Origin: Cognatundibacterium griseum
GTDB lineage: Bacteria > Pseudomonadota > Gammaproteobacteria > Burkholderiales > Burkholderiaceae_D
Assembly (NCBI RefSeq): GCF_014284195.1
Contig: NZ_JACOGC010000002.1
Coordinates: forward strand, 620,001-684,000
Direction of reading: 5' to 3'
DNA length: 64,000 nt
The notes under the pieces are model-generated. The model worked only from the letters and a program-made list of their open reading frames with translations, was not told the DNA's origin and ran no database searches. Of this stretch, positions 1 to 64,000 are shown in pieces. The position numbers were made by a program, and so were the translations under genes. Numbering within the stretch: position 1 is the first letter of the stretch; the number at the start of each line of letters is the position of its first letter.

Positions 1-225
1 GATCTGTTGTCGGAAAGCAGGCAGCCCCGGCATAGGCGGATACTGGTTCAGACCTTCCTGCATGGCCCGCGTGACTGCCGCTGGCAAGGCCGGATCACAG
101 TCAAAATCAGGAAATCCCTGCCCGAGATTAACGGCTTTTTTCTCTGCCGCCAGTGCCGACATGACTGAGAAAATTGTGGTGCCGATTTCTGGTAATTTGG
201 AAGGAGGAAGAAAACTGACAGTCAT
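1..225 (-). CDS. PLP-dependent aminotransferase, probable methionine aminotransferase (5' part only)
   Basis: Only the first 75 codons are in the window; the gene runs off the left edge. It starts at an ATG (223-225 on the plus strand) after a purine-poor leader. The visible residues include LGQGFPDFDCDP and NQYPPMPG, which are characteristic of the fold-type I aminotransferases related to E. coli YbdL (methionine and other 2-oxo acid transamination). The PLP lysine lies outside the window, so the substrate assignment rests on N-terminal similarity alone. It follows upp on the same strand at a distance of 77 bases and could be transcribed with it. Confidence 0.75.
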   Translation of the reverse strand, partial: MTVSFLPPSKLPEIGTTIFSVMSALAAEKKAVNLGQGFPDFDCDPALPAAVTRAMQEGLNQYPPMPGLPAFRQQI

Positions 226-268
226 GGTGGGTGCAGATTAATGTTCAGGCTGTGGTGTCAGGAGGAAC

Positions 269-290
269 ACTCCGGTGCAGGCACCGGAGT
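269..290 (-). terminator. Perfect 10-bp hairpin downstream of upp
   Basis: ACTCCGGTGC (269-278) and GCACCGGAGT (281-290) form a perfect stem with a two-base centre, between upp and the aminotransferase gene. No clear T-run follows on the minus strand, so it may be an attenuator or mRNA-stabilising hairpin and not a full intrinsic terminator. Confidence 0.4.
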
Positions 291-302
291 CGGCAGAAAT
301 GT

Positions 303-935
303 TTATTTGGTACCGAACAGGCGATCACCTGCGTCACCCAGACCGGGGACGATATAGCCGTGTTCGTTCAGACACTGATCGATAGAGGCGGTAATGATCG
401 GGACATCAGGATGGGCTTTCTGCATGACCTTGATGCCTTCTGGCGCTGCCAGCAGGCAGACAAACTTGATGCTTTTGGCGCCACCGCGTTTCAGGCGCTC
501 GATCGCCGCAGCTGCAGAGTTACCAGTTGCCAGCATCGGATCAACCACGATCACCAGACGTTCGGCAATGTCTTCAGGGACCTTGTAATAGTATTCCACT
601 GGCTCCAGTGTTTCCGGGTCGCGGTACAGGCCGATATGACCGACACGTGCATTGGGCAGCAGATCCAGCATGCCGTCCAGAATGCCATTGCCGGCGCGCA
701 ATACCGAAATCACGCACAGTTTTTTGCCACTGATGGTCGGTGCGTCAATAGTCTGGATCGGCGTTTCAATCCGGGTAAATTCAATCGGTAAATCCCGCGT
801 GACTTCATAAGCCAGCATTTGGCTGATTTCCCGCAATAAACGCCGGAAATTATCCGTCGGAGTATCTTTACTCCGCATCAGCGACAGTTTGTGTTGTATC
901 AGCGGGTGTTTAATTTCAGTGACTAATTCGTTCAA
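303..935 (-). CDS. upp: Uracil phosphoribosyltransferase
   Basis: Converts uracil and PRPP to UMP in the pyrimidine salvage pathway (cytosol). The PRPP-binding loop is seen as [14 protein letters not shown], and the family C-terminus [19 protein letters not shown] is intact. The frame stays open upstream to an ATG at 1070, but that would add about 45 residues with no family counterpart. The chosen start is a TTG at 935, preceded by GGAGAGAG and followed by [16 protein letters not shown]; this gives 210 residues, the usual length. A TTG start would be expected to lower translation. The start choice is inferred; the identity is firm. Confidence 0.93.
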
Positions 936-1148
936 GATCTCTCTCCGGCATATTGGTGTGACCCGTATTTTACGTCCGTCAGCCGAGGATTGGGATGCCT
1001 GCTGATTCTGGAATGTAGAAATAAGGGTGTTTTCTGCCTTTGCTCGCAGGATTGTTTGATTTTCCTTCACCGATAATTCAGGTTAAGAAGTTCCGGAAGC
1101 GCCAGGCCAGTGTCTTCGGGGAACGACTCTCAAATTCAGGAGCAGGGT

Positions 1149-4100
1149 ATGGACAGTCATCAGTCAATGTTAAATCAGTTTTCTTTAGGGGGACTCACCC
1201 TGGACAGGGGTGTCGATGCTAAAGAAGATTACTCGTCCTCGCCTGATGTATTGGAGTCGAATTCCCGTATCGACGTTAAAGGTATCCGCGAAGCGATCGC
1301 CCGGGTGGAAGCCGAAGCCAGGGCAACAGTTGCCTCGGAAACCCGCCTGAAAGCAGAAACTCAGGCCAGGGTGCTGGCTGAGTCCCGCGCTCAGGCAGAA
1401 GCGGAAGCTGCCGAACTGGCACAGAAAAAACTGGCGCTGGAGCAGGACGCTGCCAGCAGCATGCAGGCCCGTTTGCTGGCTGAAAAACAATCCCAGGCAG
1501 CCGCAGCCGCCCGAATCGCTGCCAATGAACAGGAAGCCCGCAATCTGCAAGAAAGGGCGCAGATGGAAAACCGGGCAAAAGAACAGTCGGAATTGCGTCA
1601 GAAACTGGAGCAGGAAGCAAAAGCCCGCGCTGAAATGCAATGGAAAGCAGAGTCGGAAATTTCAGCCCGCGCTCAGGCCGAGGTCCGGCAACTGAGTCAG
1701 CAGACAGAAACAGCCCGCAACTGGGCCGCAGAACGTTTTGCTGCATCCGAGGGAGCGCGGCAGCAGGCCGTGGAACGTGCCCGCGCTGACGCCCGCATTG
1801 CTGAACTGGCGCGGGAGCGTGAAAAGCGCGAACGTGAGGCTCGCGAAACAGCGGAAATGCTGGCGAAAGTCCGTCACGAAAGTTTGCAGGCGGCAAAAGA
1901 GCGGGAGCAGGCAGAGGCGATGGCACTAGAATTTGCCATCAATCGTGCGCCGGTTGAGGCACGCGCTAAAGAAGATGCCTTGGCGCGGGTTGCGATTGAG
2001 CAGGAACAGGAGGCGATTGCACAGGCACGCATGGAGTCGGAGCGCCGTGCAGCAGAGGCAATACAGTTGCGTTTGCAGGCCGAGCAGGAATTACAGGTGG
2101 CCGCAGCAAAACGGGAGCAGGCTGAAAAAGTCGCCGCAGCGACAGCACAGGCTCGTAAAGAAGCGGAAGAAAAAATCCGTGCAGTGACTGAGTCTCGCAT
2201 TCGTGCAGAGCGTGAACTGCAAACGACGGCGATGAGTCGTATCGAAAGTGAGGAGCAGGCCGATGTTCAGGCACGCATCCGTTTGCAGGCAGAGGCAGAT
2301 GCGGCAGAAGAGGCCCGTCAGCGACGCATCGCAGAACAGGAAGCGACCGAGACAGCACGGCAACGTGCTGCGGAAGAACAGCGCGCTGCCGCGCTGGCAA
2401 AAGAACGTTCCGAGATGGAGCGTGTTGCCGTGCAGGCGGCACGCGAGCAGGCTGATGCCGAGCAGCAGGCATTGAGCGCAGGTGCTTTCCAGGCAGAGTT
2501 GTTGAAACGTGCTAACGCTGCTGCGGAACTGAAGGCTAAAAAAGCACAGGAATTGCTGCGGGCAGAAAAAATGCGTGCCGAAGCTGAGCAGAACGCCGTC
2601 CGTGCGCTTGAATTGAAATGCCAGGCGGAGCGTCAGCATGCTGAAGAGGCGGAAGCCCGCGCAAAGGCAGATCAGGAATATGCAGAATTACTGCGAATGA
2701 AAGAGGCCGCCGAACGTGCAGGCAGAATTGCGCAGGAAACAGAATGTGCAGCTGAGAAAATTGCCCTGCAATCCGCGATTGAGCAAGCTGGTCTGCAACA
2801 GAAAATGGCAGAGGCAACTGTCAAGAAAAGCCACGACGTCAGTCAGTTACTGCGTGTTCAGCAGCAGCTTGCTGAGGATGAAGCGAAAACCATCGAACTG
2901 CTGGACGAAAAGCTGGAGCTTGAACGTCGTCGTGCAGAAAAAGTTCAGCTGGCATTGAAAGCTGCCGAGGAGAAACTGGCATTGGAGCAAGCTGCCCAGA
3001 AAGAGGCTGAAGCCAGATTCCAGGCAGAAGAACAAATGAAAGCGCTGGCAGCCGCCAAAGAACATGCCGAGCGCGAACTGCGTCTGGCGCAGGAGGAAAA
3101 AGCAGCTGCAGAGCGTCAGGCATTGCAGCAGGCTGAATTACAGAAGGAGATGCAGCGTAAAGCGGCGGCACTGGCAGCACTAAAAGAAAAACAGGCATCT
3201 GAAATCGCAAAAGCTGAGCAGGTCAGGGCAGAAGCGGAAAAACAGGCAGCCCTCGCAGCACAGGAAAAACTGGAAGCGGAAAAAGCAACGGCAGAGCAAG
3301 TGATCGCACGTGCACACGCAGACCGTCAGCATATGCAGGTGCTGGAAAGCCGTCGTCAACAGGAAGCCGAAGTCCGTGCATCGCGCATGGCACTGATACA
3401 GGCCGAACAGTTACGTCTGCAAAAAGTACAGGAACATGCAGAACTGCAAAAGCAGGCCGCCAGTACCGCGCAGACCAAAGTGACAGAAGCGGAAGAGTTG
3501 GGAAAAGTGCTGAGGCAGCGGGCTGAATCTGAAAAACGGGCACTGGCACTGGTTCAGCAAAAACTGGAAGCGGAAAAGCAACTGACTGCTGAACTGCAGG
3601 CAAAAGCACACGCAGAACAGATGGAGCGTGATCAGCACCTGCAGCGAGTGCAGACTGAACAAGTGCTGCGCACCGCTATTGAAGCGCGTTTGGCGGAAGA
3701 GCAGAAACTGGCAGAACAACAAAAAGCGCAGGCAGCAGCAGAGCAGCAGGCGGCGCAGGCGGCAGCAGAGCGAGTCAGGGCCGCAACCCAGCTGACGCGT
3801 CTGGAGCAGGAAAAGGCGCAGGCACAACAGCAGGCAGCAGCGGCACTGGCACAGCAGGCAGAACTTCAGGAGCAGAAAGTAAAGGCCGATAAACTGGCCG
3901 CAGCGGCGGCGGCGGAATCACTCGCTGCCGAGCAGTCAGCCCACACTGCAGCGCAATCCAAAGCCATCGCCGAACAAGAACAGGCAAAACTGTCCGCAGC
4001 ACGTGCGCGTGCTGAAAAAGAAGCAGAAGCGCTGGCCCAGGCCCGGTTGGAGGCAGAAAAAACTTTACATGCACAGGCAGAAACTTATGCTGCCAGCCAG

Positions 4101-6581
4101 CATAAGGCGCATCAGCTGGTAGTAGAAAAAAATCGCAAAATTGCCGAATTAGATCGCGTTCTGCAACAGCGTTCCGCCGACGAGGCACAGTTGCTTACCA
4201 GTACAGAAGCAAGGCTGGAGGCTGAAAAAAATGCACAGGAACATTTGCAGAGCCGTTTAGCCAGTGAGCAGCAGGCAAGCGAATTTGCACAGGCGAATGC
4301 GCGTGCGCAGCAGATTGTCCGTCTCGCTGCCGAAGCAACGCTGGCCGCTGAAGAAGCACTGCATCAGGAACTGGCGGCCCATGCAGATGCGGCAAAATTG
4401 ATGGAGACCCTGAGTATCCAGCGTCTGGAACAGGAGCGGCAGCTGGTTGTGGCGCAACAGGCGCGTATTCAGGCCGAGCAGGAATTACTGGCAGTGCTGA
4501 CCGCGAAGCAGCAGGCTGAGCAGGCAGCGAAGGACGAGGCTGCTGCACGCATCCAGGCTGAACAGGAACAACTGCTCTTGTTGCAGCAACGTTCAGCCGC
4601 AGAATCTGAGGCGAAACAGATCGCTGACCATCTGAATACCGCTGAAAAGCAATGGCTGGCGCAAGCCGCTGAAGAAGCACTGATTAAGAGGGAAGCTGCA
4701 GCTGCGCTGGAACAAAAAACCGGTTTGCTGAAGGAGTCAGTCCGTCTTGAACAGGAACGTCTGGAAACCGAGCAACAGCTGAGTCAGGAGCTCAAGGCGA
4801 AACTGGCGGCAGAACAAGCTTTGGATCTGGCCGCCCGGCAACGGCTTGAGGATGAGCAAAAATCAGCAGCACTGGCTATTTTAAGGGCAGAGGAAGAGCA
4901 GCGGGCGCAACAGGCCGCCGCACAGCAGGCTGAGATTGAGCAGGCATTGTTTGCCAAGTCAGCCGAACATGCAGAAGCCCAAAAAATCGCCATGCAGGCA
5001 GTAGCAGATAAATTGCAGGAAGCTGAGGCGCTGGCGATGATGGAAAACCGCCGTGCGGCGCTGGAACTGGAAGCGCTGAGTCTGCTGCGTCGGAAAGCAG
5101 TCGCTGAACAGCAGGCGCTGAGTGCGGCAGAACAGCATCAGCTGGCTGAGCGGGAATATCTGCAGGCAGCAGAATTACGCGCTCAGGCAGAGCAAAATGC
5201 CAGTGTCGCCATGCAAACGAAAGCTGCAGCAGAAAAAGAAGCTGCAGAACTGGCGGCCTTGCAGGCGGTGACCCATCAGGAAGCGGCTATTGCTGCGCAG
5301 GTGCAGGCGGATGAAATGTTGGCCGCACAAAGGCTGGAGGCGCAAAATATTGAGCTGGCCCAGCGTCATATTGCGGCGCTGCAGTTGCAGCAGCAGCAAG
5401 AGCAGCAGGCCATGGAGATGAAGCAGCAGGCTTTGTTGGCAATTGATGAAAAAATGGAAGCGGAAGCATTGATTTTGCAGGCTTCCCGCGAACGCTTGCA
5501 GGCAGAACAGGCACTGGCGGCACAGAGTGCTGCGCGTGTCCGACAAGAGCAGGAAGCTACTGCGCTGGAACAGCAAAAACTGGCCCTGGAGCAGAAATTG
5601 TCCGCCGCACAGGAAGCGCGTGCAGAACAGGCAAAAATCGCGATTGCTGAACTACAAAACCGTTTGGCGACAGAGCAGGAACAAACGACGCTTGAGACGC
5701 AGCGGATCGCGGCAGAGCAGGCTCTGGCAAAAGATCTGGCTGCGCGTCTTCAGCTTGAGCAGTCTCTGCTGGAAGAGTTGCAGCAAAAAGAAGAAGCTGA
5801 AGCAGGATTCGCAGACCAGCTTTTGAAGCAACGAGCTGAAATTTTCGCCAGCCAGCAGGCGCTGGAACAGGCTCAGCAGACTGTATTGCGTATGTCTGCC
5901 GAGGAACAGGTGCAACAGGAATCGAATGCCCGGTTGCAGCAACAGATTGAGCAACTTGCGGAACGTCAGCTGCAGCACAAGGCACATGCAGATCAATTAA
6001 AAAAGAAACTGGAATCGCAGGAAAGTGCGATGCAGTCTGAGGCGGAACAATTGCAGCAGCAGCTGGAAGCGGAGCACCGGGAAGCCGGAGTCCTGGCTCA
6101 GGCATTGATGGAAAAACTGCGCAGCAATCAGTCCGACAGTGAATCATGGCGTTTGCAGGCTCAGCAAATGCTGGCAGCCGCACCAGTTGAAGTTCCTGCT
6201 GAATTGGCGCCAGTATCCATGGAAGAAGTCAAAGCGGCTGAGAAATTCCGTTTCCGTCTGCGTCCATCTGTGCTGGCAGGGCTGGTACTGTGCGCCGGAG
6301 CATCCGGTGCAATCGGATGGACCCATGTGTCAGTTCATCTGCCGTTTGCCAGCGCAGTAGCTGCCACAGCACCGGCCGTCACTGTTCACGCGCCGCCGAC
6401 ATTGCCTGTCAGAGCCAGTGCCGGGGCACCTGCATTGCAGATGAGTTATCAGTTGACGCAGATTGCGCCTGCCGACAAGCGTCAGCCAGCTGTCCAGTCA
6501 CCACAGGCAGTTAAAACAGAAACGGCACAGGATGCGGACAGAAAGACACGGTTACAGCTGGCGATGAATAACAGCAGATAA
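1149..6581 (+). CDS. Giant Ala/Glu/Gln-rich coiled-coil protein with a C-terminal membrane anchor
   Basis: This 1810-residue protein has no enzymatic motif that I recognise. After about 50 residues it becomes one almost unbroken helix to about residue 1690, in regular heptads with a 14-residue super-repeat of the form (R/K)-x-x-A-E-(Q/K/E)-x plus seven more residues. Then come a basic RFRLR patch, one hydrophobic segment (about 1706-1728) and about 80 Pro/Ala/Thr-rich residues. By the positive-inside rule the coil should be cytoplasmic and the tail periplasmic. The ATG at 1149 has AGGAG six bases upstream; a GTG at 1110 is the alternative. TolA-like or cytoskeletal scaffold roles are conceivable but unsupported. 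It stands alone, ending at a strong terminator. Confidence 0.8.
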   Translation: MDSHQSMLNQFSLGGLTLDRGVDAKEDYSSSPDVLESNSRIDVKGIREAIARVEAEARATVASETRLKAETQARVLAESRAQAEAEAAELAQKKLALEQDAASSMQARLLAEKQSQAAAAARIAANEQEARNLQERAQMENRAKEQSELRQKLEQEAKARAEMQWKAESEISARAQAEVRQLSQQTETARNWAAERFAASEGARQQAVERARADARIAELAREREKREREARETAEMLAKVRHESLQAAKEREQAEAMALEFAINRAPVEARAKEDALARVAIEQEQEAIAQARMESERRAAEAIQLRLQAEQELQVAAAKREQAEKVAAATAQARKEAEEKIRAVTESRIRAERELQTTAMSRIESEEQADVQARIRLQAEADAAEEARQRRIAEQEATETARQRAAEEQRAAALAKERSEMERVAVQAAREQADAEQQALSAGAFQAELLKRANAAAELKAKKAQELLRAEKMRAEAEQNAVRALELKCQAERQHAEEAEARAKADQEYAELLRMKEAAERAGRIAQETECAAEKIALQSAIEQAGLQQKMAEATVKKSHDVSQLLRVQQQLAEDEAKTIELLDEKLELERRRAEKVQLALKAAEEKLALEQAAQKEAEARFQAEEQMKALAAAKEHAERELRLAQEEKAAAERQALQQAELQKEMQRKAAALAALKEKQASEIAKAEQVRAEAEKQAALAAQEKLEAEKATAEQVIARAHADRQHMQVLESRRQQEAEVRASRMALIQAEQLRLQKVQEHAELQKQAASTAQTKVTEAEELGKVLRQRAESEKRALALVQQKLEAEKQLTAELQAKAHAEQMERDQHLQRVQTEQVLRTAIEARLAEEQKLAEQQKAQAAAEQQAAQAAAERVRAATQLTRLEQEKAQAQQQAAAALAQQAELQEQKVKADKLAAAAAAESLAAEQSAHTAAQSKAIAEQEQAKLSAARARAEKEAEALAQARLEAEKTLHAQAETYAASQHKAHQLVVEKNRKIAELDRVLQQRSADEAQLLTSTEARLEAEKNAQEHLQSRLASEQQASEFAQANARAQQIVRLAAEATLAAEEALHQELAAHADAAKLMETLSIQRLEQERQLVVAQQARIQAEQELLAVLTAKQQAEQAAKDEAAARIQAEQEQLLLLQQRSAAESEAKQIADHLNTAEKQWLAQAAEEALIKREAAAALEQKTGLLKESVRLEQERLETEQQLSQELKAKLAAEQALDLAARQRLEDEQKSAALAILRAEEEQRAQQAAAQQAEIEQALFAKSAEHAEAQKIAMQAVADKLQEAEALAMMENRRAALELEALSLLRRKAVAEQQALSAAEQHQLAEREYLQAAELRAQAEQNASVAMQTKAAAEKEAAELAALQAVTHQEAAIAAQVQADEMLAAQRLEAQNIELAQRHIAALQLQQQQEQQAMEMKQQALLAIDEKMEAEALILQASRERLQAEQALAAQSAARVRQEQEATALEQQKLALEQKLSAAQEARAEQAKIAIAELQNRLATEQEQTTLETQRIAAEQALAKDLAARLQLEQSLLEELQQKEEAEAGFADQLLKQRAEIFASQQALEQAQQTVLRMSAEEQVQQESNARLQQQIEQLAERQLQHKAHADQLKKKLESQESAMQSEAEQLQQQLEAEHREAGVLAQALMEKLRSNQSDSESWRLQAQQMLAAAPVEVPAELAPVSMEEVKAAEKFRFRLRPSVLAGLVLCAGASGAIGWTHVSVHLPFASAVAATAPAVTVHAPPTLPVRASAGAPALQMSYQLTQIAPADKRQPAVQSPQAVKTETAQDADRKTRLQLAMNNSR

Positions 6582-6626
6582 GTCGTCGCATTTGAACAAG
6601 TTCAGGAGAGTTGTTGACAGGAAAAA

Positions 6627-6655
6627 AATCCCGGCACTGACCGGGATTTTTATTT
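6627..6655. terminator. Bidirectional intrinsic terminator
   Basis: AATCCCGG (6627-6634), loop CACTGA, CCGGGATT (6641-6648), flanked by an A-run on the left and a T-run on the right. It can stop the coiled-coil gene on the plus strand and envZ on the minus strand; its end overlaps the envZ stop codon. Confidence 0.85.
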
Positions 6656-8011
6656 GGTTTTCATTTCAGGGAAAATCATGACTGCGACAAATCCTTTGCG
6701 TTCATGATTGTAGATTCTTAATCTGCCGCGGTGACGGCGAATAATACGATCGACAATGGCCAGGCCCAGCCCGGAACCATTGGCCTGACTCCTGGAGGCA
6801 TCCGCCCGGGTGAATGGTTTCAGCAAGCGGTTCAGGTCATCGCTCGGGGCGCCGTCACCATAATCACGGAAGCTGATCAATACGCCCTGTTTTTTTCCGC
6901 GGTTTTTGTGGCTGCACTGGATTTCCACCACAGTATTGAGTTTGTCCGGATTTTTTCCGTAGCGGCATGCATTTTCAATCAGGTTGCTGAACAGACGTCG
7001 CAGTTCCGTTGCATTTCCTGCCACGTATTGATCTGGTGCGATCGAAGTGCGGATATGCAGATAATTGACCCGTGCATATTCATGAATCACCTGCTTTAAT
7101 AATTCACTGACATTGATCGGATCAAAGCGCAGACTTTCTATCGGTTTGGCATAGTCCAGGAACTGATTAATGATGGCATCCATCTGGGATAGATCGGACT
7201 GCATGCCTTCCCGGGCGGCCTCATCCAGATTGGCCAGTTCCACTTCGAGCTGCATGCGTGCAAGCGGGGTGCGCAAGTCGTGGGAAATCCCTGCGAGAAT
7301 GATGGTGCGGTCCGTGTCTATGCGTGCCAGATCTTCCACCATCTGATTAAAACTGGCGTTGGTTTCTCGAATTTCTTTGGGCCCCCGTTCTGGTAATGCT
7401 GGCGGCTCTTTTCCCTGAGCCAGAAGACGCGCTGCATTGCTGAGCCGTGACAAAGGTTCGTTGATAAATTTGGAAATGGCGGCAGCACCCAGCAAGGTAA
7501 TCAGCAGAGTTGACGTGATCCAGCTGATGACGGGAAGTGTGCTGGGTGGATCCAGCTTATCCTCGTCGAGTTGCAGCCAGTAGGCGTCCCCTTCAATGTC
7601 AATGCTGATCCAGAATGCTTCAATGCCATTAACGTTGCGGGCGAAGCGGGTGTCTTTGCCTAGCCTGGATTTGAGTAGGTCGCTGAATTCCGCTAAAAAA
7701 GCGCTTGAATCCAGCGCTTCCACCACATCGCTGTCTTTTAAGGTGTAGATTCGGATACCTTGATTATGGGCGAATTCAAGCAGCAGTTCTTTGCGTTTTT
7801 CGGGGGCGGCATGAGTTAATGCTGCGCGGGTGATATTGGCAATGGATACGATCTGCGAGGTCAGCTGTTCTGCCCGCGGCGTGCGTTCCAGGGTTCTGAA
7901 ACTGATAAACCAGATTGCCATGCTCGACATCACCAGCATGGCAAGTAAAAAGAAAGTGCGCCAGAAGAGGCCGCTGCGCAGCCACTCAAGACTGTTCAGA
8001 TAAGAGCGCAT
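6650..8011 (-). CDS. envZ: Osmosensor-type histidine kinase EnvZ
   Basis: A 453-residue inner-membrane sensor kinase. Two hydrophobic segments (about 15-38 and 158-180) flank a periplasmic sensor region of about 120 residues. HAMP and DHp domains follow, with the phosphoacceptor histidine H244 in ISHDLRTPLARM. The C-terminal HATPase has an N box (NLIENACRYG) and G boxes (DYGDGAP, GSGLGLAIV). The family phosphorylates and dephosphorylates OmpR. It lies 17 bases downstream of ompR on the same strand, the usual ompR-envZ operon. The SHDLRTPLARM box and the operon partner make EnvZ the best name, though the stimulus in beta-proteobacteria is not defined by sequence. Confidence 0.88.
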   Translation of the reverse strand: MRSYLNSLEWLRSGLFWRTFFLLAMLVMSSMAIWFISFRTLERTPRAEQLTSQIVSIANITRAALTHAAPEKRKELLLEFAHNQGIRIYTLKDSDVVEALDSSAFLAEFSDLLKSRLGKDTRFARNVNGIEAFWISIDIEGDAYWLQLDEDKLDPPSTLPVISWITSTLLITLLGAAAISKFINEPLSRLSNAARLLAQGKEPPALPERGPKEIRETNASFNQMVEDLARIDTDRTIILAGISHDLRTPLARMQLEVELANLDEAAREGMQSDLSQMDAIINQFLDYAKPIESLRFDPINVSELLKQVIHEYARVNYLHIRTSIAPDQYVAGNATELRRLFSNLIENACRYGKNPDKLNTVVEIQCSHKNRGKKQGVLISFRDYGDGAPSDDLNRLLKPFTRADASRSQANGSGLGLAIVDRIIRRHRGRLRIYNHERKGFVAVMIFPEMKTK

Positions 8012-8028
8012 ACGGAAATCCGGAAGGC

Positions 8029-8796
8029 TTATTCTTTCGCTCCGTCAGGAATGAAAACATAACCTAAACCCCAGACAGTCTGGATGTACAGAGGATTTGA
8101 CGGGTCCGGTTCAATCAGTTTTCTTAATCGTGAAATCTGAACATCCAGACTGCGGTCAAAAACCTCATACTCCCGGCCTCTGGCAAGTTCCATCAGTTTT
8201 TCGCGGGACAGCGGCTGGCGTGCATGACGTGCAAAAACTTTGAGGACGGAAAACTCACCGGTTGTCAGGGAAATTGTTTCGTTTTTCTTTTTCAGCGTGC
8301 GGGTTCCCAGATCGAGCACGAAATCGCCAAATGAAAATGTCTGCGGTCCGTCGGATGGCGCTCCCGGTAATTCATCCGGTACTTTCCTGCGCAATACGGC
8401 ATTGATGCGAGCCACCAGCTCGCGTGGATTAAACGGTTTGGGCAGGTAGTCGTCTGCTCCCATTTCAAGGCCGATAATCCGGTCAACTTCCTCACCTTTT
8501 GCCGTGAGCATGATGATCGGCGTGCGGTCTCCGGCACCGCGCAGGCGGCGGCAAATAGCGAGACCATCTTCGCCGGGCAGCATCAGATCAAGCACCAGCA
8601 TGTCGTAACGTTCACGCATCCAGAACTTATTCATTGTCTGTGCATTTTCTGCACCCACAACATAAAAACCTTGTTCGGTCAGATAGCGTCGCAGCAGCTC
8701 ACGCAGCCGTAAATCGTCATCAACGACCAGAATTTTTGCCTTGGGCGGGTTGCTGGGGGCAGCAGTGGTATCAGTGTTTGATTGGAGATTGTTCAT
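8029..8796 (-). CDS. ompR: Two-component response regulator OmpR
   Basis: The 255-residue protein has a receiver domain (about 20-137) with acidic pocket DDD, phosphoacceptor D70 in LVLDLMLPGEDG and the conserved lysine in LPKPF. The C-terminal winged-helix DNA-binding domain (about 150-250) ends in the family signature VWGLGYVFIPDG. It is a transcription factor activated by the kinase encoded immediately downstream. The N-terminus has about 15 residues more than E. coli OmpR (NNLQSNTDTTAAPSN), so an internal start is possible. The 242 bases upstream, up to the divergent gene at 9039, should hold its promoter. Confidence 0.9.
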   Translation of the reverse strand: MNNLQSNTDTTAAPSNPPKAKILVVDDDLRLRELLRRYLTEQGFYVVGAENAQTMNKFWMRERYDMLVLDLMLPGEDGLAICRRLRGAGDRTPIIMLTAKGEEVDRIIGLEMGADDYLPKPFNPRELVARINAVLRRKVPDELPGAPSDGPQTFSFGDFVLDLGTRTLKKKNETISLTTGEFSVLKVFARHARQPLSREKLMELARGREYEVFDRSLDVQISRLRKLIEPDPSNPLYIQTVWGLGYVFIPDGAKE

Positions 8797-9038
8797 AATA
8801 TTGATGGTACTGGCATCGTTGCAGCTTGGAAACCTGTTGAAGGCTTGACTTACAAAGTGTTACACACTTTACTCAAGGGGAAAATTAACTTCTGACAAGC
8901 TCCATTACACTGAGCAGGCTTATCCGCTGCTATTGCTGCTTCGGCGGCGACACATTATCCTTTGTTTGAATCCAGAGGAAAGTGCTTTAAGCGGCAATGC
9001 TCTTTACCAGATAATACTATCAATTTTTGATTGCCTGA

Positions 9039-9404
9039 ATGAACAATACTGCTGTCAGGGTCTCCGCCGCCTGCATTATTCTGTTATGTCAAATCAATGC
9101 GATTGCGGGCGATGGCGTATTCCGGATAGGCAGTTTCTGGCCGAATGCTTTATCTCAGGGGAAAAATGGGCATCCCGATGCTCAGAAAAGAGGCGGAGCG
9201 CGCGAGCTGCATCTGTCCAGGCCAGCCGGTTCTGCCAAAAAAGATGAAATTGATAAACAGTGTCAGCAAGGTGATGCCGCCACGATGCCTGGTTGTTCGC
9301 GGTTGCAGGAAGTGAAGAAAAATAAACTGAGCCCGGACGAGCGTCGCGCTATGCGGCAGCAGATTCAGGACATGGAGCGTGAAATCCAGCCCGGGAAGAA
9401 ATAA
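9039..9404 (+). CDS. Small exported hypothetical protein
   Basis: A 121-residue protein with a plausible Sec signal (hydrophobic ACIILLCQINAIAG after a basic start) and a charged mature region rich in Lys, Glu and Gln that contains two cysteines (CQQGDAATMPGC). The end, DERRAMRQQIQDMEREI, is predicted helical. I do not recognise the family. It is divergent from ompR and convergent with smpB. Real export and a role are inferred only from the signal-like N-terminus. Confidence 0.5.
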   Translation: MNNTAVRVSAACIILLCQINAIAGDGVFRIGSFWPNALSQGKNGHPDAQKRGGARELHLSRPAGSAKKDEIDKQCQQGDAATMPGCSRLQEVKKNKLSPDERRAMRQQIQDMEREIQPGKK

Positions 9405-9420
9405 TGCTCGGCGTGATGAG

Positions 9421-9442
9421 GTCGCTGAGTTGCATCAGCGAC
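9421..9442. terminator. Hairpin between convergent genes
   Basis: GTCGCTGA (9421-9428) and TCAGCGAC (9435-9442) form a perfect 8-bp stem with a 6-base loop that overlaps the smpB stop codon. There is no T-run on either strand, so it may only stabilise the mRNA 3' ends. Confidence 0.35.
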
Positions 9443-9884
9443 GGTGTTGCTTCATGATTTTCTGCTGTTCGCGCTGCCAGTCCCGTTCTTTTTCCGCATC
9501 CCGCTTGTCGTGCTGCTTTTTGCCTTTTGCCAATCCGATCTGACATTTGACCCTGCCTTGGCTGAAATGCATATTCAGCGGCACCATCGTATAGCCTGAA
9601 CGTTCCACTTTTCCGATCAGTTTGCTGATTTCAGCGGCGTGCAATAACAGTTTCCGGGTACGGACGGAATCCGGGTGAATGTGGGTTGACGCGGTTGGTA
9701 ATGCACCGATGTGTGCGCCAAACAGATAAATTTCCCCGTTGCGAACGATGACGTAGGCTTCTTTCAGTTGCAGACGCCCGGCACGGATTGCTTTGACTTC
9801 CCAGCCCTCCAATACAATGCCGGCTTCGAACTGTTCTTCGATAAAGTAATCGTGAAATGCTTTTTTGTTATCGGCGATGCTCAT
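9435..9884 (-). CDS. smpB: SsrA-binding protein SmpB
   Basis: A 149-residue RNA-binding protein that delivers tmRNA to stalled ribosomes (trans-translation). Family signatures seen: [34 protein letters not shown], and a basic C-terminal tail ([16 protein letters not shown]) that folds in the ribosomal mRNA channel. Length is typical. It is divergent from ratA-rnfH, an arrangement common in beta- and gamma-proteobacteria. Confidence 0.96.
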
Positions 9885-9998
9885 GTATGGGGCGGTGTAG
9901 ATTGATCAATTCAGTCTCGAAATTGGTAAAGCTAATTTCAGTCTGACAATGACTCAGTTAAAATGCGAACTTGGAATTTTACCAAATGGTTTATCTCA

Positions 9999-10430
9999 AT
10001 GGCAGTTGTGCATAAGACAGTTTTTATCGGATACAGCGCAGCGCAGATGTTCGCGCTGGTTGACCGGGTGGAGGATTATCCTCTTTTTTTGCCTTGGTGC
10101 GGGGATGTGTCTGTGGCGGAACGTTCGGAAAATCATCTGACGGCAACACTGAACATTAATTATCACGGTATCAAACAAAGCTTTACAACCCGTAATGTGA
10201 ACCAGGCACCGCATTCAATGCAGATGCATCTGGTTGAGGGCCCATTCAGACATCTGAGCGGCAACTGGAAATTTACAGAGTTGCGTGCGGATGCATGCAA
10301 AATTGAATTCGATTTGAATTACGAGTTTTCCAGCAAATTACTTGAGCATTTAATTGGGCCGGTTTTCAGCAAAATTGCCAATAGCTTTGTGGATTCTTTT
10401 TGCGCACGTGCGGAGGCAACTTATGCCTGA
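9999..10430 (+). CDS. ratA: Ribosome-association toxin RatA (START/COQ10-like)
   Basis: A 143-residue member of the polyketide-cyclase/START-like family. RatA of E. coli is reported to block 70S assembly, while homologues are CoQ-binding. Seen: MFALVDRVEDYPLFLPWC, VEGPFRHLSGNW and FDLNYEFSSKLLEHLIGPVF. The ATG at 9999 gives the family start MAVVHKTVFIGYSA; an upstream start at 9963 would add twelve residues without family support. Its last eight bases overlap rnfH, so the two are translationally coupled. Confidence 0.9.
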   Translation: MAVVHKTVFIGYSAAQMFALVDRVEDYPLFLPWCGDVSVAERSENHLTATLNINYHGIKQSFTTRNVNQAPHSMQMHLVEGPFRHLSGNWKFTELRADACKIEFDLNYEFSSKLLEHLIGPVFSKIANSFVDSFCARAEATYA

Positions 10431-10716
10431 AATTGCAGTGCAGGTTTGTTATGCCCCTGTAGACGGTATTTGTGTGCTGGATGTTTGTCTGCCGGCAGGC
10501 GCCACTGTTTATGATGCGATACAGGAGAGTGGGGTGGTCCGGACTTTTCCTGAAATTGATATCAGCGTGTTGAAGGTGGGTGTTTTCGGAAAATTAAAAG
10601 AATTATCGGCTGTTTTGCATGAGGGGGACAGGGTGGAAATCTATCGCCCCTTGCTGGCCGACCCGATGGAAGCACGGCGCCGGCGAGCCAAGAAGCATCG
10701 TCAGGAAAAAATCTGA
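10423..10716 (+). CDS. rnfH: RnfH family ubiquitin-like protein
   Basis: A 97-residue beta-grasp protein (UPF0125). Family features are PAGATVYDAIQESG and VGVFGKLKELSAVLHEGDRVEIYRPL, followed by a strongly basic tail (ARRRRAKKHRQEK). It is the usual partner of ratA, with an 8-bp gene overlap. The ATG at 10423 is the only start that gives the family N-terminus. Its molecular function is unknown. Confidence 0.92.
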   Translation: MPEIAVQVCYAPVDGICVLDVCLPAGATVYDAIQESGVVRTFPEIDISVLKVGVFGKLKELSAVLHEGDRVEIYRPLLADPMEARRRRAKKHRQEKI

Positions 10717-10729
10717 TTGCCGTATCAAT

Positions 10730-11218
10730 TTATTTGCAATCAGAGAGTGCTTTTTTAATATCAGCAGCTTCTTTTTCCCGCTGACTGTCTGACAGGTAGC
10801 TGCGCTCCCCGTTTTTATCGGTCGTGGTGACGCGTACGCCGGAGTCCAGTATTTTCTGATAATTTTTTGCGCGCTCACAATTATTGGCTTTGTCCGCATT
10901 GGCCTGCTGTTCGTCGGCGGCTTTTTTATCTTTGATTGCCTGCTCTGCGCGGCGTTTATTGAAATCCTGATTTTTTTCCGCTGTGGTCATTGGTTTTGCA
11001 GGTGCCGAGGCAGCATCCTGTGTGTTGCTGTTATCAGTTTCTGTTTTCGGAGTCGGCGCGCCCCCTTTGATGATGCGGTTTTTAGGGACGGATACCGGCG
11101 GGGGGGTATCTGAAAACTGCTTGTTTCCTTTTTCATCAACCCATACATATTGGGCATTGGCTGCAGGGCAGGCAAGCGTTCCAAGCATGATCAGTGCGGT
11201 GATCCGGTAAGTGAGCAT
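10730..11218 (-). CDS. Exported DUF4124-domain protein
   Basis: A 162-residue protein with a signal peptide (hydrophobic ALIMLGTLACPAANA, cleavage expected after ANA) followed at once by the DUF4124 motif YVWVDEKGNKQFSDTPPP. A long charged helical stretch (about 75-115) and a C-terminal part with two cysteines (NNCERAKN and LSDCK) follow. DUF4124 proteins are small periplasmic proteins common in beta/gamma-proteobacteria, without known function. It converges on rnfH and is divergent from guaB. Confidence 0.85.
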   Translation of the reverse strand: MLTYRITALIMLGTLACPAANAQYVWVDEKGNKQFSDTPPPVSVPKNRIIKGGAPTPKTETDNSNTQDAASAPAKPMTTAEKNQDFNKRRAEQAIKDKKAADEQQANADKANNCERAKNYQKILDSGVRVTTTDKNGERSYLSDSQREKEAADIKKALSDCK

Positions 11219-11287
11219 ATAAGTTCTCGAAAGAAAATGAATAAATAAGAGTTTTACATGCAGAGAGACGAGTTCGCAAGTTTTCTG

Positions 11288-12780
<1,493 letters not shown>

Positions 12781-12808
12781 TTCTTAAACAATTTGTCCGG
12801 AGCGCTTT

Positions 12809-13855
12809 ATGCCCATGAGTATGGCGGATTTGGGATCAACAACATTGCAGGCCAATTCTGGTTTCGACCGGATTCTGGCAGAGAAAATGGAAACCAAAGT
12901 CGCCCGCTTTGAGCGTCTGGGCATCAAGTTGTTTTCTGTCGCAAATTGTTTTCTGACTTTTGGCTCAGTGAGCGGACGTTCGGGGCTGAGTGAACACTCG
13001 ATCACGGAAATGGAAGCTGTATTTTCCGATGAGCATCCGCTGACGGATACATTTGTCGTCATTCCCGATTTGCTGGCGGATCCGCGTGACGGTACGCACA
13101 AGCACGTCACCGGAGCACCTTTTATCCGGTTTTACGCTTCGTTCCCCATCCTGGCGCAGGATGGTTCGTTGCTTGGGTGCTTTCGCTTACTGGACTATCA
13201 ACCACGAACGCTGGATGAAGAGCAGCATTTGCTGCTGTCTGATCTGGCGACAGCGATAGAGCATGAGCTGGCGCTGAATGTGATTTGTCATCACCAGCTT
13301 GAACTGGTGAAGCAAAACCGCCGCCTGAAACGGGATTCCCTGATTGACCCGTTGCTGGGAACCTGGAATAAGGTTGCCATTGTCAGATCGCTGGGTATTG
13401 AGATGGAACGTTGCGCCAGATCGGATAAACCTTTGTCGCTGCTGTATTTGCTGCCGGATCAGATGGCTGGAATGCGGCAGCAACTCGGACAGATCACATC
13501 AGATCAGTTGTTGGTGCGGATGGTGAGCCGGGTGCGTTCCTGCATACGGCCATTTGATGCCTTGGGGCGCTTTGGTAATGATCAGTTGCTGGTTGTTTTA
13601 CCCGGTGCATCCCGTCTGGTGGCCACGGCAGTGGCTGAACGGATACGTTTGTCGATCATGACGCATCCGGAGAAGGTTGAGAGTGAAGAAACTGCAGTCA
13701 CAGTTTGCATCGGCGTGGTTTCTTCGGATATTTTCCCGGATGCTGATCCGGAAACATTAATCAGCTTAGCTGAAAAAGCCCTGCTTTCTGCAAAGAATGC
13801 GGGAAACAATACTGTTGTTCAGGCAATGCCCGGCCAACCTGACATGATGATTTGA
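12809..13855 (+). CDS. GAF-like sensor protein with a degenerate GGDEF domain
   Basis: The 348-residue protein has a GAF-like N-terminal domain (about 20-155, with HKHVTGAPFIRFYASFPI, a form seen in GAF-GGDEF sensors) and a C-terminal diguanylate-cyclase fold (about 175-340, starting at RDSLIDPLLGTWNK). The active-site GG(D/E)EF is replaced by GNDQL in ALGRFGNDQLLVV, so diguanylate cyclase activity is unlikely; it may bind GTP or act as a sensor or adaptor. It is soluble, with no membrane segments. It lies between guaB and guaA, three bases before the guaA ATG, which ties it to GTP supply by position only. Confidence 0.8.
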   Translation: MPMSMADLGSTTLQANSGFDRILAEKMETKVARFERLGIKLFSVANCFLTFGSVSGRSGLSEHSITEMEAVFSDEHPLTDTFVVIPDLLADPRDGTHKHVTGAPFIRFYASFPILAQDGSLLGCFRLLDYQPRTLDEEQHLLLSDLATAIEHELALNVICHHQLELVKQNRRLKRDSLIDPLLGTWNKVAIVRSLGIEMERCARSDKPLSLLYLLPDQMAGMRQQLGQITSDQLLVRMVSRVRSCIRPFDALGRFGNDQLLVVLPGASRLVATAVAERIRLSIMTHPEKVESEETAVTVCIGVVSSDIFPDADPETLISLAEKALLSAKNAGNNTVVQAMPGQPDMMI

Positions 13856-13858
13856 TTT

Positions 13859-15451
13859 ATGCATTCAAAAATTCTAATCCTAGATTTCGGCTCCCAGGTC
13901 ACCCAACTGATCGCCCGTCGCGTGCGTGATGCAGGCGTTTTTTCCGAAGTTCATCCTTACGACGTCAGCGACGAATTTATTCGTAATTATGGCGCTGCCG
14001 GCATCATTTTATCGGGTGGTCCGAACAGTGTGACTGAGGGAGATACTCCGCGTGCGCCAATGGCGGTATTCGAGGCAGGTGTGCCGGTGCTGGGTATTTG
14101 CTACGGTATGCAAACTATGGCTGAGCAGCTTGGCGGTAAAGTGGAAAACGGACTGGTGCGTGAGTTTGGTTACGCTGAAGTCCGTGCACGCAGCCATACA
14201 GCCTTATTGAGCGGTATCAATGACTTTGTGACGCCGGAAGGCCATGGCATGCTGAAGGTCTGGATGAGTCACGGCGATAAAGTCAATGAGATGCCGCCCG
14301 GCTTTAAGCTGATGGCGTCTACGGACAATTGTCCGATTGCCGCAATGGCGGACGAAGAGCGTCGCTTTTACGCGGTTCAGTTCCATCCGGAAGTCACGCA
14401 TACGCTGCAGGGCGAAGCAATTATTGGCCGTTTTGTGCATGAAATCTGCGGCTGCAAGTCAGACTGGAATATGCCGGATTACATCGCAGAAGCTGTTGCC
14501 GCAATTCGTGCCCAGGTCGGTAGCGACGAAGTCATCCTTGGTTTGTCCGGCGGTGTCGACAGTAGTGTGGCTGCAGCGCTGATTCATCGCGCGATCGGCG
14601 ATCAACTGACATGCGTGTTTGTCGATCACGGTTTGCTGCGGCTCGACGAAGGCAAGATGGTGATGGACATGTTCGCCAAAAATCTCGGCGTCAAAGTGAT
14701 TCATGTGGATGCGACTGTGCAGTTCATGGGCCACCTGACTGGTGTTACCGATCCTGAAGCAAAACGTAAAATTATCGGCCGCGAATTTGTCGAGGTGTTT
14801 CAGGCTGAATCAGCTAGATTGAGTAATGCTAAATGGCTGGCGCAAGGCACGATTTATCCCGATGTGATCGAAAGTGCGGGTAAGGGCAAGAAAGGTTCGC
14901 ATACCATCAAGAGTCATCATAACGTAGGGGGCTTGCCCGATACGCTGAACCTGAAATTACTGGAACCACTGCGCGAACTGTTTAAGGATGAAGTGCGTAA
15001 GCTCGGTGTTGCTTTGGGTCTGCCACACGGTATGGTGTATCGCCACCCTTTCCCAGGGCCAGGCCTGGGTGTGCGTATTCTCGGCGAAGTTAAAAAAGAA
15101 TTTGCCGATCTGCTGCGCAAGGCAGATGCGATTTTCATTGAAGAATTACGTGGTAATTTCGTTGATCCGCAGGCTGAAAAACCAGTCAGCTGGTACGATG
15201 CCACCAGCCAGGCATTCGCAGTTTTCCTGCCGGTGAAATCGGTGGGCGTGATGGGTGACGGACGCACTTACGATTATGTCGTGGCATTGCGCGCAGTACA
15301 GACGCAGGATTTCATGACCGCACACTGGGCGCATCTGCCGCATGAGTTGCTGGGTAAAGTGTCCAACCGGATTATTAATGAAGTGCGTGGTATCAACCGG
15401 GTTGTCTATGATATTTCCGGCAAACCACCAGCAACGATTGAGTGGGAATGA
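13859..15451 (+). CDS. guaA: GMP synthase (glutamine-hydrolysing)
   Basis: Aminates XMP to GMP using glutamine and ATP. Of 530 residues, the N-terminal class I amidotransferase (1-205) has the nucleophile C81 in GICYGMQTM and the HPEV motif. The ATP-pyrophosphatase part has the PP-loop [12 protein letters not shown], and the C-terminal dimerisation domain ends in the conserved PPATIEWE. The final four codons (I-E-W-E) are the left attachment core of the island, and the present stop TGA is supplied by island DNA; the ancestral stop, preserved at 48984-48986, was TAA. The protein is therefore unaltered by the insertion. Confidence 0.98.
15437..15449 (+). repeat. attL core (13 bp, inside guaA codons 527-530)
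   Basis: ATTGAGTGGGAAT is identical to 48973-48985. It encodes I-E-W-E of GuaA plus the first base of the stop codon. Confidence 0.9.
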
Positions 15452-15463
15452 TCACACGTCTGG

Positions 15464-15482
15464 CATCAGCAGGCAGCTGATG
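15464..15482. repeat. Inverted repeat just inside attL
   Basis: CATCAGC (15464-15470) and GCTGATG (15476-15482), five bases apart, start 15 bases inside the island. This could be a recombination accessory site or an RNA hairpin; the role is not decided by sequence. Confidence 0.35.
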
Positions 15483-15498
15483 GCACCAAAACACCCGT

Positions 15499-15524
15499 AA
15501 GCCCGCGTCACTGCGGGCTTTTTT
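15499..15524 (+). terminator. Intrinsic terminator inside the island, downstream of guaA
   Basis: AAGCCCGC (15499-15506), loop GTCACT, GCGGGCTT (15513-15520), then TTTT. It lies on island DNA and now ends the guaB-guaA transcript, insulating the island and cutting queE off from guaA transcription. Confidence 0.85.
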
Positions 15525-15610
15525 GCTTTTTGGTCTGGCATCGACTGGCATCTTCAAGCACCGGCAAGTACGCTTTTCTTATGGTACGGCGGGTGGTACT
15601 ATCTCACTCG

Positions 15611-15735
15611 ATACCATGAGAGACGCCCGATACCATGCCATGATTTTTAGACTTAGCATGGTATTGAAAGTTCGTAACGTGTTGATTTTTAAGTAAAAAA
15701 GTCGCTTTTTTGATGCTGATTTTGATCATGGTATT
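15611..15735. repeat. Candidate integrase arm-type sites, left end
   Basis: Copies of the 8-9-base word CATGGTAT(T) occur as ATACCATG at 15611-15618 and 15630-15637 (inverted) and CATGGTATT at 15657-15665 and 15727-15735 (direct). The same word recurs near attR (48894-48917). Short repeats of this kind beside att cores are typical of tyrosine-recombinase arm or excisionase sites. The 15452-15759 gap otherwise holds only the terminator and inverted repeat listed separately. Confidence 0.5.
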
Positions 15736-15759
15736 TTGAACCTAGATAGGACGAATGCC

Positions 15760-16968
15760 ATGCTCACCGATACCAAGCTTCGCAACATCAAGCCGCAGGA
15801 CAAGCTCTATAAAGTCAACGACCGCGACGGCCTCTATGTGGCCGTCACACCGGCCGGAGCGATCTCGTTCCGCTACAACTACTCGATCAACGGCAGGCAG
15901 GAAACCATCACCTTCGGTCGCTACGGCAGCGGAGGCATCACCTTGTCGGAAGCCCGCGAGCAGCTGGGTGAAGCCAAGAAGATGATTGCGGCAGGCAAGT
16001 CACCGGCCAAGGAGAAGGCGCGAGACAAAGCCCGCGTAAAAGATGCCGAGACATTCGGTGCATGGGCCGAAAAGTGGTTACGCGGCTACCAAATGGCCGA
16101 CTCGACCAGAGATATGCGCCGTGCAATCTATGAGCGGGAGTTGAAGCCGAAATTCGGCAACCAGAAGCTGGTAGAAATCACCCATGAGGACTTGCGGACG
16201 CTGACCGATACCATTGTTGAGCGCGGCGCGCCAGCTACGGCGGTGCATGTGCGCGAAGTAGTCATGCAGGTTTTTCGATGGGCAATCGAGCGTGGCCAGA
16301 AGGTGGAAAATCCGGCGGATATGGTCAGGCCAACCACCATTGCCAAGTTTGAGCCCCGTGATCGTGCGTTGACGCATGACGAGATCGGGCTGATGTACCA
16401 GTATATGGAGCGCATCGGCACGACACCCTCGATTCGGGCTGCGGCCAAGTTGCTACTGCTGACAATGGTTCGCAAGAGTGAACTGACGAACGCTACTTGG
16501 AGCGAAGTCAATTTCAGCGAGGCCCTTTGGACGGTTCCCAAGGAGCGGATGAAGCGGCGCAACCCCCATCACGTCTACCTATCTCGGCAGGCGCTGGATA
16601 TTTTCATTGCACTGAAGACGTTTTCCGGTGGGTCTGAGTACGTGCTGCCATCAAGATATGACTCGGACTTACCAATGAGCAGTGCCACGCTCAACCAGGT
16701 GCTGACGCTGACTTACAGGTTGGCACAGAAGGAAGGCAAGACGCTGGCGAAGTTCGGGCCGCATGATCTACGGCGAACTGCAAGCACGTTGCTACATGAA
16801 GCTGGATACAACACTGACTGGATTGAAAAGTGCCTTGCCCACGAGCAGAAGGGTGTAAGGGCGGTGTACAACAAGGCCGAATATCGGGAGCAACGCACGG
16901 CCATGTTGCAGGATTGGGCAGACATGATTGATGAATGGACAGTTAAGCGGCTGCGACAGAATGATTGA
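15760..16968 (+). CDS. int: Tyrosine-recombinase integrase (P4-like)
   Basis: A 402-residue integrase. The N-terminal DUF4102-like arm-binding domain (LTDTKLRNIKPQDKLYKVNDRDGLYVAV) is followed by a core-binding domain and the catalytic domain. Catalytic residues seen: R238 (MVRKSEL), H335-x-x-R338 (HDLRR), H361 (LAHEQ) and nucleophile Y370 (VYNKAEY). It should catalyse integration and excision at the guaA 3' end. The ATG at 15760 is chosen; an in-frame TTG at 15736 would add eight residues. It ends 26 bases inside the convergent alpA gene. All active-site residues are present, so it is probably functional. Confidence 0.95.
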   Translation: MLTDTKLRNIKPQDKLYKVNDRDGLYVAVTPAGAISFRYNYSINGRQETITFGRYGSGGITLSEAREQLGEAKKMIAAGKSPAKEKARDKARVKDAETFGAWAEKWLRGYQMADSTRDMRRAIYERELKPKFGNQKLVEITHEDLRTLTDTIVERGAPATAVHVREVVMQVFRWAIERGQKVENPADMVRPTTIAKFEPRDRALTHDEIGLMYQYMERIGTTPSIRAAAKLLLLTMVRKSELTNATWSEVNFSEALWTVPKERMKRRNPHHVYLSRQALDIFIALKTFSGGSEYVLPSRYDSDLPMSSATLNQVLTLTYRLAQKEGKTLAKFGPHDLRRTASTLLHEAGYNTDWIEKCLAHEQKGVRAVYNKAEYREQRTAMLQDWADMIDEWTVKRLRQND

Positions 16969-17173
16969 CGCCAGGGCGGCTGGCCTGGTTGCCCGACGTC
17001 CTTCGCGCCTCGATCCATTCTTCAACCTCGGCCAGGTCCCAGGCCACGTTACGGCTGGTGAGTGCAATGCGGCGCGGGAATTCTCCACGCTGTTCCATGT
17101 TGAAAATCGTGCGCTCAGCAAGTGGAATCATTGCCAGCAGGCTTTTGCGGTTGATTAGAGTTTTAGTTTTCAC
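16943..17173 (-). CDS. AlpA-family helix-turn-helix regulator / excisionase
   Basis: A 76-residue MerR-like winged-helix protein. INRKSLLAMIPLAERTIFNMEQRGEFPRRI is typical of AlpA proteins, which regulate prophage/island integrases or act as excisionases. It starts at a GTG whose last two bases overlap the TGA of a 31-codon leader (GTGA), which suggests translational coupling. Its 3' end overlaps int on the opposite strand. Confidence 0.85.
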   Translation of the reverse strand: MKTKTLINRKSLLAMIPLAERTIFNMEQRGEFPRRIALTSRNVAWDLAEVEEWIEARRTSGNQASRPGVNHSVAAA

Positions 17174-17265
17174 GGGTGATCTCCATGTGAAAACTCCAAT
17201 CGTTCGCGAACTGCCTTAATTGTTTTCAGAGAGCGCTGATGCTTCTCTATCAATCTTGTTTGCAT
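17170..17265 (-). CDS. 31-residue leader peptide coupled to the alpA-like gene
   Basis: A short reading frame (MQTRLIEKHQRSLK... ending LEFSHGDHP) begins at the same relative position of the inverted control region as the 70-residue protein at 18408, with GAAGGAA upstream, and its TGA overlaps the GTG of the alpA-like gene. Position and coupling suggest that it is translated. Sequence gives no function. Confidence 0.4.
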   Translation of the reverse strand: MQTRLIEKHQRSLKTIKAVRERLEFSHGDHP

Positions 17266-17355
17266 ACGGTGCCATTCCTTCAATTACGTATTTAGTGGTT
17301 GAAGGATGGCGAAATATCGCAACTGTATGGGCGTCAAGTGATAGGCTTGTTGACA
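17259..17355. repeat. 97-bp inverted repeat, copy 1 (control region of alpA)
   Basis: Aligns without gaps, in opposite orientation, to 18318-18414. An outer block of 50 bases differs at one base, a central 23-base segment has diverged, and an inner 24-base block differs at two. The outer block contains CCTTCAA/TTGAAGG arms 15 bases apart; the inner contains GTCAA-N12-TTGAC. Both look like operators. This copy lies upstream of the leader-alpA unit. Confidence 0.85.
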
Positions 17356-17390
17356 CACTTCTTGCAGCTGAAGCGGTGATGCGAACAGAG

Positions 17391-18314
17391 TCAGGTGACC
17401 GGGTTAGTGTTCATGCCTTTTCGCCGCTTGAGGGCTGCCGATACCGCTTGACGTGAGACGCCAAGTTGTCTCGCAATTTCAGATTGGTTGGTAATACCTC
17501 GGCTAGTCAAAGCATCGATCATTTCGGCCGAAATTCTGGTAATCGTTGGCTTTGACTCTTGTAATAGTCGATATGCCTCCTTTCGAACATGGGCGTGCGC
17601 TTTAATATCCCAAGTAGGCCATTGCCCCGCTTTGATTGACCAAATCTCGTTAATCAAAGCGTGATATTCGCCCACCCGCTCGACGTCACGCTGATATGCG
17701 CGTCTTGCGTCATCGCTGCGACGTTGGTTGTGGCGTTCACAATAGAGACGACTGGGTTCTCCGGCCCGACTTGATTTTTGAGCTAGATCAGCGCGGGCAT
17801 TACCCGGTTTGGGGTGCGGCTTTGCGCCAATGAAATCACTGCGCTTCGCCCATAATGCCATCCGCGCTTGGCCTTCCACCTGAAGTCGAAACTGTTCGAC
17901 GGAAATGTAGCCTGTTTCGTTTTGACCGTCCCTGTCGCGCAGCTCATCGCTCTTGAGATTGCGGAAGCCATCTATGCCGCAGTACTCAATGATTAATTTT
18001 ATTGGGCTGTCTGGCCTGTCTCCAGTAAGCGCCAATGCAAAGCGATTTGCCGCAGCATCAGCGATTTTTTCTGCCTGCGCACTAATCGTTTGGCTCATGG
18101 GCACAGCTTCGCCATTGCGCTTGTAGAAGCCTCTGGCTCTCTCCGATGTTGCCAGTGCGAACTCGGTAACTTCGCCGCACAACTCACAAAAACACCAGCT
18201 GATCGGGTCATTGAGTTTTGTGCGCACGCGCTCCGACGTGGTTTCGCACTCTGCTGCGAGGTCGCCAATCCTAGGATCAAATACTTTTCTGAGCTGTCTT
18301 TTTGATTGCGCCAT
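17391..18314 (-). CDS. Helix-turn-helix protein flanked by inverted control regions
   Basis: A 307-residue protein of unknown family. The C-terminus has a clear helix-turn-helix, TNQSEIARQLGVSRQAVSAALKRR. Near the N-terminus is a cysteine cluster (WCFCELCGE) that could bind metal, and a third cysteine pair occurs further on (IEYCG, LYCERH). The ATG at 18314 is preferred; a GTG at 18335, inside the inverted repeat, is the alternative. Its upstream region is copy 2 of the 97-bp repeat and copy 1 lies beyond its 3' end, so it may repress itself, the trfA operon and alpA. That regulatory scheme is inferred. Confidence 0.6.
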   Translation of the reverse strand: MAQSKRQLRKVFDPRIGDLAAECETTSERVRTKLNDPISWCFCELCGEVTEFALATSERARGFYKRNGEAVPMSQTISAQAEKIADAAANRFALALTGDRPDSPIKLIIEYCGIDGFRNLKSDELRDRDGQNETGYISVEQFRLQVEGQARMALWAKRSDFIGAKPHPKPGNARADLAQKSSRAGEPSRLYCERHNQRRSDDARRAYQRDVERVGEYHALINEIWSIKAGQWPTWDIKAHAHVRKEAYRLLQESKPTITRISAEMIDALTSRGITNQSEIARQLGVSRQAVSAALKRRKGMNTNPVT

Positions 18315-18317
18315 TTT

Positions 18318-18414
18318 TGTCAACAGTCCTATCACTTGACGGCAATATTACCGCATTAACCGGTCATCCTTCAACCACTAAATACGTAATTGAAGGAATG
18401 ACACCGTATGCAAA
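18318..18414. repeat. 97-bp inverted repeat, copy 2 (divergent control region)
   Basis: Mirror of 17259-17355. It fills the gap between the divergent helix-turn-helix gene and the 18408 gene and includes the latter's start codon. It probably holds both promoters and shared operators. Confidence 0.85.
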
Positions 18415-18620
18415 TCGAAGAGGCATTGACCAAGCAGTACGGCCCACTGTTGAGCGTAGCGCAGTTGGCAAAAGTCCTCGACCGCTCTGCCGAGGGGTTG
18501 CGCATCAGTCTGCGGACAGACTCGGATTGGTCCAAGTCCATCAATGCCGCCAAGTTGAAACTTGGCCGGCGTGTCTATTTTCGGACAGCTGAAATTGCCC
18601 TCGTTCTGAGCGGCAAGTAA
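18408..18620 (+). CDS. Small DNA-binding-like protein upstream of trfA
   Basis: A 70-residue protein whose LLSVAQLAKVLDRSAEGLRISLRTD reads like a helix-turn-helix, with a short C-terminal wing (GRRVYFRTAEIALVL). Proteins of this type often precede plasmid replication genes. GAAGGAA lies upstream of the ATG and trfA begins ten bases after its stop, so the two form an operon. It could regulate replication; the exact family is not recognised. Confidence 0.65.
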   Translation: MQIEEALTKQYGPLLSVAQLAKVLDRSAEGLRISLRTDSDWSKSINAAKLKLGRRVYFRTAEIALVLSGK

Positions 18621-18630
18621 AGCGGCCGGC

Positions 18631-19518
18631 ATGACGTCTTCACTGCTTGCTCAACATCCCGCGTTGGTTGCGCGGATGGCAGAGGCGCAGGCCCGCACTG
18701 CAGCGCGCCGCGAATCGCCTGAGCCACAGCAGATGTTCTTACCAGGGCTTGACCCCGAAGTTAGGGCGATGCCCAACCATGTCGCCCGATCATCGCTTTT
18801 TGCGCCTGTTGCCCGTGGCCGCAAGGTTCTGCATGAACAGACGGTTCTGGTGAGTCGCGCAGACGCCACCATCACTTACACCGGGTATCAGCTGGATGAG
18901 GCTCAGGCTGATGCATGGATGCAGCTCATGTTCGAGGCGAAGGATGCCCCGCTTGGTCAGCCTGTCCTCATCAATCGAGCTGCATTCCTGCAGGCCATTG
19001 GACGCGGGACGAGCGGCCGGGAATATGAGTGGCTACATCGAGCGATGTTCGTGTTCACGGCAGCAACCATCGTCATTGAGACGCGCAAGCGAGACGGCGC
19101 ACCGAAGTACCGATTGGGGCACACCAAGGCATTTCACATGCTGGCCGATTTTGAATATGACGCGGATGCTGAAACCTACACCTTCACCATTGATCCGCGT
19201 TGGAAAACACTGTTTGGTGGCCGGGAATATGCCCTGATCGACTGGGACAAGCGTTTGCAGATCGCCCAGGGCCAAGACATGGCAAAGGCGCTGCAGCGAC
19301 TGACCGCAACATCCTCTGACCCTGTGCAGCGGTACGCGCTGGACTGGCTTAAAGAAAAGCTGCAATACACCAGTCCGATTCGGAAGTTCAGGGCATCGTT
19401 GATCGCTGCCATGCAGGAGTTGGAGCGTGTTGGCGTCATCGCCGGCGGCCGCATCGAACGCAGCACCAAGGGCCGTGAGCAGGCGGCCTGGACCAAGCTG
19501 GCTGGGGAGGAGTCTTGA
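18631..19518 (+). CDS. trfA: TrfA-family plasmid replication initiator
   Basis: A 295-residue protein with the IncP TrfA signature near the N-terminus (MFLPGLDPEVRAMPNHVARSSLFAP), followed by two winged-helix-type domains (ADATITYTGYQLDEAQADAW; WKTLFGGREYALIDWDKRLQIA). TrfA binds iterons at oriV and opens the origin. Four iteron-like repeats start 14 bases after its stop codon, in keeping with a replication cassette. The length suits a full TrfA, so the excised island might replicate, at least transiently. Confidence 0.92.
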   Translation: MTSSLLAQHPALVARMAEAQARTAARRESPEPQQMFLPGLDPEVRAMPNHVARSSLFAPVARGRKVLHEQTVLVSRADATITYTGYQLDEAQADAWMQLMFEAKDAPLGQPVLINRAAFLQAIGRGTSGREYEWLHRAMFVFTAATIVIETRKRDGAPKYRLGHTKAFHMLADFEYDADAETYTFTIDPRWKTLFGGREYALIDWDKRLQIAQGQDMAKALQRLTATSSDPVQRYALDWLKEKLQYTSPIRKFRASLIAAMQELERVGVIAGGRIERSTKGREQAAWTKLAGEES

Positions 19519-19531
19519 TGCGCTCAACCCA

Positions 19532-19611
19532 TCGTGTTTGCGTTCCGGGGGCGTCGTGTTTGCGTTCCGCTTTCTCGTGCTTGGATTCCGCTTTTTCGTG
19601 TTTGCGTTCCA
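19532..19611 (+). repeat. Four iteron-like repeats, candidate oriV
   Basis: The 16-base word TCGTGTTTGCGTTCCG occurs at 19532, 19554, 19575 (three changes) and 19596 (last base A), at spacings of 22, 21 and 21 bases. Two helical turns is the usual iteron period. A near-consensus DnaA box, TTGTCCACA on the minus strand, is at 19703-19711. The trfA-trbJ gap (19519-19805) thus looks like a replication origin. Confidence 0.7.
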
Positions 19612-19805
19612 CCCCATCGCCGCAAACCCGCATGGGCATTGGCTTTAAGAGCAGTTCGCCGCCCTCTACCTTCTTTTTACCTTCTCTTTACCGGGAAGTG
19701 CCTGTGGACAACCAGGTGCAACAGCCGTTCACCTCACTTCGGCAGCGTCGTCGTCATCGACTTGCTGAGGAAATTCAATTGATGACGCCAAAAGGAGAAA
19801 TAGCA

Positions 19806-20558
19806 ATGCACAACTCAACAGCACGAAAGGCCGTTTTGGTCGCGCTCGTGTCCACCATGGCAGTGTCCGCCGCTAACGCGGGGAGCGTGGCCGGTAACGG
19901 TGGCTCTACGGAAGTGACGCAGATTTTGAACAACGTCGAGCTGATTCAGCAATCGGCTCAGATGTACCAACAGGTTCAGCAGACCCTGCAGCAGGTACAG
20001 ATGGCCCAGCAACAGCTGAAGAACTTGATGGCTGCACCACAACAGATGTGGGGCCAGGCTCAACAGGAATTGACCAGCCTGACCCAACTGGTTGCGCAGA
20101 CCAACGCCATCAGCTACGCCGCCGGCAACATTGACCAGTCGTTTAAGCAAGCGTTTCCTGGCTATGCAAAAAGTGCGGGCGCAACGAATTACGGCACCAA
20201 GTACGCCGCGCTCATTACGAAGGCCATGGACGGCTTGAGTTCGGCGCTGCAAGGAGCAGGACTGAATGCCAATCAGTTTGCGAATGAGCGCGCCGCTATC
20301 CAACAGATTCAGGGCATTTCCGCTGGTTCGCAAGGCTCCCTGCAGGCGGTTCAGGCCGGCAACATGATCGCCAGCCAAACGGTGGACCAGCTGCAGAAAT
20401 TGCGCCAGTTGCTGGCGAGCCAGGCGCAGTCGCAAGCGAACTTCCTGGGCGCGCAGGCGCAGATTCAGGCAGACCAGACAGATGCCACACAGACCCTTCT
20501 GAAACAAGGTGATGGCACCGTGCGCAAGGCTGGCCAGAGCGGCTACAAAACTTTCTGA
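19806..20558 (+). CDS. trbJ: P-type conjugation protein TrbJ
   Basis: A 250-residue exported protein (signal: VLVALVSTMAVSAANA) with a Gln-rich helical middle (QMYQQVQQTLQQVQMAQQQL), as in TrbJ/VirB5-like pilus-associated components of IncP mating systems. The ATG at 19806 follows AAAGGAGAAATAGC; the frame is open upstream through the iteron region, but that would remove the signal peptide from the N-terminus. The extreme C-terminus, TVRKAGQSGYKTF, is echoed in the next gene product. Confidence 0.85.
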   Translation: MHNSTARKAVLVALVSTMAVSAANAGSVAGNGGSTEVTQILNNVELIQQSAQMYQQVQQTLQQVQMAQQQLKNLMAAPQQMWGQAQQELTSLTQLVAQTNAISYAAGNIDQSFKQAFPGYAKSAGATNYGTKYAALITKAMDGLSSALQGAGLNANQFANERAAIQQIQGISAGSQGSLQAVQAGNMIASQTVDQLQKLRQLLASQAQSQANFLGAQAQIQADQTDATQTLLKQGDGTVRKAGQSGYKTF

Positions 20559-20569
20559 GGATCGACGCC

Positions 20570-20821
20570 ATGAAAAATTTCATCAAGCAAATGGGCCACG
20601 GTCAAAAGCGTTGGTTTTCCCTTGGCGTTGCCTTGATCCTGTTCACCTTGTTTTCGCTTTTGACCGGATGTAGTGACAAGGCGGCGGAAGAAAGCGCTGC
20701 GCGTCAGAAGGCGCAAGACGCAGCCATGCAGCAGATGCTGAAACAAAGCGGAGCGGCCAGTGCGCCGGACGGTAGCCACACCGTGCGCAAAGCTGGCGAA
20801 TCCGGCATGAAGGGGTACTGA
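20570..20821 (+). CDS. TrbK-like lipoprotein
   Basis: An 83-residue protein with a hydrophobic segment ending in the lipobox LLTGC, hence a predicted lipoprotein. In IncP plasmids the small lipoprotein between trbJ and trbL is TrbK, the entry-exclusion factor that blocks uptake of related plasmids; position and type agree, although sequence similarity was not tested. The C-terminus, TVRKAGESGMKGY, closely resembles the TrbJ end. Confidence 0.65.
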   Translation: MKNFIKQMGHGQKRWFSLGVALILFTLFSLLTGCSDKAAEESAARQKAQDAAMQQMLKQSGAASAPDGSHTVRKAGESGMKGY

Positions 20822-20824
20822 TCC

Positions 20825-21061
20825 ATGTGTGACGCTGAATTCAGACATTACTTCGCCAAGGCCAAGGACGCCAAAAGGGGCGGAAAGGACGCATGGGATG
20901 TGCAATCCACAGGCGAAAAGGTGGCCGTAGCGCTCGCGCTCAACAAGCCCGAATGGCTTGCAAGCCTGGGATACACCCTTGCCGAAGCCATCGACCGCAC
21001 AGGGCCGCAATGGATTGCGTTGCTGCCGCGTGTTGAGCGTGCCTTGCTTGACCTCGAATAG
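20825..21061 (+). CDS. Hypothetical protein in the trb operon
   Basis: A 78-residue soluble protein with no signal or membrane segment, three bases after the TrbK-like gene and 20 before trbL. I do not recognise it. The tight spacing supports its being a real member of the operon. Confidence 0.5.
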   Translation: MCDAEFRHYFAKAKDAKRGGKDAWDVQSTGEKVAVALALNKPEWLASLGYTLAEAIDRTGPQWIALLPRVERALLDLE

Positions 21062-21081
21062 TTCAGACGGGAGAAAGAAAT

Positions 21082-22821
21082 ATGAAACAACGTAATCTGT
21101 TCCTTCTGGCCTTTGGCCTTCTGATGATCGCATCGCCAGCATTCGCCGACACCACCGGCTATGACTTGGGTTCGATCATGGACAAGTACCAAGCGGCCGC
21201 CACTCAGTTCGGCTCGAACATCACTGCTGTGGCGCTCAAGCTCTGCTACACGTTATTCGCCATCGACCTAGCTTGGACGGTTCTCGGCCGACTTCTCAAG
21301 GGTTCTGACATTGTGGAAATCGGCTCCGCGCTAATCATGCGGGTAATGTGGGTTGGCCTTGTCGTGTGGGTCATCAACAACCCCAGCGTGCCGCTGGCAT
21401 TCGTCAATGGCTTTATCCAGTTGGGCAAGACTGGCGCGAACACATCAGCCATCAGTCCCGGCGACGTGTTCTGGCAGGGCATTGACCTGGTGAACATGAT
21501 GATGACCAAGTTTTCCGACAATGCCACTGTGGCCGGCGTGCCGGTTCCGGCAGGGATCGCGGCGATGGCCAACCCCTTTGCTGCCATCCTGATTGGCATT
21601 GCCTTAATCGTCATCGTCGTTTGTTACGCCATGTTGGCGGCGCAATTCGCGGTGGCCTGGGTTCAACTCTGGTTTTACCTTGCTGTCTATCCGATTGTCT
21701 TGGCATTCGGTGCGATGAAGTGGACCAAAGACATAGCGATGAAGGTCATCACCACACCGCTTGTCTATGGCGTTCGGTTTATGGCGATCTACTTCATCAT
21801 GGCCGTGGGAACGACCCTGGCCCAGGACTTTGGCACCGAGATTGGAAACCTCTCGCTGACCAACCTGACGCCGATCTGGACGATCCTGGCAGGCTCTGTA
21901 CTGTTGTTCATGCTCACGTTGAAGGTGCCGACGCTGGCGGCCGATTTGTTGGGCGGCACAGCATCGTTGTCTGCTGGTGATGGTGTCGGCGCTGGCTTGG
22001 TAGCTGGTGGCGCTGTCGCGGCCGTGGCCGGAGGTGCATATGCCGCTGGGTCTACCCTTGCGAACGATGTAGGCGGTGCCATAAAGACGGGTCAAGCTGC
22101 GATAACGCAGGCCCGCGAAAAAGGTGCCACGGGTGTCATGGGTACGGCTGCAGGTGCCGCTGGTGCGGTCGGTAGCGCCGTTGGCGAAGCTGCGATGGAG
22201 GGCATCAAGGGCTTGGGCGGTGATTCCATGGGCGGTCGCCTGGCCGGGCGCATCGACACCAAAACAGCTGGTATCCGCGAAAGCAAAGCAGCGGCCAGCG
22301 TGTCTGCGCCTTCCGTTCCAGGTAGCCAACCGCCAGCGCCTGCCAGCGGCGAATCCAGTCCAGCGACCACCACACCACAGGCCCCGCCTGCAACCGAAGG
22401 AAGCCAATCCACCCAGTCGGCAGCAGCGCCCACTGAAACGCCGCCAGAGCCGACGCGCGACACGCCAGCAGCACCGACCACCAGCAGCACCGCGACAGGC
22501 CAGCCAGGCGCACCTGCAGCCACCTCGACTGACGTAACGGCTCCGGCGCTGGCCACGCCACCAGCACAGAACGGGTTGCCTGCAGAGGCACCTTCTGCAC
22601 ACACACCGCCGATAGCTGCACCAGTTGCAAATGCAGAGCGTGTACACGCATCCGATCCGGTCGCTGTTGCCGCAGCTTTGCCAACGGGCGACACAGCGGA
22701 TGCGGAATCGCCAGGTGCATCGAGTAAGGCTGCTTTGGCCGTCAAGGCAGTTCTCAACGAGGTGCAGAAAACCAGCGGCTCAGGCGGCGGGTCTGTGCAA
22801 ACCAGTCACGGCAATGAATAA
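21082..22821 (+). CDS. trbL: P-type conjugation protein TrbL
   Basis: A 579-residue inner-membrane protein of the VirB6/TrbL family. A signal-like first segment (LFLLAFGLLMIASPAFA) is followed by about six further membrane helices up to about residue 300 (for example ILIGIALIVIVVCYAMLAAQ, WTILAGSVLLFMLTL), a Gly/Ala linker and a long Pro/Ala/Thr-rich C-terminal tail. It would form part of the mating channel, but trbB-I and traG-type genes are missing here, so it may act only with a helper system or be a relic. GGAGAAAG precedes the ATG. Confidence 0.9.
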   Translation: MKQRNLFLLAFGLLMIASPAFADTTGYDLGSIMDKYQAAATQFGSNITAVALKLCYTLFAIDLAWTVLGRLLKGSDIVEIGSALIMRVMWVGLVVWVINNPSVPLAFVNGFIQLGKTGANTSAISPGDVFWQGIDLVNMMMTKFSDNATVAGVPVPAGIAAMANPFAAILIGIALIVIVVCYAMLAAQFAVAWVQLWFYLAVYPIVLAFGAMKWTKDIAMKVITTPLVYGVRFMAIYFIMAVGTTLAQDFGTEIGNLSLTNLTPIWTILAGSVLLFMLTLKVPTLAADLLGGTASLSAGDGVGAGLVAGGAVAAVAGGAYAAGSTLANDVGGAIKTGQAAITQAREKGATGVMGTAAGAAGAVGSAVGEAAMEGIKGLGGDSMGGRLAGRIDTKTAGIRESKAAASVSAPSVPGSQPPAPASGESSPATTTPQAPPATEGSQSTQSAAAPTETPPEPTRDTPAAPTTSSTATGQPGAPAATSTDVTAPALATPPAQNGLPAEAPSAHTPPIAAPVANAERVHASDPVAVAAALPTGDTADAESPGASSKAALAVKAVLNEVQKTSGSGGGSVQTSHGNE

Positions 22822-22832
22822 GGACAAGTGAA

Positions 22833-23120
22833 ATGAGAAAACCAGAAAAGATCGCAGGTTTTACGGTCGAGGCATTTCCACACGTGAAGGCCACGCAGGT
22901 TGAATGGGTTATTCAATTCCGTGATCTGCCTTCTGTGCGGGCCGTTGGTGCGAGCTTGCCGGAGGCCAAGGAGCGCCTGGCCATCAAATGGGAAAAAACA
23001 GCAGAAGCTTTCAGGGCGGCTGGTGTGCCGGTACCGAAACCAAGCCGTCCGAGGGGGAATAAGCGAGTTCTTGACGCGATTCGTCGGCTGGCGGATCGGA
23101 AGTCGAAACCCATTTTCTAG
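22833..23120 (+). CDS. HicB-like domain protein (orphan)
   Basis: A 95-residue protein whose first 70 residues follow the HicB antitoxin pattern: WVIQFRDLPSVRAVGASLPEAKERL, then GVPVPKPS. No HicA-type toxin is adjacent, and the basic C-terminus (KRVLDAIRRLADRKSK) does not form an obvious DNA-binding domain. It lies 11 bases after trbL. It could be an orphan antitoxin or another use of the HicB fold. Confidence 0.6.
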   Translation: MRKPEKIAGFTVEAFPHVKATQVEWVIQFRDLPSVRAVGASLPEAKERLAIKWEKTAEAFRAAGVPVPKPSRPRGNKRVLDAIRRLADRKSKPIF

Positions 23121-23520
23121 CCTACATGCAGTCAGTGTGCAGTGATATTGCCGTGTTGTTGAAGTGTTAGCGCAGTTGAGTCGCATGTTTGCGCAGTCTG
23201 TTAGCAATGAACATGCAGTGCTGTTGCCGTGATTGTCGTTGGACTGCCTTCTTTTGGCGTGATTTTGCGCAAGCAGGTTGTCTCAAACCAATCAGGCATC
23301 AGCCAGCGCAAAGATGGATAGGTACGCCCTGACTTGATGCCCCGGAAATGTGTTGCAAGACCTGAATACAAAGACCTTAGTGGAACATAAAGGGTGTATT
23401 GCGCTGCTGCTGTGTTTTTGGTGTTTTTCCTTGGTGCGTGCCGCTTGGATGCGTACTGCGTATTTTGAAAATGTGTTGCGAATGCAGGAAGACCGCGCAA
23501 CACGACAGAAAGGAGGCCAT
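23121..23520 (+). other. 400-base non-coding gap, possible transfer or regulatory region
   Basis: No convincing gene is seen. The gap has an inverted repeat TTTGCGC (23264-23270)/GCGCAAA (23306-23312), and next to it, on the minus strand, ACCTATCC (23316-23323), the left part of the IncP nic sequence but without the expected TG. Placed just before a ribbon-helix-helix gene, it could be a diverged oriT. Evidence is weak. Confidence 0.3.
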
Positions 23521-24105
23521 ATGGCCGCGAAACAAACCTATTCCGTTCGGCTTGATGCCGATCAACGGCATCAGTTGGACGCCAGGGCTGAACGCATGGA
23601 GTTGCCAGTCGGCTGCCTGATACGCCTGGCCATCGATGCATATCTGAAGCAGCAGGAAGAAAAGGATTACCTATCGGAGGTTGAGAAGCGCATCGCTGTC
23701 ACGATTGATCGACTTGCCCGTCAGGTAGCGAAAGACCGGGCAGAACAGCAAATGGTTGTCGGCATGTTGGACTACTTGAGGGAGTGGCTGGCATTCACGC
23801 TTCCGACGCCGGCCGACAAGAACCAGGCAAATGACCTTATGCGCGAGCGCGACAAGGTTTTTTGGGAGCGGCTGCCTTTGCAATTCACAAATACGTCGAA
23901 AGCAAAGGTGACAACTTTTTTGGAAGAAAAGACGCGAGCGGCACTCCCGTGTCCGGCATGCGGTACTGGATCGTTGTTTCCCAAGGAGGGCAAAAAAGGG
24001 CTTTATTGGTACTGCAGCAATTTGAAGGCTTCGCCAAAGTGCGAAGCAACTTTTCAGGATGCTGGAGGACAGCCCGTATTGCCCGGTGCAGAAGCCAGCC
24101 GGTAA
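23521..24105 (+). CDS. Ribbon-helix-helix / zinc-ribbon protein
   Basis: A 194-residue protein. The N-terminal 45 residues (TYSVRLDADQRHQLDARAER) resemble a ribbon-helix-helix DNA-binding domain, followed by a helical middle. The C-terminal zinc ribbon has cysteines 144, 147, 165 and 174 (CPAC...WYCSN...KCEA), the pattern of topoisomerase-type zinc fingers. The ATG at 23521 has AAAGGAGG four bases upstream. Such proteins occur as accessory relaxosome or mobilisation factors; that role is inferred from context. Confidence 0.65.
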   Translation: MAAKQTYSVRLDADQRHQLDARAERMELPVGCLIRLAIDAYLKQQEEKDYLSEVEKRIAVTIDRLARQVAKDRAEQQMVVGMLDYLREWLAFTLPTPADKNQANDLMRERDKVFWERLPLQFTNTSKAKVTTFLEEKTRAALPCPACGTGSLFPKEGKKGLYWYCSNLKASPKCEATFQDAGGQPVLPGAEASR

Positions 24106-24137
24106 ACGTTCAACTTAATCGACTTGGAGAATTGAAA

Positions 24138-24473
24138 ATGCAAAAGCAAATCAAGATGGAATCGGCCATGGCAATGCTGACTCAGGCTACTGCCATCAAT
24201 CACGTGTTCGATGAGGGAGCCGAAGAGCTTGGCTGTGGTCCGGTGCTGTACGCGCTGGAACTCAACGGCCGACTGTGCTTGGTGTGCCGAGACGATGACA
24301 CCGAGAGAATGATTGTTGTCCCGGTTGACCGCTGGGAGCTGGAAAACTTAGTGGAAGCAATTGACGATCCATTGTCGGTCTTGTCGCTTCATGAGCTGGA
24401 TAGCAAGTCTCTGGAAAAGGTGGCAGCACGAACGATTGCGGCGTTCGCACTGCCTGCCAAGACGACCCATTAA
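24138..24473 (+). CDS. Hypothetical protein
   Basis: A 111-residue acidic protein, not recognised, beginning at an ATG after TTGGAGAATTG. It has a GCGPVLYALELNGRLCLVCRDDD stretch that suggests a beta-sheet core and a helical C-terminus; no membrane segment. It is in line with the flanking backbone genes. Confidence 0.45.
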   Translation: MQKQIKMESAMAMLTQATAINHVFDEGAEELGCGPVLYALELNGRLCLVCRDDDTERMIVVPVDRWELENLVEAIDDPLSVLSLHELDSKSLEKVAARTIAAFALPAKTTH

Positions 24474-24524
24474 GAGAGCTGCCATGACCCAACAAAGATA
24501 CACCAAGAAGAGGGGAGGCTGAAG

Positions 24525-24827
24525 ATGGCTTTCTTCGTGACTCATGTTCGCACCGAAGCCCAGGGCGGAATTCGCGCAACCCTGCCGGACTTCAACTTGT
24601 ACGTGTTCGCCCATGCGATTTGTGATGTGCCAGAACAACTGCAAAAAGCACTGATTGAGCAATACCGAGGACCTGTTCCGAAGTCTTCAGAAATTGAGAG
24701 CTGGCAAGACGATGGCTATCAGAGCGGTTGGTGGCTTTGGCTCAACCTCGACGTGGATAGCCTCATTAGTCGCGGTAAGCGTCGGCGAAAGCTGATACGC
24801 GTGCCTGCCCAGGATGCCCCATCTTGA
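24525..24827 (+). CDS. Hypothetical protein overlapping traB
   Basis: A 100-residue protein, family not recognised, with a basic C-terminus (RGKRRRKLIRV). A strong GAGGGGAGG lies upstream of the ATG. Its stop codon overlaps the TTG start of traB (TTGA), so translation of the two is likely coupled. Confidence 0.5.
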   Translation: MAFFVTHVRTEAQGGIRATLPDFNLYVFAHAICDVPEQLQKALIEQYRGPVPKSSEIESWQDDGYQSGWWLWLNLDVDSLISRGKRRRKLIRVPAQDAPS

Positions 24828-26050
24828 GCGCCGAAATTTATGTTTTTGGACGGAAATTTCAGTGGCCGACGCTGAGCTGCAGGATGCCGCTCCTAGTCGT
24901 GGAAGGGGCGTTGTGCGGCTTCGCGTGGGGGCATGTGGGATTGTCCTGGCTTGTCTGCCTCGCGGGTGCTATGCCAGTGCTGTGGAGCTTGGCCGGTTCT
25001 CGCTGGTGCGCCGGCATGATCGCGTTGGCCTATTACCTGATGGCCAGCCGTGGATTGCCCTTTGGGGCGGGCATCTTTTTCGCTGAATCGGCACCCGCAT
25101 GGTTCAGCTGGGCGCTGTGGTTTGCCGCCGGCCTGGTCAACGCACTGCCGTGGCTTCTTCTTTGGAGTGAAACACCACGACGCAAGGCGTGGACGTTGCC
25201 GGCGGCCCTTGCCTTAACCGCCTTACCGCCGGTTGGTTTTGTTGGCTGGGTGAACCCGCTGACCGCCGCCGGCGTTCTCTTTCCCGGTCTTGGCTTTGTC
25301 GGCTTGGCCTGCCTGGTGGTCGGCCTTGTTTTGACTGTGTTGCGCCGTTGGCCAGCGGTCGCAATTCTGGCCAGCGTTGCAGTGGCCTCCAACATCGTCG
25401 CGCTTCAGGCAAAACCTGAACCATGGGTTTCAGCCTGGTCTGGGCAAGACACTGCCTTTGCACGGCTGCAGACTGCCGCAGCTCCAAACTTCCTGGCTGA
25501 AGGTCAGCGCATGGCGCAAGTTCTCATGATCGCCGGCCAGCTGCAACCTGGTCGCGTTCTGGTCATGCCGGAAACCGTCCTGCCGCGTGTGCGCCAGGTC
25601 AATGACTTCAACGCCTCGATGCTGGCTGATTTGTCGGCACGGCTGAAGGCCAAAGGTAGCGCGGTCCTGATTGGCGCGGAAGTGGTTGGCCCAGGGCATC
25701 AATTGCAGAATGCCCTGGTTGTTCTTGGCGACGAGTCCGCGCCACTGGTCCAGCGAGTGCCAGTGCCGATTGGCATGTGGCGGCCCTGGTCTGCCGAATC
25801 CATCGCGGCCGATCCGCTGGCTAGCGGCATTGCTCTGGTTGCCGGCCGCAAGGTGGCTTACTTGATCTGTTATGAGCAGTTACTGGTCTTTCCGCTTTTG
25901 GTGAGCATGGCGCATAACCCAGATTTAATCGTGGGCTCTGCAAACGACTGGTGGGCACGCGATACCAGCATTTCAACTATCCAGAGGCAATCTTTGTGGG
26001 CGTGGGGGCGCCTGTTCAGCTTGCCAATCATTAGTGCTACAAACTTATGA
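24824..26050 (+). CDS. traB: TraB-like nitrilase-superfamily membrane protein, probably truncated
   Basis: A 408-residue protein starting at TTG. The N-terminal half has about six membrane helices, and the C-terminal half is a carbon-nitrogen hydrolase domain like that of apolipoprotein N-acyltransferase, with the Glu (VMPETV), the VPVPIGMWRPW lysine-loop equivalent and the cysteine in LICYEQ. IncP-type plasmids encode such a protein as TraB. It stops at IISATNL, where related enzymes continue well past the ATN motif, and the defence cargo starts just downstream; I infer truncation at the cargo junction. Confidence 0.7.
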   Translation: MSAEIYVFGRKFQWPTLSCRMPLLVVEGALCGFAWGHVGLSWLVCLAGAMPVLWSLAGSRWCAGMIALAYYLMASRGLPFGAGIFFAESAPAWFSWALWFAAGLVNALPWLLLWSETPRRKAWTLPAALALTALPPVGFVGWVNPLTAAGVLFPGLGFVGLACLVVGLVLTVLRRWPAVAILASVAVASNIVALQAKPEPWVSAWSGQDTAFARLQTAAAPNFLAEGQRMAQVLMIAGQLQPGRVLVMPETVLPRVRQVNDFNASMLADLSARLKAKGSAVLIGAEVVGPGHQLQNALVVLGDESAPLVQRVPVPIGMWRPWSAESIAADPLASGIALVAGRKVAYLICYEQLLVFPLLVSMAHNPDLIVGSANDWWARDTSISTIQRQSLWAWGRLFSLPIISATNL

Positions 26051-26074
26051 CTGATGAGGGTATGGCGATTTTCC

Positions 26075-26104
26075 TTGTGAAGCTCATATCCATATGGGTA
26101 TAAT
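26075..26104 (+). promoter_or_regulatory. Promoter with overlapping near-palindrome at the cargo start
   Basis: TTGTGA (26075-26080), 18-base spacer, perfect TATAAT (26099-26104). The near-palindrome ATATCCATATGGGTAT (26086-26101) overlaps the -10 element, suggesting repression, possibly by the helix-turn-helix protein encoded immediately downstream. Confidence 0.55.
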
Positions 26105-26134
26105 TTGTCATTAGTTAATGGAGTGATTGCAGCC

Positions 26135-26527
26135 ATGTCGATTCGCCGTCAAGTTAAAGAGGGGGCTAAAAGTACCTCGAATGTGTCTCGAAGCCGCGTG
26201 CCCTCATCATCTTTTCCGAAAGTGGAAGATACAAGTGGTGGTCAATTGCTTAGTGATCTCTCTGATGCAAGTCACGAAGGTTCAGCCAAAGCAACCCTTG
26301 CATCAAGGCTCAATGCTCTGCTTGATGAGAGTGGGCTGAGCCAAAGTGCAGCGGCGCAGTTGCTGGGGATGCCTCAGCCGAAGGTTTCAGCGATCAGAAA
26401 CTATAAGCTTCGCGGGATTTCACTGGAGCGCCTGATGCAGGCCCTCCTTGCGTTAAATCAGCAAGTTGAGATCGTCGTGAAGCCTAGTCGAGAAGCTGGT
26501 CATTGTTCAATTCGGGTTGCGGTCTGA
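26135..26527 (+). CDS. XRE-family (HigA-like) transcriptional regulator
   Basis: A 130-residue protein with a Ser-rich basic N-terminal tail and a C-terminal Xre helix-turn-helix (LSQSAAAQLLGMPQPKVSAI, then SLERLMQALLALNQQVEIVV), the form seen in HigA-type antitoxins. No toxin partner is next to it. It is the first gene of the cargo and precedes the AAA ATPase by 45 bases. It may control the ATPase-protease pair. ATG at 26135 preferred over upstream TTG/GTG codons. Confidence 0.75.
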   Translation: MSIRRQVKEGAKSTSNVSRSRVPSSSFPKVEDTSGGQLLSDLSDASHEGSAKATLASRLNALLDESGLSQSAAAQLLGMPQPKVSAIRNYKLRGISLERLMQALLALNQQVEIVVKPSREAGHCSIRVAV

Positions 26528-26572
26528 GAAAGTACGGGGATACATGAATTTATTGTTGCGAGAGGTGGACAT

Positions 26573-27547
26573 ATGTCACGAGCGGACCTCATAGTTAGTC
26601 TAGTCAAAGCGGGGAGTCAGGGCGATCAGCAGCTACTGCGCACGACTGTCGAAGCGATGGCTGCGGAAGAGCGTGCCAAGCATCATCACCAGCTTGCCGA
26701 TAAGCTTGAAAAAAATCTGCGTGCTGCAAATTCGCAGCCACGCACGTCAGAGGTTGTCCGCTCATTTGATGGCGGTCATGGCGGCTTGCTGTACGAAGTG
26801 GAGCCACGCCGCGCGCTCGAAGCATTGTTCCTCGAAAATTCGGCACTTGAGGCATGTCGCGAATTGGTGGAGGAGCAGCATCGGAAGGACATCCTGCGGT
26901 CTTATGGTCTTGAGCCAAGGCACCGTGTGTTGTTATCGGGCCCCCCAGGTAACGGCAAGACTTCACTAGCTGAAGCGATTGCTGCACAGTTGCTCGTACC
27001 GCTTTTTGTCGTGCGTTACGAAGCAGTCATTGGTAGTTTTTTGGGTGAAACCAGTGGCCGATTGAAACGCTTGTTTGACTTTGTTCGGACGCATCAATGT
27101 GTGTTGTTTTTCGATGAATTCGACACGCTCGGTAAGGAGCGCGGCGATGTTCACGAAACCGGGGAAATTAAACGTGTTGTCAGTTCTCTCCTGCTTCAGA
27201 TCGACGCTTTGCCTAGTCATGTTGTGGTCGTGACCGCAACCAATCATGCTGAATTGCTTGACAGAGCTGTTTGGCGGCGATTTCAGTTGCGACTCTCATT
27301 GCCTGCGCCGACCCTTGCGCAAAAGGAAGAGTGGTTTACGCGCTTTCAGTCTCGCCTGGATGCTTCGCTTGGTTTCTCCCCGAAAACTTTGGCTGCAAAG
27401 ATTCAAGCGACAAGTTTTTCGGATTTGGAACAGTTTTGCGAGGACATTCAGCGTCGCTATGTTTTGGCCTTACCTGACTCGAATCTGAAGCGCATCGTGG
27501 CGGCAAGGCTTAAGCAATGGCAGACTCGTTTTACCATCAATCAATAA
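26573..27547 (+). CDS. AAA+ ATPase of an ATPase-protease pair
   Basis: A 324-residue protein: about 90 residues of helical N-terminus, then a classical AAA module with Walker A GPPGNGKT (123-130), Walker B VLFFDEFDTL, sensor 1 (VTATN) and arginine finger (DRAVWRRF), of the spastin/FtsH-like clade. GAGGTGG precedes the ATG. The gene ends 27 bases before a subtilisin-like protease gene. ATPases of this kind are often paired with S8 peptidases, where the ATPase may unfold substrates or gate the protease; here that is inferred from the pairing. Confidence 0.85.
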   Translation: MSRADLIVSLVKAGSQGDQQLLRTTVEAMAAEERAKHHHQLADKLEKNLRAANSQPRTSEVVRSFDGGHGGLLYEVEPRRALEALFLENSALEACRELVEEQHRKDILRSYGLEPRHRVLLSGPPGNGKTSLAEAIAAQLLVPLFVVRYEAVIGSFLGETSGRLKRLFDFVRTHQCVLFFDEFDTLGKERGDVHETGEIKRVVSSLLLQIDALPSHVVVVTATNHAELLDRAVWRRFQLRLSLPAPTLAQKEEWFTRFQSRLDASLGFSPKTLAAKIQATSFSDLEQFCEDIQRRYVLALPDSNLKRIVAARLKQWQTRFTINQ

Positions 27548-27574
27548 CAAACGATAAAAAGAAAATTTCAACGG

Positions 27575-30172
27575 ATGGCAACAGGAAACTTCCCCCTATT
27601 ATTCTTTCCCGAGCCTACTCTGGCTGATCGAAACTCCCTCGGGGGAGGCGGAGGTTCCGTCCACATTCCCGATATTTCTCGTCAGCGCGCTCGTATCGCA
27701 CCGCAACTTACCGTGCTGCAGCAAGCTTTTGATGCCCAGCGTCTGAAGTTGCAGCAGACAGCGCCGATGGAGAATCCGGAGCTAATCTTGGTTTTGGAGG
27801 TTGCAGGCACGCTAGAGGACTTTGCCAAGGCTGTTGCCAAAATATCAGGGCTGGAATGGCTTGTTGAATGGGCTGAAGACCAGATTGCACCGGACGATGA
27901 TTTTTTCATCGAAGGCAAGGAAAATAAGGTTTTTCCGGGACGCCTGTTCCTTCTTGCAAGTAATCAGGCGGCGCTCACGCAGTTGCTGGCGCTTTGGACT
28001 CGCTACCAAAATGATCCTGCCGCTCAGTTTGAACGCGGACTGAACAAGTTCCGCAACATGTTTGGTCAGTTACGCACCATCCGCCATTGGAGTGTGGCAG
28101 ACCGTATCGATTTAGATGTTCGTCAGTATTGGCAGGATTGTATCGACGATGGCTTACAGGTTATCAGGTTCGAAATTGATGCTTGGTACTTCGCTTCGCA
28201 GCAGAAAAATGACACTGCCCGCGCGGAAATCGAAGCTCTTGTTCAAGGACTCGGTGGACAGATTCTACGTCGAGCGTTGATTGATGAGATCGCTTACCAC
28301 GGGCTTCTTGTCGAATTACCTGCGCAGGCTGTTGCGGGTGTGATTGCTGGTGATACGCCTGAGTTGGTGTTGTCTAACCGAATCATGTTTTTCCGACCCA
28401 AAGCGCAATCAATTTCGGATGGTGTGAATGAGGTCGATGTACTTCCGCACGCTACTGCGGCAGGTGTCTCAGAGCGCCCGCCGCTAGTAGCACTGCTCGA
28501 CGGATTGCCTCTACAGAATCATACTCAACTGCAAGGGCGGTTGCTGGTTGATGACCCGGATGGCTGGGAAGAAAACTATGCGGCCAAGGATCGGGTTCAC
28601 GGTACCGCTATGGCTTCGCTGATCTTGCATGGTGAGCTGGACGGTGCGACCGCTCCTCTACAGCGTCGTCTCTATGTGCGTCCTGTCCTGCGCCCTGATT
28701 CCAACGATAATTTCAACGCGCGTCGGCGCGAACATACACCTGATGATGTGTTGTTAATTGACTTAATTCATCGAGCTGTTAAGCGTATTTGTGAAGGCGA
28801 AGGTCAAGAAGCTGCAATTGCGCCGTCGGTGCGTGTCATTAATTTGTCTATCGGCGACGAAGCACGTTTGTTCGAACGCCAAATGTCGCCATGGGCGCGC
28901 TTGCTGGATTGGCTCTCGTTCAGGTATTCAGTGTTGTTTATTGTTAGTGCTGGCAACGACATGCGACCGCTCAGTCTCGCAATACCAAGTCATGCCTTAG
29001 ATGGTCTGACTTCCGAGCAGCGATCTGCGCTGGCATTTACTGCGATGACCACTGAACACGCGGAACGGCGTTTGATGGCTCCTGCTGAGGCGCTGAACGT
29101 ACTTACCGTCGGCGCTTTGCACTCCGATCTGGCAAATCCGCCCGTGGTGCCCGGGCGCTATGACCTCTTCGAGGCTGGTGGACTTAGTCCACTGTCGCGT
29201 GTCGGGCATGGTTTCCGTCGAGCCATCAAGCCAGACATTCTGATGCCAGGAGGGCGTGCGCTTTATCGCGCTAGGATTCAGACCAATCCTAGCGCAAGTG
29301 TGTTAGATGTTGTAACCGCTGGAGTAGCGCCGGGGCATCGCGTTGCGGTACCGCCGCTGCCAGGTGAAACGTTGGCAGCAACTGCGTATACGCGGGGCAC
29401 CAGCAACGCAGCTGCACTTGCTAGCCGGGCTGCAGTACTGGCCTACGACATGCTCGAATCGCTGCGAGCCGAGGTTGAGGATGCGCCAGCAAGTGTGTAC
29501 GACGCTGTGTTGCTCAAGGCATTGTTGGTTCATGGTGCGCAATGGGGCGACTGGCCAGAACGGCTGCTGGCCGAACATCCCGAGTTCGAGTCCATCGCTC
29601 ATGGCGTTGCGAGGCATGCGGCCCAGAAAGACTTGGTGACGCGATGGCTAGGGTACGGCCCTGTTGATGTCGAGCGGGCGATTAGCTGTGCGGCCGAGCG
29701 CGCAACGTTGCTTGGTGTCGGAGAGTTGGGGGCGGATGAGGCCTTTGTGTTTTCTGCGCCGCTGCCGCCGACATTGGCCGGCAAGATTGCGTGGCGTCGT
29801 TTGACAGTTACATTGGCATGGATGTCTCCGATCAACTGTGCACATCAGGGGTATCGCCGCGCCAAACTCTGGATGACGCCGCCGCAAGACCAACTTCGAA
29901 TCAAACGAACCAACAGTGTGCATGACAAGGCGGCGCTACGCGGCTCTGTACAACACGAGATTCTTGAGGGAGAGGATGCAGTTGCTTTTATTGATGGCAA
30001 TAGGTTCGAGTGCAAAGTTAATTGTGCTGCTGACGCTGGTGAACTTACGGAAAAAATTCGGTTTGCAGTTTGTGTTTCTCTTGAGGTGGGAGTTGGTTCA
30101 GGTATTCCGGTGTACCAAGAGATTCGCGACAGAATAAGGCCGCAGGTCATTGTTCAACCCGCTGCGGGATAG
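27575..30172 (+). CDS. Subtilisin-like (S8) serine protease of the ATPase pair
   Basis: An 865-residue protein. A unique N-terminal region of about 290 residues is followed by the S8 domain with D309 (VALLDG), H342 (HGTAMAS), oxyanion N461 (SAGND) and nucleophile S610 (GTSNAAA), all present. A C-terminal beta-rich region (about 720-865) remains unassigned. There is no signal peptide, so it should act in the cytosol, unlike most subtilases, which fits an intracellular, ATPase-controlled defence role. It follows the AAA gene closely. Confidence 0.85.
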   Translation: MATGNFPLLFFPEPTLADRNSLGGGGGSVHIPDISRQRARIAPQLTVLQQAFDAQRLKLQQTAPMENPELILVLEVAGTLEDFAKAVAKISGLEWLVEWAEDQIAPDDDFFIEGKENKVFPGRLFLLASNQAALTQLLALWTRYQNDPAAQFERGLNKFRNMFGQLRTIRHWSVADRIDLDVRQYWQDCIDDGLQVIRFEIDAWYFASQQKNDTARAEIEALVQGLGGQILRRALIDEIAYHGLLVELPAQAVAGVIAGDTPELVLSNRIMFFRPKAQSISDGVNEVDVLPHATAAGVSERPPLVALLDGLPLQNHTQLQGRLLVDDPDGWEENYAAKDRVHGTAMASLILHGELDGATAPLQRRLYVRPVLRPDSNDNFNARRREHTPDDVLLIDLIHRAVKRICEGEGQEAAIAPSVRVINLSIGDEARLFERQMSPWARLLDWLSFRYSVLFIVSAGNDMRPLSLAIPSHALDGLTSEQRSALAFTAMTTEHAERRLMAPAEALNVLTVGALHSDLANPPVVPGRYDLFEAGGLSPLSRVGHGFRRAIKPDILMPGGRALYRARIQTNPSASVLDVVTAGVAPGHRVAVPPLPGETLAATAYTRGTSNAAALASRAAVLAYDMLESLRAEVEDAPASVYDAVLLKALLVHGAQWGDWPERLLAEHPEFESIAHGVARHAAQKDLVTRWLGYGPVDVERAISCAAERATLLGVGELGADEAFVFSAPLPPTLAGKIAWRRLTVTLAWMSPINCAHQGYRRAKLWMTPPQDQLRIKRTNSVHDKAALRGSVQHEILEGEDAVAFIDGNRFECKVNCAADAGELTEKIRFAVCVSLEVGVGSGIPVYQEIRDRIRPQVIVQPAAG

Positions 30173-30329
30173 ATGTGAAGCGAAAAATAATAAATATGTG
30201 TGACGCCATGAAAACAGCCAAAAACAAGCTTTGGCGCGCTCGGAGAATAGCTAATTTTCCGAACACGAAGTCAAACAATTGCGTCCAATCTGCCGCAGAA
30301 GCAATGATGCCCCATAGATAAGATATCCC

Positions 30330-33095
30330 ATGAATGCAGTAGAAATTGAAGCAGCAGTATCAGATTTGGCGCTCCAGCCCTTTGATGGGCAGGAGTTTCC
30401 GTTCGCGTTCCTGGCCGCTTTCGGCAATAAGGATACGGCCCTCAAACGCCTGCGTACAGGCAACAACAATACTTCGGATGTGCCTGGTGGCGTGCTCCAG
30501 CGCAACAACATCCACATCGCCGTCTGCGAAGCTGACTCTGTGGGTGAAACGCTTAAGGCTTTGCGTACCAGCCCGGCTACCACAAAAGCCAAAGCAAAAT
30601 TTATCCTCGCCACGGACGGGCAGACTCTTGAGGCCGAAGAGCTTGCCAGCGGTGAAACCATCGCCTGCGCCTATGCGGACTTTCCGAACCACTTCGGCTT
30701 TCTGTTACCCCTGGCGGGTATCTCCACCATCAAGGAGATCAAGGACAACCCCATTGACGTTCGCGCCACCAGCCGTCTGAACAAGCTGTACGTTGAACTG
30801 TTGAACGAAAACCCGGAGTGGGCCAAGGAAGGTCGCCGCGCCGACATGAACCACTTCATGGCCCGACTGGTGTTCTGTTTTTTTGCCGAAGATACCGACA
30901 TCTTCAATGGCAATGGCCTATTCACCCAGACTGTAGAGCAAATGAGCGAGCGCGATGGCGCTAACACCCATGAGGTGCTGTCAGAAATCTTCCGCGCGAT
31001 GAATATCAAGGTTGCCGACCGTGCGAATGCCCAGCCCAGGCTGCCGAACTGGGCCAACGGCTTTCCCTATGTGAACGGCGGTCTGTTCTCCGGCAGCACC
31101 GAAACGCCGCGCTTCACGCGCATGGCGCGCACCTATTTGATTCATGCTGGTAATCTGAACTGGCAAAAGATTAACCCCGACATCTTCGGCAGTATGATCC
31201 AGGCGGTGGCCGACGACGAAGAGCGTGGCGCATTGGGCATGCACTACACCAGCGTGCCGAACATATTGAAGGTATTGAATCCCTTATTCCTGGATGACCT
31301 GCGTGCCGCTTTGGACGAGGCTGCTGATAATGAGCGCAAGCTGTTGAACCTGCGGAAGCGTATGGCTCGCATCCGCGTATTTGATCCAGCCTGTGGCTCT
31401 GGTAACTTTCTTGTCATCGCATACAAGCAAATGCGCGAGATTGAAGCGGAAATTAATCGCCGACGGGGTGAGTTGCATTTAGGTAGTGAGATCCCGCTGA
31501 CCAACTTTCGAGGCATCGAGCTACGTGATTTTCCAGCAGAAATTGCGCGTTTAGCGCTCATCATTGCTGAGTTCCAATGTGATGTGCTTTATCGTGGACA
31601 GAAGGACGCACTGGCGGAATTTTTGCCGCTGGATGCGCAAAACTGGATCGTCTGCGGCAATGCGTTGCGGTTGGATTGGTTGAACATCTGTCCACCCACC
31701 GGGACAGGGGTAAAGATAGTCGCTGATGATTTGTTTGGCGCGCCGTTAAATCAGACGGAAATTGACTTCGAGAACGAAGGTGGTGAGACTTATATTTGCG
31801 GGAATCCGCCGTATCTTGGAGCAAAGAAGAAAAGCAAGCTTCAGTCTGATGACATGGAGGCAGTTGGGCTTGGAGAGGCTCAGCTACTCGACTATGTTGC
31901 AGCGTTCATTATCAAAGGGCTGGATGTAATTGAAGCAACGAACACGGCAATGGCATTGGTATCTACTAGCTCGATATGTCAGGGAGAGCAGGTCTCATTG
32001 ATTTGGCCGAAAATATTCGCGAAGGCTGCTATTGCTTTCGCCTATAGGCCATTCAAGTGGGCGAATTCCGCTGCCAACAATGCCGGAGTTTTTTGCACAA
32101 TCATTGGTTTAGTTAAAAATGAGACTAAGAGTAAAAGTCTATTTGATGGGGAAATCCTCAAACAGTGCGAGAGTATTTCTCCTTATCTAATACCAGGTCC
32201 TAAAATTTACTGCTCACCGGAAAGTATGCCAATTTCTTTGCTTTCTCAGATGAAAATGGGTAGCAATAGTGTTGACGGGAAAAGATTGATTCTCGAAAAC
32301 GGAGAGGCAGAGAAAATTGTCGCCAATTACCCGGAGGCATCCATGTTTATCCGTCTCTACGGGGGAACCAAAGAGATGGTTTCTGGATCGCCTCGACGTT
32401 GCATTTGGATTGAGGATCAACAGGTCGAAGTTGCCAAGAGTATTCCTCCTATCAGAGATGCAATAGAGGAGTGTCATACTTACCGAATTAGTGCTGGTCG
32501 TGATGCACGCAAAGCTGCAGTGCGGCCGCATTCATTTTGTTATTCAACTTACGAAGACCGAGACTTCATTCAAGTGGGAAATACTATTGGGGGAGCATTA
32601 GCGTTTGTTCCTGCTGATATAAAAAAAAGTGGCTTCGTCTCGAATCACAATGCGTTCGTTGTGTATGGAGCGCCACTCGTTGAATTTTCAATCATTGTTT
32701 CAACTTTGCATAAGGTCTGGGCTGAAACGATAGCTGGGCGGTTGGGAGATGGTATTCGATATGGCAATACGGTTGTTTACAACACCTTCCCTTTACCGTT
32801 ACTCACAGAGCTGAACAAGGCTGATCTGACCACCTGCGCCGAAAACATCCTGCTGGCCCGCGAAGCGCATTTTCCCGCAACCATTGCCGATTTGTACGAT
32901 CCAGTTAGTATGCCGGACAACTTGCGTCGCGCCCACGAATGTAACGACGAAGTGCTGGAGCGTATTTACATTGGACGGCGCTTCAAGAACGACACTGAGC
33001 GGCTGGAAAAATTGTTTGAACTTTATACAAATATGACGGCAGCGGCAGCTAAGACTCGGCCCACCACGAAAGCACCAAGAGGGAAGAATAAATAA
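30330..33095 (+). CDS. N6-adenine DNA methyltransferase (large, MmeI/type IIG-like architecture)
   Basis: A 921-residue protein. Motif I, FDPACGSGNF (351-360), and motif IV, NPPY (492-495), identify an N6-adenine (gamma-type) DNA methylase. The N-terminal 300 residues resemble the nuclease-linker region of MmeI-like enzymes, but I see no convincing PD-(D/E)XK site, and the C-terminal third should be the target-recognition domain. TAATG joins its stop to the helicase start. With the helicase and GIY-YIG genes it looks like a restriction-modification or DNA-modification defence system. Confidence 0.85.
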   Translation: MNAVEIEAAVSDLALQPFDGQEFPFAFLAAFGNKDTALKRLRTGNNNTSDVPGGVLQRNNIHIAVCEADSVGETLKALRTSPATTKAKAKFILATDGQTLEAEELASGETIACAYADFPNHFGFLLPLAGISTIKEIKDNPIDVRATSRLNKLYVELLNENPEWAKEGRRADMNHFMARLVFCFFAEDTDIFNGNGLFTQTVEQMSERDGANTHEVLSEIFRAMNIKVADRANAQPRLPNWANGFPYVNGGLFSGSTETPRFTRMARTYLIHAGNLNWQKINPDIFGSMIQAVADDEERGALGMHYTSVPNILKVLNPLFLDDLRAALDEAADNERKLLNLRKRMARIRVFDPACGSGNFLVIAYKQMREIEAEINRRRGELHLGSEIPLTNFRGIELRDFPAEIARLALIIAEFQCDVLYRGQKDALAEFLPLDAQNWIVCGNALRLDWLNICPPTGTGVKIVADDLFGAPLNQTEIDFENEGGETYICGNPPYLGAKKKSKLQSDDMEAVGLGEAQLLDYVAAFIIKGLDVIEATNTAMALVSTSSICQGEQVSLIWPKIFAKAAIAFAYRPFKWANSAANNAGVFCTIIGLVKNETKSKSLFDGEILKQCESISPYLIPGPKIYCSPESMPISLLSQMKMGSNSVDGKRLILENGEAEKIVANYPEASMFIRLYGGTKEMVSGSPRRCIWIEDQQVEVAKSIPPIRDAIEECHTYRISAGRDARKAAVRPHSFCYSTYEDRDFIQVGNTIGGALAFVPADIKKSGFVSNHNAFVVYGAPLVEFSIIVSTLHKVWAETIAGRLGDGIRYGNTVVYNTFPLPLLTELNKADLTTCAENILLAREAHFPATIADLYDPVSMPDNLRRAHECNDEVLERIYIGRRFKNDTERLEKLFELYTNMTAAAAKTRPTTKAPRGKNK

Positions 33096-35218
33096 TGAGC
33101 GAGCAAGCCAACAACCCGACCAATGCCTATACCGTGCCGTCGGTATCTATTGCCACCGCATGCACTGGTGCATCCAGTAAAGCCAATGTGTTGGGTATGC
33201 GCACCATGCAGGAGCGCGCCTATGCCAAACGTGGGGAACAATACCTGTTGATCAAGTCGCCACCAGCATCAGGAAAATCGCGTGCGCTAATGTTTATTGC
33301 GTTGGATAAACTCAACAACCAAGGATTGCAGCAAGCCATTGTAGTAGTGCCCGAGCGTTCGATTGGCGGTAGCTTTGCCGACGAGGCATTGAGTCAGCAC
33401 GGCTTTTACTGGGATTGGCAAGTCGCCCCGCAGTGGAACTTATGCAACGCACCTGGTGTTGACGAGCCACGTGTTGCCAAATCCAAAGTGGATGCAGTAC
33501 GTCATTTCTTAGAAAGTACGGATAAGGTCTTGGTATGTACCCATGCCACCTTCCGCTTTGCGGTGGAAGAGCTGGGTGTCGAAGCGTTCGATAACCGCCT
33601 GATCGCTATCGATGAGTTTCACCATGTCTCCAGCAATCCGGACAATAAATTGGGTAGTCAGTTGGGGGCATTTATCGCCCGCGACAAGGTGCACCTGGTC
33701 GCGATGACCGGCTCTTACTTCCGGGGCGATAGCGAGGCAGTGCTAGGCTCTGCAGATGAAGCCAAATTTGAAACGGTTACATATACCTATTACGAACAGT
33801 TGAACGGTTATCACTGGCTCAAATCGCTGGACATTGGTTACTTCTTCTATACTGGCCCCTATGTTAATGCCATTTCCAAGGTGTTGGATCCGGCGTTAAA
33901 AACTATCGTTCACATTCCCAACGTCAATGCTCGCGAAAGCCTGAAAGACAAAGAACGTGAAGTGAATGAAATCATGCATGGCTTGGGCGAATGGAAAGGG
34001 GTTGATCCTGCTACAGGCTTCCATCTGGTGGAAACCAAAGAAGGCGGCACGCTGAAGGTGGCGGACCTGGTGGACGACAGTGATTCGGCAAAGCGCTCCA
34101 AAATACTCAATGCGTTGAAAGACCCGGCACAGAAGAACAACCGCAATCACGTTGATGTCATCATTGCGCTGGGTATGGCGAAGGAGGGTTTTGACTGGAT
34201 ATGGTGCGAACATGCACTGACCATCGGCTACCGCAGCAGCTTGACCGAAATTGTGCAGATCATTGGTCGTGCTACGCGAGACGCCCAAGGTAAGGAAAGA
34301 TCGCGCTTCACCAATTTGATCGCTGAACCTGCTGCAGATCAGTCTGCAGTCGCCGAGGCGGTGAACGACATGCTCAAGGCTATTTCTGCCAGCTTGTTGA
34401 TGGAACAAGTATTGGCACCGCGCTATGAGTTCACGCCGAAGGATGCTGGACCCCAAGATGGTTTTGTCTACAACGACGGTGAGGGCTACCAAGAGGGCCG
34501 CACCAATGTTGGCGTGAACGAGGCTACGGGTCAGTATCACGTGGAGATTAACGGGTTGGCGAAACCAGAAACGGCGGAAGCCACCCGCATCTGTAAAGAG
34601 GACTTGAGCGAAGTAGTCACGAGTTTTCTGCAAGACAAGACCGCACTGGAGCGCGGCCTGTTCGATAAGGAAAACACCTTGCCCGAAGAACTGACGCAGC
34701 TACGCATGGGTAAGATCGTGCGCGAGCGTTATCCAGACTTGAACGAAGCGGATCAGGAAGCGATTCGGCAACATGCAATCGCTGCCATGAATATTACCCA
34801 GCAGGCCAAATTGGCCTTAGCTCACGCAGACGCTAATGGTGGTGGCATGGCGCAAGGCAGTACAGCCTTGCTGGATGGCGTGCGTAAGTTCGTCAATGTA
34901 CGCGACTTAGACATCGACCTGATTGATCGCATCAATCCTTTCGAAGCTGCCTATGCGGTATTGGCGAAAGCGATGGATGAAAAATCGCTGCGCCAGGTAC
35001 AGGCCAGCATTGCCGCCAAGAAGGTCAGCATCCCCGAGGATGAAGCCCGTGAGCTGGCAAAACGCGCCTTGCAGTTCAAGAATGAGCGTGGCCGCTTGCC
35101 GGACATTAATTCCGCTGATGCGTGGGAAAAACGCATGGCTGAAGGCGTGGCTGCGCTGGCGCGTTACCGTGCACGGGCCAAGGCGGCACAGGGTCAGGGG
35201 GCGTCCAGCAATGGCTGA
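33095..35218 (+). CDS. SF2 DEAD/DEAH-like helicase of the methylase module
   Basis: A 707-residue protein with Walker A PPASGKS (56-62), motif II DEFH (173-176), a motif III-like MTGSY, and motif VI GRATRD (391-396): the restriction-helicase type, as in HsdR/type III Res subunits. The C-terminal region beyond about residue 430 is helical and unassigned. It overlaps the methylase stop by one base and the next gene by eight, a tightly coupled operon. No nuclease motif is visible in this subunit, so cleavage would fall to the GIY-YIG partner. Confidence 0.85.
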   Translation: MSEQANNPTNAYTVPSVSIATACTGASSKANVLGMRTMQERAYAKRGEQYLLIKSPPASGKSRALMFIALDKLNNQGLQQAIVVVPERSIGGSFADEALSQHGFYWDWQVAPQWNLCNAPGVDEPRVAKSKVDAVRHFLESTDKVLVCTHATFRFAVEELGVEAFDNRLIAIDEFHHVSSNPDNKLGSQLGAFIARDKVHLVAMTGSYFRGDSEAVLGSADEAKFETVTYTYYEQLNGYHWLKSLDIGYFFYTGPYVNAISKVLDPALKTIVHIPNVNARESLKDKEREVNEIMHGLGEWKGVDPATGFHLVETKEGGTLKVADLVDDSDSAKRSKILNALKDPAQKNNRNHVDVIIALGMAKEGFDWIWCEHALTIGYRSSLTEIVQIIGRATRDAQGKERSRFTNLIAEPAADQSAVAEAVNDMLKAISASLLMEQVLAPRYEFTPKDAGPQDGFVYNDGEGYQEGRTNVGVNEATGQYHVEINGLAKPETAEATRICKEDLSEVVTSFLQDKTALERGLFDKENTLPEELTQLRMGKIVRERYPDLNEADQEAIRQHAIAAMNITQQAKLALAHADANGGGMAQGSTALLDGVRKFVNVRDLDIDLIDRINPFEAAYAVLAKAMDEKSLRQVQASIAAKKVSIPEDEARELAKRALQFKNERGRLPDINSADAWEKRMAEGVAALARYRARAKAAQGQGASSNG

Positions 35219-36395
35219 TATTAACGATGACGAGCTGTTGGATGCACTCGGGGTAGAAGTCGCTCCGCTTAAAGCGTCAAGTCGAACCCCGCGCGAGGAG
35301 CGCATTATTGCTGGTTTTGAGGACATCCTGTGCTTCCATCAAGCGTATGGTCGCGCCCCGCAGCATGGTGAGGGCCGTGACATTTTCGAGCGCCTGTATG
35401 CGGTGCGCCTGGACCAGCTACGCAAGCTACCCGAAGCACACACCCTGCTGGCTGGACTGGATGCCCCAGGTCTGTTGTCTGGCGTGGCTTCGATTGCGGT
35501 CGATGTGGACGACTTGGACGAAGACGCCTTGCTGGCCGAGCTGGGTATTGGTGATGAACCCATCGACCAGAACGACATCACCGTGCTGCGCCATGTACGT
35601 TCTAATGTAGAGAAACGTGCAGCCGAGGAAGTCGCCGACCGTACGCGATGCACTGATTTCGAAAAATTTCAGCCATTGTTTGAGCAGATTGAGCGGGAAC
35701 TGAAGTCTGGCCTGCGCAAAACATTGCGCTTCGGGCGCGATACTAGCATTGCAAGCGGAAACTACTTTGTCGTCGGCGGGCAGCTTGCCTACGTCGCCGA
35801 AGTTGGCGATACCATCAAGGCTCCGAACGGCGAGAGTGATGCGCGTTTGCGTGTCATCTATGCCAATGGCACGGAAAGCAACTTGCTACGTCGCTCGCTA
35901 CAACGTGCGCTCTACAAGGATGACACTGGCCGCCGCCTGACAGACCATGACATGGGGCCGCTTTTTGGTGATACGCCAGAGCCTGACGATATCGAAACCG
36001 GAACGATCTACGTACTACGTAGCCTCTCAAGCAATCCATTCGTTACCGAGCATCGTGAGCTGATTCACAAGATTGGCGTGACTGGCGGCAGCGTGGAGAC
36101 CCGTATTGCGGGCGCGGAAAAGGATGCTACCTACTTACTGGCCGGCGTGGAGGTGGTGGCAACCTACAAGCTCCATAACCTGAATCGTGTCCGGCTAGAA
36201 AACATCTTCCACCACTTGTTTGGCGCAGCGCAGCTCGACTTGACCATCGAAGACCGCTTCGGACATCCGGTCAAACCGAGGGAATGGTTCCTGGTGCCGC
36301 TCCATGTGATTGACGAAGCGGTTCAGCGCATTCGGGACGGCTCGATTATCGATGTCATCTACGACCCGGAGACTGCTCGCTTGATCAGCCAGTAG
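35211..36395 (+). CDS. GIY-YIG (T5orf172-like) nuclease of the methylase module
   Basis: A 394-residue protein. The C-terminal domain has the GIY-YIG pattern: T-I-Y-V-L (265-269) for GIY, K-I-G-V-T (287-291) for YIG, a following arginine (VETRI) and a late glutamate (LENIFHHLF), as in the T5orf172/MUG113 branch. The N-terminal 200 residues are helical and acidic. The ATG at 35211 overlaps the helicase stop by eight bases; longer reading in this frame lies inside the helicase gene and was discarded. It probably supplies the DNA-cutting activity for the methylase-helicase pair. Confidence 0.82.
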   Translation: MADINDDELLDALGVEVAPLKASSRTPREERIIAGFEDILCFHQAYGRAPQHGEGRDIFERLYAVRLDQLRKLPEAHTLLAGLDAPGLLSGVASIAVDVDDLDEDALLAELGIGDEPIDQNDITVLRHVRSNVEKRAAEEVADRTRCTDFEKFQPLFEQIERELKSGLRKTLRFGRDTSIASGNYFVVGGQLAYVAEVGDTIKAPNGESDARLRVIYANGTESNLLRRSLQRALYKDDTGRRLTDHDMGPLFGDTPEPDDIETGTIYVLRSLSSNPFVTEHRELIHKIGVTGGSVETRIAGAEKDATYLLAGVEVVATYKLHNLNRVRLENIFHHLFGAAQLDLTIEDRFGHPVKPREWFLVPLHVIDEAVQRIRDGSIIDVIYDPETARLISQ

Positions 36396-36438
36396 CTCAA
36401 CATAATCATATCGACAACACAATGTTCAGGGGCGGATC

Positions 36439-38313
36439 ATGACGATCTATTCGACGCAAAGCGAGATTGCAATCACCGATGTTCGTGTGAGCAACTTTCG
36501 CTCGCTTGCCAATATCGAGGTCGAGCTTGGCGACCTCACGGTGCTCATCGGTGCCAACAACGCGGGCAAGACCAGCTTCCTGGACGCCATATTTGCGGCC
36601 ATCGGGTCGGGGCGCAAAGTTCTTGGCCAGGACGACGTTCGGCTTGCCCATGGCGAGGCGCTTGCCCCTAAAGAGCGCAAAGTCACTATTGATCTTCGTG
36701 TGAGGCCAATAGGTGCCGATGGCACAGTGACGGACAAGTTTCCAGAGGGAAGTTTTTGGACAGCGTTGTGGGGCAGCGGAATCGCGCTCGATCCGGTCGA
36801 GTTCTATGAGTTTGCCCCCATTCGAACAAGCCTCTCGTGGAGCGGTTCGAAGGCAGAGTATGTCGTTGAGCGCAACTTTCTCAAGGAGTGGCGCGAGTTT
36901 AAGAACTGGATCGATACGCCAGTCCAGGCCACGCCGGTTCGCGCGGCCCAGATTGAACCGATTGCCTTGCATTTCATCGACGCAAAGCGCGATCTCGACG
37001 AAGACCTTCGCAAGCCGGGATCGTTCTGGCGGCGGTTGACGGACGATCTTGGCTTGTCGGCGGTAGATGTGACCGACCTCGAAACGGCTCTCTCGGGGAT
37101 CAACCAAACAATCGTGGAAAAAAGCGAAATCCTCCAGCATTTGAAAACGAATCTGGCGGACTTGCAGAAGGTGGTTTCAGCCGACAGTGCGGGGATCGAC
37201 ATCGCGCCGGTTGCCCGTAAGTTGCGCGATCTATCCAAGGGCGTGGACGTTTCGTTCTCGACATCCGGCGCTCAATCATTTCCGCTCGCGCGCCATGGTA
37301 TGGGCACTCGCAGCCTCGCTTCGCTTCTGGTCTTTCGCGCGTTCGTCTCGTGGCGTCACGCACACGCTACCAGTGGCGGCGACAAGGTACATTCAATCCT
37401 CGCGCTAGAAGAGCCTGAGTCGCATTTGCACCCTCAAGCGCAACGCTCGTTGTTCGGTCACATCAAGGCCATCGCGGGGCAGCGCGTGGTCAGCACACAT
37501 TCGCCTTATTTCGCAGGCCAGGCGCGATTGGAAGACCTTCGGCTATTCATCAAGAAGGGCGGCGACACAATGGCGTCGAAACTCGACGTGTCAAAGCTGA
37601 CCAAGGCAGACGACAAGCGCAAGGTCCAAGAATCAGTCATTGACTCGCGCGGAGACATCCTCTTCGCTCGGGCGTTGGTGCTCTTTGAGGGGCAGACTGA
37701 AGAGCAGGCCTTGCCGATTTGGGCTCAAGAGTATTGGGGAGCGTCCATCCACGAGCTGGGTTTCAGTTTTGCCAGGGCAAACGGCACGAACTACTTCCCG
37801 TTCATATGGCTTGCGAATAACTTGGACATTCCTTGGTATCTGATCGCAGATGGTGAAGTCCAGCCGCTGAAAAATCTCGAAGACGAGTTAAAGAAGGCCA
37901 ACCTTCCAGAGTCGGCAAAGTCGCCAAACATCGTTGTTCTTCCTAGTGGAAATAACTTCGAGACTCAGCTCATTGCCGAAGGCTATATGGTCGAAATTGA
38001 AGCTGCGCTCAATACTGTATCGGGCGAGGATGCTTTTTTGGATGGGTTCATCGCCAAGAATCACGGGCTCAGTTATGGCAAGTACAAAGACGGTACGGAC
38101 AAAGGAAGCCGAGATTACAAGAGCGCTGGCGGCCGGGAGCGCGCGGCTGCAGATGCCATGAAGGGGCAGAAAACCCGGCTAGCTAAGCCGTTGGCGCATC
38201 AGATCGTGGGGCATGCCGACCCATCGAGAAGGTTTCCTTCAACGATTGATAGATTATTTAAGACCATAGGCGCAGCTCACGGACTGGTCAAAGCAGGGGG
38301 AACAAAGCCATGA
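36439..38313 (+). CDS. gajA: Gabija GajA, OLD-family ATPase-TOPRIM endonuclease
   Basis: A 624-residue protein. The ABC-type ATPase has Walker A GANNAGKT (38-45) and the signature and Walker B region LALEEPESHLHP, followed by STHSPYF. The C-terminal TOPRIM domain has E417/E421 (LFEGQTEE) and D471 (LIADGE). In Gabija, GajA is a nucleotide-sensing, sequence-specific nicking endonuclease. The next gene is a UvrD-like helicase with a 4-base overlap (ATGA), the exact Gabija arrangement. It begins 44 bases after the GIY-YIG gene, so it may be read from the same promoter. Confidence 0.88.
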   Translation: MTIYSTQSEIAITDVRVSNFRSLANIEVELGDLTVLIGANNAGKTSFLDAIFAAIGSGRKVLGQDDVRLAHGEALAPKERKVTIDLRVRPIGADGTVTDKFPEGSFWTALWGSGIALDPVEFYEFAPIRTSLSWSGSKAEYVVERNFLKEWREFKNWIDTPVQATPVRAAQIEPIALHFIDAKRDLDEDLRKPGSFWRRLTDDLGLSAVDVTDLETALSGINQTIVEKSEILQHLKTNLADLQKVVSADSAGIDIAPVARKLRDLSKGVDVSFSTSGAQSFPLARHGMGTRSLASLLVFRAFVSWRHAHATSGGDKVHSILALEEPESHLHPQAQRSLFGHIKAIAGQRVVSTHSPYFAGQARLEDLRLFIKKGGDTMASKLDVSKLTKADDKRKVQESVIDSRGDILFARALVLFEGQTEEQALPIWAQEYWGASIHELGFSFARANGTNYFPFIWLANNLDIPWYLIADGEVQPLKNLEDELKKANLPESAKSPNIVVLPSGNNFETQLIAEGYMVEIEAALNTVSGEDAFLDGFIAKNHGLSYGKYKDGTDKGSRDYKSAGGRERAAADAMKGQKTRLAKPLAHQIVGHADPSRRFPSTIDRLFKTIGAAHGLVKAGGTKP

Positions 38314-40169
38314 CAATACAACGCAATATTCGCCTATCGAGCCAGCAGGCTACCGTCGTCGATCACGTAGATGGACCTTTGCTGGTCGTTGCTGGCCCCG
38401 GCTCTGGAAAGACGCGAGTTCTCACCGAGCGCATTCGGTCTCTCCTGTCGAACGTGCCCGGTCATTTTCGCGTGCTGGCTTTGACCTTCACTAACAAAGC
38501 GGCCGACGAGATGCGGGAACGATTGGCAGACTTGGGCGACGCACGTCAACGCGCGTTCATAGGCACGCTTCACAGCTTTTGCCTGGACTTGCTCACTGAG
38601 CGAGGAAAGCTAGTTGGCGTCGAAGGTATGCCCAACATTTTCGAGCAGTTCAAGGACCGCAAGGAAATCCTGCTCAGCGCGATCAAGGAAGACCCAGCCC
38701 TGGAGGCTGAGTTGGATCAGGAAGGCGACGCCAAGGCTCGCGGAAAGCGGGTCGATGCATGGCTGCAAGGCATTTCGTGGATCAAGGCGCACCCCATTAC
38801 CTGCGCTGTGATCGAAGACGATATCGAGCGCCGCGTGTTGGAGGCCTATGACAACGAACTGAGGGCGAGCAACGCTTACGACTTCGATGACTTGCTTCTG
38901 CTGGCCTACCGCTTGCTGAGCGGCAATCCCAAGCTCGCCGAGTTCTACCAGCGGCTCTACAAGTTTGTCTGCATCGATGAAGCGCAGGACCTTAACGAAG
39001 CACAGTATGCGGTGATTTGCGCGTTATGCGGGGAGTCGTTCAAAAACGTGATGATGGTCGGCGACCCTAAGCAGTCCATTTATGGGTTCAATACGTCGAG
39101 CCCAGAATACATGGACCGTTTCAAAGCTGAGTTCAGCGCTAAGCTTGTCGGCCTGACGGAAAACTTCCGCTCGTCGAAATCTGTTGTCGACGTGGCACGC
39201 TCGCTGGATTCGAACTACCTTGTCGCAGCCCAATTGCCCATCCAAGGTCTTGCCGAATTGATCGTGGGCAACGATGAGGAAGATGAGGCTAAGCGTATCG
39301 TTGATCAGATTCAGGCCCTCTTTGATAACGGCCATCCCGATGTGGAAGGCGACATTGAGCCGTCGAAGTGCGCGATCCTTGGGCGCACGCGCTTCGCCTT
39401 ACTTGCCATCGAAAAAGAGCTGCGCTTGCGGTCGATCCCCTTCTACAAGCGCCTGACCGCCAACCATGAGAACGAATCCGAGGTGGTTGATGATTTTCAG
39501 CTTGCGTTGCGCGTGGTTGCTAATCCGCGGGATCGCTTGCATTTCGCAGCATTGGCGAAGAAGTGGAAGGTATCCGAGCCTGGTGCGACCAACGACGCCA
39601 CCAAAGCTCTCGCTTCCATGGCATCCGTAACAGGCAGCGTCAGTGGCAGGGCCACCGCTGTTGTTGCTGCTGTTGCCAGCGTTTTGCGGAATACTGCACG
39701 TTTAGACTTGATGCCAGCCTTTGCCGTTTTGACAGGCTATGCCGACACATTGGATGAGGGCGAGAAGCTTTTGATCTATGAAGACGTTGAGGTTTTCAGG
39801 CAGGAGTGGGACCAATATCTTCGTTCGGATTCCTCAACCCAGACTATCGCCGGCTTCATGAGCAGCAAAGCTCTCGGGGCGACGCAGAAGGCGAGCCGGG
39901 AAGGCGTGGCTTTGCTAACGGTGCACTCGTCGAAGGGATTGGAGTTCGACGTAGTTTTCATTGCGGGAATGGCTGAGGGCTCATTCCCTGACTACCGTTC
40001 CTCGACGGGGCGCGAACTTCTCGAAGAGCGCCGTAACGCGTTTGTGGCGGTAACTCGATCGAAGAGGTTACTTTATCTTTCCTACCCGGTGACCAGGATG
40101 ATGCCATGGGGTGATCGAAGAAGACAATTACCCTCTCGATTTATTCGAGAAGCGGGATTCAATCAATGA
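38310..40169 (+). CDS. gajB: Gabija GajB, UvrD-like SF1 helicase
   Basis: A 619-residue UvrD/Rep-like helicase: Q-motif SSQQATVVDH, Walker A AGPGSGKT (28-35), motif Ia TFTNKAADEM, motif II DEAQD (223-227), motif III GDPKQSIYGF, motif V TVHSSKGLEFDVVF and motif VI VAVTRSK. In Gabija, GajB senses DNA ends produced by GajA and hydrolyses nucleotides. It is longer than the original GajB proteins (about 490 residues) but all motifs are intact. A plain UvrD paralogue is unlikely given the coupled GajA. Confidence 0.87.
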   Translation: MTIQRNIRLSSQQATVVDHVDGPLLVVAGPGSGKTRVLTERIRSLLSNVPGHFRVLALTFTNKAADEMRERLADLGDARQRAFIGTLHSFCLDLLTERGKLVGVEGMPNIFEQFKDRKEILLSAIKEDPALEAELDQEGDAKARGKRVDAWLQGISWIKAHPITCAVIEDDIERRVLEAYDNELRASNAYDFDDLLLLAYRLLSGNPKLAEFYQRLYKFVCIDEAQDLNEAQYAVICALCGESFKNVMMVGDPKQSIYGFNTSSPEYMDRFKAEFSAKLVGLTENFRSSKSVVDVARSLDSNYLVAAQLPIQGLAELIVGNDEEDEAKRIVDQIQALFDNGHPDVEGDIEPSKCAILGRTRFALLAIEKELRLRSIPFYKRLTANHENESEVVDDFQLALRVVANPRDRLHFAALAKKWKVSEPGATNDATKALASMASVTGSVSGRATAVVAAVASVLRNTARLDLMPAFAVLTGYADTLDEGEKLLIYEDVEVFRQEWDQYLRSDSSTQTIAGFMSSKALGATQKASREGVALLTVHSSKGLEFDVVFIAGMAEGSFPDYRSSTGRELLEERRNAFVAVTRSKRLLYLSYPVTRMMPWGDRRRQLPSRFIREAGFNQ

Positions 40170-40422
40170 GAGTAAAGGTAACAGATATTCTTAACATGGC
40201 CAGTAAAAGCAAAGCATTTCAGGGCTCCTCTGGGAGGGTATGGAGCTTTATCCTACTTGATCGGACCAAAGCTGGGATAAGCGGCGAGTACCGCCGCAAC
40301 CATATCGGCCACCGTTCCCATGGCGGCGGAGCACCATCCGAATTGATCTTTTCGGTCGGTAATGACTGGCCGACATCCATCGAGAACAGTCCATCCCTCC
40401 TGGTACATCGGCGGGTCTGAAG
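40170..40422 (+). other. Intergenic region between Gabija and the helicase-topoisomerase operon
   Basis: A 253-base gap with no gene I can support. An 84-codon frame begins at an ATGA overlap with gajB, but its product has no recognisable character. On the minus strand the 40253-40390 stretch reads as open coding-like sequence without a start context, perhaps a remnant. The promoter of the following operon should be here; I see no good hexamer pair. Confidence 0.35.
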
Positions 40423-41562
40423 ATGGCAGCCAATCAGGATAAGTTCGAAGCATTGGTGACGCTACTGGAGATACGGCAAACCAGAAACGACAAGCCTTAT
40501 ATCTACTGTGAAGTCCAAGATCACGAGGCGCTCGGCGTACCGAAGGGAGCGAACTGGTTCAACCCGCCAAGCAATCTCCAGCTTCCCCTAGGTCCCCATA
40601 AAGCTACTCTGATTCGCAAGGGAGGCTTCTGCAATGTCGATTCGTTGCACATCGATGGTCGTCCTCAATCGATGGAGCACGTTGACGGGGAGGCTATCCT
40701 TGACTACGATGGCAGTATCGATCCCCTGAGGGACGATCAGCATGGCAGCTTCCCCGTGGAAGACGGAAAAGTAGAGGTCGTCAGACTGCCTCGCTTGCTT
40801 CTCAAAAAACAAAACATCGGTCGTATCCTGGCATCAATCCCGATCCAATTCGACATCCTTCACGACGGCAAGGAGTACGTGGCGACGACTTTGAAGACGA
40901 TGTCGCCCGCTGATGTATTCGAGTCGCAGGTTGAGACCCAGGCCCCCGTCATATTGGCCTCGCTGGGCGCGTGGTCAAGAGATGAGGGCGGTGAAGGTGT
41001 CTGGACAGAGGTTTGCTACCCAGGGGCGGCAATGTCCGCTCTGGTGTTTATGCCAGCCCTCTTACTGCGCCGGGCATGTATTCCCCATGTTGAGCCGGCC
41101 GCCTCAAGAGACCGATGGATTCCTGGGAATTACGAGGAAATCTTTACCGAGCAGGAGGGGGCACTCATCGACCGAGAAAAGCCGCGCGTTACCCACTTCC
41201 TAGTGGTACTGAGCAAAAACAAAAACTCGAAACTACGAATCGACCGTTTGCTTCGACCCCGCGGCGTGGCCGGCGATCCCGGTATCATTGTCGCCGATTG
41301 GGTGGAAGGGGAGGTCCTCTCGCAGCCCACTCTCTATTTTGACAAGCATGAAGCGGAAGTGATACTCACAACCTCTCCTTACGAAGGGGACAACGTCTCC
41401 TGCACCGTCAAGGAAACGCAGCTCGTTGCGGTCGGCATGACGCCGGGTACCAAGGTCGCCTTGTCCATAAAAGTAAACCGCAGCCAGAAGTTTGTCTGGA
41501 GCGCGGGCCGATTGCATCGTACGACGCCACTTCGAGGAAATGAGGAAGTAGATGATCACTAG
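40423..41562 (+). CDS. Unknown protein, first gene of the helicase-topoisomerase operon
   Basis: A 379-residue soluble protein with a high beta-strand tendency and no motif that I recognise. It begins with KFEALVTLLEIRQTRNDKPYIYCEV, and the last quarter (PYEGDNVSCTVKETQLVAVGM) reads as an all-beta domain. No membrane segments or clustered cysteines. Its last 11 bases overlap the 1607-residue gene, which indicates coupled translation and a stoichiometric partner. It could be a DNA-binding or substrate-specificity subunit, but nothing in the sequence proves this. Confidence 0.7.
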   Translation: MAANQDKFEALVTLLEIRQTRNDKPYIYCEVQDHEALGVPKGANWFNPPSNLQLPLGPHKATLIRKGGFCNVDSLHIDGRPQSMEHVDGEAILDYDGSIDPLRDDQHGSFPVEDGKVEVVRLPRLLLKKQNIGRILASIPIQFDILHDGKEYVATTLKTMSPADVFESQVETQAPVILASLGAWSRDEGGEGVWTEVCYPGAAMSALVFMPALLLRRACIPHVEPAASRDRWIPGNYEEIFTEQEGALIDREKPRVTHFLVVLSKNKNSKLRIDRLLRPRGVAGDPGIIVADWVEGEVLSQPTLYFDKHEAEVILTTSPYEGDNVSCTVKETQLVAVGMTPGTKVALSIKVNRSQKFVWSAGRLHRTTPLRGNEEVDDH

Positions 41563-44500
41563 TTTTCTGCGCTTTCTCTACAACCTGCGCAAAGCTCCAT
41601 CTTCCATCGGAAGGCCATTGGCGTGCTCTGAGTCTGCCGTGTCCTCTATCGTTGCGGCGCCGGAGCCCGACACCGCACGTGTGAAACCCGCGGTGTCGCT
41701 ATCTCTGCCGAAGCCGGCGCCGGCGAATTTCTACGTCGCTCCCAGGTCTCCTGCAGTGGATCCGCTATTCTTGGCGAGATATTACCGACAGGCCTTCCTG
41801 CATGTGGACATGGGGACCTTTGCCAAGATCGTAAATGGAAAGGGCCCTAAGCTCATCGGCCGACTGGAGCCGTCCGAGGTTCCCAGGAGACAGATCGATC
41901 TGTTGACCAGCAGCGAAGAGGGAGGTGGCGCAAAGCCGATTTACGCCATGGCAGTACTTTCTGCCGTGCCTATGAGAAAGCGCAATGACGTGATCGATGG
42001 CCGCCGGTACCCGATCCTTGCAGTCCCAGCCCAAGCCGTCGTCGAAGACAAGCAATTTTGGCTCGCTGCGGCGTCGGATACTGCCCCGATCGCCAACCCT
42101 CGGTGCTTCTACCCCATGGGCGAAGACTGCGACGTTGGTGACTTTGGCCGGTTCAGTGCTGAACTTCTGCAGTCCCTTGCCAAGCTCGGTGCCGATGAGG
42201 AGCTCAACATAGGCTGGCAAAGTTGGTGGGATACCTGTTTGGGTGCATTACTTCGGGCGACTGATGCCGAAGATCTCGCGATGCTCGAACAAAGGGCCTG
42301 CAGTCAGTTGCCAGCCTACGAAAAGCAAACCTGGGCGCTTCGGGTCGAAGTTTTTGCCCAAGAGGGTGCAACCAATGCCGCAGTGCGTGAGTTGGATGCA
42401 GTGTATGCCGAACTGATCAGCCGTCTTGAGAGGGGGGACAAGGCACTTGGATGCTATCCGACCTTTTGCGGCACCGGGAATTCGGCCGTCGCGCCCGAAC
42501 GCATTCCTATCAGCTATCGTCAAACTTTCGGGCATATGGATGCCTACGGCGGCGGAAAACGCGAGTTGTTCCCGCTCGATCCCACACAGCGGCGTGCCTC
42601 CCGTGCCATACTGTCCCTGCAGTCCGGCCAGGTTCAGGCCGTCAACGGTCCGCCTGGCAGCGGCAAGACGTCGATGTTGCGCGCTGTTGTCGCCAGCAAG
42701 TGGGTAGAGGCAGCGCTCGACCAAGCGCCTTGTCCAATCGTCCTGGCTTGCGGCACCACTAACCAATCCGTGACCAATGTGATCGGCGCCTTTGGCGAGG
42801 CGCCGCATCTCGACGACAAGCTGTTGATAGCCCGCCGGTGGATTCCGGATGTCCCGAGCTACGGAGCCTACCTGCCGTCTCAGTCCCAACTGAAAAAGGA
42901 CGGTAAGGACGACAGCAAGGACGTTACCAAGCAGTTTATCTGCCTTCAGAAGGCGGCAACAGGTAGCTTGTATGCCTTCGTCGGTAGATCGGACGTCCTC
43001 GATCCAGCAAGGGCACTGGAATTCGAAGTGTCTTATCTCCAGAGTGCCCGGGCGCAATATCCAGATATACAACTTACTCGGCTGGAGGATGCGGTGGCCG
43101 CCGTGCACGGCGATCTCCACACGCATGTGGAGACGGTTATTGCTCATGCTAAGGCCTATTCTGAGCACCCGGAGTCGCGGACAAATTTCCATAAGCGCGC
43201 GCGCGCGCGGATCGGCCAGTGTGCCGAGCACTGGCATGTCGATAGGGTGGAGATCGCGGGGAAATGCCTGACGGCACTCGAACGCGCCTCAACCGAGCAT
43301 GGGCGGTGCGACATCGACGCGCTGGATGATCTGATTGACCTGTTGTGGCGGGCCGATGCCTTTCACCTCGCCGCCCGCTATTGGGAGGGGCGGTTCCTCC
43401 TGGCCCAGCGAACCCGTCTATTCTCTCGTCATCCAAAAAATGTGGAGGAACAGCTCCGCCGCTTGTGCATGCTGACGCCCTGTCTGGTCGCGACCTGCCA
43501 TTTGACGCCGACTTGGTGCAATACCGAGCCTGCAGCGGGCGGCAATCAGCCGGACGGGTGCTTGGCGATCGGACTGATTGACTTGCTCTTGATCGACGAA
43601 GCCGGCATGGTTTCGCCCGAACTGGGAGCCTGCCTGTTAGGGCTCGCCCAACGGACAGCGTTCATCGGGGATATCAAGCAACTCGATCCTATCTGGTCGG
43701 TCGATGTGGTCGGGGAGTCCGCCATTGTGGCCGGCCTCACTGAGGACACTGAGGTGCGTAATGCCCTGATCCAGTCCGGAAGGTCCGTCGCCGGCGGCAG
43801 CATGCTGCGCGCTGCGCGCCTAGTTTCTCACTGGCGGGACCCTGATGACGATGGCGTGACACTGCGTTATCACTACCGGTGCGCGCCGCCCATCATCGAA
43901 TACTGCAATTACCTGTCCTATGGCGGGGTGCTGCGCACGCGGACCAAGACCAAGGATGGATTCTGGCCACCACCGCTTTCGTGGGTTGCCTTGGAAGAGG
44001 GGCCCAGCAAGGTGGGCAGCGGCTCCTTCTGCAACGTAGCAGAGGCGGAGGAGATCGTTTCATGGGTTCTCAGCGCTTGGCCTAAACTGACCGGTAACCC
44101 CGGCATGGAGGGAAAGACTATCGATGCTGTACTTGCCTTGCTAACGCCATATAGAGCGCAATCGGAATATCTGGCCAAGCGGCTCAAGGAGGAGTTCGAT
44201 CGAGCCCGCCGAATGGGAACCCTAGGCGAGTGCTGCCCCAGTTCCCAGCATGTCAAGGACGTGGTGATCGGCACGGTTCATAAATTACAGGGCGCCGAAC
44301 GCCCAGTGATCTGCTTTAGCCTCGTTGAAGGCCCCGAGCAGATGCCTAGCCAGTTCATGGATGGCAACGGGGCCATGCTTAACGTTGCCGCTTCGCGGGC
44401 CAAGCATGCGCTCGTTGTGTTCGGCCACCGGGATCGATTCTTGGTCACCGAGGTCAAGCCGGGTACCCAACTTAAGGATCTAGCGTTACAAGGGCTGCCG

Positions 44501-46375
44501 CCCTCTATCCTGTTAGGTGCCTACCTCAAGTTAGTCGCCAAGCCACTTTATCCAAGGCACTTAGCAATAATCGAGGCGCCGGGCAAGCTGGTGGCTCTGA
44601 GGCATGTTCTCGGCAAGGAATTCCGCGTCGAGGCGACTGGGGGATCTCTATGGTCCCTCGATCTAAAGGAGGGCGTTGACGATCGTGCCGGACTGGCACC
44701 CCGTCCGACATTGCGGAGTGGGGCGGAAGCGGTGATCAAACGAATTGCGCAGGCGGCGCAATCTGTTGAGAGTGTGCTGTTGCTTACCGACGATGATCGT
44801 ATGGGCGACTACATAGCCTGGCAGGCTTCCAGGCTTACGGGCCTTGATGCGAAAGGTCTGCCGGTTAAGCGGGCGCGCATGGGGGCAATTACACCGGGCG
44901 GCATCCGGGATGCCATTACGCGTGCCACGGAGGGAGTGGACGAGGCGAGAGTCCTGGCCGAAATCACTCGCGAGGTCGCGGACCAGATGTTGACACGCTA
45001 CCTGAGCGCCTATCTCGACAATGTTTTGAATCATAAGGGCGTGCGCAGCCACTTGTTGAGTCGAGAACAATTCTGGTCCAATTTGGGGGCAATGGATGGC
45101 ACCAATAAACTCAAGACGACTAGCAAGACGCTGGGCAGGGTACAGGCAGGAATTCTGGGGCTGGTTGCCGGGGAGATAGGTCGCAAAGCAGCTGCTCCGT
45201 ACTCGCATTGGGTAAGGATTGACCTGGGTGGGCGGTCCCTGGAGGGGCGAATTCTCGGTTCGCTGGGCCCGCAATGGACGGTAGGACAGGTATCCCCCTC
45301 TTGTAACGTTGAGTTCACAGTCTTGGATGTCACGGAGGATCGCCTGCCCGCCGACATCGCTGGGGCAGGCACAGTGGAACTGTTGGCCGGCGCATGGCGG
45401 CGCTATGCCATGCCACCTGGCACCACCATGAGACGGCTGCAGGCGCTCTATGAGGGCAGCTGGGCCCAGTGTCCGCAGGCTCCAGCCGACCCGATCGATC
45501 CGATCGAAATCCGGTATGAAGGTGCTGGACATCCTCCGGTCCTGCCGCTGGATCGGGCCAAAACGCCGGACACTTTGTTCATTGGCGCGACCACCGAGGA
45601 TGTGGAAACGGCGAATATCTATCGGCTGATCTGGATGTGGTTCGAAGCCTTGGAATGCACTTCGGCGACCTACAGACGGATCACGGTACGCGGAAGGCTT
45701 CATGGGTATGGCGACATCGAGTTCACCGGCATGGCTCTTGAAGGGCTTCCCTCTGAGTTCTATAAGCCTCTCGACGGGGTTAGTAACGAAGAATTACTCC
45801 TCTGCGAGTTGAACAAAGGGCCCAATTCGCCGGAGGTTCTGCAAGAGCTGGCGATGTTGCGGCAGGTCCAGCCAAGAAATTGCCGCAGCGAAGCGCCGCA
45901 AGCAGGTCTGACCTTGGACGAGCTGCTTTACCTCTGCCAGAGAATGGGTATTGGCAAGCCTTCGTCGCTCGCTTCCTCGCTACAATCCCTCATCGACCGC
46001 GAAATCGTGCTGCCTAGTGGTCCCGGCAAGCCGCTCTCTTTGAGTCGTGCTGGCGTATGGATTGCCGAATTGCTCGGCTTACCCAAATTCCCCGCCGACT
46101 ACGAAGGTGTCGGAAAGGTCGGTAAGGCGGACTTCAGCACCCAACTGGAGCGTTCGTTGACCCAGATCGAGAATGGCCTTTCGACGCCAAGGGACGTACT
46201 TGAGTGGCTGGTTGAGCTACTGGGTCCGTCCCACTTCAAGCACGTCTTACCTGATGCAATCTGGTCCAATATGACCGAATTGAACCGAGCCATGGCAAAT
46301 GCCCAGAGCGAAGCATCGGAGGCGCCGCAACTGATTTCCCCGCCCGGAGCGTATGATCCGCTATGTCAGGACTGA
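41552..46375 (+). CDS. Upf1-like SF1 helicase fused to a type IA topoisomerase body
   Basis: A 1607-residue protein. After about 340 unassigned residues there is a Dna2/Upf1-like SF1 helicase: LDPTQRRA, Walker A GPPGSGKT (366-373), a long insertion, motif II DEAG (682-685), GDIKQLDP, TVHKLQGAE, and NVAASRAK (944-951). From about residue 1004 it becomes a topoisomerase IA: TOPRIM E1008 (IIEAPGK) and D1080/D1082 (LLTDDDRMGDYIAW), GRVQ (1195-1198), TMRRLQALYEG, IYRLIW (1356-1361), and GIGKPSSLASSL plus FSTQLERSL near the C-terminus. The usual catalytic Tyr-Pro-Arg appears as C1307-P-Q1309. Helicase-topoisomerase fusions recall reverse gyrase, but that has an SF2 helicase. It overlaps both neighbours. 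Confidence 0.88.
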   Translation: MITSFLRFLYNLRKAPSSIGRPLACSESAVSSIVAAPEPDTARVKPAVSLSLPKPAPANFYVAPRSPAVDPLFLARYYRQAFLHVDMGTFAKIVNGKGPKLIGRLEPSEVPRRQIDLLTSSEEGGGAKPIYAMAVLSAVPMRKRNDVIDGRRYPILAVPAQAVVEDKQFWLAAASDTAPIANPRCFYPMGEDCDVGDFGRFSAELLQSLAKLGADEELNIGWQSWWDTCLGALLRATDAEDLAMLEQRACSQLPAYEKQTWALRVEVFAQEGATNAAVRELDAVYAELISRLERGDKALGCYPTFCGTGNSAVAPERIPISYRQTFGHMDAYGGGKRELFPLDPTQRRASRAILSLQSGQVQAVNGPPGSGKTSMLRAVVASKWVEAALDQAPCPIVLACGTTNQSVTNVIGAFGEAPHLDDKLLIARRWIPDVPSYGAYLPSQSQLKKDGKDDSKDVTKQFICLQKAATGSLYAFVGRSDVLDPARALEFEVSYLQSARAQYPDIQLTRLEDAVAAVHGDLHTHVETVIAHAKAYSEHPESRTNFHKRARARIGQCAEHWHVDRVEIAGKCLTALERASTEHGRCDIDALDDLIDLLWRADAFHLAARYWEGRFLLAQRTRLFSRHPKNVEEQLRRLCMLTPCLVATCHLTPTWCNTEPAAGGNQPDGCLAIGLIDLLLIDEAGMVSPELGACLLGLAQRTAFIGDIKQLDPIWSVDVVGESAIVAGLTEDTEVRNALIQSGRSVAGGSMLRAARLVSHWRDPDDDGVTLRYHYRCAPPIIEYCNYLSYGGVLRTRTKTKDGFWPPPLSWVALEEGPSKVGSGSFCNVAEAEEIVSWVLSAWPKLTGNPGMEGKTIDAVLALLTPYRAQSEYLAKRLKEEFDRARRMGTLGECCPSSQHVKDVVIGTVHKLQGAERPVICFSLVEGPEQMPSQFMDGNGAMLNVAASRAKHALVVFGHRDRFLVTEVKPGTQLKDLALQGLPPSILLGAYLKLVAKPLYPRHLAIIEAPGKLVALRHVLGKEFRVEATGGSLWSLDLKEGVDDRAGLAPRPTLRSGAEAVIKRIAQAAQSVESVLLLTDDDRMGDYIAWQASRLTGLDAKGLPVKRARMGAITPGGIRDAITRATEGVDEARVLAEITREVADQMLTRYLSAYLDNVLNHKGVRSHLLSREQFWSNLGAMDGTNKLKTTSKTLGRVQAGILGLVAGEIGRKAAAPYSHWVRIDLGGRSLEGRILGSLGPQWTVGQVSPSCNVEFTVLDVTEDRLPADIAGAGTVELLAGAWRRYAMPPGTTMRRLQALYEGSWAQCPQAPADPIDPIEIRYEGAGHPPVLPLDRAKTPDTLFIGATTEDVETANIYRLIWMWFEALECTSATYRRITVRGRLHGYGDIEFTGMALEGLPSEFYKPLDGVSNEELLLCELNKGPNSPEVLQELAMLRQVQPRNCRSEAPQAGLTLDELLYLCQRMGIGKPSSLASSLQSLIDREIVLPSGPGKPLSLSRAGVWIAELLGLPKFPADYEGVGKVGKADFSTQLERSLTQIENGLSTPRDVLEWLVELLGPSHFKHVLPDAIWSNMTELNRAMANAQSEASEAPQLISPPGAYDPLCQD

Positions 46376-47337
46376 GCAGCTATCCCCGATCTGGAGCCGG
46401 TGGGCTCAATCCCGCCGTGAAGATCACCAAACTGCTCAACGATTTGGGCAGTGCAGCCACCTTGCAGGACGGACGTTTCATAGCAACCCAGCTTATGAGG
46501 GAGTTGAATTTATATTGCAGTGGTAAGGCGAGTGCGGGGGATAAAGTCGACTTGTGTACAGCAGCCAGGGATAGCCTGTTTAAGGCAAAGCAAGCCGGTG
46601 TTCTTGACGGCTTCGCCTTTTTTGAGGCGATGCAGCTTGGAGCGGATTGGTTCATCAAGGCCTTTCCATTCGCCCAGATCGCGGGGACCGCTCAAGATAT
46701 AAGCGCTTTCAACAAGTGCGCCCAAACACTAGAAAGCGCCGGCACGCTGGCAACCCTGGGGGACAAGCGCAGCGCGTCGGAGGAGGTAGGATCGATCTCT
46801 GCGCGTTATCAGATGTGCGCTTTGGCCGGCCGGGATCTATATGGCAGCCACTTCAATCCGGCGACGGCGGTCGGCAGCACCAAATACTCGGTCACTCGAT
46901 CCAATAATCAACTGCTTTACGCCCGGTGCGCCGGACCTTACAACGTGAATGAGATCCTGGTGGTGGAAGTTCAAGGCTGCGATCCGATCGTCATCGTTGC
47001 TGAGGCTAAGGGTGGGGGCAGTACTTTCGGTGACGCCAATCCGCATCCTACTCAGAGTAAACCCAATGTGCTTGCCGCAGGCGCCACCACCGCAAACCGA
47101 ATCAGTCAGACCGATTTGGCGTATGCTGTGTCGCGAGCTATTTACATGTCCAATGCAAAGAGCCACAACGGAAGTGACGTCCAGAAACTGAGGAAGGAAA
47201 TCGGCTTCCTGATCCAGAATGCTGCGTTTAGCAAACGGCTCCTGTACATAACCGCGCGTGGTCAAGTTAAAGTCATCTCCACTAATCCGTTTCAAGCAGA
47301 CCTTACGTCCGAGAGGGAACATATCAAATGGATCTAA
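46363..47337 (+). CDS. Putative restriction-endonuclease-fold nuclease (EAKGG motif)
   Basis: A 324-residue protein. The first 150 residues are helical. The C-terminal half has a strand-rich stretch ending in IVIVAEAKGGGS (E214-x-K216), the core of the PD-(D/E)XK fold as it appears in many polymorphic-toxin and restriction nucleases, with a preceding acidic D207. A TQSKPN segment and a helix with AVSRAIYM follow, as in such toxins. It overlaps the topoisomerase gene by 13 bases and the next gene by 10. It is probably the DNA- or RNA-cutting effector of the operon; the fold is inferred from the motif only. Confidence 0.6.
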   Translation: MSGLSSYPRSGAGGLNPAVKITKLLNDLGSAATLQDGRFIATQLMRELNLYCSGKASAGDKVDLCTAARDSLFKAKQAGVLDGFAFFEAMQLGADWFIKAFPFAQIAGTAQDISAFNKCAQTLESAGTLATLGDKRSASEEVGSISARYQMCALAGRDLYGSHFNPATAVGSTKYSVTRSNNQLLYARCAGPYNVNEILVVEVQGCDPIVIVAEAKGGGSTFGDANPHPTQSKPNVLAAGATTANRISQTDLAYAVSRAIYMSNAKSHNGSDVQKLRKEIGFLIQNAAFSKRLLYITARGQVKVISTNPFQADLTSEREHIKWI

Positions 47338-48170
47338 ACATCAGCACCTTTATGAGGTACAAGCTCCCGGATGCCAAGCTTACCGAAGCAGTAGCAGAAT
47401 TTCTGAATCAACAGCCGGTCGATTTACCCTATTACCAGCGATGCATTCGCATGGCTTTAGTCGATTACAGTAGCAATCCCGAGGACTACTCCTACTTCGC
47501 CATACTCGACCAAGTGGCAAACGGCATCGCGACAGCCTATGCGTTGAGAAACAAGGATGATTTCGTGCAACGCTTATTCATCTATCGTTATGATGAAGAC
47601 GGGGTCGAAGCGATTCCACCCATCGTATACCCGCCGCGCCACTTGATCTTGCGGCTAGTTCTGGCGTTACTGCAACGTGATGAGCACACTATCGTGCGTT
47701 TGGTGCACAAGGCCACGCCGCAGGTTGAACTGCGTCCCCAGGCCGGTCTCGAAGCATTTCAATGGCAGGCCATCGTCCTGCTACTCCAGGCCAAGCGAAA
47801 CGCGTACGAAGCGGCTCTTTCCAACCTGGATAATCTGCTGCTGTCGGACGCTTTCATTCCACGAGACCGGGCATTCGCTGGCGCCTGGTCTGGAATTGCG
47901 CACGCTGTCCTTTCCGGTGATCAAGAGAGACTGGCGTCGGCCATCATTACCCGCAACGAGATCTGTACACAATATATCGCTAAGCAGCTCAAGCGCTGGT
48001 TGCGTAGCGCCAATACGGAACTCTTCGCCCTGGACTTCTTTGATCATGCAACAACGGCGTTGCTGCTTGCCGCGAATCGGAGCATTCCCTATTTTAGTCT
48101 GGCACAGTTGGAGAACTCCTATGCGGACATCCATTGGCTCCTATCGGCTATGCGGTCTAAGCCGCGTTAG
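47328..48170 (+). CDS. All-helical protein, possible immunity or partner protein
   Basis: A 280-residue protein made of repeated amphipathic helices with many Leu/Ala/Arg/Gln, without catalytic motifs. It sits directly after the EAKGG nuclease, overlapping it by ten bases. Size, helical repeat character and position resemble Imm49-type immunity proteins paired with nuclease toxins, which would make it an inhibitor of the nuclease; a structural subunit is equally possible. Low certainty on function, good certainty that the gene is real. Confidence 0.6.
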   Translation: MDLNISTFMRYKLPDAKLTEAVAEFLNQQPVDLPYYQRCIRMALVDYSSNPEDYSYFAILDQVANGIATAYALRNKDDFVQRLFIYRYDEDGVEAIPPIVYPPRHLILRLVLALLQRDEHTIVRLVHKATPQVELRPQAGLEAFQWQAIVLLLQAKRNAYEAALSNLDNLLLSDAFIPRDRAFAGAWSGIAHAVLSGDQERLASAIITRNEICTQYIAKQLKRWLRSANTELFALDFFDHATTALLLAANRSIPYFSLAQLENSYADIHWLLSAMRSKPR

Positions 48171-48229
48171 TGCAGGGACCAGCCAGGCATTTGTAAAAAT
48201 ACGGGAATACGTGGAGTAGAGGAGAGACG

Positions 48230-48598
48230 ATGGGAATTATCATTGAGTGCTACGAGCTAGCTGCCGATCAAGTGCCGAGCAAGCCAACCGGAGATGTCCT
48301 GCTTTCAATTCTGCAAGGCCGCTCCCCCGTCGCTTCGCTACCACTCAACAGTGCCATCGCGGCAGAGGCGCTTTCGGTATTGGAAAATCTCGATGCCACA
48401 TTTTTTGCGGGTGCGCTTGAGCCGAACTTCAGCACGCTCATTCCACTTGAAATCCAGGCAGATCTGCATACCAAGGTCGACGATGTTCTAAATAAAGGAG
48501 GCAGCGAGGACTACGTTCTCGCAATTTTTGACCTCCTTGAAGTTACTCTCTCTGAGGCAATGCGAACAAGTAAGACTTTAGTATTTCGCGTGAGATAG
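48230..48598 (+). CDS. Hypothetical protein at the end of the cargo
   Basis: A 122-residue acidic protein, not recognised, 59 bases after the helical protein and with GGAGAGACG before its ATG. It contains no motifs that I can name. It may be a fifth member of the helicase-topoisomerase operon or an unrelated cargo gene. Confidence 0.5.
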   Translation: MGIIIECYELAADQVPSKPTGDVLLSILQGRSPVASLPLNSAIAAEALSVLENLDATFFAGALEPNFSTLIPLEIQADLHTKVDDVLNKGGSEDYVLAIFDLLEVTLSEAMRTSKTLVFRVR

Positions 48599-48680
48599 TC
48601 CCGCGCTCATTAATTCTGTAATGGTTTAATGTACCCGGAAACTGGTTTGGGCGAAAATGCTCGCCATGGAGAGGTGTTTG

Positions 48681-48781
48681 ATGACCAAGCAAAGACGTAC
48701 TCTTTCCCTGCGTTCAAACAGCAGGCAACATACTTGGTACTGGATCAAGGATATCTGTCTGAACAATTAGAGCTATCCTGA
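48681..48781 (+). pseudogene. Truncated, frameshifted IS3-family OrfA remnant
   Basis: MTKQRRTLS, then after a one-base shift PAFKQQATYLVLDQGY, is the N-terminus of an IS3-family transposase OrfA; it then runs to a stop with no further similarity. The upstream TGTACCCGGAAACTGG (about 48631) may be the left end of the element. Only about 150 bases of the IS remain. The 48599-48990 gap otherwise carries the right att region. Confidence 0.6.
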
Positions 48782-48893
48782 TTGACTCGCGGAGCTGGCA
48801 TCAGACTAAAATGTGTTGTTTAGTCTGAGTCAGCGGCTGTGGTATCATTTGCGGTTTGGCTGATTTATTCTTAAATCAGGGAAACTGATTTTC

Positions 48894-48917
48894 TATGGTA
48901 TTCATCATGGTATTCAA
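48894..48917. repeat. Candidate integrase arm-type sites, right end
   Basis: TATGGTATT (48895-48903) and CATGGTATTCAA (48906-48917) match the CATGGTATT copies beside attL, in direct orientation. A CTGATTT/AAATCAG hairpin (48860-48879) precedes them. Confidence 0.5.
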
Positions 48918-48972
48918 ATCAAAGGTTTTGAGCAAACCCGCGCCGGTATTGGGTCTTTGCATGCCATTTACA

Positions 48973-48985
48973 ATTGAGTGGGAAT
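48973..48985 (+). repeat. attR core (13 bp)
   Basis: ATTGAGTGGGAAT is identical to attL and is followed by AA, which restores the ancestral GuaA end ...E-W-E-stop(TAA). The queE GTG begins six bases after the core. Confidence 0.9.
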
Positions 48986-48990
48986 AAGAC

Positions 48991-49626
48991 GTGACATATA
49001 GCGTCAAGGAAATTTTTTATACTTTGCAGGGCGAGGGCAATCATGCCGGTCGCCCTGCGGTGTTTTGCCGTTTTTCCGGTTGCAATTTATGGACTGGCAG
49101 AGAAGAAGATCGTTCCTCAGCGATTTGCCAGTTTTGTGATACTGATTTTGTCGGTACTGACGGTATCGGTGGTGGAAAATTTAAAGAGGCGCAAGAGCTG
49201 GCAGCGACAATTAATGCGCTTTGGCCAGCATCGTATACCGCCAGTAAATATGTGGTGTTCACGGGCGGCGAACCGTTGTTGCAGCTCGATACGGCTTTGA
49301 TCGATGCTATGCACGCTGTGGGCTTTGAAATTGCGATTGAAACCAATGGCACGCTGCCTGTACCTGATGGCGTGGACTGGATATGCGTGAGTCCCAAAAT
49401 GGGTTCTGAACTCGTGGTTCGCAAGGGCAATGAACTCAAGGTTGTTATTCCGCAAATCGGGCAGGACATGGCGACATATGCCAATCTTGATTTTGAACAT
49501 TACTTCGTGCAGGCGATGGATGGCCCATTCCGAGATGATAATCTGCGCCGCGCAATTGATTTCTGCAAACAGCATCCGCAGTGGAAGCTGAGTTTGCAGA
49601 CACATAAACTCCTTCAAATTCCTTAA
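48991..49626 (+). CDS. queE: 7-carboxy-7-deazaguanine synthase QueE
   Basis: A radical SAM enzyme that converts CPH4 to CDG in queuosine biosynthesis. The 211-residue protein has the QueE-specific cluster motif with long first spacing, C-N-L-W...AICQFC-DTDF, then VFTGGEPLL and the IETNGTLP and CVSPK motifs. It begins at GTG and its native upstream neighbour was guaA; after the island insertion its 5' region is island DNA, so it must use another promoter. It runs into queD after seven bases. Confidence 0.94.
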   Translation: MTYSVKEIFYTLQGEGNHAGRPAVFCRFSGCNLWTGREEDRSSAICQFCDTDFVGTDGIGGGKFKEAQELAATINALWPASYTASKYVVFTGGEPLLQLDTALIDAMHAVGFEIAIETNGTLPVPDGVDWICVSPKMGSELVVRKGNELKVVIPQIGQDMATYANLDFEHYFVQAMDGPFRDDNLRRAIDFCKQHPQWKLSLQTHKLLQIP

Positions 49627-49633
49627 GTTTTAC

Positions 49634-50077
49634 ATGTTAACGATTACCCGAAAAATGGAGTTCGATGCAGGTCATCGTATTCCCGATCACAGCAGCCAGT
49701 GTCGTAATTTGCACGGTCACCGCTATACTTTGCAAATCACGCTGACCGGCGAGGTGGTGCAGCAGGACGGTGAATCCGATAACGGCATGATTATGGATTT
49801 TGGCGATATCAAGTCATTGGCGAATCAGCATCTGGTCAATCTCTGGGATCACTCCTTTATCGTTTACGAGAAGGATTACATCATCAAAAATTTTCTGGAA
49901 AAATTGCCAGGACATAAAACCGTCGTCATTGATCGGGTACCGACAGTGGAAAATCTGGCGAAAATTGCTTTCGATATTTTAAAAGAAGTGTACCACGACC
50001 GGTTTGGCCGCAGTCTGCGTCTGACCAAAGTCACCTTGTATGAAACGCCGAACTGTTGGGCAGAGATTGACGGCTGA
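49634..50077 (+). CDS. queD: 6-carboxytetrahydropterin synthase QueD
   Basis: A 147-residue PTPS/QueD enzyme that forms CPH4 from dihydroneopterin triphosphate, the substrate of QueE. Zinc-binding histidines are seen in DAGHRIP and LHGHRY, the catalytic Cys in SSQCRN, and the C-terminal YETPNCWAEI signature. It is in operon with queE and tadA. Confidence 0.94.
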   Translation: MLTITRKMEFDAGHRIPDHSSQCRNLHGHRYTLQITLTGEVVQQDGESDNGMIMDFGDIKSLANQHLVNLWDHSFIVYEKDYIIKNFLEKLPGHKTVVIDRVPTVENLAKIAFDILKEVYHDRFGRSLRLTKVTLYETPNCWAEIDG

Positions 50078-50629
<552 letters not shown>

Positions 50630-50650
50630 CTTTTCCCGATTTCGATTGAT

Positions 50651-51568
50651 ATGACATTGAATCTTCCAGTTTTGAAGCAACCGCTTGATATTGCCGTGGT
50701 GGCGCCAAGTGGTGCACCGTTAAATGAAACCGCGGTAGTGCGGGGGCTGGATTTGTTGCGGCAGCAGGGATTCAGAGTGCATAGTTACTATGAACCGGAA
50801 CATAAATATCAGCGCTTTGGCGCAACAGATGAAGTGCGGGTACGTCAGATTCATGCGGCGGCATCTGACCCTCAAATCCGGGTTGTGATGGCTTTGCGTG
50901 GCAGTTATGGTTTTTCCCGCTTGCTGCCTTATCTTGATCTGGATTTGCTGGCGCAGAGCGGAAAGATATTCACCGGGTATAGTGATTTCACGTTGATGCA
51001 TCAGCTGTTGCTTCAGCGGGGTGTCTGCAGCATTGCCGGACCGATGTTGTGCGATGATTACACGCGCGATAATCCTGATGAATACACGTTGAAACAGTTC
51101 GCCGATTGTCTGTCTTCCAGCCGGCATCAGGTTGAATTTGCTTCAGACACAGTGCCGGAGCTTGATGTGCAGGGCGTGTTGTGGGGTGGGAACCTGGCGA
51201 TGCTGGCGCATGTTGTTGGCACCCCTTATGCGGCGGCGCCGGAGAATGGGATTCTTTTTCTGGAAGATATCGGCGAGCATCCGTACCGGGTTGAGCGGAT
51301 GTTATTGCAACTCCATTACGCGGGAATACTGGAAAAACAAAAAGCCATTTTGTTGGGGGATTTTTCTGGTTATCGTCTGGCCGAGCATGATAATGGCTAT
51401 GACTTTGCGGCGATGCTGACTTATCTGCGCAGTCTCGTGCGTTGTCCTGTACTGACGGGCTTGCCATTTGGGCATATACGCGAACGTGCCACACTGGTTG
51501 TTGGCAGCCAGGCCAGATTGACGGCGAAAGAGGGTATTGCTAGTCTGGTGATGTGTTATCAGTGGTAG
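50651..51568 (+). CDS. ldcA: LD-carboxypeptidase (S66 family)
   Basis: A 305-residue cytoplasmic serine peptidase that trims murein tetrapeptides to tripeptides during cell-wall recycling. The nucleophile serine lies in ALRGSYGFSRLLPYLD, and the Glu/His of the Ser-Glu-His triad lie in the LFLEDIGEHPYRVERML and GLPFGHIRERATL regions. It closes the queE-queD-tadA-ldcA run and is followed by a bidirectional terminator. Confidence 0.9.
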   Translation: MTLNLPVLKQPLDIAVVAPSGAPLNETAVVRGLDLLRQQGFRVHSYYEPEHKYQRFGATDEVRVRQIHAAASDPQIRVVMALRGSYGFSRLLPYLDLDLLAQSGKIFTGYSDFTLMHQLLLQRGVCSIAGPMLCDDYTRDNPDEYTLKQFADCLSSSRHQVEFASDTVPELDVQGVLWGGNLAMLAHVVGTPYAAAPENGILFLEDIGEHPYRVERMLLQLHYAGILEKQKAILLGDFSGYRLAEHDNGYDFAAMLTYLRSLVRCPVLTGLPFGHIRERATLVVGSQARLTAKEGIASLVMCYQW

Positions 51569-51614
51569 CGATGCATGCGTAGTGCATATTTCAAAAATGC
51601 CAATTCATTATAAA

Positions 51615-51643
51615 GAAAGCCGCCCATCGGGCGGCTTTCTTAT
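51615..51643. terminator. Bidirectional terminator between ldcA and the MFS gene
   Basis: GAAAGCCGCCC (51615-51625), loop ATC, GGGCGGCTTTC (51629-51639), then TTATT. The stem is flanked by A/T on both sides and separates convergent genes. Confidence 0.88.
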
Positions 51644-51670
51644 TGGACGATGCTATCGCTGGGGCAGGTT

Positions 51671-53335
51671 TCAGTCTGCAGCATAAATATCATTGTCTTT
51701 GGTTTCGCGGATAAACAATGCGCCGATAACGAATGTCGCCAGCGCAATGATGATTGGGTACCACAAGCCATAGTAGATGTCGCCCTTGAATGCAACCAGC
51801 GCGAATGCAGTGGTTGGCAGCAGACCACCGAACCAGCCATTGCCGATATGGTATGGCAGGGACATGGAGGTGTAGCGGATACGGGTTGGGAACATTTCCA
51901 CCAGCATTGCCGCGATCGGACCGTAGACCATGGTGACGTAGATCACCAGTATCACCAGCAGAACCAGAACCATAGGCTGATTAATCTGCTTAGGATCTGC
52001 CTTGGCTGGATAACCGGCAGCTTTGATGGCATCCGCCAGTTCTTTGGAGAATGCTTTATCTTTTGCTGCCGCTTCTTCTTTTGGCAAACCGGTTGCATTG
52101 AAAGAAGTGATGACTTTTTCACCGACTTTGACTGTCGTTACAGTGCCGGCGGGAGCAACTTCATTGGAGTAGTTGACCGATGCCGCCGCCAGTTTGGCTT
52201 TGACGATGTCGCAGGAGGAAGTGAATTTTTTGGTGCCGGTCGGATTGAACTGGAACTGGCAATCTGCAGGATCAGCAGTCACCACAACCGGTGCATTCTT
52301 CAGTGCGTTTTCCAGTGCGGGATTAGCATAGTGTGTCAGCGCATTGAAAATCGGGAAGTAAGTCACTGCAGCGATCAGGCAGCCTGCCAGAATAATCGGT
52401 TTGCGGCCGATTTTATCGGATAACGAACCAAACACGATGAAAAACGGTGTGCCGATAACCAGTGATGCAGCGATCAGCAGATTGGCTGTTGCGCCATCTA
52501 CTTTCAGAGTTTGCTGAAGGAAGAACAGCGCGTAGAACTGACCGGTGTACCAGACAACGGCTTGACCTGCTGTCAGGCCAACCAGCGCCAGAATAACGAT
52601 CTTCAGATTTTTCCATTGGCCGAAAGATTCGGTCAGCGGCGCTTTGGACGTCTTTCCTTCCGCCTTCATTTTGGCGAATGCAGGAGATTCATTCATGGAC
52701 AAACGGATCCAGACAGAAATCGCCAGCAGGAAGACGGAAACCAGGAATGGCACGCGCCAGCCCCAGGCCGCGAATTCGTCTTCACCGATAGCGGAACGTG
52801 TGCTCAGGATCACGATCAGGGACAGGAACAGTCCCAGTGTTGCTGTCGTCTGAATCCAGGCAGTGTAAGCACCGCGTTTGTCATGCGGTGCATGTTCTGC
52901 CACATAAGTTGCTGCACCACCGTATTCACCGCCCAGTGCAAGACCTTGCAGAATCCGCAGTGAGATCAGGATGATCGGTGAAGCAATTCCCCAGCTGGCA
53001 TAGCCGGGCAGCATGCCGACGCAGAAAGTCGAACCACCCATAATCAGGATCGTGACCAGGAAAGTATATTTGCGGCCAATCATGTCACCGAGGCGACCAA
53101 AAACCAGCGCGCCGAAAGGACGCACAATAAAGCCCGCAGCAAATGCCAGCAAAGCAAAAATAAAGGCGGTATTCGGGTCAGTGCCTGCAAAGAATTGTTT
53201 GGCAATAATGGCTGCCAGAGAGCCGTATAGATAAAAATCGTACCATTCAAAAACGGTTCCGAGGGAGGACGCAAAAATTACTTTGCGTTCTTCCGCAGTC
53301 ATTCCGCTTGACGTTGCAATCGGTGCTGTCGCCAT
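51671..53335 (-). CDS. MFS transporter, metabolite:H+ symporter (MHS/ShiA-like) with periplasmic insert
   Basis: A 554-residue inner-membrane transporter of the MHS family (ProP, KgtP, ShiA). Signatures: GTVFEWYDFYLYG, FIVRPFGALVFGRLGDMIGRK, LALGGEYGGAATYVAEHAP and, in the second half, FGSLSDKIGRKPII. Between the eighth and ninth membrane segments lies an insert of about 115 residues (NPALENALKN... to KADPKQ), with two cysteines that could form a disulfide; ordinary MHS members have only a short loop there. The substrate is probably an organic acid but cannot be read from sequence. Confidence 0.85.
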   Translation of the reverse strand: MATAPIATSSGMTAEERKVIFASSLGTVFEWYDFYLYGSLAAIIAKQFFAGTDPNTAFIFALLAFAAGFIVRPFGALVFGRLGDMIGRKYTFLVTILIMGGSTFCVGMLPGYASWGIASPIILISLRILQGLALGGEYGGAATYVAEHAPHDKRGAYTAWIQTTATLGLFLSLIVILSTRSAIGEDEFAAWGWRVPFLVSVFLLAISVWIRLSMNESPAFAKMKAEGKTSKAPLTESFGQWKNLKIVILALVGLTAGQAVVWYTGQFYALFFLQQTLKVDGATANLLIAASLVIGTPFFIVFGSLSDKIGRKPIILAGCLIAAVTYFPIFNALTHYANPALENALKNAPVVVTADPADCQFQFNPTGTKKFTSSCDIVKAKLAAASVNYSNEVAPAGTVTTVKVGEKVITSFNATGLPKEEAAAKDKAFSKELADAIKAAGYPAKADPKQINQPMVLVLLVILVIYVTMVYGPIAAMLVEMFPTRIRYTSMSLPYHIGNGWFGGLLPTTAFALVAFKGDIYYGLWYPIIIALATFVIGALFIRETKDNDIYAAD

Positions 53336-53747
53336 GCTTGTCTCCTGATTATGTTTTAAAGTGTGTTGGCAAAGCGTGTCAGTATGAGGAATAGTTGTTC
53401 TGACATTTTTTGCACAACTTGAGTGTGTGTGCTGAACCTTACAACATGCTTTCTTGAAACTTACAGAAACTTACGGATTTGTCGGTCTTATTCGATAAAG
53501 CAACGATTTCTCATGAGATTTAAAAATTTGCGAACGGTCGTACTAAATTATGCTATTCTGCTTTTCAGGTCATGCGTATGGCAGGGTATGCAGATAAGCC
53601 TAGACAGGTATCTGCATAGCCCGAACTGCAGTTTTATGTTTGCCGATGACAACTGATGTTGCTGAGAAAAAGCGTTTTAGTCGTATTCTGAAGTAGTCAA
53701 ATACCCAGGTATTTCAAGTATTCCAATTCATCCACAGGAGACACCAC
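53336..53747. promoter_or_regulatory. 412-base divergent control region with a perfect 16-bp palindrome
   Basis: AAATACCCAGGTATTT (53699-53714) is a perfect palindrome, 34 bases before the thiolase ATG. It looks like an operator of a dimeric repressor (TetR or MarR type) for the catabolic cluster; no regulator gene is found in the window. The remaining sequence is A/T-rich with several possible hexamers but no clear gene. Confidence 0.55.
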
Positions 53748-54926
53748 ATGAATGATGCAGTTATCGTTTCTACCGCCCGTACCGGTTTAGCAAAATCCTG
53801 GAAAGGCGCTTTCAATATGACGCACGGCGCCACGATGGGTGGTCATGTTCTGGCAGCTGCGATTGAGCGTGCCGGAATTGAGGCTGCTGAAGTCGAGGAT
53901 GTCATCATGGGGTGTGCCACGCCGGAAGGTGCAACCGGCAGCAATATCGCGCGTCAGATCGCATTGCGTGCCGGATGCCCGGTCACCACAGCAGGCATGA
54001 CCGTTAATCGTTTCTGCTCCTCCGGTCTGCAGACTATTGCGCTGGCGGCACAGCGGATTATTGCCGGTGAAGGCGATATCTATGCGGCGGGTGGCGTGGA
54101 GTCTATTTCCTGTGTTCAGAACGAAGCCAACAAGCACATGATCGTCGAGCCCTGGCTGAAACAGCACAAGCCGGAAGTCTACTGGCCGATGTTGCAGACG
54201 GCAGAAACAGTCGCCAAACGCTACGGTATTCCACGTGAACGTCAGGATGAGTATGGTGTGCAGAGCCAGTTGCGGGCAGCCGCAGCGCAGGCAGCAGGGC
54301 TGTTCAATGCTGAAATCGTACCAATGACGACTGTAATGGGCGTGGCGGATAAGGCAACCGGTATGCTGGTCAGCAAAGAAGTGACCATTTCCGCTGATGA
54401 AGGTATCCGCGCCGATACCACGCTCGAAGGCGTGTCTAAAATCCGTACCGCGATACCTGGTGGCGTGATCTCTGCGGGTAATGCCAGCCAGTTTTCTGAT
54501 GGCGCATCGGTTGCGGTGGTGATGAACAGCAAGCTGGCAGAGGCAAAAGGCTTGCAGCCGCTGGGTATTTTCCGTGGTTTTGCGATTGCCGGTTGCGAAC
54601 CGGATGAAATGGGTATCGGTCCGGTTTTTGCAATTCCGAAGTTGTTGAAAAAAGCCGGTCTCAAAGTGGAGGATATCGGCTTGTGGGAACTGAACGAAGC
54701 GTTTGCAGTACAGGTGCTGTATTGCGCTGACAAGCTCGGCATTCCGATGGATCGTCTGAACGTGAATGGTGGTGCGATTGCAGTGGGACATCCATACGGT
54801 GTATCGGGTGCCCGTCTGACTGGTCATGCGCTGATCGAAGGAAAGCGCCGCGGTGCGAAATACGTGGTGGTGACAATGTGTATCGGTGGCGGTCAGGGTG
54901 CTGCTGGCCTGTTTGAAGTTGTTTGA
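53748..54926 (+). CDS. Acetyl-CoA C-acyltransferase (thiolase)
   Basis: The 392-residue type I thiolase carries out the thiolytic cleavage step of beta-oxidation or the reverse condensation. Catalytic residues: C90 ([10 protein letters not shown]), the GHP histidine ([12 protein letters not shown]) and the C-terminal [10 protein letters not shown] cysteine. AGGAGA precedes the ATG. It is the first gene of the catabolic cluster and is followed by an acyl-CoA dehydrogenase, fitting fatty-acid-type degradation. FadA or PhaA-like function cannot be separated by eye. Confidence 0.9.
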
Positions 54927-54943
54927 CGTACACTCGTGGCCAG

Positions 54944-54976
54944 TTTCATGCGGTCGGCTCATCTGACCGCATGAAA
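54944..54976 (+). terminator. Perfect 12-bp hairpin after the thiolase gene
   Basis: TTTCATGCGGTC (54944-54955), 9-base loop, GACCGCATGAAA (54965-54976). There is no T-run, so it is more likely an mRNA-processing or attenuation element that sets the thiolase and dehydrogenase levels apart. Confidence 0.5.
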
Positions 54977-55013
54977 CGCGTCTGGTTTCCTTCAACTTTT
55001 TCTGTGTGCTGCC

Positions 55014-56831
55014 ATGCAATCCAAAATCCTTTCCCGCCGCGATCTTGAATTTTTGCTCTACGAATGGCTGAATGTCGAATCTTTGAATCAGCGTCCACGT
55101 TTTTCTGAGCACAGCCGCGAAACTTTCAATGCAGCTCTCGATACCTGCGAGCAGATTGCGACCGATTTATTTGCTCCCCACAATAAAAAGAACGATCAGA
55201 ATGAGCCGCACTTTGATGGTGAAAAGGTGCACATTATTCCTGAGGTGAAAACGGCGCTGAATGCATTTTGTGAAGCCGGATTGCTGGCAGCCGGACAGGA
55301 TTTTGACGTCGGCGGCATGCAGTTGCCGTGTGTGGTTGAAAAAGCCGGTTTTGCTTACTTTAAAGGTGCCAATGTCGGCACTGCATCTTATCCTTTCCTG
55401 ACGATCGGCAATGCCAACACGCTCATGAAATGCGGTACGCCGGAACAGATCGAGACTTTTGTCAAGCCGATGCTGGAGGGGCGTTTTTTTGGCACGATGT
55501 GTCTGTCAGAACCACAGGCTGGCTCCAGCCTGTCGGATATCGTTACCCGTGCTGAACCTCAGCCGGACGGTACTTACCGGCTGACCGGCAACAAGATGTG
55601 GATTTCCGCAGGGGAGCACGAGTTATCAGAAAACATTGTGCATCTGGTGCTGGCTAAAGTGCCGGATGAACACGGAAAACTGATACCCGGAGTAAAGGGC
55701 ATCAGTCTGTTTATCGTACCGAAATTCCTGGTCAATCCTGATGGTTCGCTGGGCGAACGCAATGATGTGGTGCTGGCCGGTCTGAACCATAAAATGGGAT
55801 ACCGCGGAACGACCAACTGTCTGCTGAATTTTGGTGAAGGAAAATTCCGTCCGGATGGAAAGGCCGGGGCAATCGGATATCTGGTCGGAACATTACATCG
55901 CGGGCTCGCCAATATGTTTCACATGATGAATGAGGCGCGTATCGGTGTCGGACTTGGTGCGGTCATGCTGGGATATACCGGCTATCTGCATGCACTCGAC
56001 TATGCGCGTAATCGCCCGCAAGGACGCGCCCCGCTGAATAAAGACCCGGCAGCGCCGCAATTACCGATCATCCGGCATACCGATGTCAAACGCATGCTGC
56101 TGGCACAGAAGTCGTATGTGGAAGGGGGGCTGGCGCTGAATCTGTATTGCGCCCGTCTGGTGGACGATGAGCGCACAGGCGAGACGCCTGAGGTGCGCCG
56201 CCACGCCAGTCTGTTGCTGGAAATCCTGACGCCGATTGCCAAATCGTGGCCATCGCAATGGTGTTTGGAGGCGAATAATCTGGCGATTCAGGTGCATGGC
56301 GGCTATGGCTATACCCGCGAATACAATGTCGAGCAGTTTTACCGTGATAATCGCCTCAATCCTATCCATGAAGGGACGCATGGCATTCAGGGGCTCGATT
56401 TGCTGGGGCGGAAAGTCGTGATGGAAAATGGCATCGCACTCGAAATGCTGGGTGAAGTCATGCACAAAGCCATGCTGCAGGCAGCGCATCATCCTGAACT
56501 GGCGGAATACAGCAAATCGCTGGCACGCGTATTACAGCGTATCGCGCAGGTCACCAAGCAATTGCATGGCTGCGGTGACGTGAACAAGACGCTGGCGAAT
56601 GCATCCGTGTATCTGGAGGTGTTTGGACACGCAGTCATTGCCTGGATCTGGCTGGAACAAGCCTTGTTAAGCCTGCATAAACAGGATGCGCATGATGCTG
56701 ATTTCTATGCCGGTAAATTGCAGGCATGCAAATATTTCTTCCACTGGGAGCTGCCAAAAGTTCATCCGCAACTGGATTTGCTGGCCAGCATAGACAGCAC
56801 GACTTACGAGATGCAGGATCAGTGGTTTTGA
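55014..56831 (+). CDS. Acyl-CoA dehydrogenase (long form with C-terminal extension)
   Basis: A 605-residue FAD flavoprotein that introduces the 2,3 double bond in acyl-CoAs. It has the N-terminal helical domain, middle domain (FFGTMCLSEPQAGSSLSDI, KMWISAGEH) and C-terminal helical domain with the catalytic Glu in HEGTHGIQGLDLLG. An extra C-terminal domain of about 130 residues is the form found in FadE12/PA0507-type enzymes used for medium-chain, branched or aromatic substrates. Electron transfer to ETF is expected. Confidence 0.9.
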   Translation: MQSKILSRRDLEFLLYEWLNVESLNQRPRFSEHSRETFNAALDTCEQIATDLFAPHNKKNDQNEPHFDGEKVHIIPEVKTALNAFCEAGLLAAGQDFDVGGMQLPCVVEKAGFAYFKGANVGTASYPFLTIGNANTLMKCGTPEQIETFVKPMLEGRFFGTMCLSEPQAGSSLSDIVTRAEPQPDGTYRLTGNKMWISAGEHELSENIVHLVLAKVPDEHGKLIPGVKGISLFIVPKFLVNPDGSLGERNDVVLAGLNHKMGYRGTTNCLLNFGEGKFRPDGKAGAIGYLVGTLHRGLANMFHMMNEARIGVGLGAVMLGYTGYLHALDYARNRPQGRAPLNKDPAAPQLPIIRHTDVKRMLLAQKSYVEGGLALNLYCARLVDDERTGETPEVRRHASLLLEILTPIAKSWPSQWCLEANNLAIQVHGGYGYTREYNVEQFYRDNRLNPIHEGTHGIQGLDLLGRKVVMENGIALEMLGEVMHKAMLQAAHHPELAEYSKSLARVLQRIAQVTKQLHGCGDVNKTLANASVYLEVFGHAVIAWIWLEQALLSLHKQDAHDADFYAGKLQACKYFFHWELPKVHPQLDLLASIDSTTYEMQDQWF

Positions 56832-56836
56832 CCTGA

Positions 56837-56910
56837 ATATACTGAGGGGGAGTATATATTTTCATCCACTAAAAATAAGGACATCAGCCTTGTTTTTTTA
56901 GATACTCCCC
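56837..56910 (+). promoter_or_regulatory. Inverted repeats upstream of the SDR gene
   Basis: ATATACT (56837-56843)/AGTATAT (56851-56857) form arms 7 bases apart, and GGGGAGTAT (56847-56855)/ATACTCCCC (56902-56910) a 9-bp pair 46 bases apart. The arrangement suggests two half-sites for a looping or dimeric regulator, or an mRNA hairpin. Confidence 0.4.
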
Positions 56911-56996
56911 ATTTTTATCAATTTCGGCCCGGGTAAACAATGACTGCACATTGCAGCAAGCCGACGACAACAGACACGACAACAACGGAGACGACA

Positions 56997-57788
56997 ATGG
57001 GTACAGCACGCACAGTTCAGGAATTATTCAGTTTAAAAGGAAAAACCGCATTAATTACCGGCGGCTCGCGCGGGCTCGGCCTGCAGATGGCCGAAGCGCT
57101 GGGCGAGCAGGGCGCGCGCATTGTGCTGTCCTCACGCAAACAGTCTGATCTGGATGAGGCAGTCGCCCATCTGCAAAGCCGGGGCATTGATGCCAGTGCG
57201 ATTGCGGCTGATCTGGCAAAAGAAAGCGCAGTCACACCGCTGGTTGACGAGGCGCTGAAGCGGCTTGGTCATATCGATATCCTGATCAACAATGCCGGCG
57301 CAACTTGGGGGGCGCCGGCGGAAGATCATCCGTTAGATGCGTGGGATAAGGTGATGAATCTGAACATCCGGAGTATTTTCATGCTGTCGCAGGCAGTGGG
57401 TAAGCGCAGCATGATTCCACGTCGTTCCGGTCGCATCATTAATGTGGCGTCGATTGCCGGGTTATCTGGTAATGCTCCTGGCACCATGCAGACCATTGCC
57501 TACAATACGTCTAAGGCGGCCGTGATCAATTTTACCCGCACCCTGGCAGGAGAATGGGGTGTGCATGGCATCAATGTGAATGCGATCGCCCCTGGCTTTT
57601 TCCCTTCCAAAATGACCAAAGGCATTCTGGAGCATCTGGGTGAAGAAAAGCTGGCAAAAGAATCTCCGTTGCAGCGCATTGGCGATGACGAAGACCTGAA
57701 AGGTATCACTCTGTTGTTTGCCTCCGATGCCGGCAAACACATCACAGGGCAGACCCTGGCTGTTGATGGTGGTGTTTCTGCTGTCTGA
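56997..57788 (+). CDS. SDR-family oxidoreductase
   Basis: A 263-residue classical short-chain dehydrogenase: cofactor motif TGGSRGLGLQMA (TGxxxGxG), NNAG, and catalytic Ser-Tyr-Lys in NVASIAGL and IAYNTSKAAV. It probably oxidises a hydroxyacyl or alcohol intermediate of this pathway. The ATG at 56997 has GGAG eleven bases upstream; the ATG at 56940 would add 19 Thr-rich residues. The gene is 8 bases before the thioesterase, so the two form an operon. Confidence 0.88.
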   Translation: MGTARTVQELFSLKGKTALITGGSRGLGLQMAEALGEQGARIVLSSRKQSDLDEAVAHLQSRGIDASAIAADLAKESAVTPLVDEALKRLGHIDILINNAGATWGAPAEDHPLDAWDKVMNLNIRSIFMLSQAVGKRSMIPRRSGRIINVASIAGLSGNAPGTMQTIAYNTSKAAVINFTRTLAGEWGVHGINVNAIAPGFFPSKMTKGILEHLGEEKLAKESPLQRIGDDEDLKGITLLFASDAGKHITGQTLAVDGGVSAV

Positions 57789-57796
57789 GGACCACT

Positions 57797-58258
57797 ATGA
57801 CTCAGACCAGAGACAACACAGACATCCCGCAGCCTACCGCGACTCTCAACCCCTTCCTGCATGATCTGGGTGTGGAGTTTCTGCGCATGGAAAATGGTGA
57901 GGCAACCATTTCGCTGGACCTGACTGCGCGCCACATGAACAGCTGGCAAATCACGCATGGTGGAGTCCTCATGACGATGCTGGACGTTGCCATGGCAATG
58001 GCAGGGCGTTCGCTGCATGCCGATCTCAAAGGCGTGGTGACGGTTGAAATGAAAACCAGCTTCCTGCAGCCCGGCGGTGTCGCTGGTGGACGGATTGAAG
58101 CGCGCGGCAAAGCCTTTCATGAATCGACCACCATGTGTTTTTGCGAGGGCGAAATCTGGAATGGCGACAGACTGATCGCCAAGGCGATGGGCACGTTTAA
58201 ATATCTGCGTCGCCTGAAATCCGGGGAGAACATGAAAAAGCTGTATGGAAGTGACTGA
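57797..58258 (+). CDS. PaaI-family hotdog thioesterase
   Basis: A 153-residue hotdog-fold protein with the PaaI/YdiI-type core (MNSWQITHGGVLMTMLDVAMAMAG). It should hydrolyse acyl-CoA thioesters, possibly rescuing CoA from dead-end products of the catabolic cluster. It starts 8 bases after the SDR gene. Confidence 0.88.
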   Translation: MTQTRDNTDIPQPTATLNPFLHDLGVEFLRMENGEATISLDLTARHMNSWQITHGGVLMTMLDVAMAMAGRSLHADLKGVVTVEMKTSFLQPGGVAGGRIEARGKAFHESTTMCFCEGEIWNGDRLIAKAMGTFKYLRRLKSGENMKKLYGSD

Positions 58259-58304
58259 GTGCAGGTAGTGCTGGCAATGTAAACACAATAATGATGGAGA
58301 CAAC

Positions 58305-59609
58305 ATGCAGCAAACTTTACGCAGCCTTATTCTGACAACCGTTTTGGGTGGATTGAGTATGAATCATGCAATAGCGCAGACCAGCCTTCCCGATCCGGCC
58401 TCAACTGATCCTAAAAAGCTGGGATGGATGCAGGGTTTTCCTCCGCCACCCGACAAACTGATTCAATTCGCCAATGGCAGCAATTATCAGTTCCCGCGCA
58501 CCCGCTGGTCGTTTTCACATGGTCGCGAGCTGGGACCCACCATGAATGTCTGGCATGGCAATGGCCCGGTGTCCGCATTGCCAACGGTCTACCGTGATAT
58601 TGAGCAGCTGCATTTCACTGATGAAAATAAGGCAGACTCAACCTGGGCAGACATGCTGCAGAACACTTATACAGACAGTGTTCTGGTTATGCACAAAGGC
58701 AAAGTGATTTATGAAAAATACTTTGGTATCAGCAAACCGTATTTGCCGCATATTGCAATGTCTGTCACCAAGTCCTTTGTCGGCACACTGGCAGCAACTC
58801 TGGCAGAAGAAGGGAAGCTGGATCCGTCTGCCCCTGTCATCCAGTATGTGCCGGAGTTAAAGGATAGTGCTTATGGAGATGCCACTGTACGTCAGGTCAT
58901 GGATATGACGATAGGCGTGAAGTATTCCGAAGCCTACGCTGATCCGAAAGCAGAAATCTGGGATTATGCGCGTGCCGGCGGCATGCTGCCTGTTGCACCG
59001 ACCTATGATGGACCGCGGAGTTTTTACGACTTCCTGGTCAGGCTGAAAAAAGAAGGTGAGCATGGTGAGGCGTTTGCCTATAAAACTGTGAACGCGGAAG
59101 TTTTGGGCTGGATTGTGCGCCGCGCTTCCGGGCAATCGCTGTCTGATCTGCTGTCAGAGCGGATCTGGCAAAAACTCGGCACAGAAAATGATGCGTATTT
59201 CTCTGTTGACCATCTGGGAACCGAACAGGGTGGCGGTGGCCTGAACCTGACGCTGCGGGATATGGCCCGGTTTGGTGAAATGATGCGTCTGAACGGGAGA
59301 TGGAATGGGCAACAGATCATTCCGGCGGCCGTCGTGCAGGATATTCGCAGAGGTGCAGATCCTGCCAAGTTTGCGAAGGCCGGATACATCACTTTACCCG
59401 GCTATTCCTACCACAATATGTGGTGGATAGGACATAACGCACACCAGACCTTCGAGGCACGCGGCATACATGGTCAGCGCATATATATCGACCCGGTGGC
59501 TGAGATGGTGATCGTCAAATTTTCCTCGCACCCGCTGGCTGCCAACCCGGTCACCGATCCTGTTACCTACCGTGCATTTTCCGCACTGGCCAATTATCTG
59601 ATGAAGTGA
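58305..59609 (+). CDS. Exported serine hydrolase of the class C beta-lactamase fold
   Basis: A 434-residue protein with an N-terminal signal peptide (LILTTVLGGLSMNHAIAQ). The nucleophile motif is S153-x-x-K156 (MSVTKSF) with a downstream tyrosine motif (SEAYA) and the WIGHNA region as the third motif. It resembles 6-aminohexanoate-dimer hydrolase and EstB-type esterases, so it may be an esterase or amidase that acts on substrates entering this pathway. GGAGACAAC precedes the ATG. Confidence 0.85.
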   Translation: MQQTLRSLILTTVLGGLSMNHAIAQTSLPDPASTDPKKLGWMQGFPPPPDKLIQFANGSNYQFPRTRWSFSHGRELGPTMNVWHGNGPVSALPTVYRDIEQLHFTDENKADSTWADMLQNTYTDSVLVMHKGKVIYEKYFGISKPYLPHIAMSVTKSFVGTLAATLAEEGKLDPSAPVIQYVPELKDSAYGDATVRQVMDMTIGVKYSEAYADPKAEIWDYARAGGMLPVAPTYDGPRSFYDFLVRLKKEGEHGEAFAYKTVNAEVLGWIVRRASGQSLSDLLSERIWQKLGTENDAYFSVDHLGTEQGGGGLNLTLRDMARFGEMMRLNGRWNGQQIIPAAVVQDIRRGADPAKFAKAGYITLPGYSYHNMWWIGHNAHQTFEARGIHGQRIYIDPVAEMVIVKFSSHPLAANPVTDPVTYRAFSALANYLMK

Positions 59610-59614
59610 ATAAT

Positions 59615-60616
59615 ATGATGACTGCTACTTATCAACGTATCGTACTGGCTTCCCGTCCTCATGGGCAGGTCACGCCTGACAATTTCCGCCTGGAGACTTT
59701 GCCGCTTCCTGAAATCCGGGAAGGGGAAATTCTGATCCGTAATCGCTTTCTGTCGCTTGATCCCTACATGCGTGGCCGGATGGAAGAAAGCAAAAGCTAT
59801 GCGGCACCACAGCCTTTAAATGAAACCATGATCGGCGGTACCGTTGGCGAAGTGATCGCCAGTAAGCATCCCCGCTTTCAGACAGGTGATCAGGTGTTGG
59901 GCATGTTTGGCTGGTCGGAAATCGGCGTTTCTGATGGCAGCTTGCTGAGAAAACTCGATACCAGCCAGATACCTTTGTCCGCTTATTTGGGCGCAGTCGG
60001 TATGCCGGGCTTGACTGCATGGTATGGCCTGACCCAGATCATGGCGCCGAAAGATGGCGAAACCGTGGTGGTGTCGGCTGCCAGTGGTGCTGTCGGCAGC
60101 GTCGTCGGCCAGCTCGCCAAACAACGTGGTTGCCGTGTGGTCGGTATCGCCGGCGGTGCTGAGAAGTGCGCTTATGTCGTCAATGAGCTTGGTTTTGATG
60201 CCTGCATCGACTACAAGGCCGGTCATCTGGAAGCGGATCTGGCAGCAGCAACGCCGGACGGAATTGACGCCATTTTTGAAAATGTCGGCGGTGAGATTTT
60301 TGATGCCTGTCTGGCACGGATGAATCCATTTGGCCGTATTGCCTTATGCGGCATGATTTCCGGTTATAACGGCGAGCCAGTCAGCATTCGCAACGCCCGG
60401 GTATTTCTGACCATGCGTCTGAAAATGCAGGGTTTCATCGTGTCCGAACATATGGACTTATGGCCACAAGGCTTGCAGGAACTGGGTACGCTGGTTGCAA
60501 CAGGAAAACTGAAATTCAGGGAATCCGTTGCGGAAGGACTGGCGAGCGCGCCGGACGCATTTATTGGCCTGCTCAAAGGAAAGAACTTTGGAAAGCAGCT
60601 TGTCAGACTGAGCTGA
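59615..60616 (+). CDS. NADP-dependent zinc-free MDR oxidoreductase
   Basis: A 333-residue medium-chain reductase of the prostaglandin reductase / leukotriene B4 12-hydroxydehydrogenase type, zinc-free. Motifs: LSLDPYMRGRM, GMPGLTAWYGL and the nucleotide-binding SAASGAVGSVVGQLAK. Such enzymes reduce alpha,beta-unsaturated carbonyls. It begins just after the serine hydrolase stop; a GTG at 59606 overlapping that stop is an alternative start. Confidence 0.88.
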   Translation: MMTATYQRIVLASRPHGQVTPDNFRLETLPLPEIREGEILIRNRFLSLDPYMRGRMEESKSYAAPQPLNETMIGGTVGEVIASKHPRFQTGDQVLGMFGWSEIGVSDGSLLRKLDTSQIPLSAYLGAVGMPGLTAWYGLTQIMAPKDGETVVVSAASGAVGSVVGQLAKQRGCRVVGIAGGAEKCAYVVNELGFDACIDYKAGHLEADLAAATPDGIDAIFENVGGEIFDACLARMNPFGRIALCGMISGYNGEPVSIRNARVFLTMRLKMQGFIVSEHMDLWPQGLQELGTLVATGKLKFRESVAEGLASAPDAFIGLLKGKNFGKQLVRLS

Positions 60617-60658
60617 AACAGCACAAACATCAAATACAAAATTTAATCAGGAGACCAA

Positions 60659-61558
60659 ATGAAAGTATTTAAAGACCGGGTTGCCGTTATTACAGGTGCT
60701 GCCAGTGGATTTGGCCGCGAATTCGCACTGATCGGTGCACGACTGGGAATGAGGCTGGTGCTGGCTGATGTGCAGCAGGATGCGCTGGAAAACACCCGCA
60801 GCGAGCTGGCGCAGACGGGGGCTGACGTGATCGCCCTGCGTTGCGATGTGCGTCATGCTGAGCAGGTGCAGGCACTGGCAGTTGCTGCAATGGATAAATT
60901 CGGTGCAGTGCATCTGGTGTTTAATAATGCCGGTGTCGGTTCAGGCGGGCTGGTGTGGGAAAACACTCAGGCAGACTGGGAATGGGTGTTGGGCGTGAAT
61001 CTGTGGGGTGTGATTCATGGTGTGCGGATTTTTACCAACCTGATGCTGGAATGCGCGAAAAAAGATCCGCATTATGAAGGTCACATAGTCAATACGGCTT
61101 CCATGGCAGGTATGCTGAATGCGCCGACTATGGGCGTGTATAACGTATCCAAACACGCGGTCGTCTCTTTGTCCGAATCGTTGTATCAGGATTTGCAGCT
61201 GGTGGAGGCACCGATTGGCGCTTCTGTGCTCTGTCCGTATTTTGTGCCGACTGGCATTTCACAGTCGCACCGGAACCGCCCTGAAGATGTGCCGGGCGCA
61301 GCGCCGACTGCCAGCCAGCGTGCAGCGCAGGCCATGTCAGACAAAGCGGTCAGCTCTGGTAAGGTGACGGCGCAGGAGGTGGCTGAAAATACCTTCAAGG
61401 CGGTTGCGGACGGACAGTTTTATATTTTCTCGCATCCGGGGGCGCTGAGTAATGTGCAGGAACGGATGGAGGATATCGTTTTACAGCGTAATCCGGGTGA
61501 CCCATACAAGGCGACGCCGCATATCCGCGAGATGCTGCGCGCAAAACTGAAAGCATAA
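60659..61558 (+). CDS. SDR-family oxidoreductase
   Basis: A 299-residue SDR: TGAASGFGREFA cofactor motif, NNAGVG, and catalytic Ser-Tyr-Lys in NTASMAGM and YNVSKHAVV. The C-terminal extension is longer than in classical SDRs. AGGAG precedes the ATG. It probably oxidises or reduces a cyclic or branched alcohol/ketone intermediate, given the epoxide hydrolase immediately downstream. Confidence 0.87.
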   Translation: MKVFKDRVAVITGAASGFGREFALIGARLGMRLVLADVQQDALENTRSELAQTGADVIALRCDVRHAEQVQALAVAAMDKFGAVHLVFNNAGVGSGGLVWENTQADWEWVLGVNLWGVIHGVRIFTNLMLECAKKDPHYEGHIVNTASMAGMLNAPTMGVYNVSKHAVVSLSESLYQDLQLVEAPIGASVLCPYFVPTGISQSHRNRPEDVPGAAPTASQRAAQAMSDKAVSSGKVTAQEVAENTFKAVADGQFYIFSHPGALSNVQERMEDIVLQRNPGDPYKATPHIREMLRAKLKA

Positions 61559-61614
61559 GCGCCGCGTCTCAATCCGCTTTTCGGTAAAACCCTCAGATAA
61601 TCAGGAGTCACGGG

Positions 61615-62511
61615 ATGTCAGTCAGTATTCAGCAAAATCAGTTTGCCGTATTGGATAATGGCACGCGGCTGCACTATGCCAGCGCGGGAGAGGCGGGGAA
61701 ACCATTGATGTTGTTTGTGCATGGTTTTCCTGAATTCTGGGGTGAATGGTCCGCGCAGTTGCCGGAATTCGGACAGGATCATTTTGCGGTGGCTCCTGAC
61801 CTGCGGGGATTTAATCTGTCGGATATGCCGGCAGAACTGAGTGCCTATAAAGCGAGGCATATCGTCGATGATCTGCGTCTGCTGATACAGCAGCTCGGAT
61901 ATCAGAAAGTGGTTGTGGTTGCGCATGACTGGGGCGGTGCGGTCTGCTGGAATATGGCGATTGCATTGCCTGAACTGATCGAAAAACTGATCATCATTAA
62001 TTCACCACATCCTTATCTGTTCATGCAGGCACTGCTGAATGATCCTGCACAAAGAGCTGCCAGCGAGTATATGAACTGGCTGCGCCAGCCAGGCTCAGAA
62101 GAAGCACTGGAAAAAAATGATTTTGCGCTGATGGACGGCTTTTTTAACGGGATGGGGCAGGGTGAGGCGCACTGGTTCGATGCGGACACACGCGCTGCTT
62201 ACCATGCTTGCTGGGCCAGGGGATTGTCTGGCGGGGTGAATTATTATCGGGCATCACCTTTGCATCCCCCGACAGCGAACCATCAGGGACCGCAACAGCT
62301 GGCGCTGAATCCTGACGACTTCCGTGTCAGGGTTCCCACGCGTGTGATCTGGGGTGAAAACGACAAAGCCCTGCCGAAATCCTTACTGGACGGGATGGAG
62401 GATTTTGTACCGGATCTGCGCATTACGCGAATCGCAGAAGGTTCGCACTGGGTGATTCATGAGCAGCCTGAGAGAATTAATGGCCTGATCAGACAATACC
62501 TGGATGAATGA
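61615..62511 (+). CDS. Epoxide hydrolase-like alpha/beta hydrolase
   Basis: A 298-residue alpha/beta hydrolase with the oxyanion motif HGFPEFW, nucleophile D105 (VVAHDWGGAVCW) and the late catalytic histidine in EGSHWVIHEQPERI. An Asp nucleophile and this order are those of soluble epoxide hydrolases and haloalkane dehalogenases; the cap residues would be needed to tell them apart. It converts epoxides to diols in the former case. Six bases separate it from the thioesterase gene. Confidence 0.85.
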   Translation: MSVSIQQNQFAVLDNGTRLHYASAGEAGKPLMLFVHGFPEFWGEWSAQLPEFGQDHFAVAPDLRGFNLSDMPAELSAYKARHIVDDLRLLIQQLGYQKVVVVAHDWGGAVCWNMAIALPELIEKLIIINSPHPYLFMQALLNDPAQRAASEYMNWLRQPGSEEALEKNDFALMDGFFNGMGQGEAHWFDADTRAAYHACWARGLSGGVNYYRASPLHPPTANHQGPQQLALNPDDFRVRVPTRVIWGENDKALPKSLLDGMEDFVPDLRITRIAEGSHWVIHEQPERINGLIRQYLDE

Positions 62512-62517
62512 GCTGTC

Positions 62518-62952
62518 ATGAAAAGATCCGACTTTGTTTTTTTTCATACGCTGCGGGTGCGCTGGGCAGAAGTGGATATGCAGGCGATTGTGTTCAACGG
62601 GCATTACCTGACGTATTTTGATGTGGCATTCACCGAATACTGGCGTGCGACCGGTCTTCCAAATGCGGCAGAGCAGGCCAAAACGGGCAGAGAATTATTT
62701 GCCAGAAAAGCCGGTATTGAATATATCGCTCCGGCCAGGTTCGATGATTTGCTGGATATCGGGGTCCGTTGCGAGCGGATCGGAAATTCATCCATGCAGT
62801 TCAGTATCGGTATTTTCAAGGAAGATGCACATCTGGTCAGCGGAGAGCTGACTTACGTATATGCTGACACAGCGCTCAGAAAGGGAATGCCGGTTCCAGA
62901 GAACTGGCGTGCGATAATTCAGGCTTTCGACCAAACCAATACTCCGGATTGA
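62518..62952 (+). CDS. YbgC/4HBT-type acyl-CoA thioesterase
   Basis: A 144-residue hotdog thioesterase of the 4HBT family: VRWAEVDMQAIVFNGHYLTYFDVAFTEYW includes the catalytic aspartate. It hydrolyses acyl-CoAs and fits the acyl-CoA catabolic cluster. It lies 6 bases after the epoxide hydrolase gene. Confidence 0.88.
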   Translation: MKRSDFVFFHTLRVRWAEVDMQAIVFNGHYLTYFDVAFTEYWRATGLPNAAEQAKTGRELFARKAGIEYIAPARFDDLLDIGVRCERIGNSSMQFSIGIFKEDAHLVSGELTYVYADTALRKGMPVPENWRAIIQAFDQTNTPD

Positions 62953-62955
62953 TTC

Positions 62956-63381
62956 ATGATGACCGCTTCCATCGTTTTAGGAGACTGGGCTACTCTGCAA
63001 AAGGATGTACAGCCTGTCCGTTATGCCGTGTTCGTGGTGGAGCAGAAAATTCCTGCCGAGCTTGAATGGGATATTAACGACACCGTATGTCTGCATGCTG
63101 TTGCATACGATGCACAGCAACAGGCAATCGGCACCGGGCGTTTGTTGCCGGACGGGCATATTGGCCGTATGGCGGTGCTGGCTCAGGCTCGCGGTGTCGG
63201 AGTGGGCGCTGCGATCTTAAGGCAACTGATGCAGCAGGCAAAACAACGCGGTGATGCCTGTGTCCGTCTCAATGCACAGCAAAGTGCAGAGCATTTTTAT
63301 CTCAAAGAAGGCTTTATCCGTGATGGCGACATCTTCATGGAAGCGGGGATTCCGCATATCCACATGCACTGTTTTTTTTGA
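62956..63381 (+). CDS. GNAT-family N-acetyltransferase
   Basis: A 141-residue protein of the GNAT/ElaA-like fold. The VVEQKIPAELEWD region, IGTGRLLPDGHIGRMAVL and ARGVGVGAAILRQLMQQA form the acetyl-CoA-binding core. The substrate is unknown. It is the last gene of the long same-strand run, 4 bases after the thioesterase stop. Confidence 0.85.
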   Translation: MMTASIVLGDWATLQKDVQPVRYAVFVVEQKIPAELEWDINDTVCLHAVAYDAQQQAIGTGRLLPDGHIGRMAVLAQARGVGVGAAILRQLMQQAKQRGDACVRLNAQQSAEHFYLKEGFIRDGDIFMEAGIPHIHMHCFF

Positions 63382-64000
63382 AGCTCAAAGTTCAGATACA
63401 CGGTATTTCTCAGCTTCTGCTTGCCATGCAGATGAGGATGCATTGAAAGTCTGACACGACGTCTAAATACCACTTTGTGTTGCCTGTAACCGGGACTGTC
63501 GGCAAGGTCGGCAGGCGCACATGGCCGATAACCGACTGCAAAATAGCTTCTTTCCACAAGATGTTGCTCCGCAGTATTGCCGTAATGCAGTGGCTGAAAA
63601 TTTCACACCACCAGTTTTGATGCGTTGCTACTAATTAGTGCCAGCCGGAACGGGTTTCGCGTACGTAACTCACCGTTTTCTCCGGTAGTTAGCTCCACAG
63701 CCACCACTAAGCTTGTTGCCATCGGTTTTTCCTTCAAAAACATCAAAAAGTATCCAAAAACAATCCCGGTATGTCGGCGGTAAAGCCAACCTGCCCCCGG
63801 AGAAGTAAGTCTGGTTGGCATGTCGCTCAGTACTGCAAATAAAAAAGACAAACCGATCAAGGCTTGATGGTGTCGTCATGCCATCTTTTTCCAACATTTC
63901 TCTCATGAAATAATAAAAATGTTGGATTTTTCAAAACTAATTTTATTAAATAGAGTAGAATTTTTGAAAATAGTTGCTTTGTCTCATGGGTGAATTTTTA
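63382..64000. other. 619-base terminal region without a supported gene
   Basis: Several short frames occur on the minus strand, including a 39-codon one (63603-63722) with GAAGGAA before its ATG, but none has a recognisable product. The 63480-63560 stretch reads like a decayed coding remnant. The right half (63860-64000) is strongly A/T-rich. I see no terminator or tRNA. Confidence 0.4.

Follow-up and report, generated by a model that had tools for sequence, protein, structure and literature searches.

The operon and its neighbourhood

The DNA analysed here (the window) is a stretch of 64,000 nucleotides from Cognatundibacterium griseum; all coordinates refer to its plus strand. It contains four genes encoding proteins of 379, 1607, 324 and 280 aa, whose successive overlaps measure 11, 13 and 10 bases, followed by a gene for a 122-aa protein. 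This layout had been described in a sequence-only reading and is borne out by the ORF coordinates. The first ORF (40423..41562) encodes an upstream partner. In the product of the second (41552..46375), an SF1 helicase (Upf1-like, of MkoC type) is joined to a type IA topoisomerase body that lacks a catalytic tyrosine. The product of the third (46363..47337), the tyrosine-carrier, has a disordered N-terminal tail with a tyrosine motif, a helical domain, and a predicted nuclease-like alpha/beta C-terminal domain. The 280-aa (47328..48170) and 122-aa (48230..48598) proteins are candidate immunity or regulatory partners.

The 379-aa protein has no Pfam, NCBIfam or PADLOC match; it aligns at 21-23% identity with the products of the upstream genes of four relatives (L021-L024), with which it shares an invariant W-x4-LHR-x2-P near the C-terminus. 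The 280-aa and 122-aa proteins also lack a significant match in these three libraries. Counterparts of the former are 260-267 aa long in Burkholderia and Pseudomonas relatives (18-20% identity); those of the latter are 115 aa long in both Pseudomonas relatives (22-25% identity). The sequence-only reading had made its proposal depend on the genes occurring together elsewhere, and they do: all five are kept in the two Pseudomonas relatives (L022 and L023), and a nuclease-like gene directly follows the fusion in 4/4 other loci of the same clade.

The Gabija genes gajA and gajB (36439..40169; E-values of 7.7e-230 and 3e-244) adjoin the operon, as had been claimed, and lie outside it. In ten other loci, PADLOC matches were obtained for six of the ten neighbours tested, which had been chosen for their defence-like look. 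The island also carries integrase, TrfA-like and TrbL-like genes. No inverted repeats of at least 14 were found at its ends, and no tRNA was found in the window. Plasmid 2 of Polaromonas JS666, a conjugative plasmid, carries one relative. A viral origin was considered and rejected: viral contigs yielded one locus, and in two short phage records without annotation the match is confined to the helicase part.

The helicase-topoisomerase fusion

Four Pfam domains are found in the 1607-aa protein, all above curated cut-offs: AAA_11 (E 3.5e-10), AAA_12 (1.2e-18), Toprim (9.8e-7) and Topoisom_bac (4e-9). The first two mark the helicase motor, at residues of about 342-960 (42575..44431). The topoisomerase body, residues about 1001-1570 (44552..46261), was delimited by Pfam, alignments, and a predicted structure with fold comparison; the prediction gives the overall type IA topoisomerase fold, Toprim included, fused to the helicase. 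The body retains E1008, K1012, D1080, D1082, Q1297 and H1327. At the position of the third Toprim acid it has M1084 (D1080-D1081-D1082-R1083-M1084) and hence not DxDxE. In a profile-profile alignment Y319 of E. coli TopA falls in a gap opposite the window's protein. At LYEGSW (residues 1299-1304; 45446..45463), where TopA runs on into its catalytic tyrosine (LYEAGYITYMRT), there is no tyrosine, and a search of the topoisomerase part for Y[PSAMH]R[STA] found none. The fusion itself was correctly called from the sequence; the description of the topoisomerase body as complete was not, because the chain lacks the segment with the catalytic tyrosine.

Helicase and topoisomerase Pfam domains occur together in 23 of the 29 proteins of the homologue set (the window's own included). 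At E <= 1e-25 the fusion is found in two of 398 genomes of a phylum sample, again including its own; by match range, the remaining matches in that sample are ordinary type IA topoisomerases or the helicase alone. The residues corresponding to E9, K13 and the two DxD acids are kept in 22/22 members, and H1327 (the counterpart of H365) is present in at least 90% of alignment rows. The whole DxDxE is retained in 5/22; the third acid is replaced in the other 17, two of which have the conservative substitute D. An inactive enzyme would be another way to read this replacement.

The helicase half matches the PADLOC MkoC model (PDLC03924) at E 3.7e-144, with the best stretch at 582-975. The earlier statement that the locus matches no named system therefore fails for this half, although the operon as a whole does not fit Mokosh type II and still looks undescribed. 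Mokosh type II gives the best PADLOC match and shares the SF1 AAA_11/AAA_12 helicase and the defence-island setting. However, PMC10952713 lists a PLD-like domain for Mokosh types I and II, whereas the 1607-aa protein has no PLD family (Pfam, E <= 1) and has topoisomerase domains instead, with a tyrosine-bearing effector gene alongside. A helicase-PLD relative does exist in the homologue set (P0026).

Reverse gyrase likewise joins a helicase to a type IA topoisomerase. The operon's protein is distinct from it, as had been proposed: the helicase is a Upf1-like SF1 enzyme (AAA_11/AAA_12/AAA_30) rather than SF2, with no DEAD or Helicase_C family at E <= 1, and the operon lies in a defence island, with immunity-like genes in some relatives. 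In the split reverse gyrase of Methanopyrus kandleri the tyrosine is on the smaller subunit. There, the border between the two polypeptides is described as not coinciding with a domain border (PMC8185306); here, in contrast, what is supplied in trans would be a short motif at the N-terminus of an exchangeable protein that is otherwise unrelated.

The tyrosine-carrier and its relatives

The type IA motif Y-x-R-(S/T) is present in the operon as Y7-P8-R9-S10 of the 324-aa protein, within SYPRS (residues 6-10; 46378..46392). Y7 is the proposed catalytic tyrosine and R9 the counterpart of E. coli Arg321; M1, Y7 and R9 are invariant in 7/7 homologues, and the residue between Y and R varies (P, L, S or A). 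The split point between the two chains coincides with the tyrosine. Since one protein is a topoisomerase body without a tyrosine and its partner carries the tyrosine motif, the two look like parts of one enzyme. A dead topoisomerase without any tyrosine was the first reading and was dropped once gene neighbourhoods showed the motif on the next gene. The tail has low confidence in a structure prediction of the 324-aa protein alone, and this protein is not among the matches of a canonical profile search at E <= 10. Two relatives have Pfam matches to the tyrosine region, both below cut-off (L035, 0.029; L029, 0.15).

The motif is short, and the search pattern was chosen after it had been seen; it was found in the operon of 22/22 topoisomerase-bodied loci (once as YPRA, in L027) against a background of 0/1215. 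In the scans described below, five relatives without the topoisomerase showed no motif-bearing operon gene. The predicted tyrosine-less fold and the motif on a separate gene strictly co-occur in the relatives. From 25 loci, L043 (a 70-aa fragment), L044 and L045 (distant helicases) were left out of the counts; L078 is the same locus as L025.

A loose scan (Y.R[ST] within the first 16 residues, frames of at least 90 aa) was run on 19 topoisomerase-bodied loci and recovered the partner in 16. It also gave four non-partner matches: upstream frames in L028 and L030, a 90-aa frame in L026, and the helicase start of L036 (YWRS). L027, L035 and L029 (the latter two with the motif at residue 53) required a wider search, and L077, L079 and L084 were settled separately. 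Extending the scan to the first 80 residues and to both strands, with frames of at least 100 aa, over the five topoisomerase-less loci, L043-L045 and the plasmid loci L085-L088 returned only a 127-aa frame in L037, out of frame within the helicase gene; this wider scan is not exhaustive, as it missed the L029 carrier, whose first possible start is further upstream. Other tyrosines were rejected as candidates. LYPRS-type sites at L026 1138 and L077 1010 are seven residues ahead of the Toprim IEAPGK/IESDNK, which is the wrong place, and L038 1080 is in a protein without a topoisomerase.

The window's carrier is a predicted nuclease on account of EAKGG (residues 214-218; 47002..47016) and predicted secondary structure. 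E214, A215, K216, G217 and G218 are invariant in 7/7 homologues, and E214-A-K216 closes a predicted strand (209-216), placing a (D/E)-x-K motif on the core strand of a putative restriction-endonuclease-like domain. The preceding Asp of PD-(D/E)XK was not seen in the 324-aa protein, which has YNxN at that place. A profile search with this protein gave no significant match; neither did a PDB fold search, which barely covered the C-terminal half and had no PD-(D/E)XK nuclease among the matches listed. NCBIfam matches to holo-ACP synthase (E 0.0019, far under cut-off) and, for the L035 carrier, adenylate kinase (0.0015) were taken as chance.

Across the family, these effectors have a constant N-terminal part and fall into five classes of variable C-terminal domain. 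Two classes have Pfam nuclease matches, two have nuclease-like motifs read by eye, and for one (L026, L031, L079) neither Pfam nor NCBIfam gives a match. The DHLIP class occurs in two places in the tree, where supported branches force two changes (the tool warned of long branches); this placement suggests effector exchange only faintly. Immunity-like genes adjoin the nuclease in several relatives, with matches over cut-off in L041 and L084 and below it in L033, L032, L034 and L046; none was recognised in the window with Pfam, NCBIfam or PADLOC. The inhibitor role that the sequence-only reading had suggested as possible may or may not apply to the 280-aa protein: such neighbours exist in relatives, but neither this protein nor the 122-aa one resembles a known family significantly. 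Polymorphic toxins with immunity genes (SUKH, YezG) are similar in their exchangeable C-terminal domains, common N-terminal element and, in some loci, adjacent immunity-like gene. They differ in that here a topoisomerase active-site motif takes the place of the secretion trunk as the common element, and in that the partner in the operon is a helicase-topoisomerase.

A probable topoisomerase divided between two proteins

To our knowledge, type IA topoisomerases are regarded as self-contained, with tyrosine and metal site in one chain, save for rare split reverse gyrases. Bacterial topoisomerase I (TopA) differs from the present system, in which the tyrosine motif is on another protein, the third Toprim acid is mostly replaced and a helicase is fused. 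Type IIA topoisomerases such as gyrase (GyrA/GyrB) also have tyrosine and Toprim on separate chains; they have an unrelated architecture, cut both strands, and their tyrosine chain is no nuclease. We consider it probable that the 1607-aa and 324-aa proteins together make up one split type IA topoisomerase, with SYPRS of the predicted nuclease likely giving the tyrosine in trans, and that the operon acts in defence. That role would be directed against phages or plasmids, to judge by the neighbourhood alone.

In such a system the SF1 helicase would translocate along invading or abnormal DNA and pass single strands into the topoisomerase cavity, where the flexible tail of the effector would dock. 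There its tyrosine, governed by the Toprim metal site, would attack the backbone and leave the effector in covalent linkage with the 5' end of the strand so cut, bringing the nuclease or toxin domain at its C-terminus to act on that DNA. With the third Toprim acid replaced in 17/22 members, resealing of this adduct would probably be slow. The effector domain would be exchangeable as in polymorphic toxins, with an immunity-like gene adjoining in several relatives.

The same replacement, together with the low-confidence tail and the immunity-like genes, would also fit docking without chemistry. Here a dead topoisomerase clamp would hold the effector idle via its N-terminal YPRT tail, the tyrosine being a binding hook, and the helicase would free or activate the nuclease upon sensing foreign DNA. 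This seems unlikely: the known catalytic Y and R recur though the residue between them varies, the E9, K13, DxD and H365 counterparts are conserved, and DxDxE is whole in 5/22.

The integrase, TrfA-like and TrbL-like genes of the island, the relatives on the Polaromonas plasmid and on a viral contig, and the split M. kandleri enzyme (as described in PMC8185306) would fit a classical strand-passing topoisomerase, merely split and serving replication, transfer or maintenance of a mobile element, with nuclease and immunity gene as an addiction module. We find this quite improbable given the adjoining defence genes, the PADLOC matches of six of ten chosen neighbours elsewhere and the defence-type (MkoC) helicase; five effector classes sharing one tyrosine tail also fit an arms race better. 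Another reading takes the operon for a variant of Mokosh type II whose PLD nuclease gave way to a degenerate topoisomerase serving purely to bind DNA, with the YPRT-like start a coincidence. It is hardly credible despite the MkoC match and P0026, given the 22/22 co-occurrence against no such gene in five topoisomerase-less relatives, the 0/1215 background and a split point at the tyrosine.

For the split topoisomerase, there is about an even chance that it represents a new immune machine: a helicase-driven topoisomerase that has passed its tyrosine to interchangeable toxins and, on cutting foreign DNA, loads a nuclease covalently at the 5' end. A chemistry that in topoisomerases is normally reversible and self-contained would then serve DNA-targeted protein ligation, the presumed nucleophile being on an effector whose other domain differs between lineages. 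If true, this would account for genes (in Polaromonas, for example) whose present annotations stop at 'HNH endonuclease signature motif containing protein', 'hypothetical protein' or 'AAA domain-containing protein'. It would also provide a natural two-part system for protein-tagging of DNA 5' ends, make a topoisomerase's cleavage function separable from its strand passage in the test tube, and constitute a new immunity mechanism, the covalent delivery of a nuclease to DNA.

Composition and family of the operon

The five open reading frames (379, 1607, 324, 280 and 122 residues) placed by the sequence-only reading at window 40423..48598 on the forward strand were recovered there. The first four overlap by 11, 13 and 10 bases; the fifth starts 59 bases past the 280-residue frame. 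The 1607-residue protein gave Pfam matches to AAA_12, AAA_11, Toprim and Topoisom_bac, and the MkoC (Mokosh) model of PADLOC matched its helicase half (E 3.7e-144). None of the other four proteins (379, 324, 280 and 122 residues) had a significant Pfam match or a PADLOC match at E <= 1. The genome has one further, complete type IA topoisomerase gene (874-residue frame, E 8.1e-119).

The operon genes, earlier read as one unit, do co-occur in relatives. The clade of the window protein includes L021 (Burkholderia), L022 and L023 (Pseudomonas) and L024 (Poseidonocella). A counterpart of the 324-residue gene lies directly downstream of the fusion in all four (28-34% identity). All five genes are found in the same order in L022 and L023, and at least four in L021.

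Helicase and topoisomerase Pfam domains are combined in 23 of 29 family proteins, including that of the window. One relative is 83% identical to the window protein, twenty of similar length are 36-39% identical, and one shorter protein is 31% identical. The fusion is rare: it was present in 2 of 398 genomes of a phylum sample, the window's own counted. A species-level scan (one genome per species; 84,980 genomes by database description) gave 25 loci, 22 of which were read; 17 have a topoisomerase body and five have the helicase without it. These 17, with one viral contig, two sampled genomes, one plasmid and the window, make up the 22 topoisomerase-bodied loci considered below. Where lineage is stated all belong to the Pseudomonadota, save one Verrucomicrobiota MAG (L031).

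The divided topoisomerase and the tyrosine motif

The 1607-residue protein has a predicted topoisomerase IA fold without the catalytic tyrosine, joined to an SF1 helicase. Fifteen of the 22 bodies stop 3-30 residues beyond LYx, the residues preceding the tyrosine in E. coli TopA, and the remaining topoisomerase part is a separate gene. Four of five such C-part genes tested scored above the Topoisom_bac cut-off (E 1.3e-12 to 3.5e-10; positions 257-408, 228-405, 317-403 and 322-379), and that of L031 gave E 0.066; at further loci the C-part was recognised by eye from its start, AHPM or SAH. The seven remaining bodies, including the window's, carry body and C-part in one chain. A single Pfam domain is thus spread across two or three genes.

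A catalytic-type motif lies at the free N-terminus of the 324-residue partner, which begins MSGLSSYPRSGAGG; the text around the catalytic tyrosine is GYITYMRTD in TopA and LITYPRSD in TopB. Body and motif-bearing partner are strictly coupled: an operon gene with the motif is present in 22 of 22 topoisomerase-bodied loci, and none was found in the five loci without a topoisomerase. The motif is at residues 4-8 in 20 loci and at residue 53 in L035 and L029, which have its fullest text, GGITYPRTDGHRLSE; in L027 it reads YPRA, not YPRT. The canonical profile matched the L035 and L029 carriers exactly at the tyrosine (E 0.0016 and 0.0078; 19 sequences searched), and these carriers matched Topoisom_bac positions 155-181 and 158-185 below the cut-off (E 0.029 and 0.15). 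In L021-L046, none of the 1215 other frames of 100 residues or more has the motif within the first 16 residues, and one has it within the first 60; the pattern was fixed only after the motif had been seen, and these figures measure rarity and are not a blind test.

A search with the HNH group gave 105 proteins, and close to the N-terminus 100 of them fit [STAG]Y[PL]R[ST]. The last place is T in all 100, and the residue between Y and R is P in 86 and L in 14. Of the five outside the pattern, four seem truncated at the N-terminus, and the fifth, P0133, is chimera-like. P0133 (431 residues) joins an apparent part of a helicase protein to the HNH effector domain and has no tyrosine motif; it looks like the product of locus rearrangement or of misassembly.

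Effector domains and neighbouring genes

When the first 25 residues (75 for L035 and L029) are set aside, the 22 carriers form five groups, between which BLASTP at 1e-3 detects no similarity. These are the window type (EAKGG), Endonuclea_NS_2 (E 7.6e-32 and 1.5e-8), a third with motifs resembling GYDADHLIP, a fourth that is unrecognised, and an HNH type (L046, E 1.9e-4, above cut-off). The effector domains are exchangeable, and the tyrosine carrier is read as an exchangeable effector. The carriers of L026 (13697-14479), L031 (4852-5643) and L079 (10407-11192) form one class; in the scans made, their C-terminal domain had no match in Pfam or NCBIfam, and it is possibly a non-nuclease toxin. A Polaromonas carrier, named 'HNH endonuclease signature motif containing protein' by NCBI, starts MSGVSSYPRTRG. 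It is followed by a YrhA-family gene (1.1e-16, above cut-off) and a gene starting like the topoisomerase C-part.

Immunity-family genes adjoin the effector in some relatives. Among ten genes tested, one matched a YezG-like family above cut-off (5.7e-7) and four matched SMI1_KNR4/SUKH below it (3.6e-5, 8.1e-4, 0.0087 and 0.039). The 280- and 122-residue genes of the window are immunity candidates by position only. A third operon gene of about 340-365 residues is seen at both residue-53 loci (L035, 15216-16313; L029, 15104-16126), with a weak propeller-like match in L029 (Reg_prop, 0.0033, below cut-off). Two more genes (about 320-360 and 190-225 residues) lie downstream of the carrier in L027, L028, L040 and L077; the L028 pair had no significant Pfam match.

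The operon is the last element of an insertion of about 33.5 kb (window 15452-48990) between guaA (13859-15451) and queE (48991-49626). The guaA-queE spacing is 6-172 bases in 10 of 20 sampled congeners and 1.4-74 kb in seven; in the other three they were either on separate contigs or not found. The insertion contains an integrase, TrfA-like and TrbL-like genes, ietA and ietS (1.9e-154; E printed as 0), a type IIG enzyme (5.1e-260) and Gabija. Between the last two, at 33095-36395, a gene for a 707-residue DEAD-box helicase overlaps one for a 490-residue T5orf172/MUG113 protein; the pair gave no clear PADLOC system. Six of ten neighbours in relatives, hand-picked as defence-like, had PADLOC matches (HsdM, ATPase-Toprim, HsdR, SIR2, MkoA and GajB). 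The MkoA-type helicase gene (L025, 14652-17855, opposite strand; E 2.7e-98) adjoins the split-topoisomerase operon; Mokosh and this operon both use related helicases.

Proposed action

Residues 1-14 of the window partner were predicted as a very low confidence N-terminal tail, as would be expected of a flexible docking peptide. Docking of this tail would complete the active site, and by transesterification the effector would become attached to the cut strand at its 5' end. According to PMC7587558, type IA enzymes generate a 5'-phosphotyrosine and strictly require divalent metal for rejoining only; changes weakening active-site Mg binding trap the covalent complex, and change of the Toprim glutamate abolishes DNA cleavage. 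The paper also describes Arg321, one residue past the tyrosine, as strictly conserved, with a critical role both for the nucleophile and in rejoining. The Toprim glutamate is taken here to be E9, whose counterpart E1008 is kept in the window protein. Slow or absent rejoining would fit the replaced third Toprim acid.

Judged by title or start of abstract, none of the literature matches listed describes a type IA topoisomerase with a split of this kind, or one within a defence system; most subscription papers and bioRxiv fall outside this scope, which makes the absence weak. The nearest precedent is the reverse gyrase of Methanopyrus kandleri, which is split too (PMC8185306). The tyrosine very probably acts in trans, and a role of the operon in defence is likely; that covalent loading of the effector is its purpose is an evenly balanced proposition.
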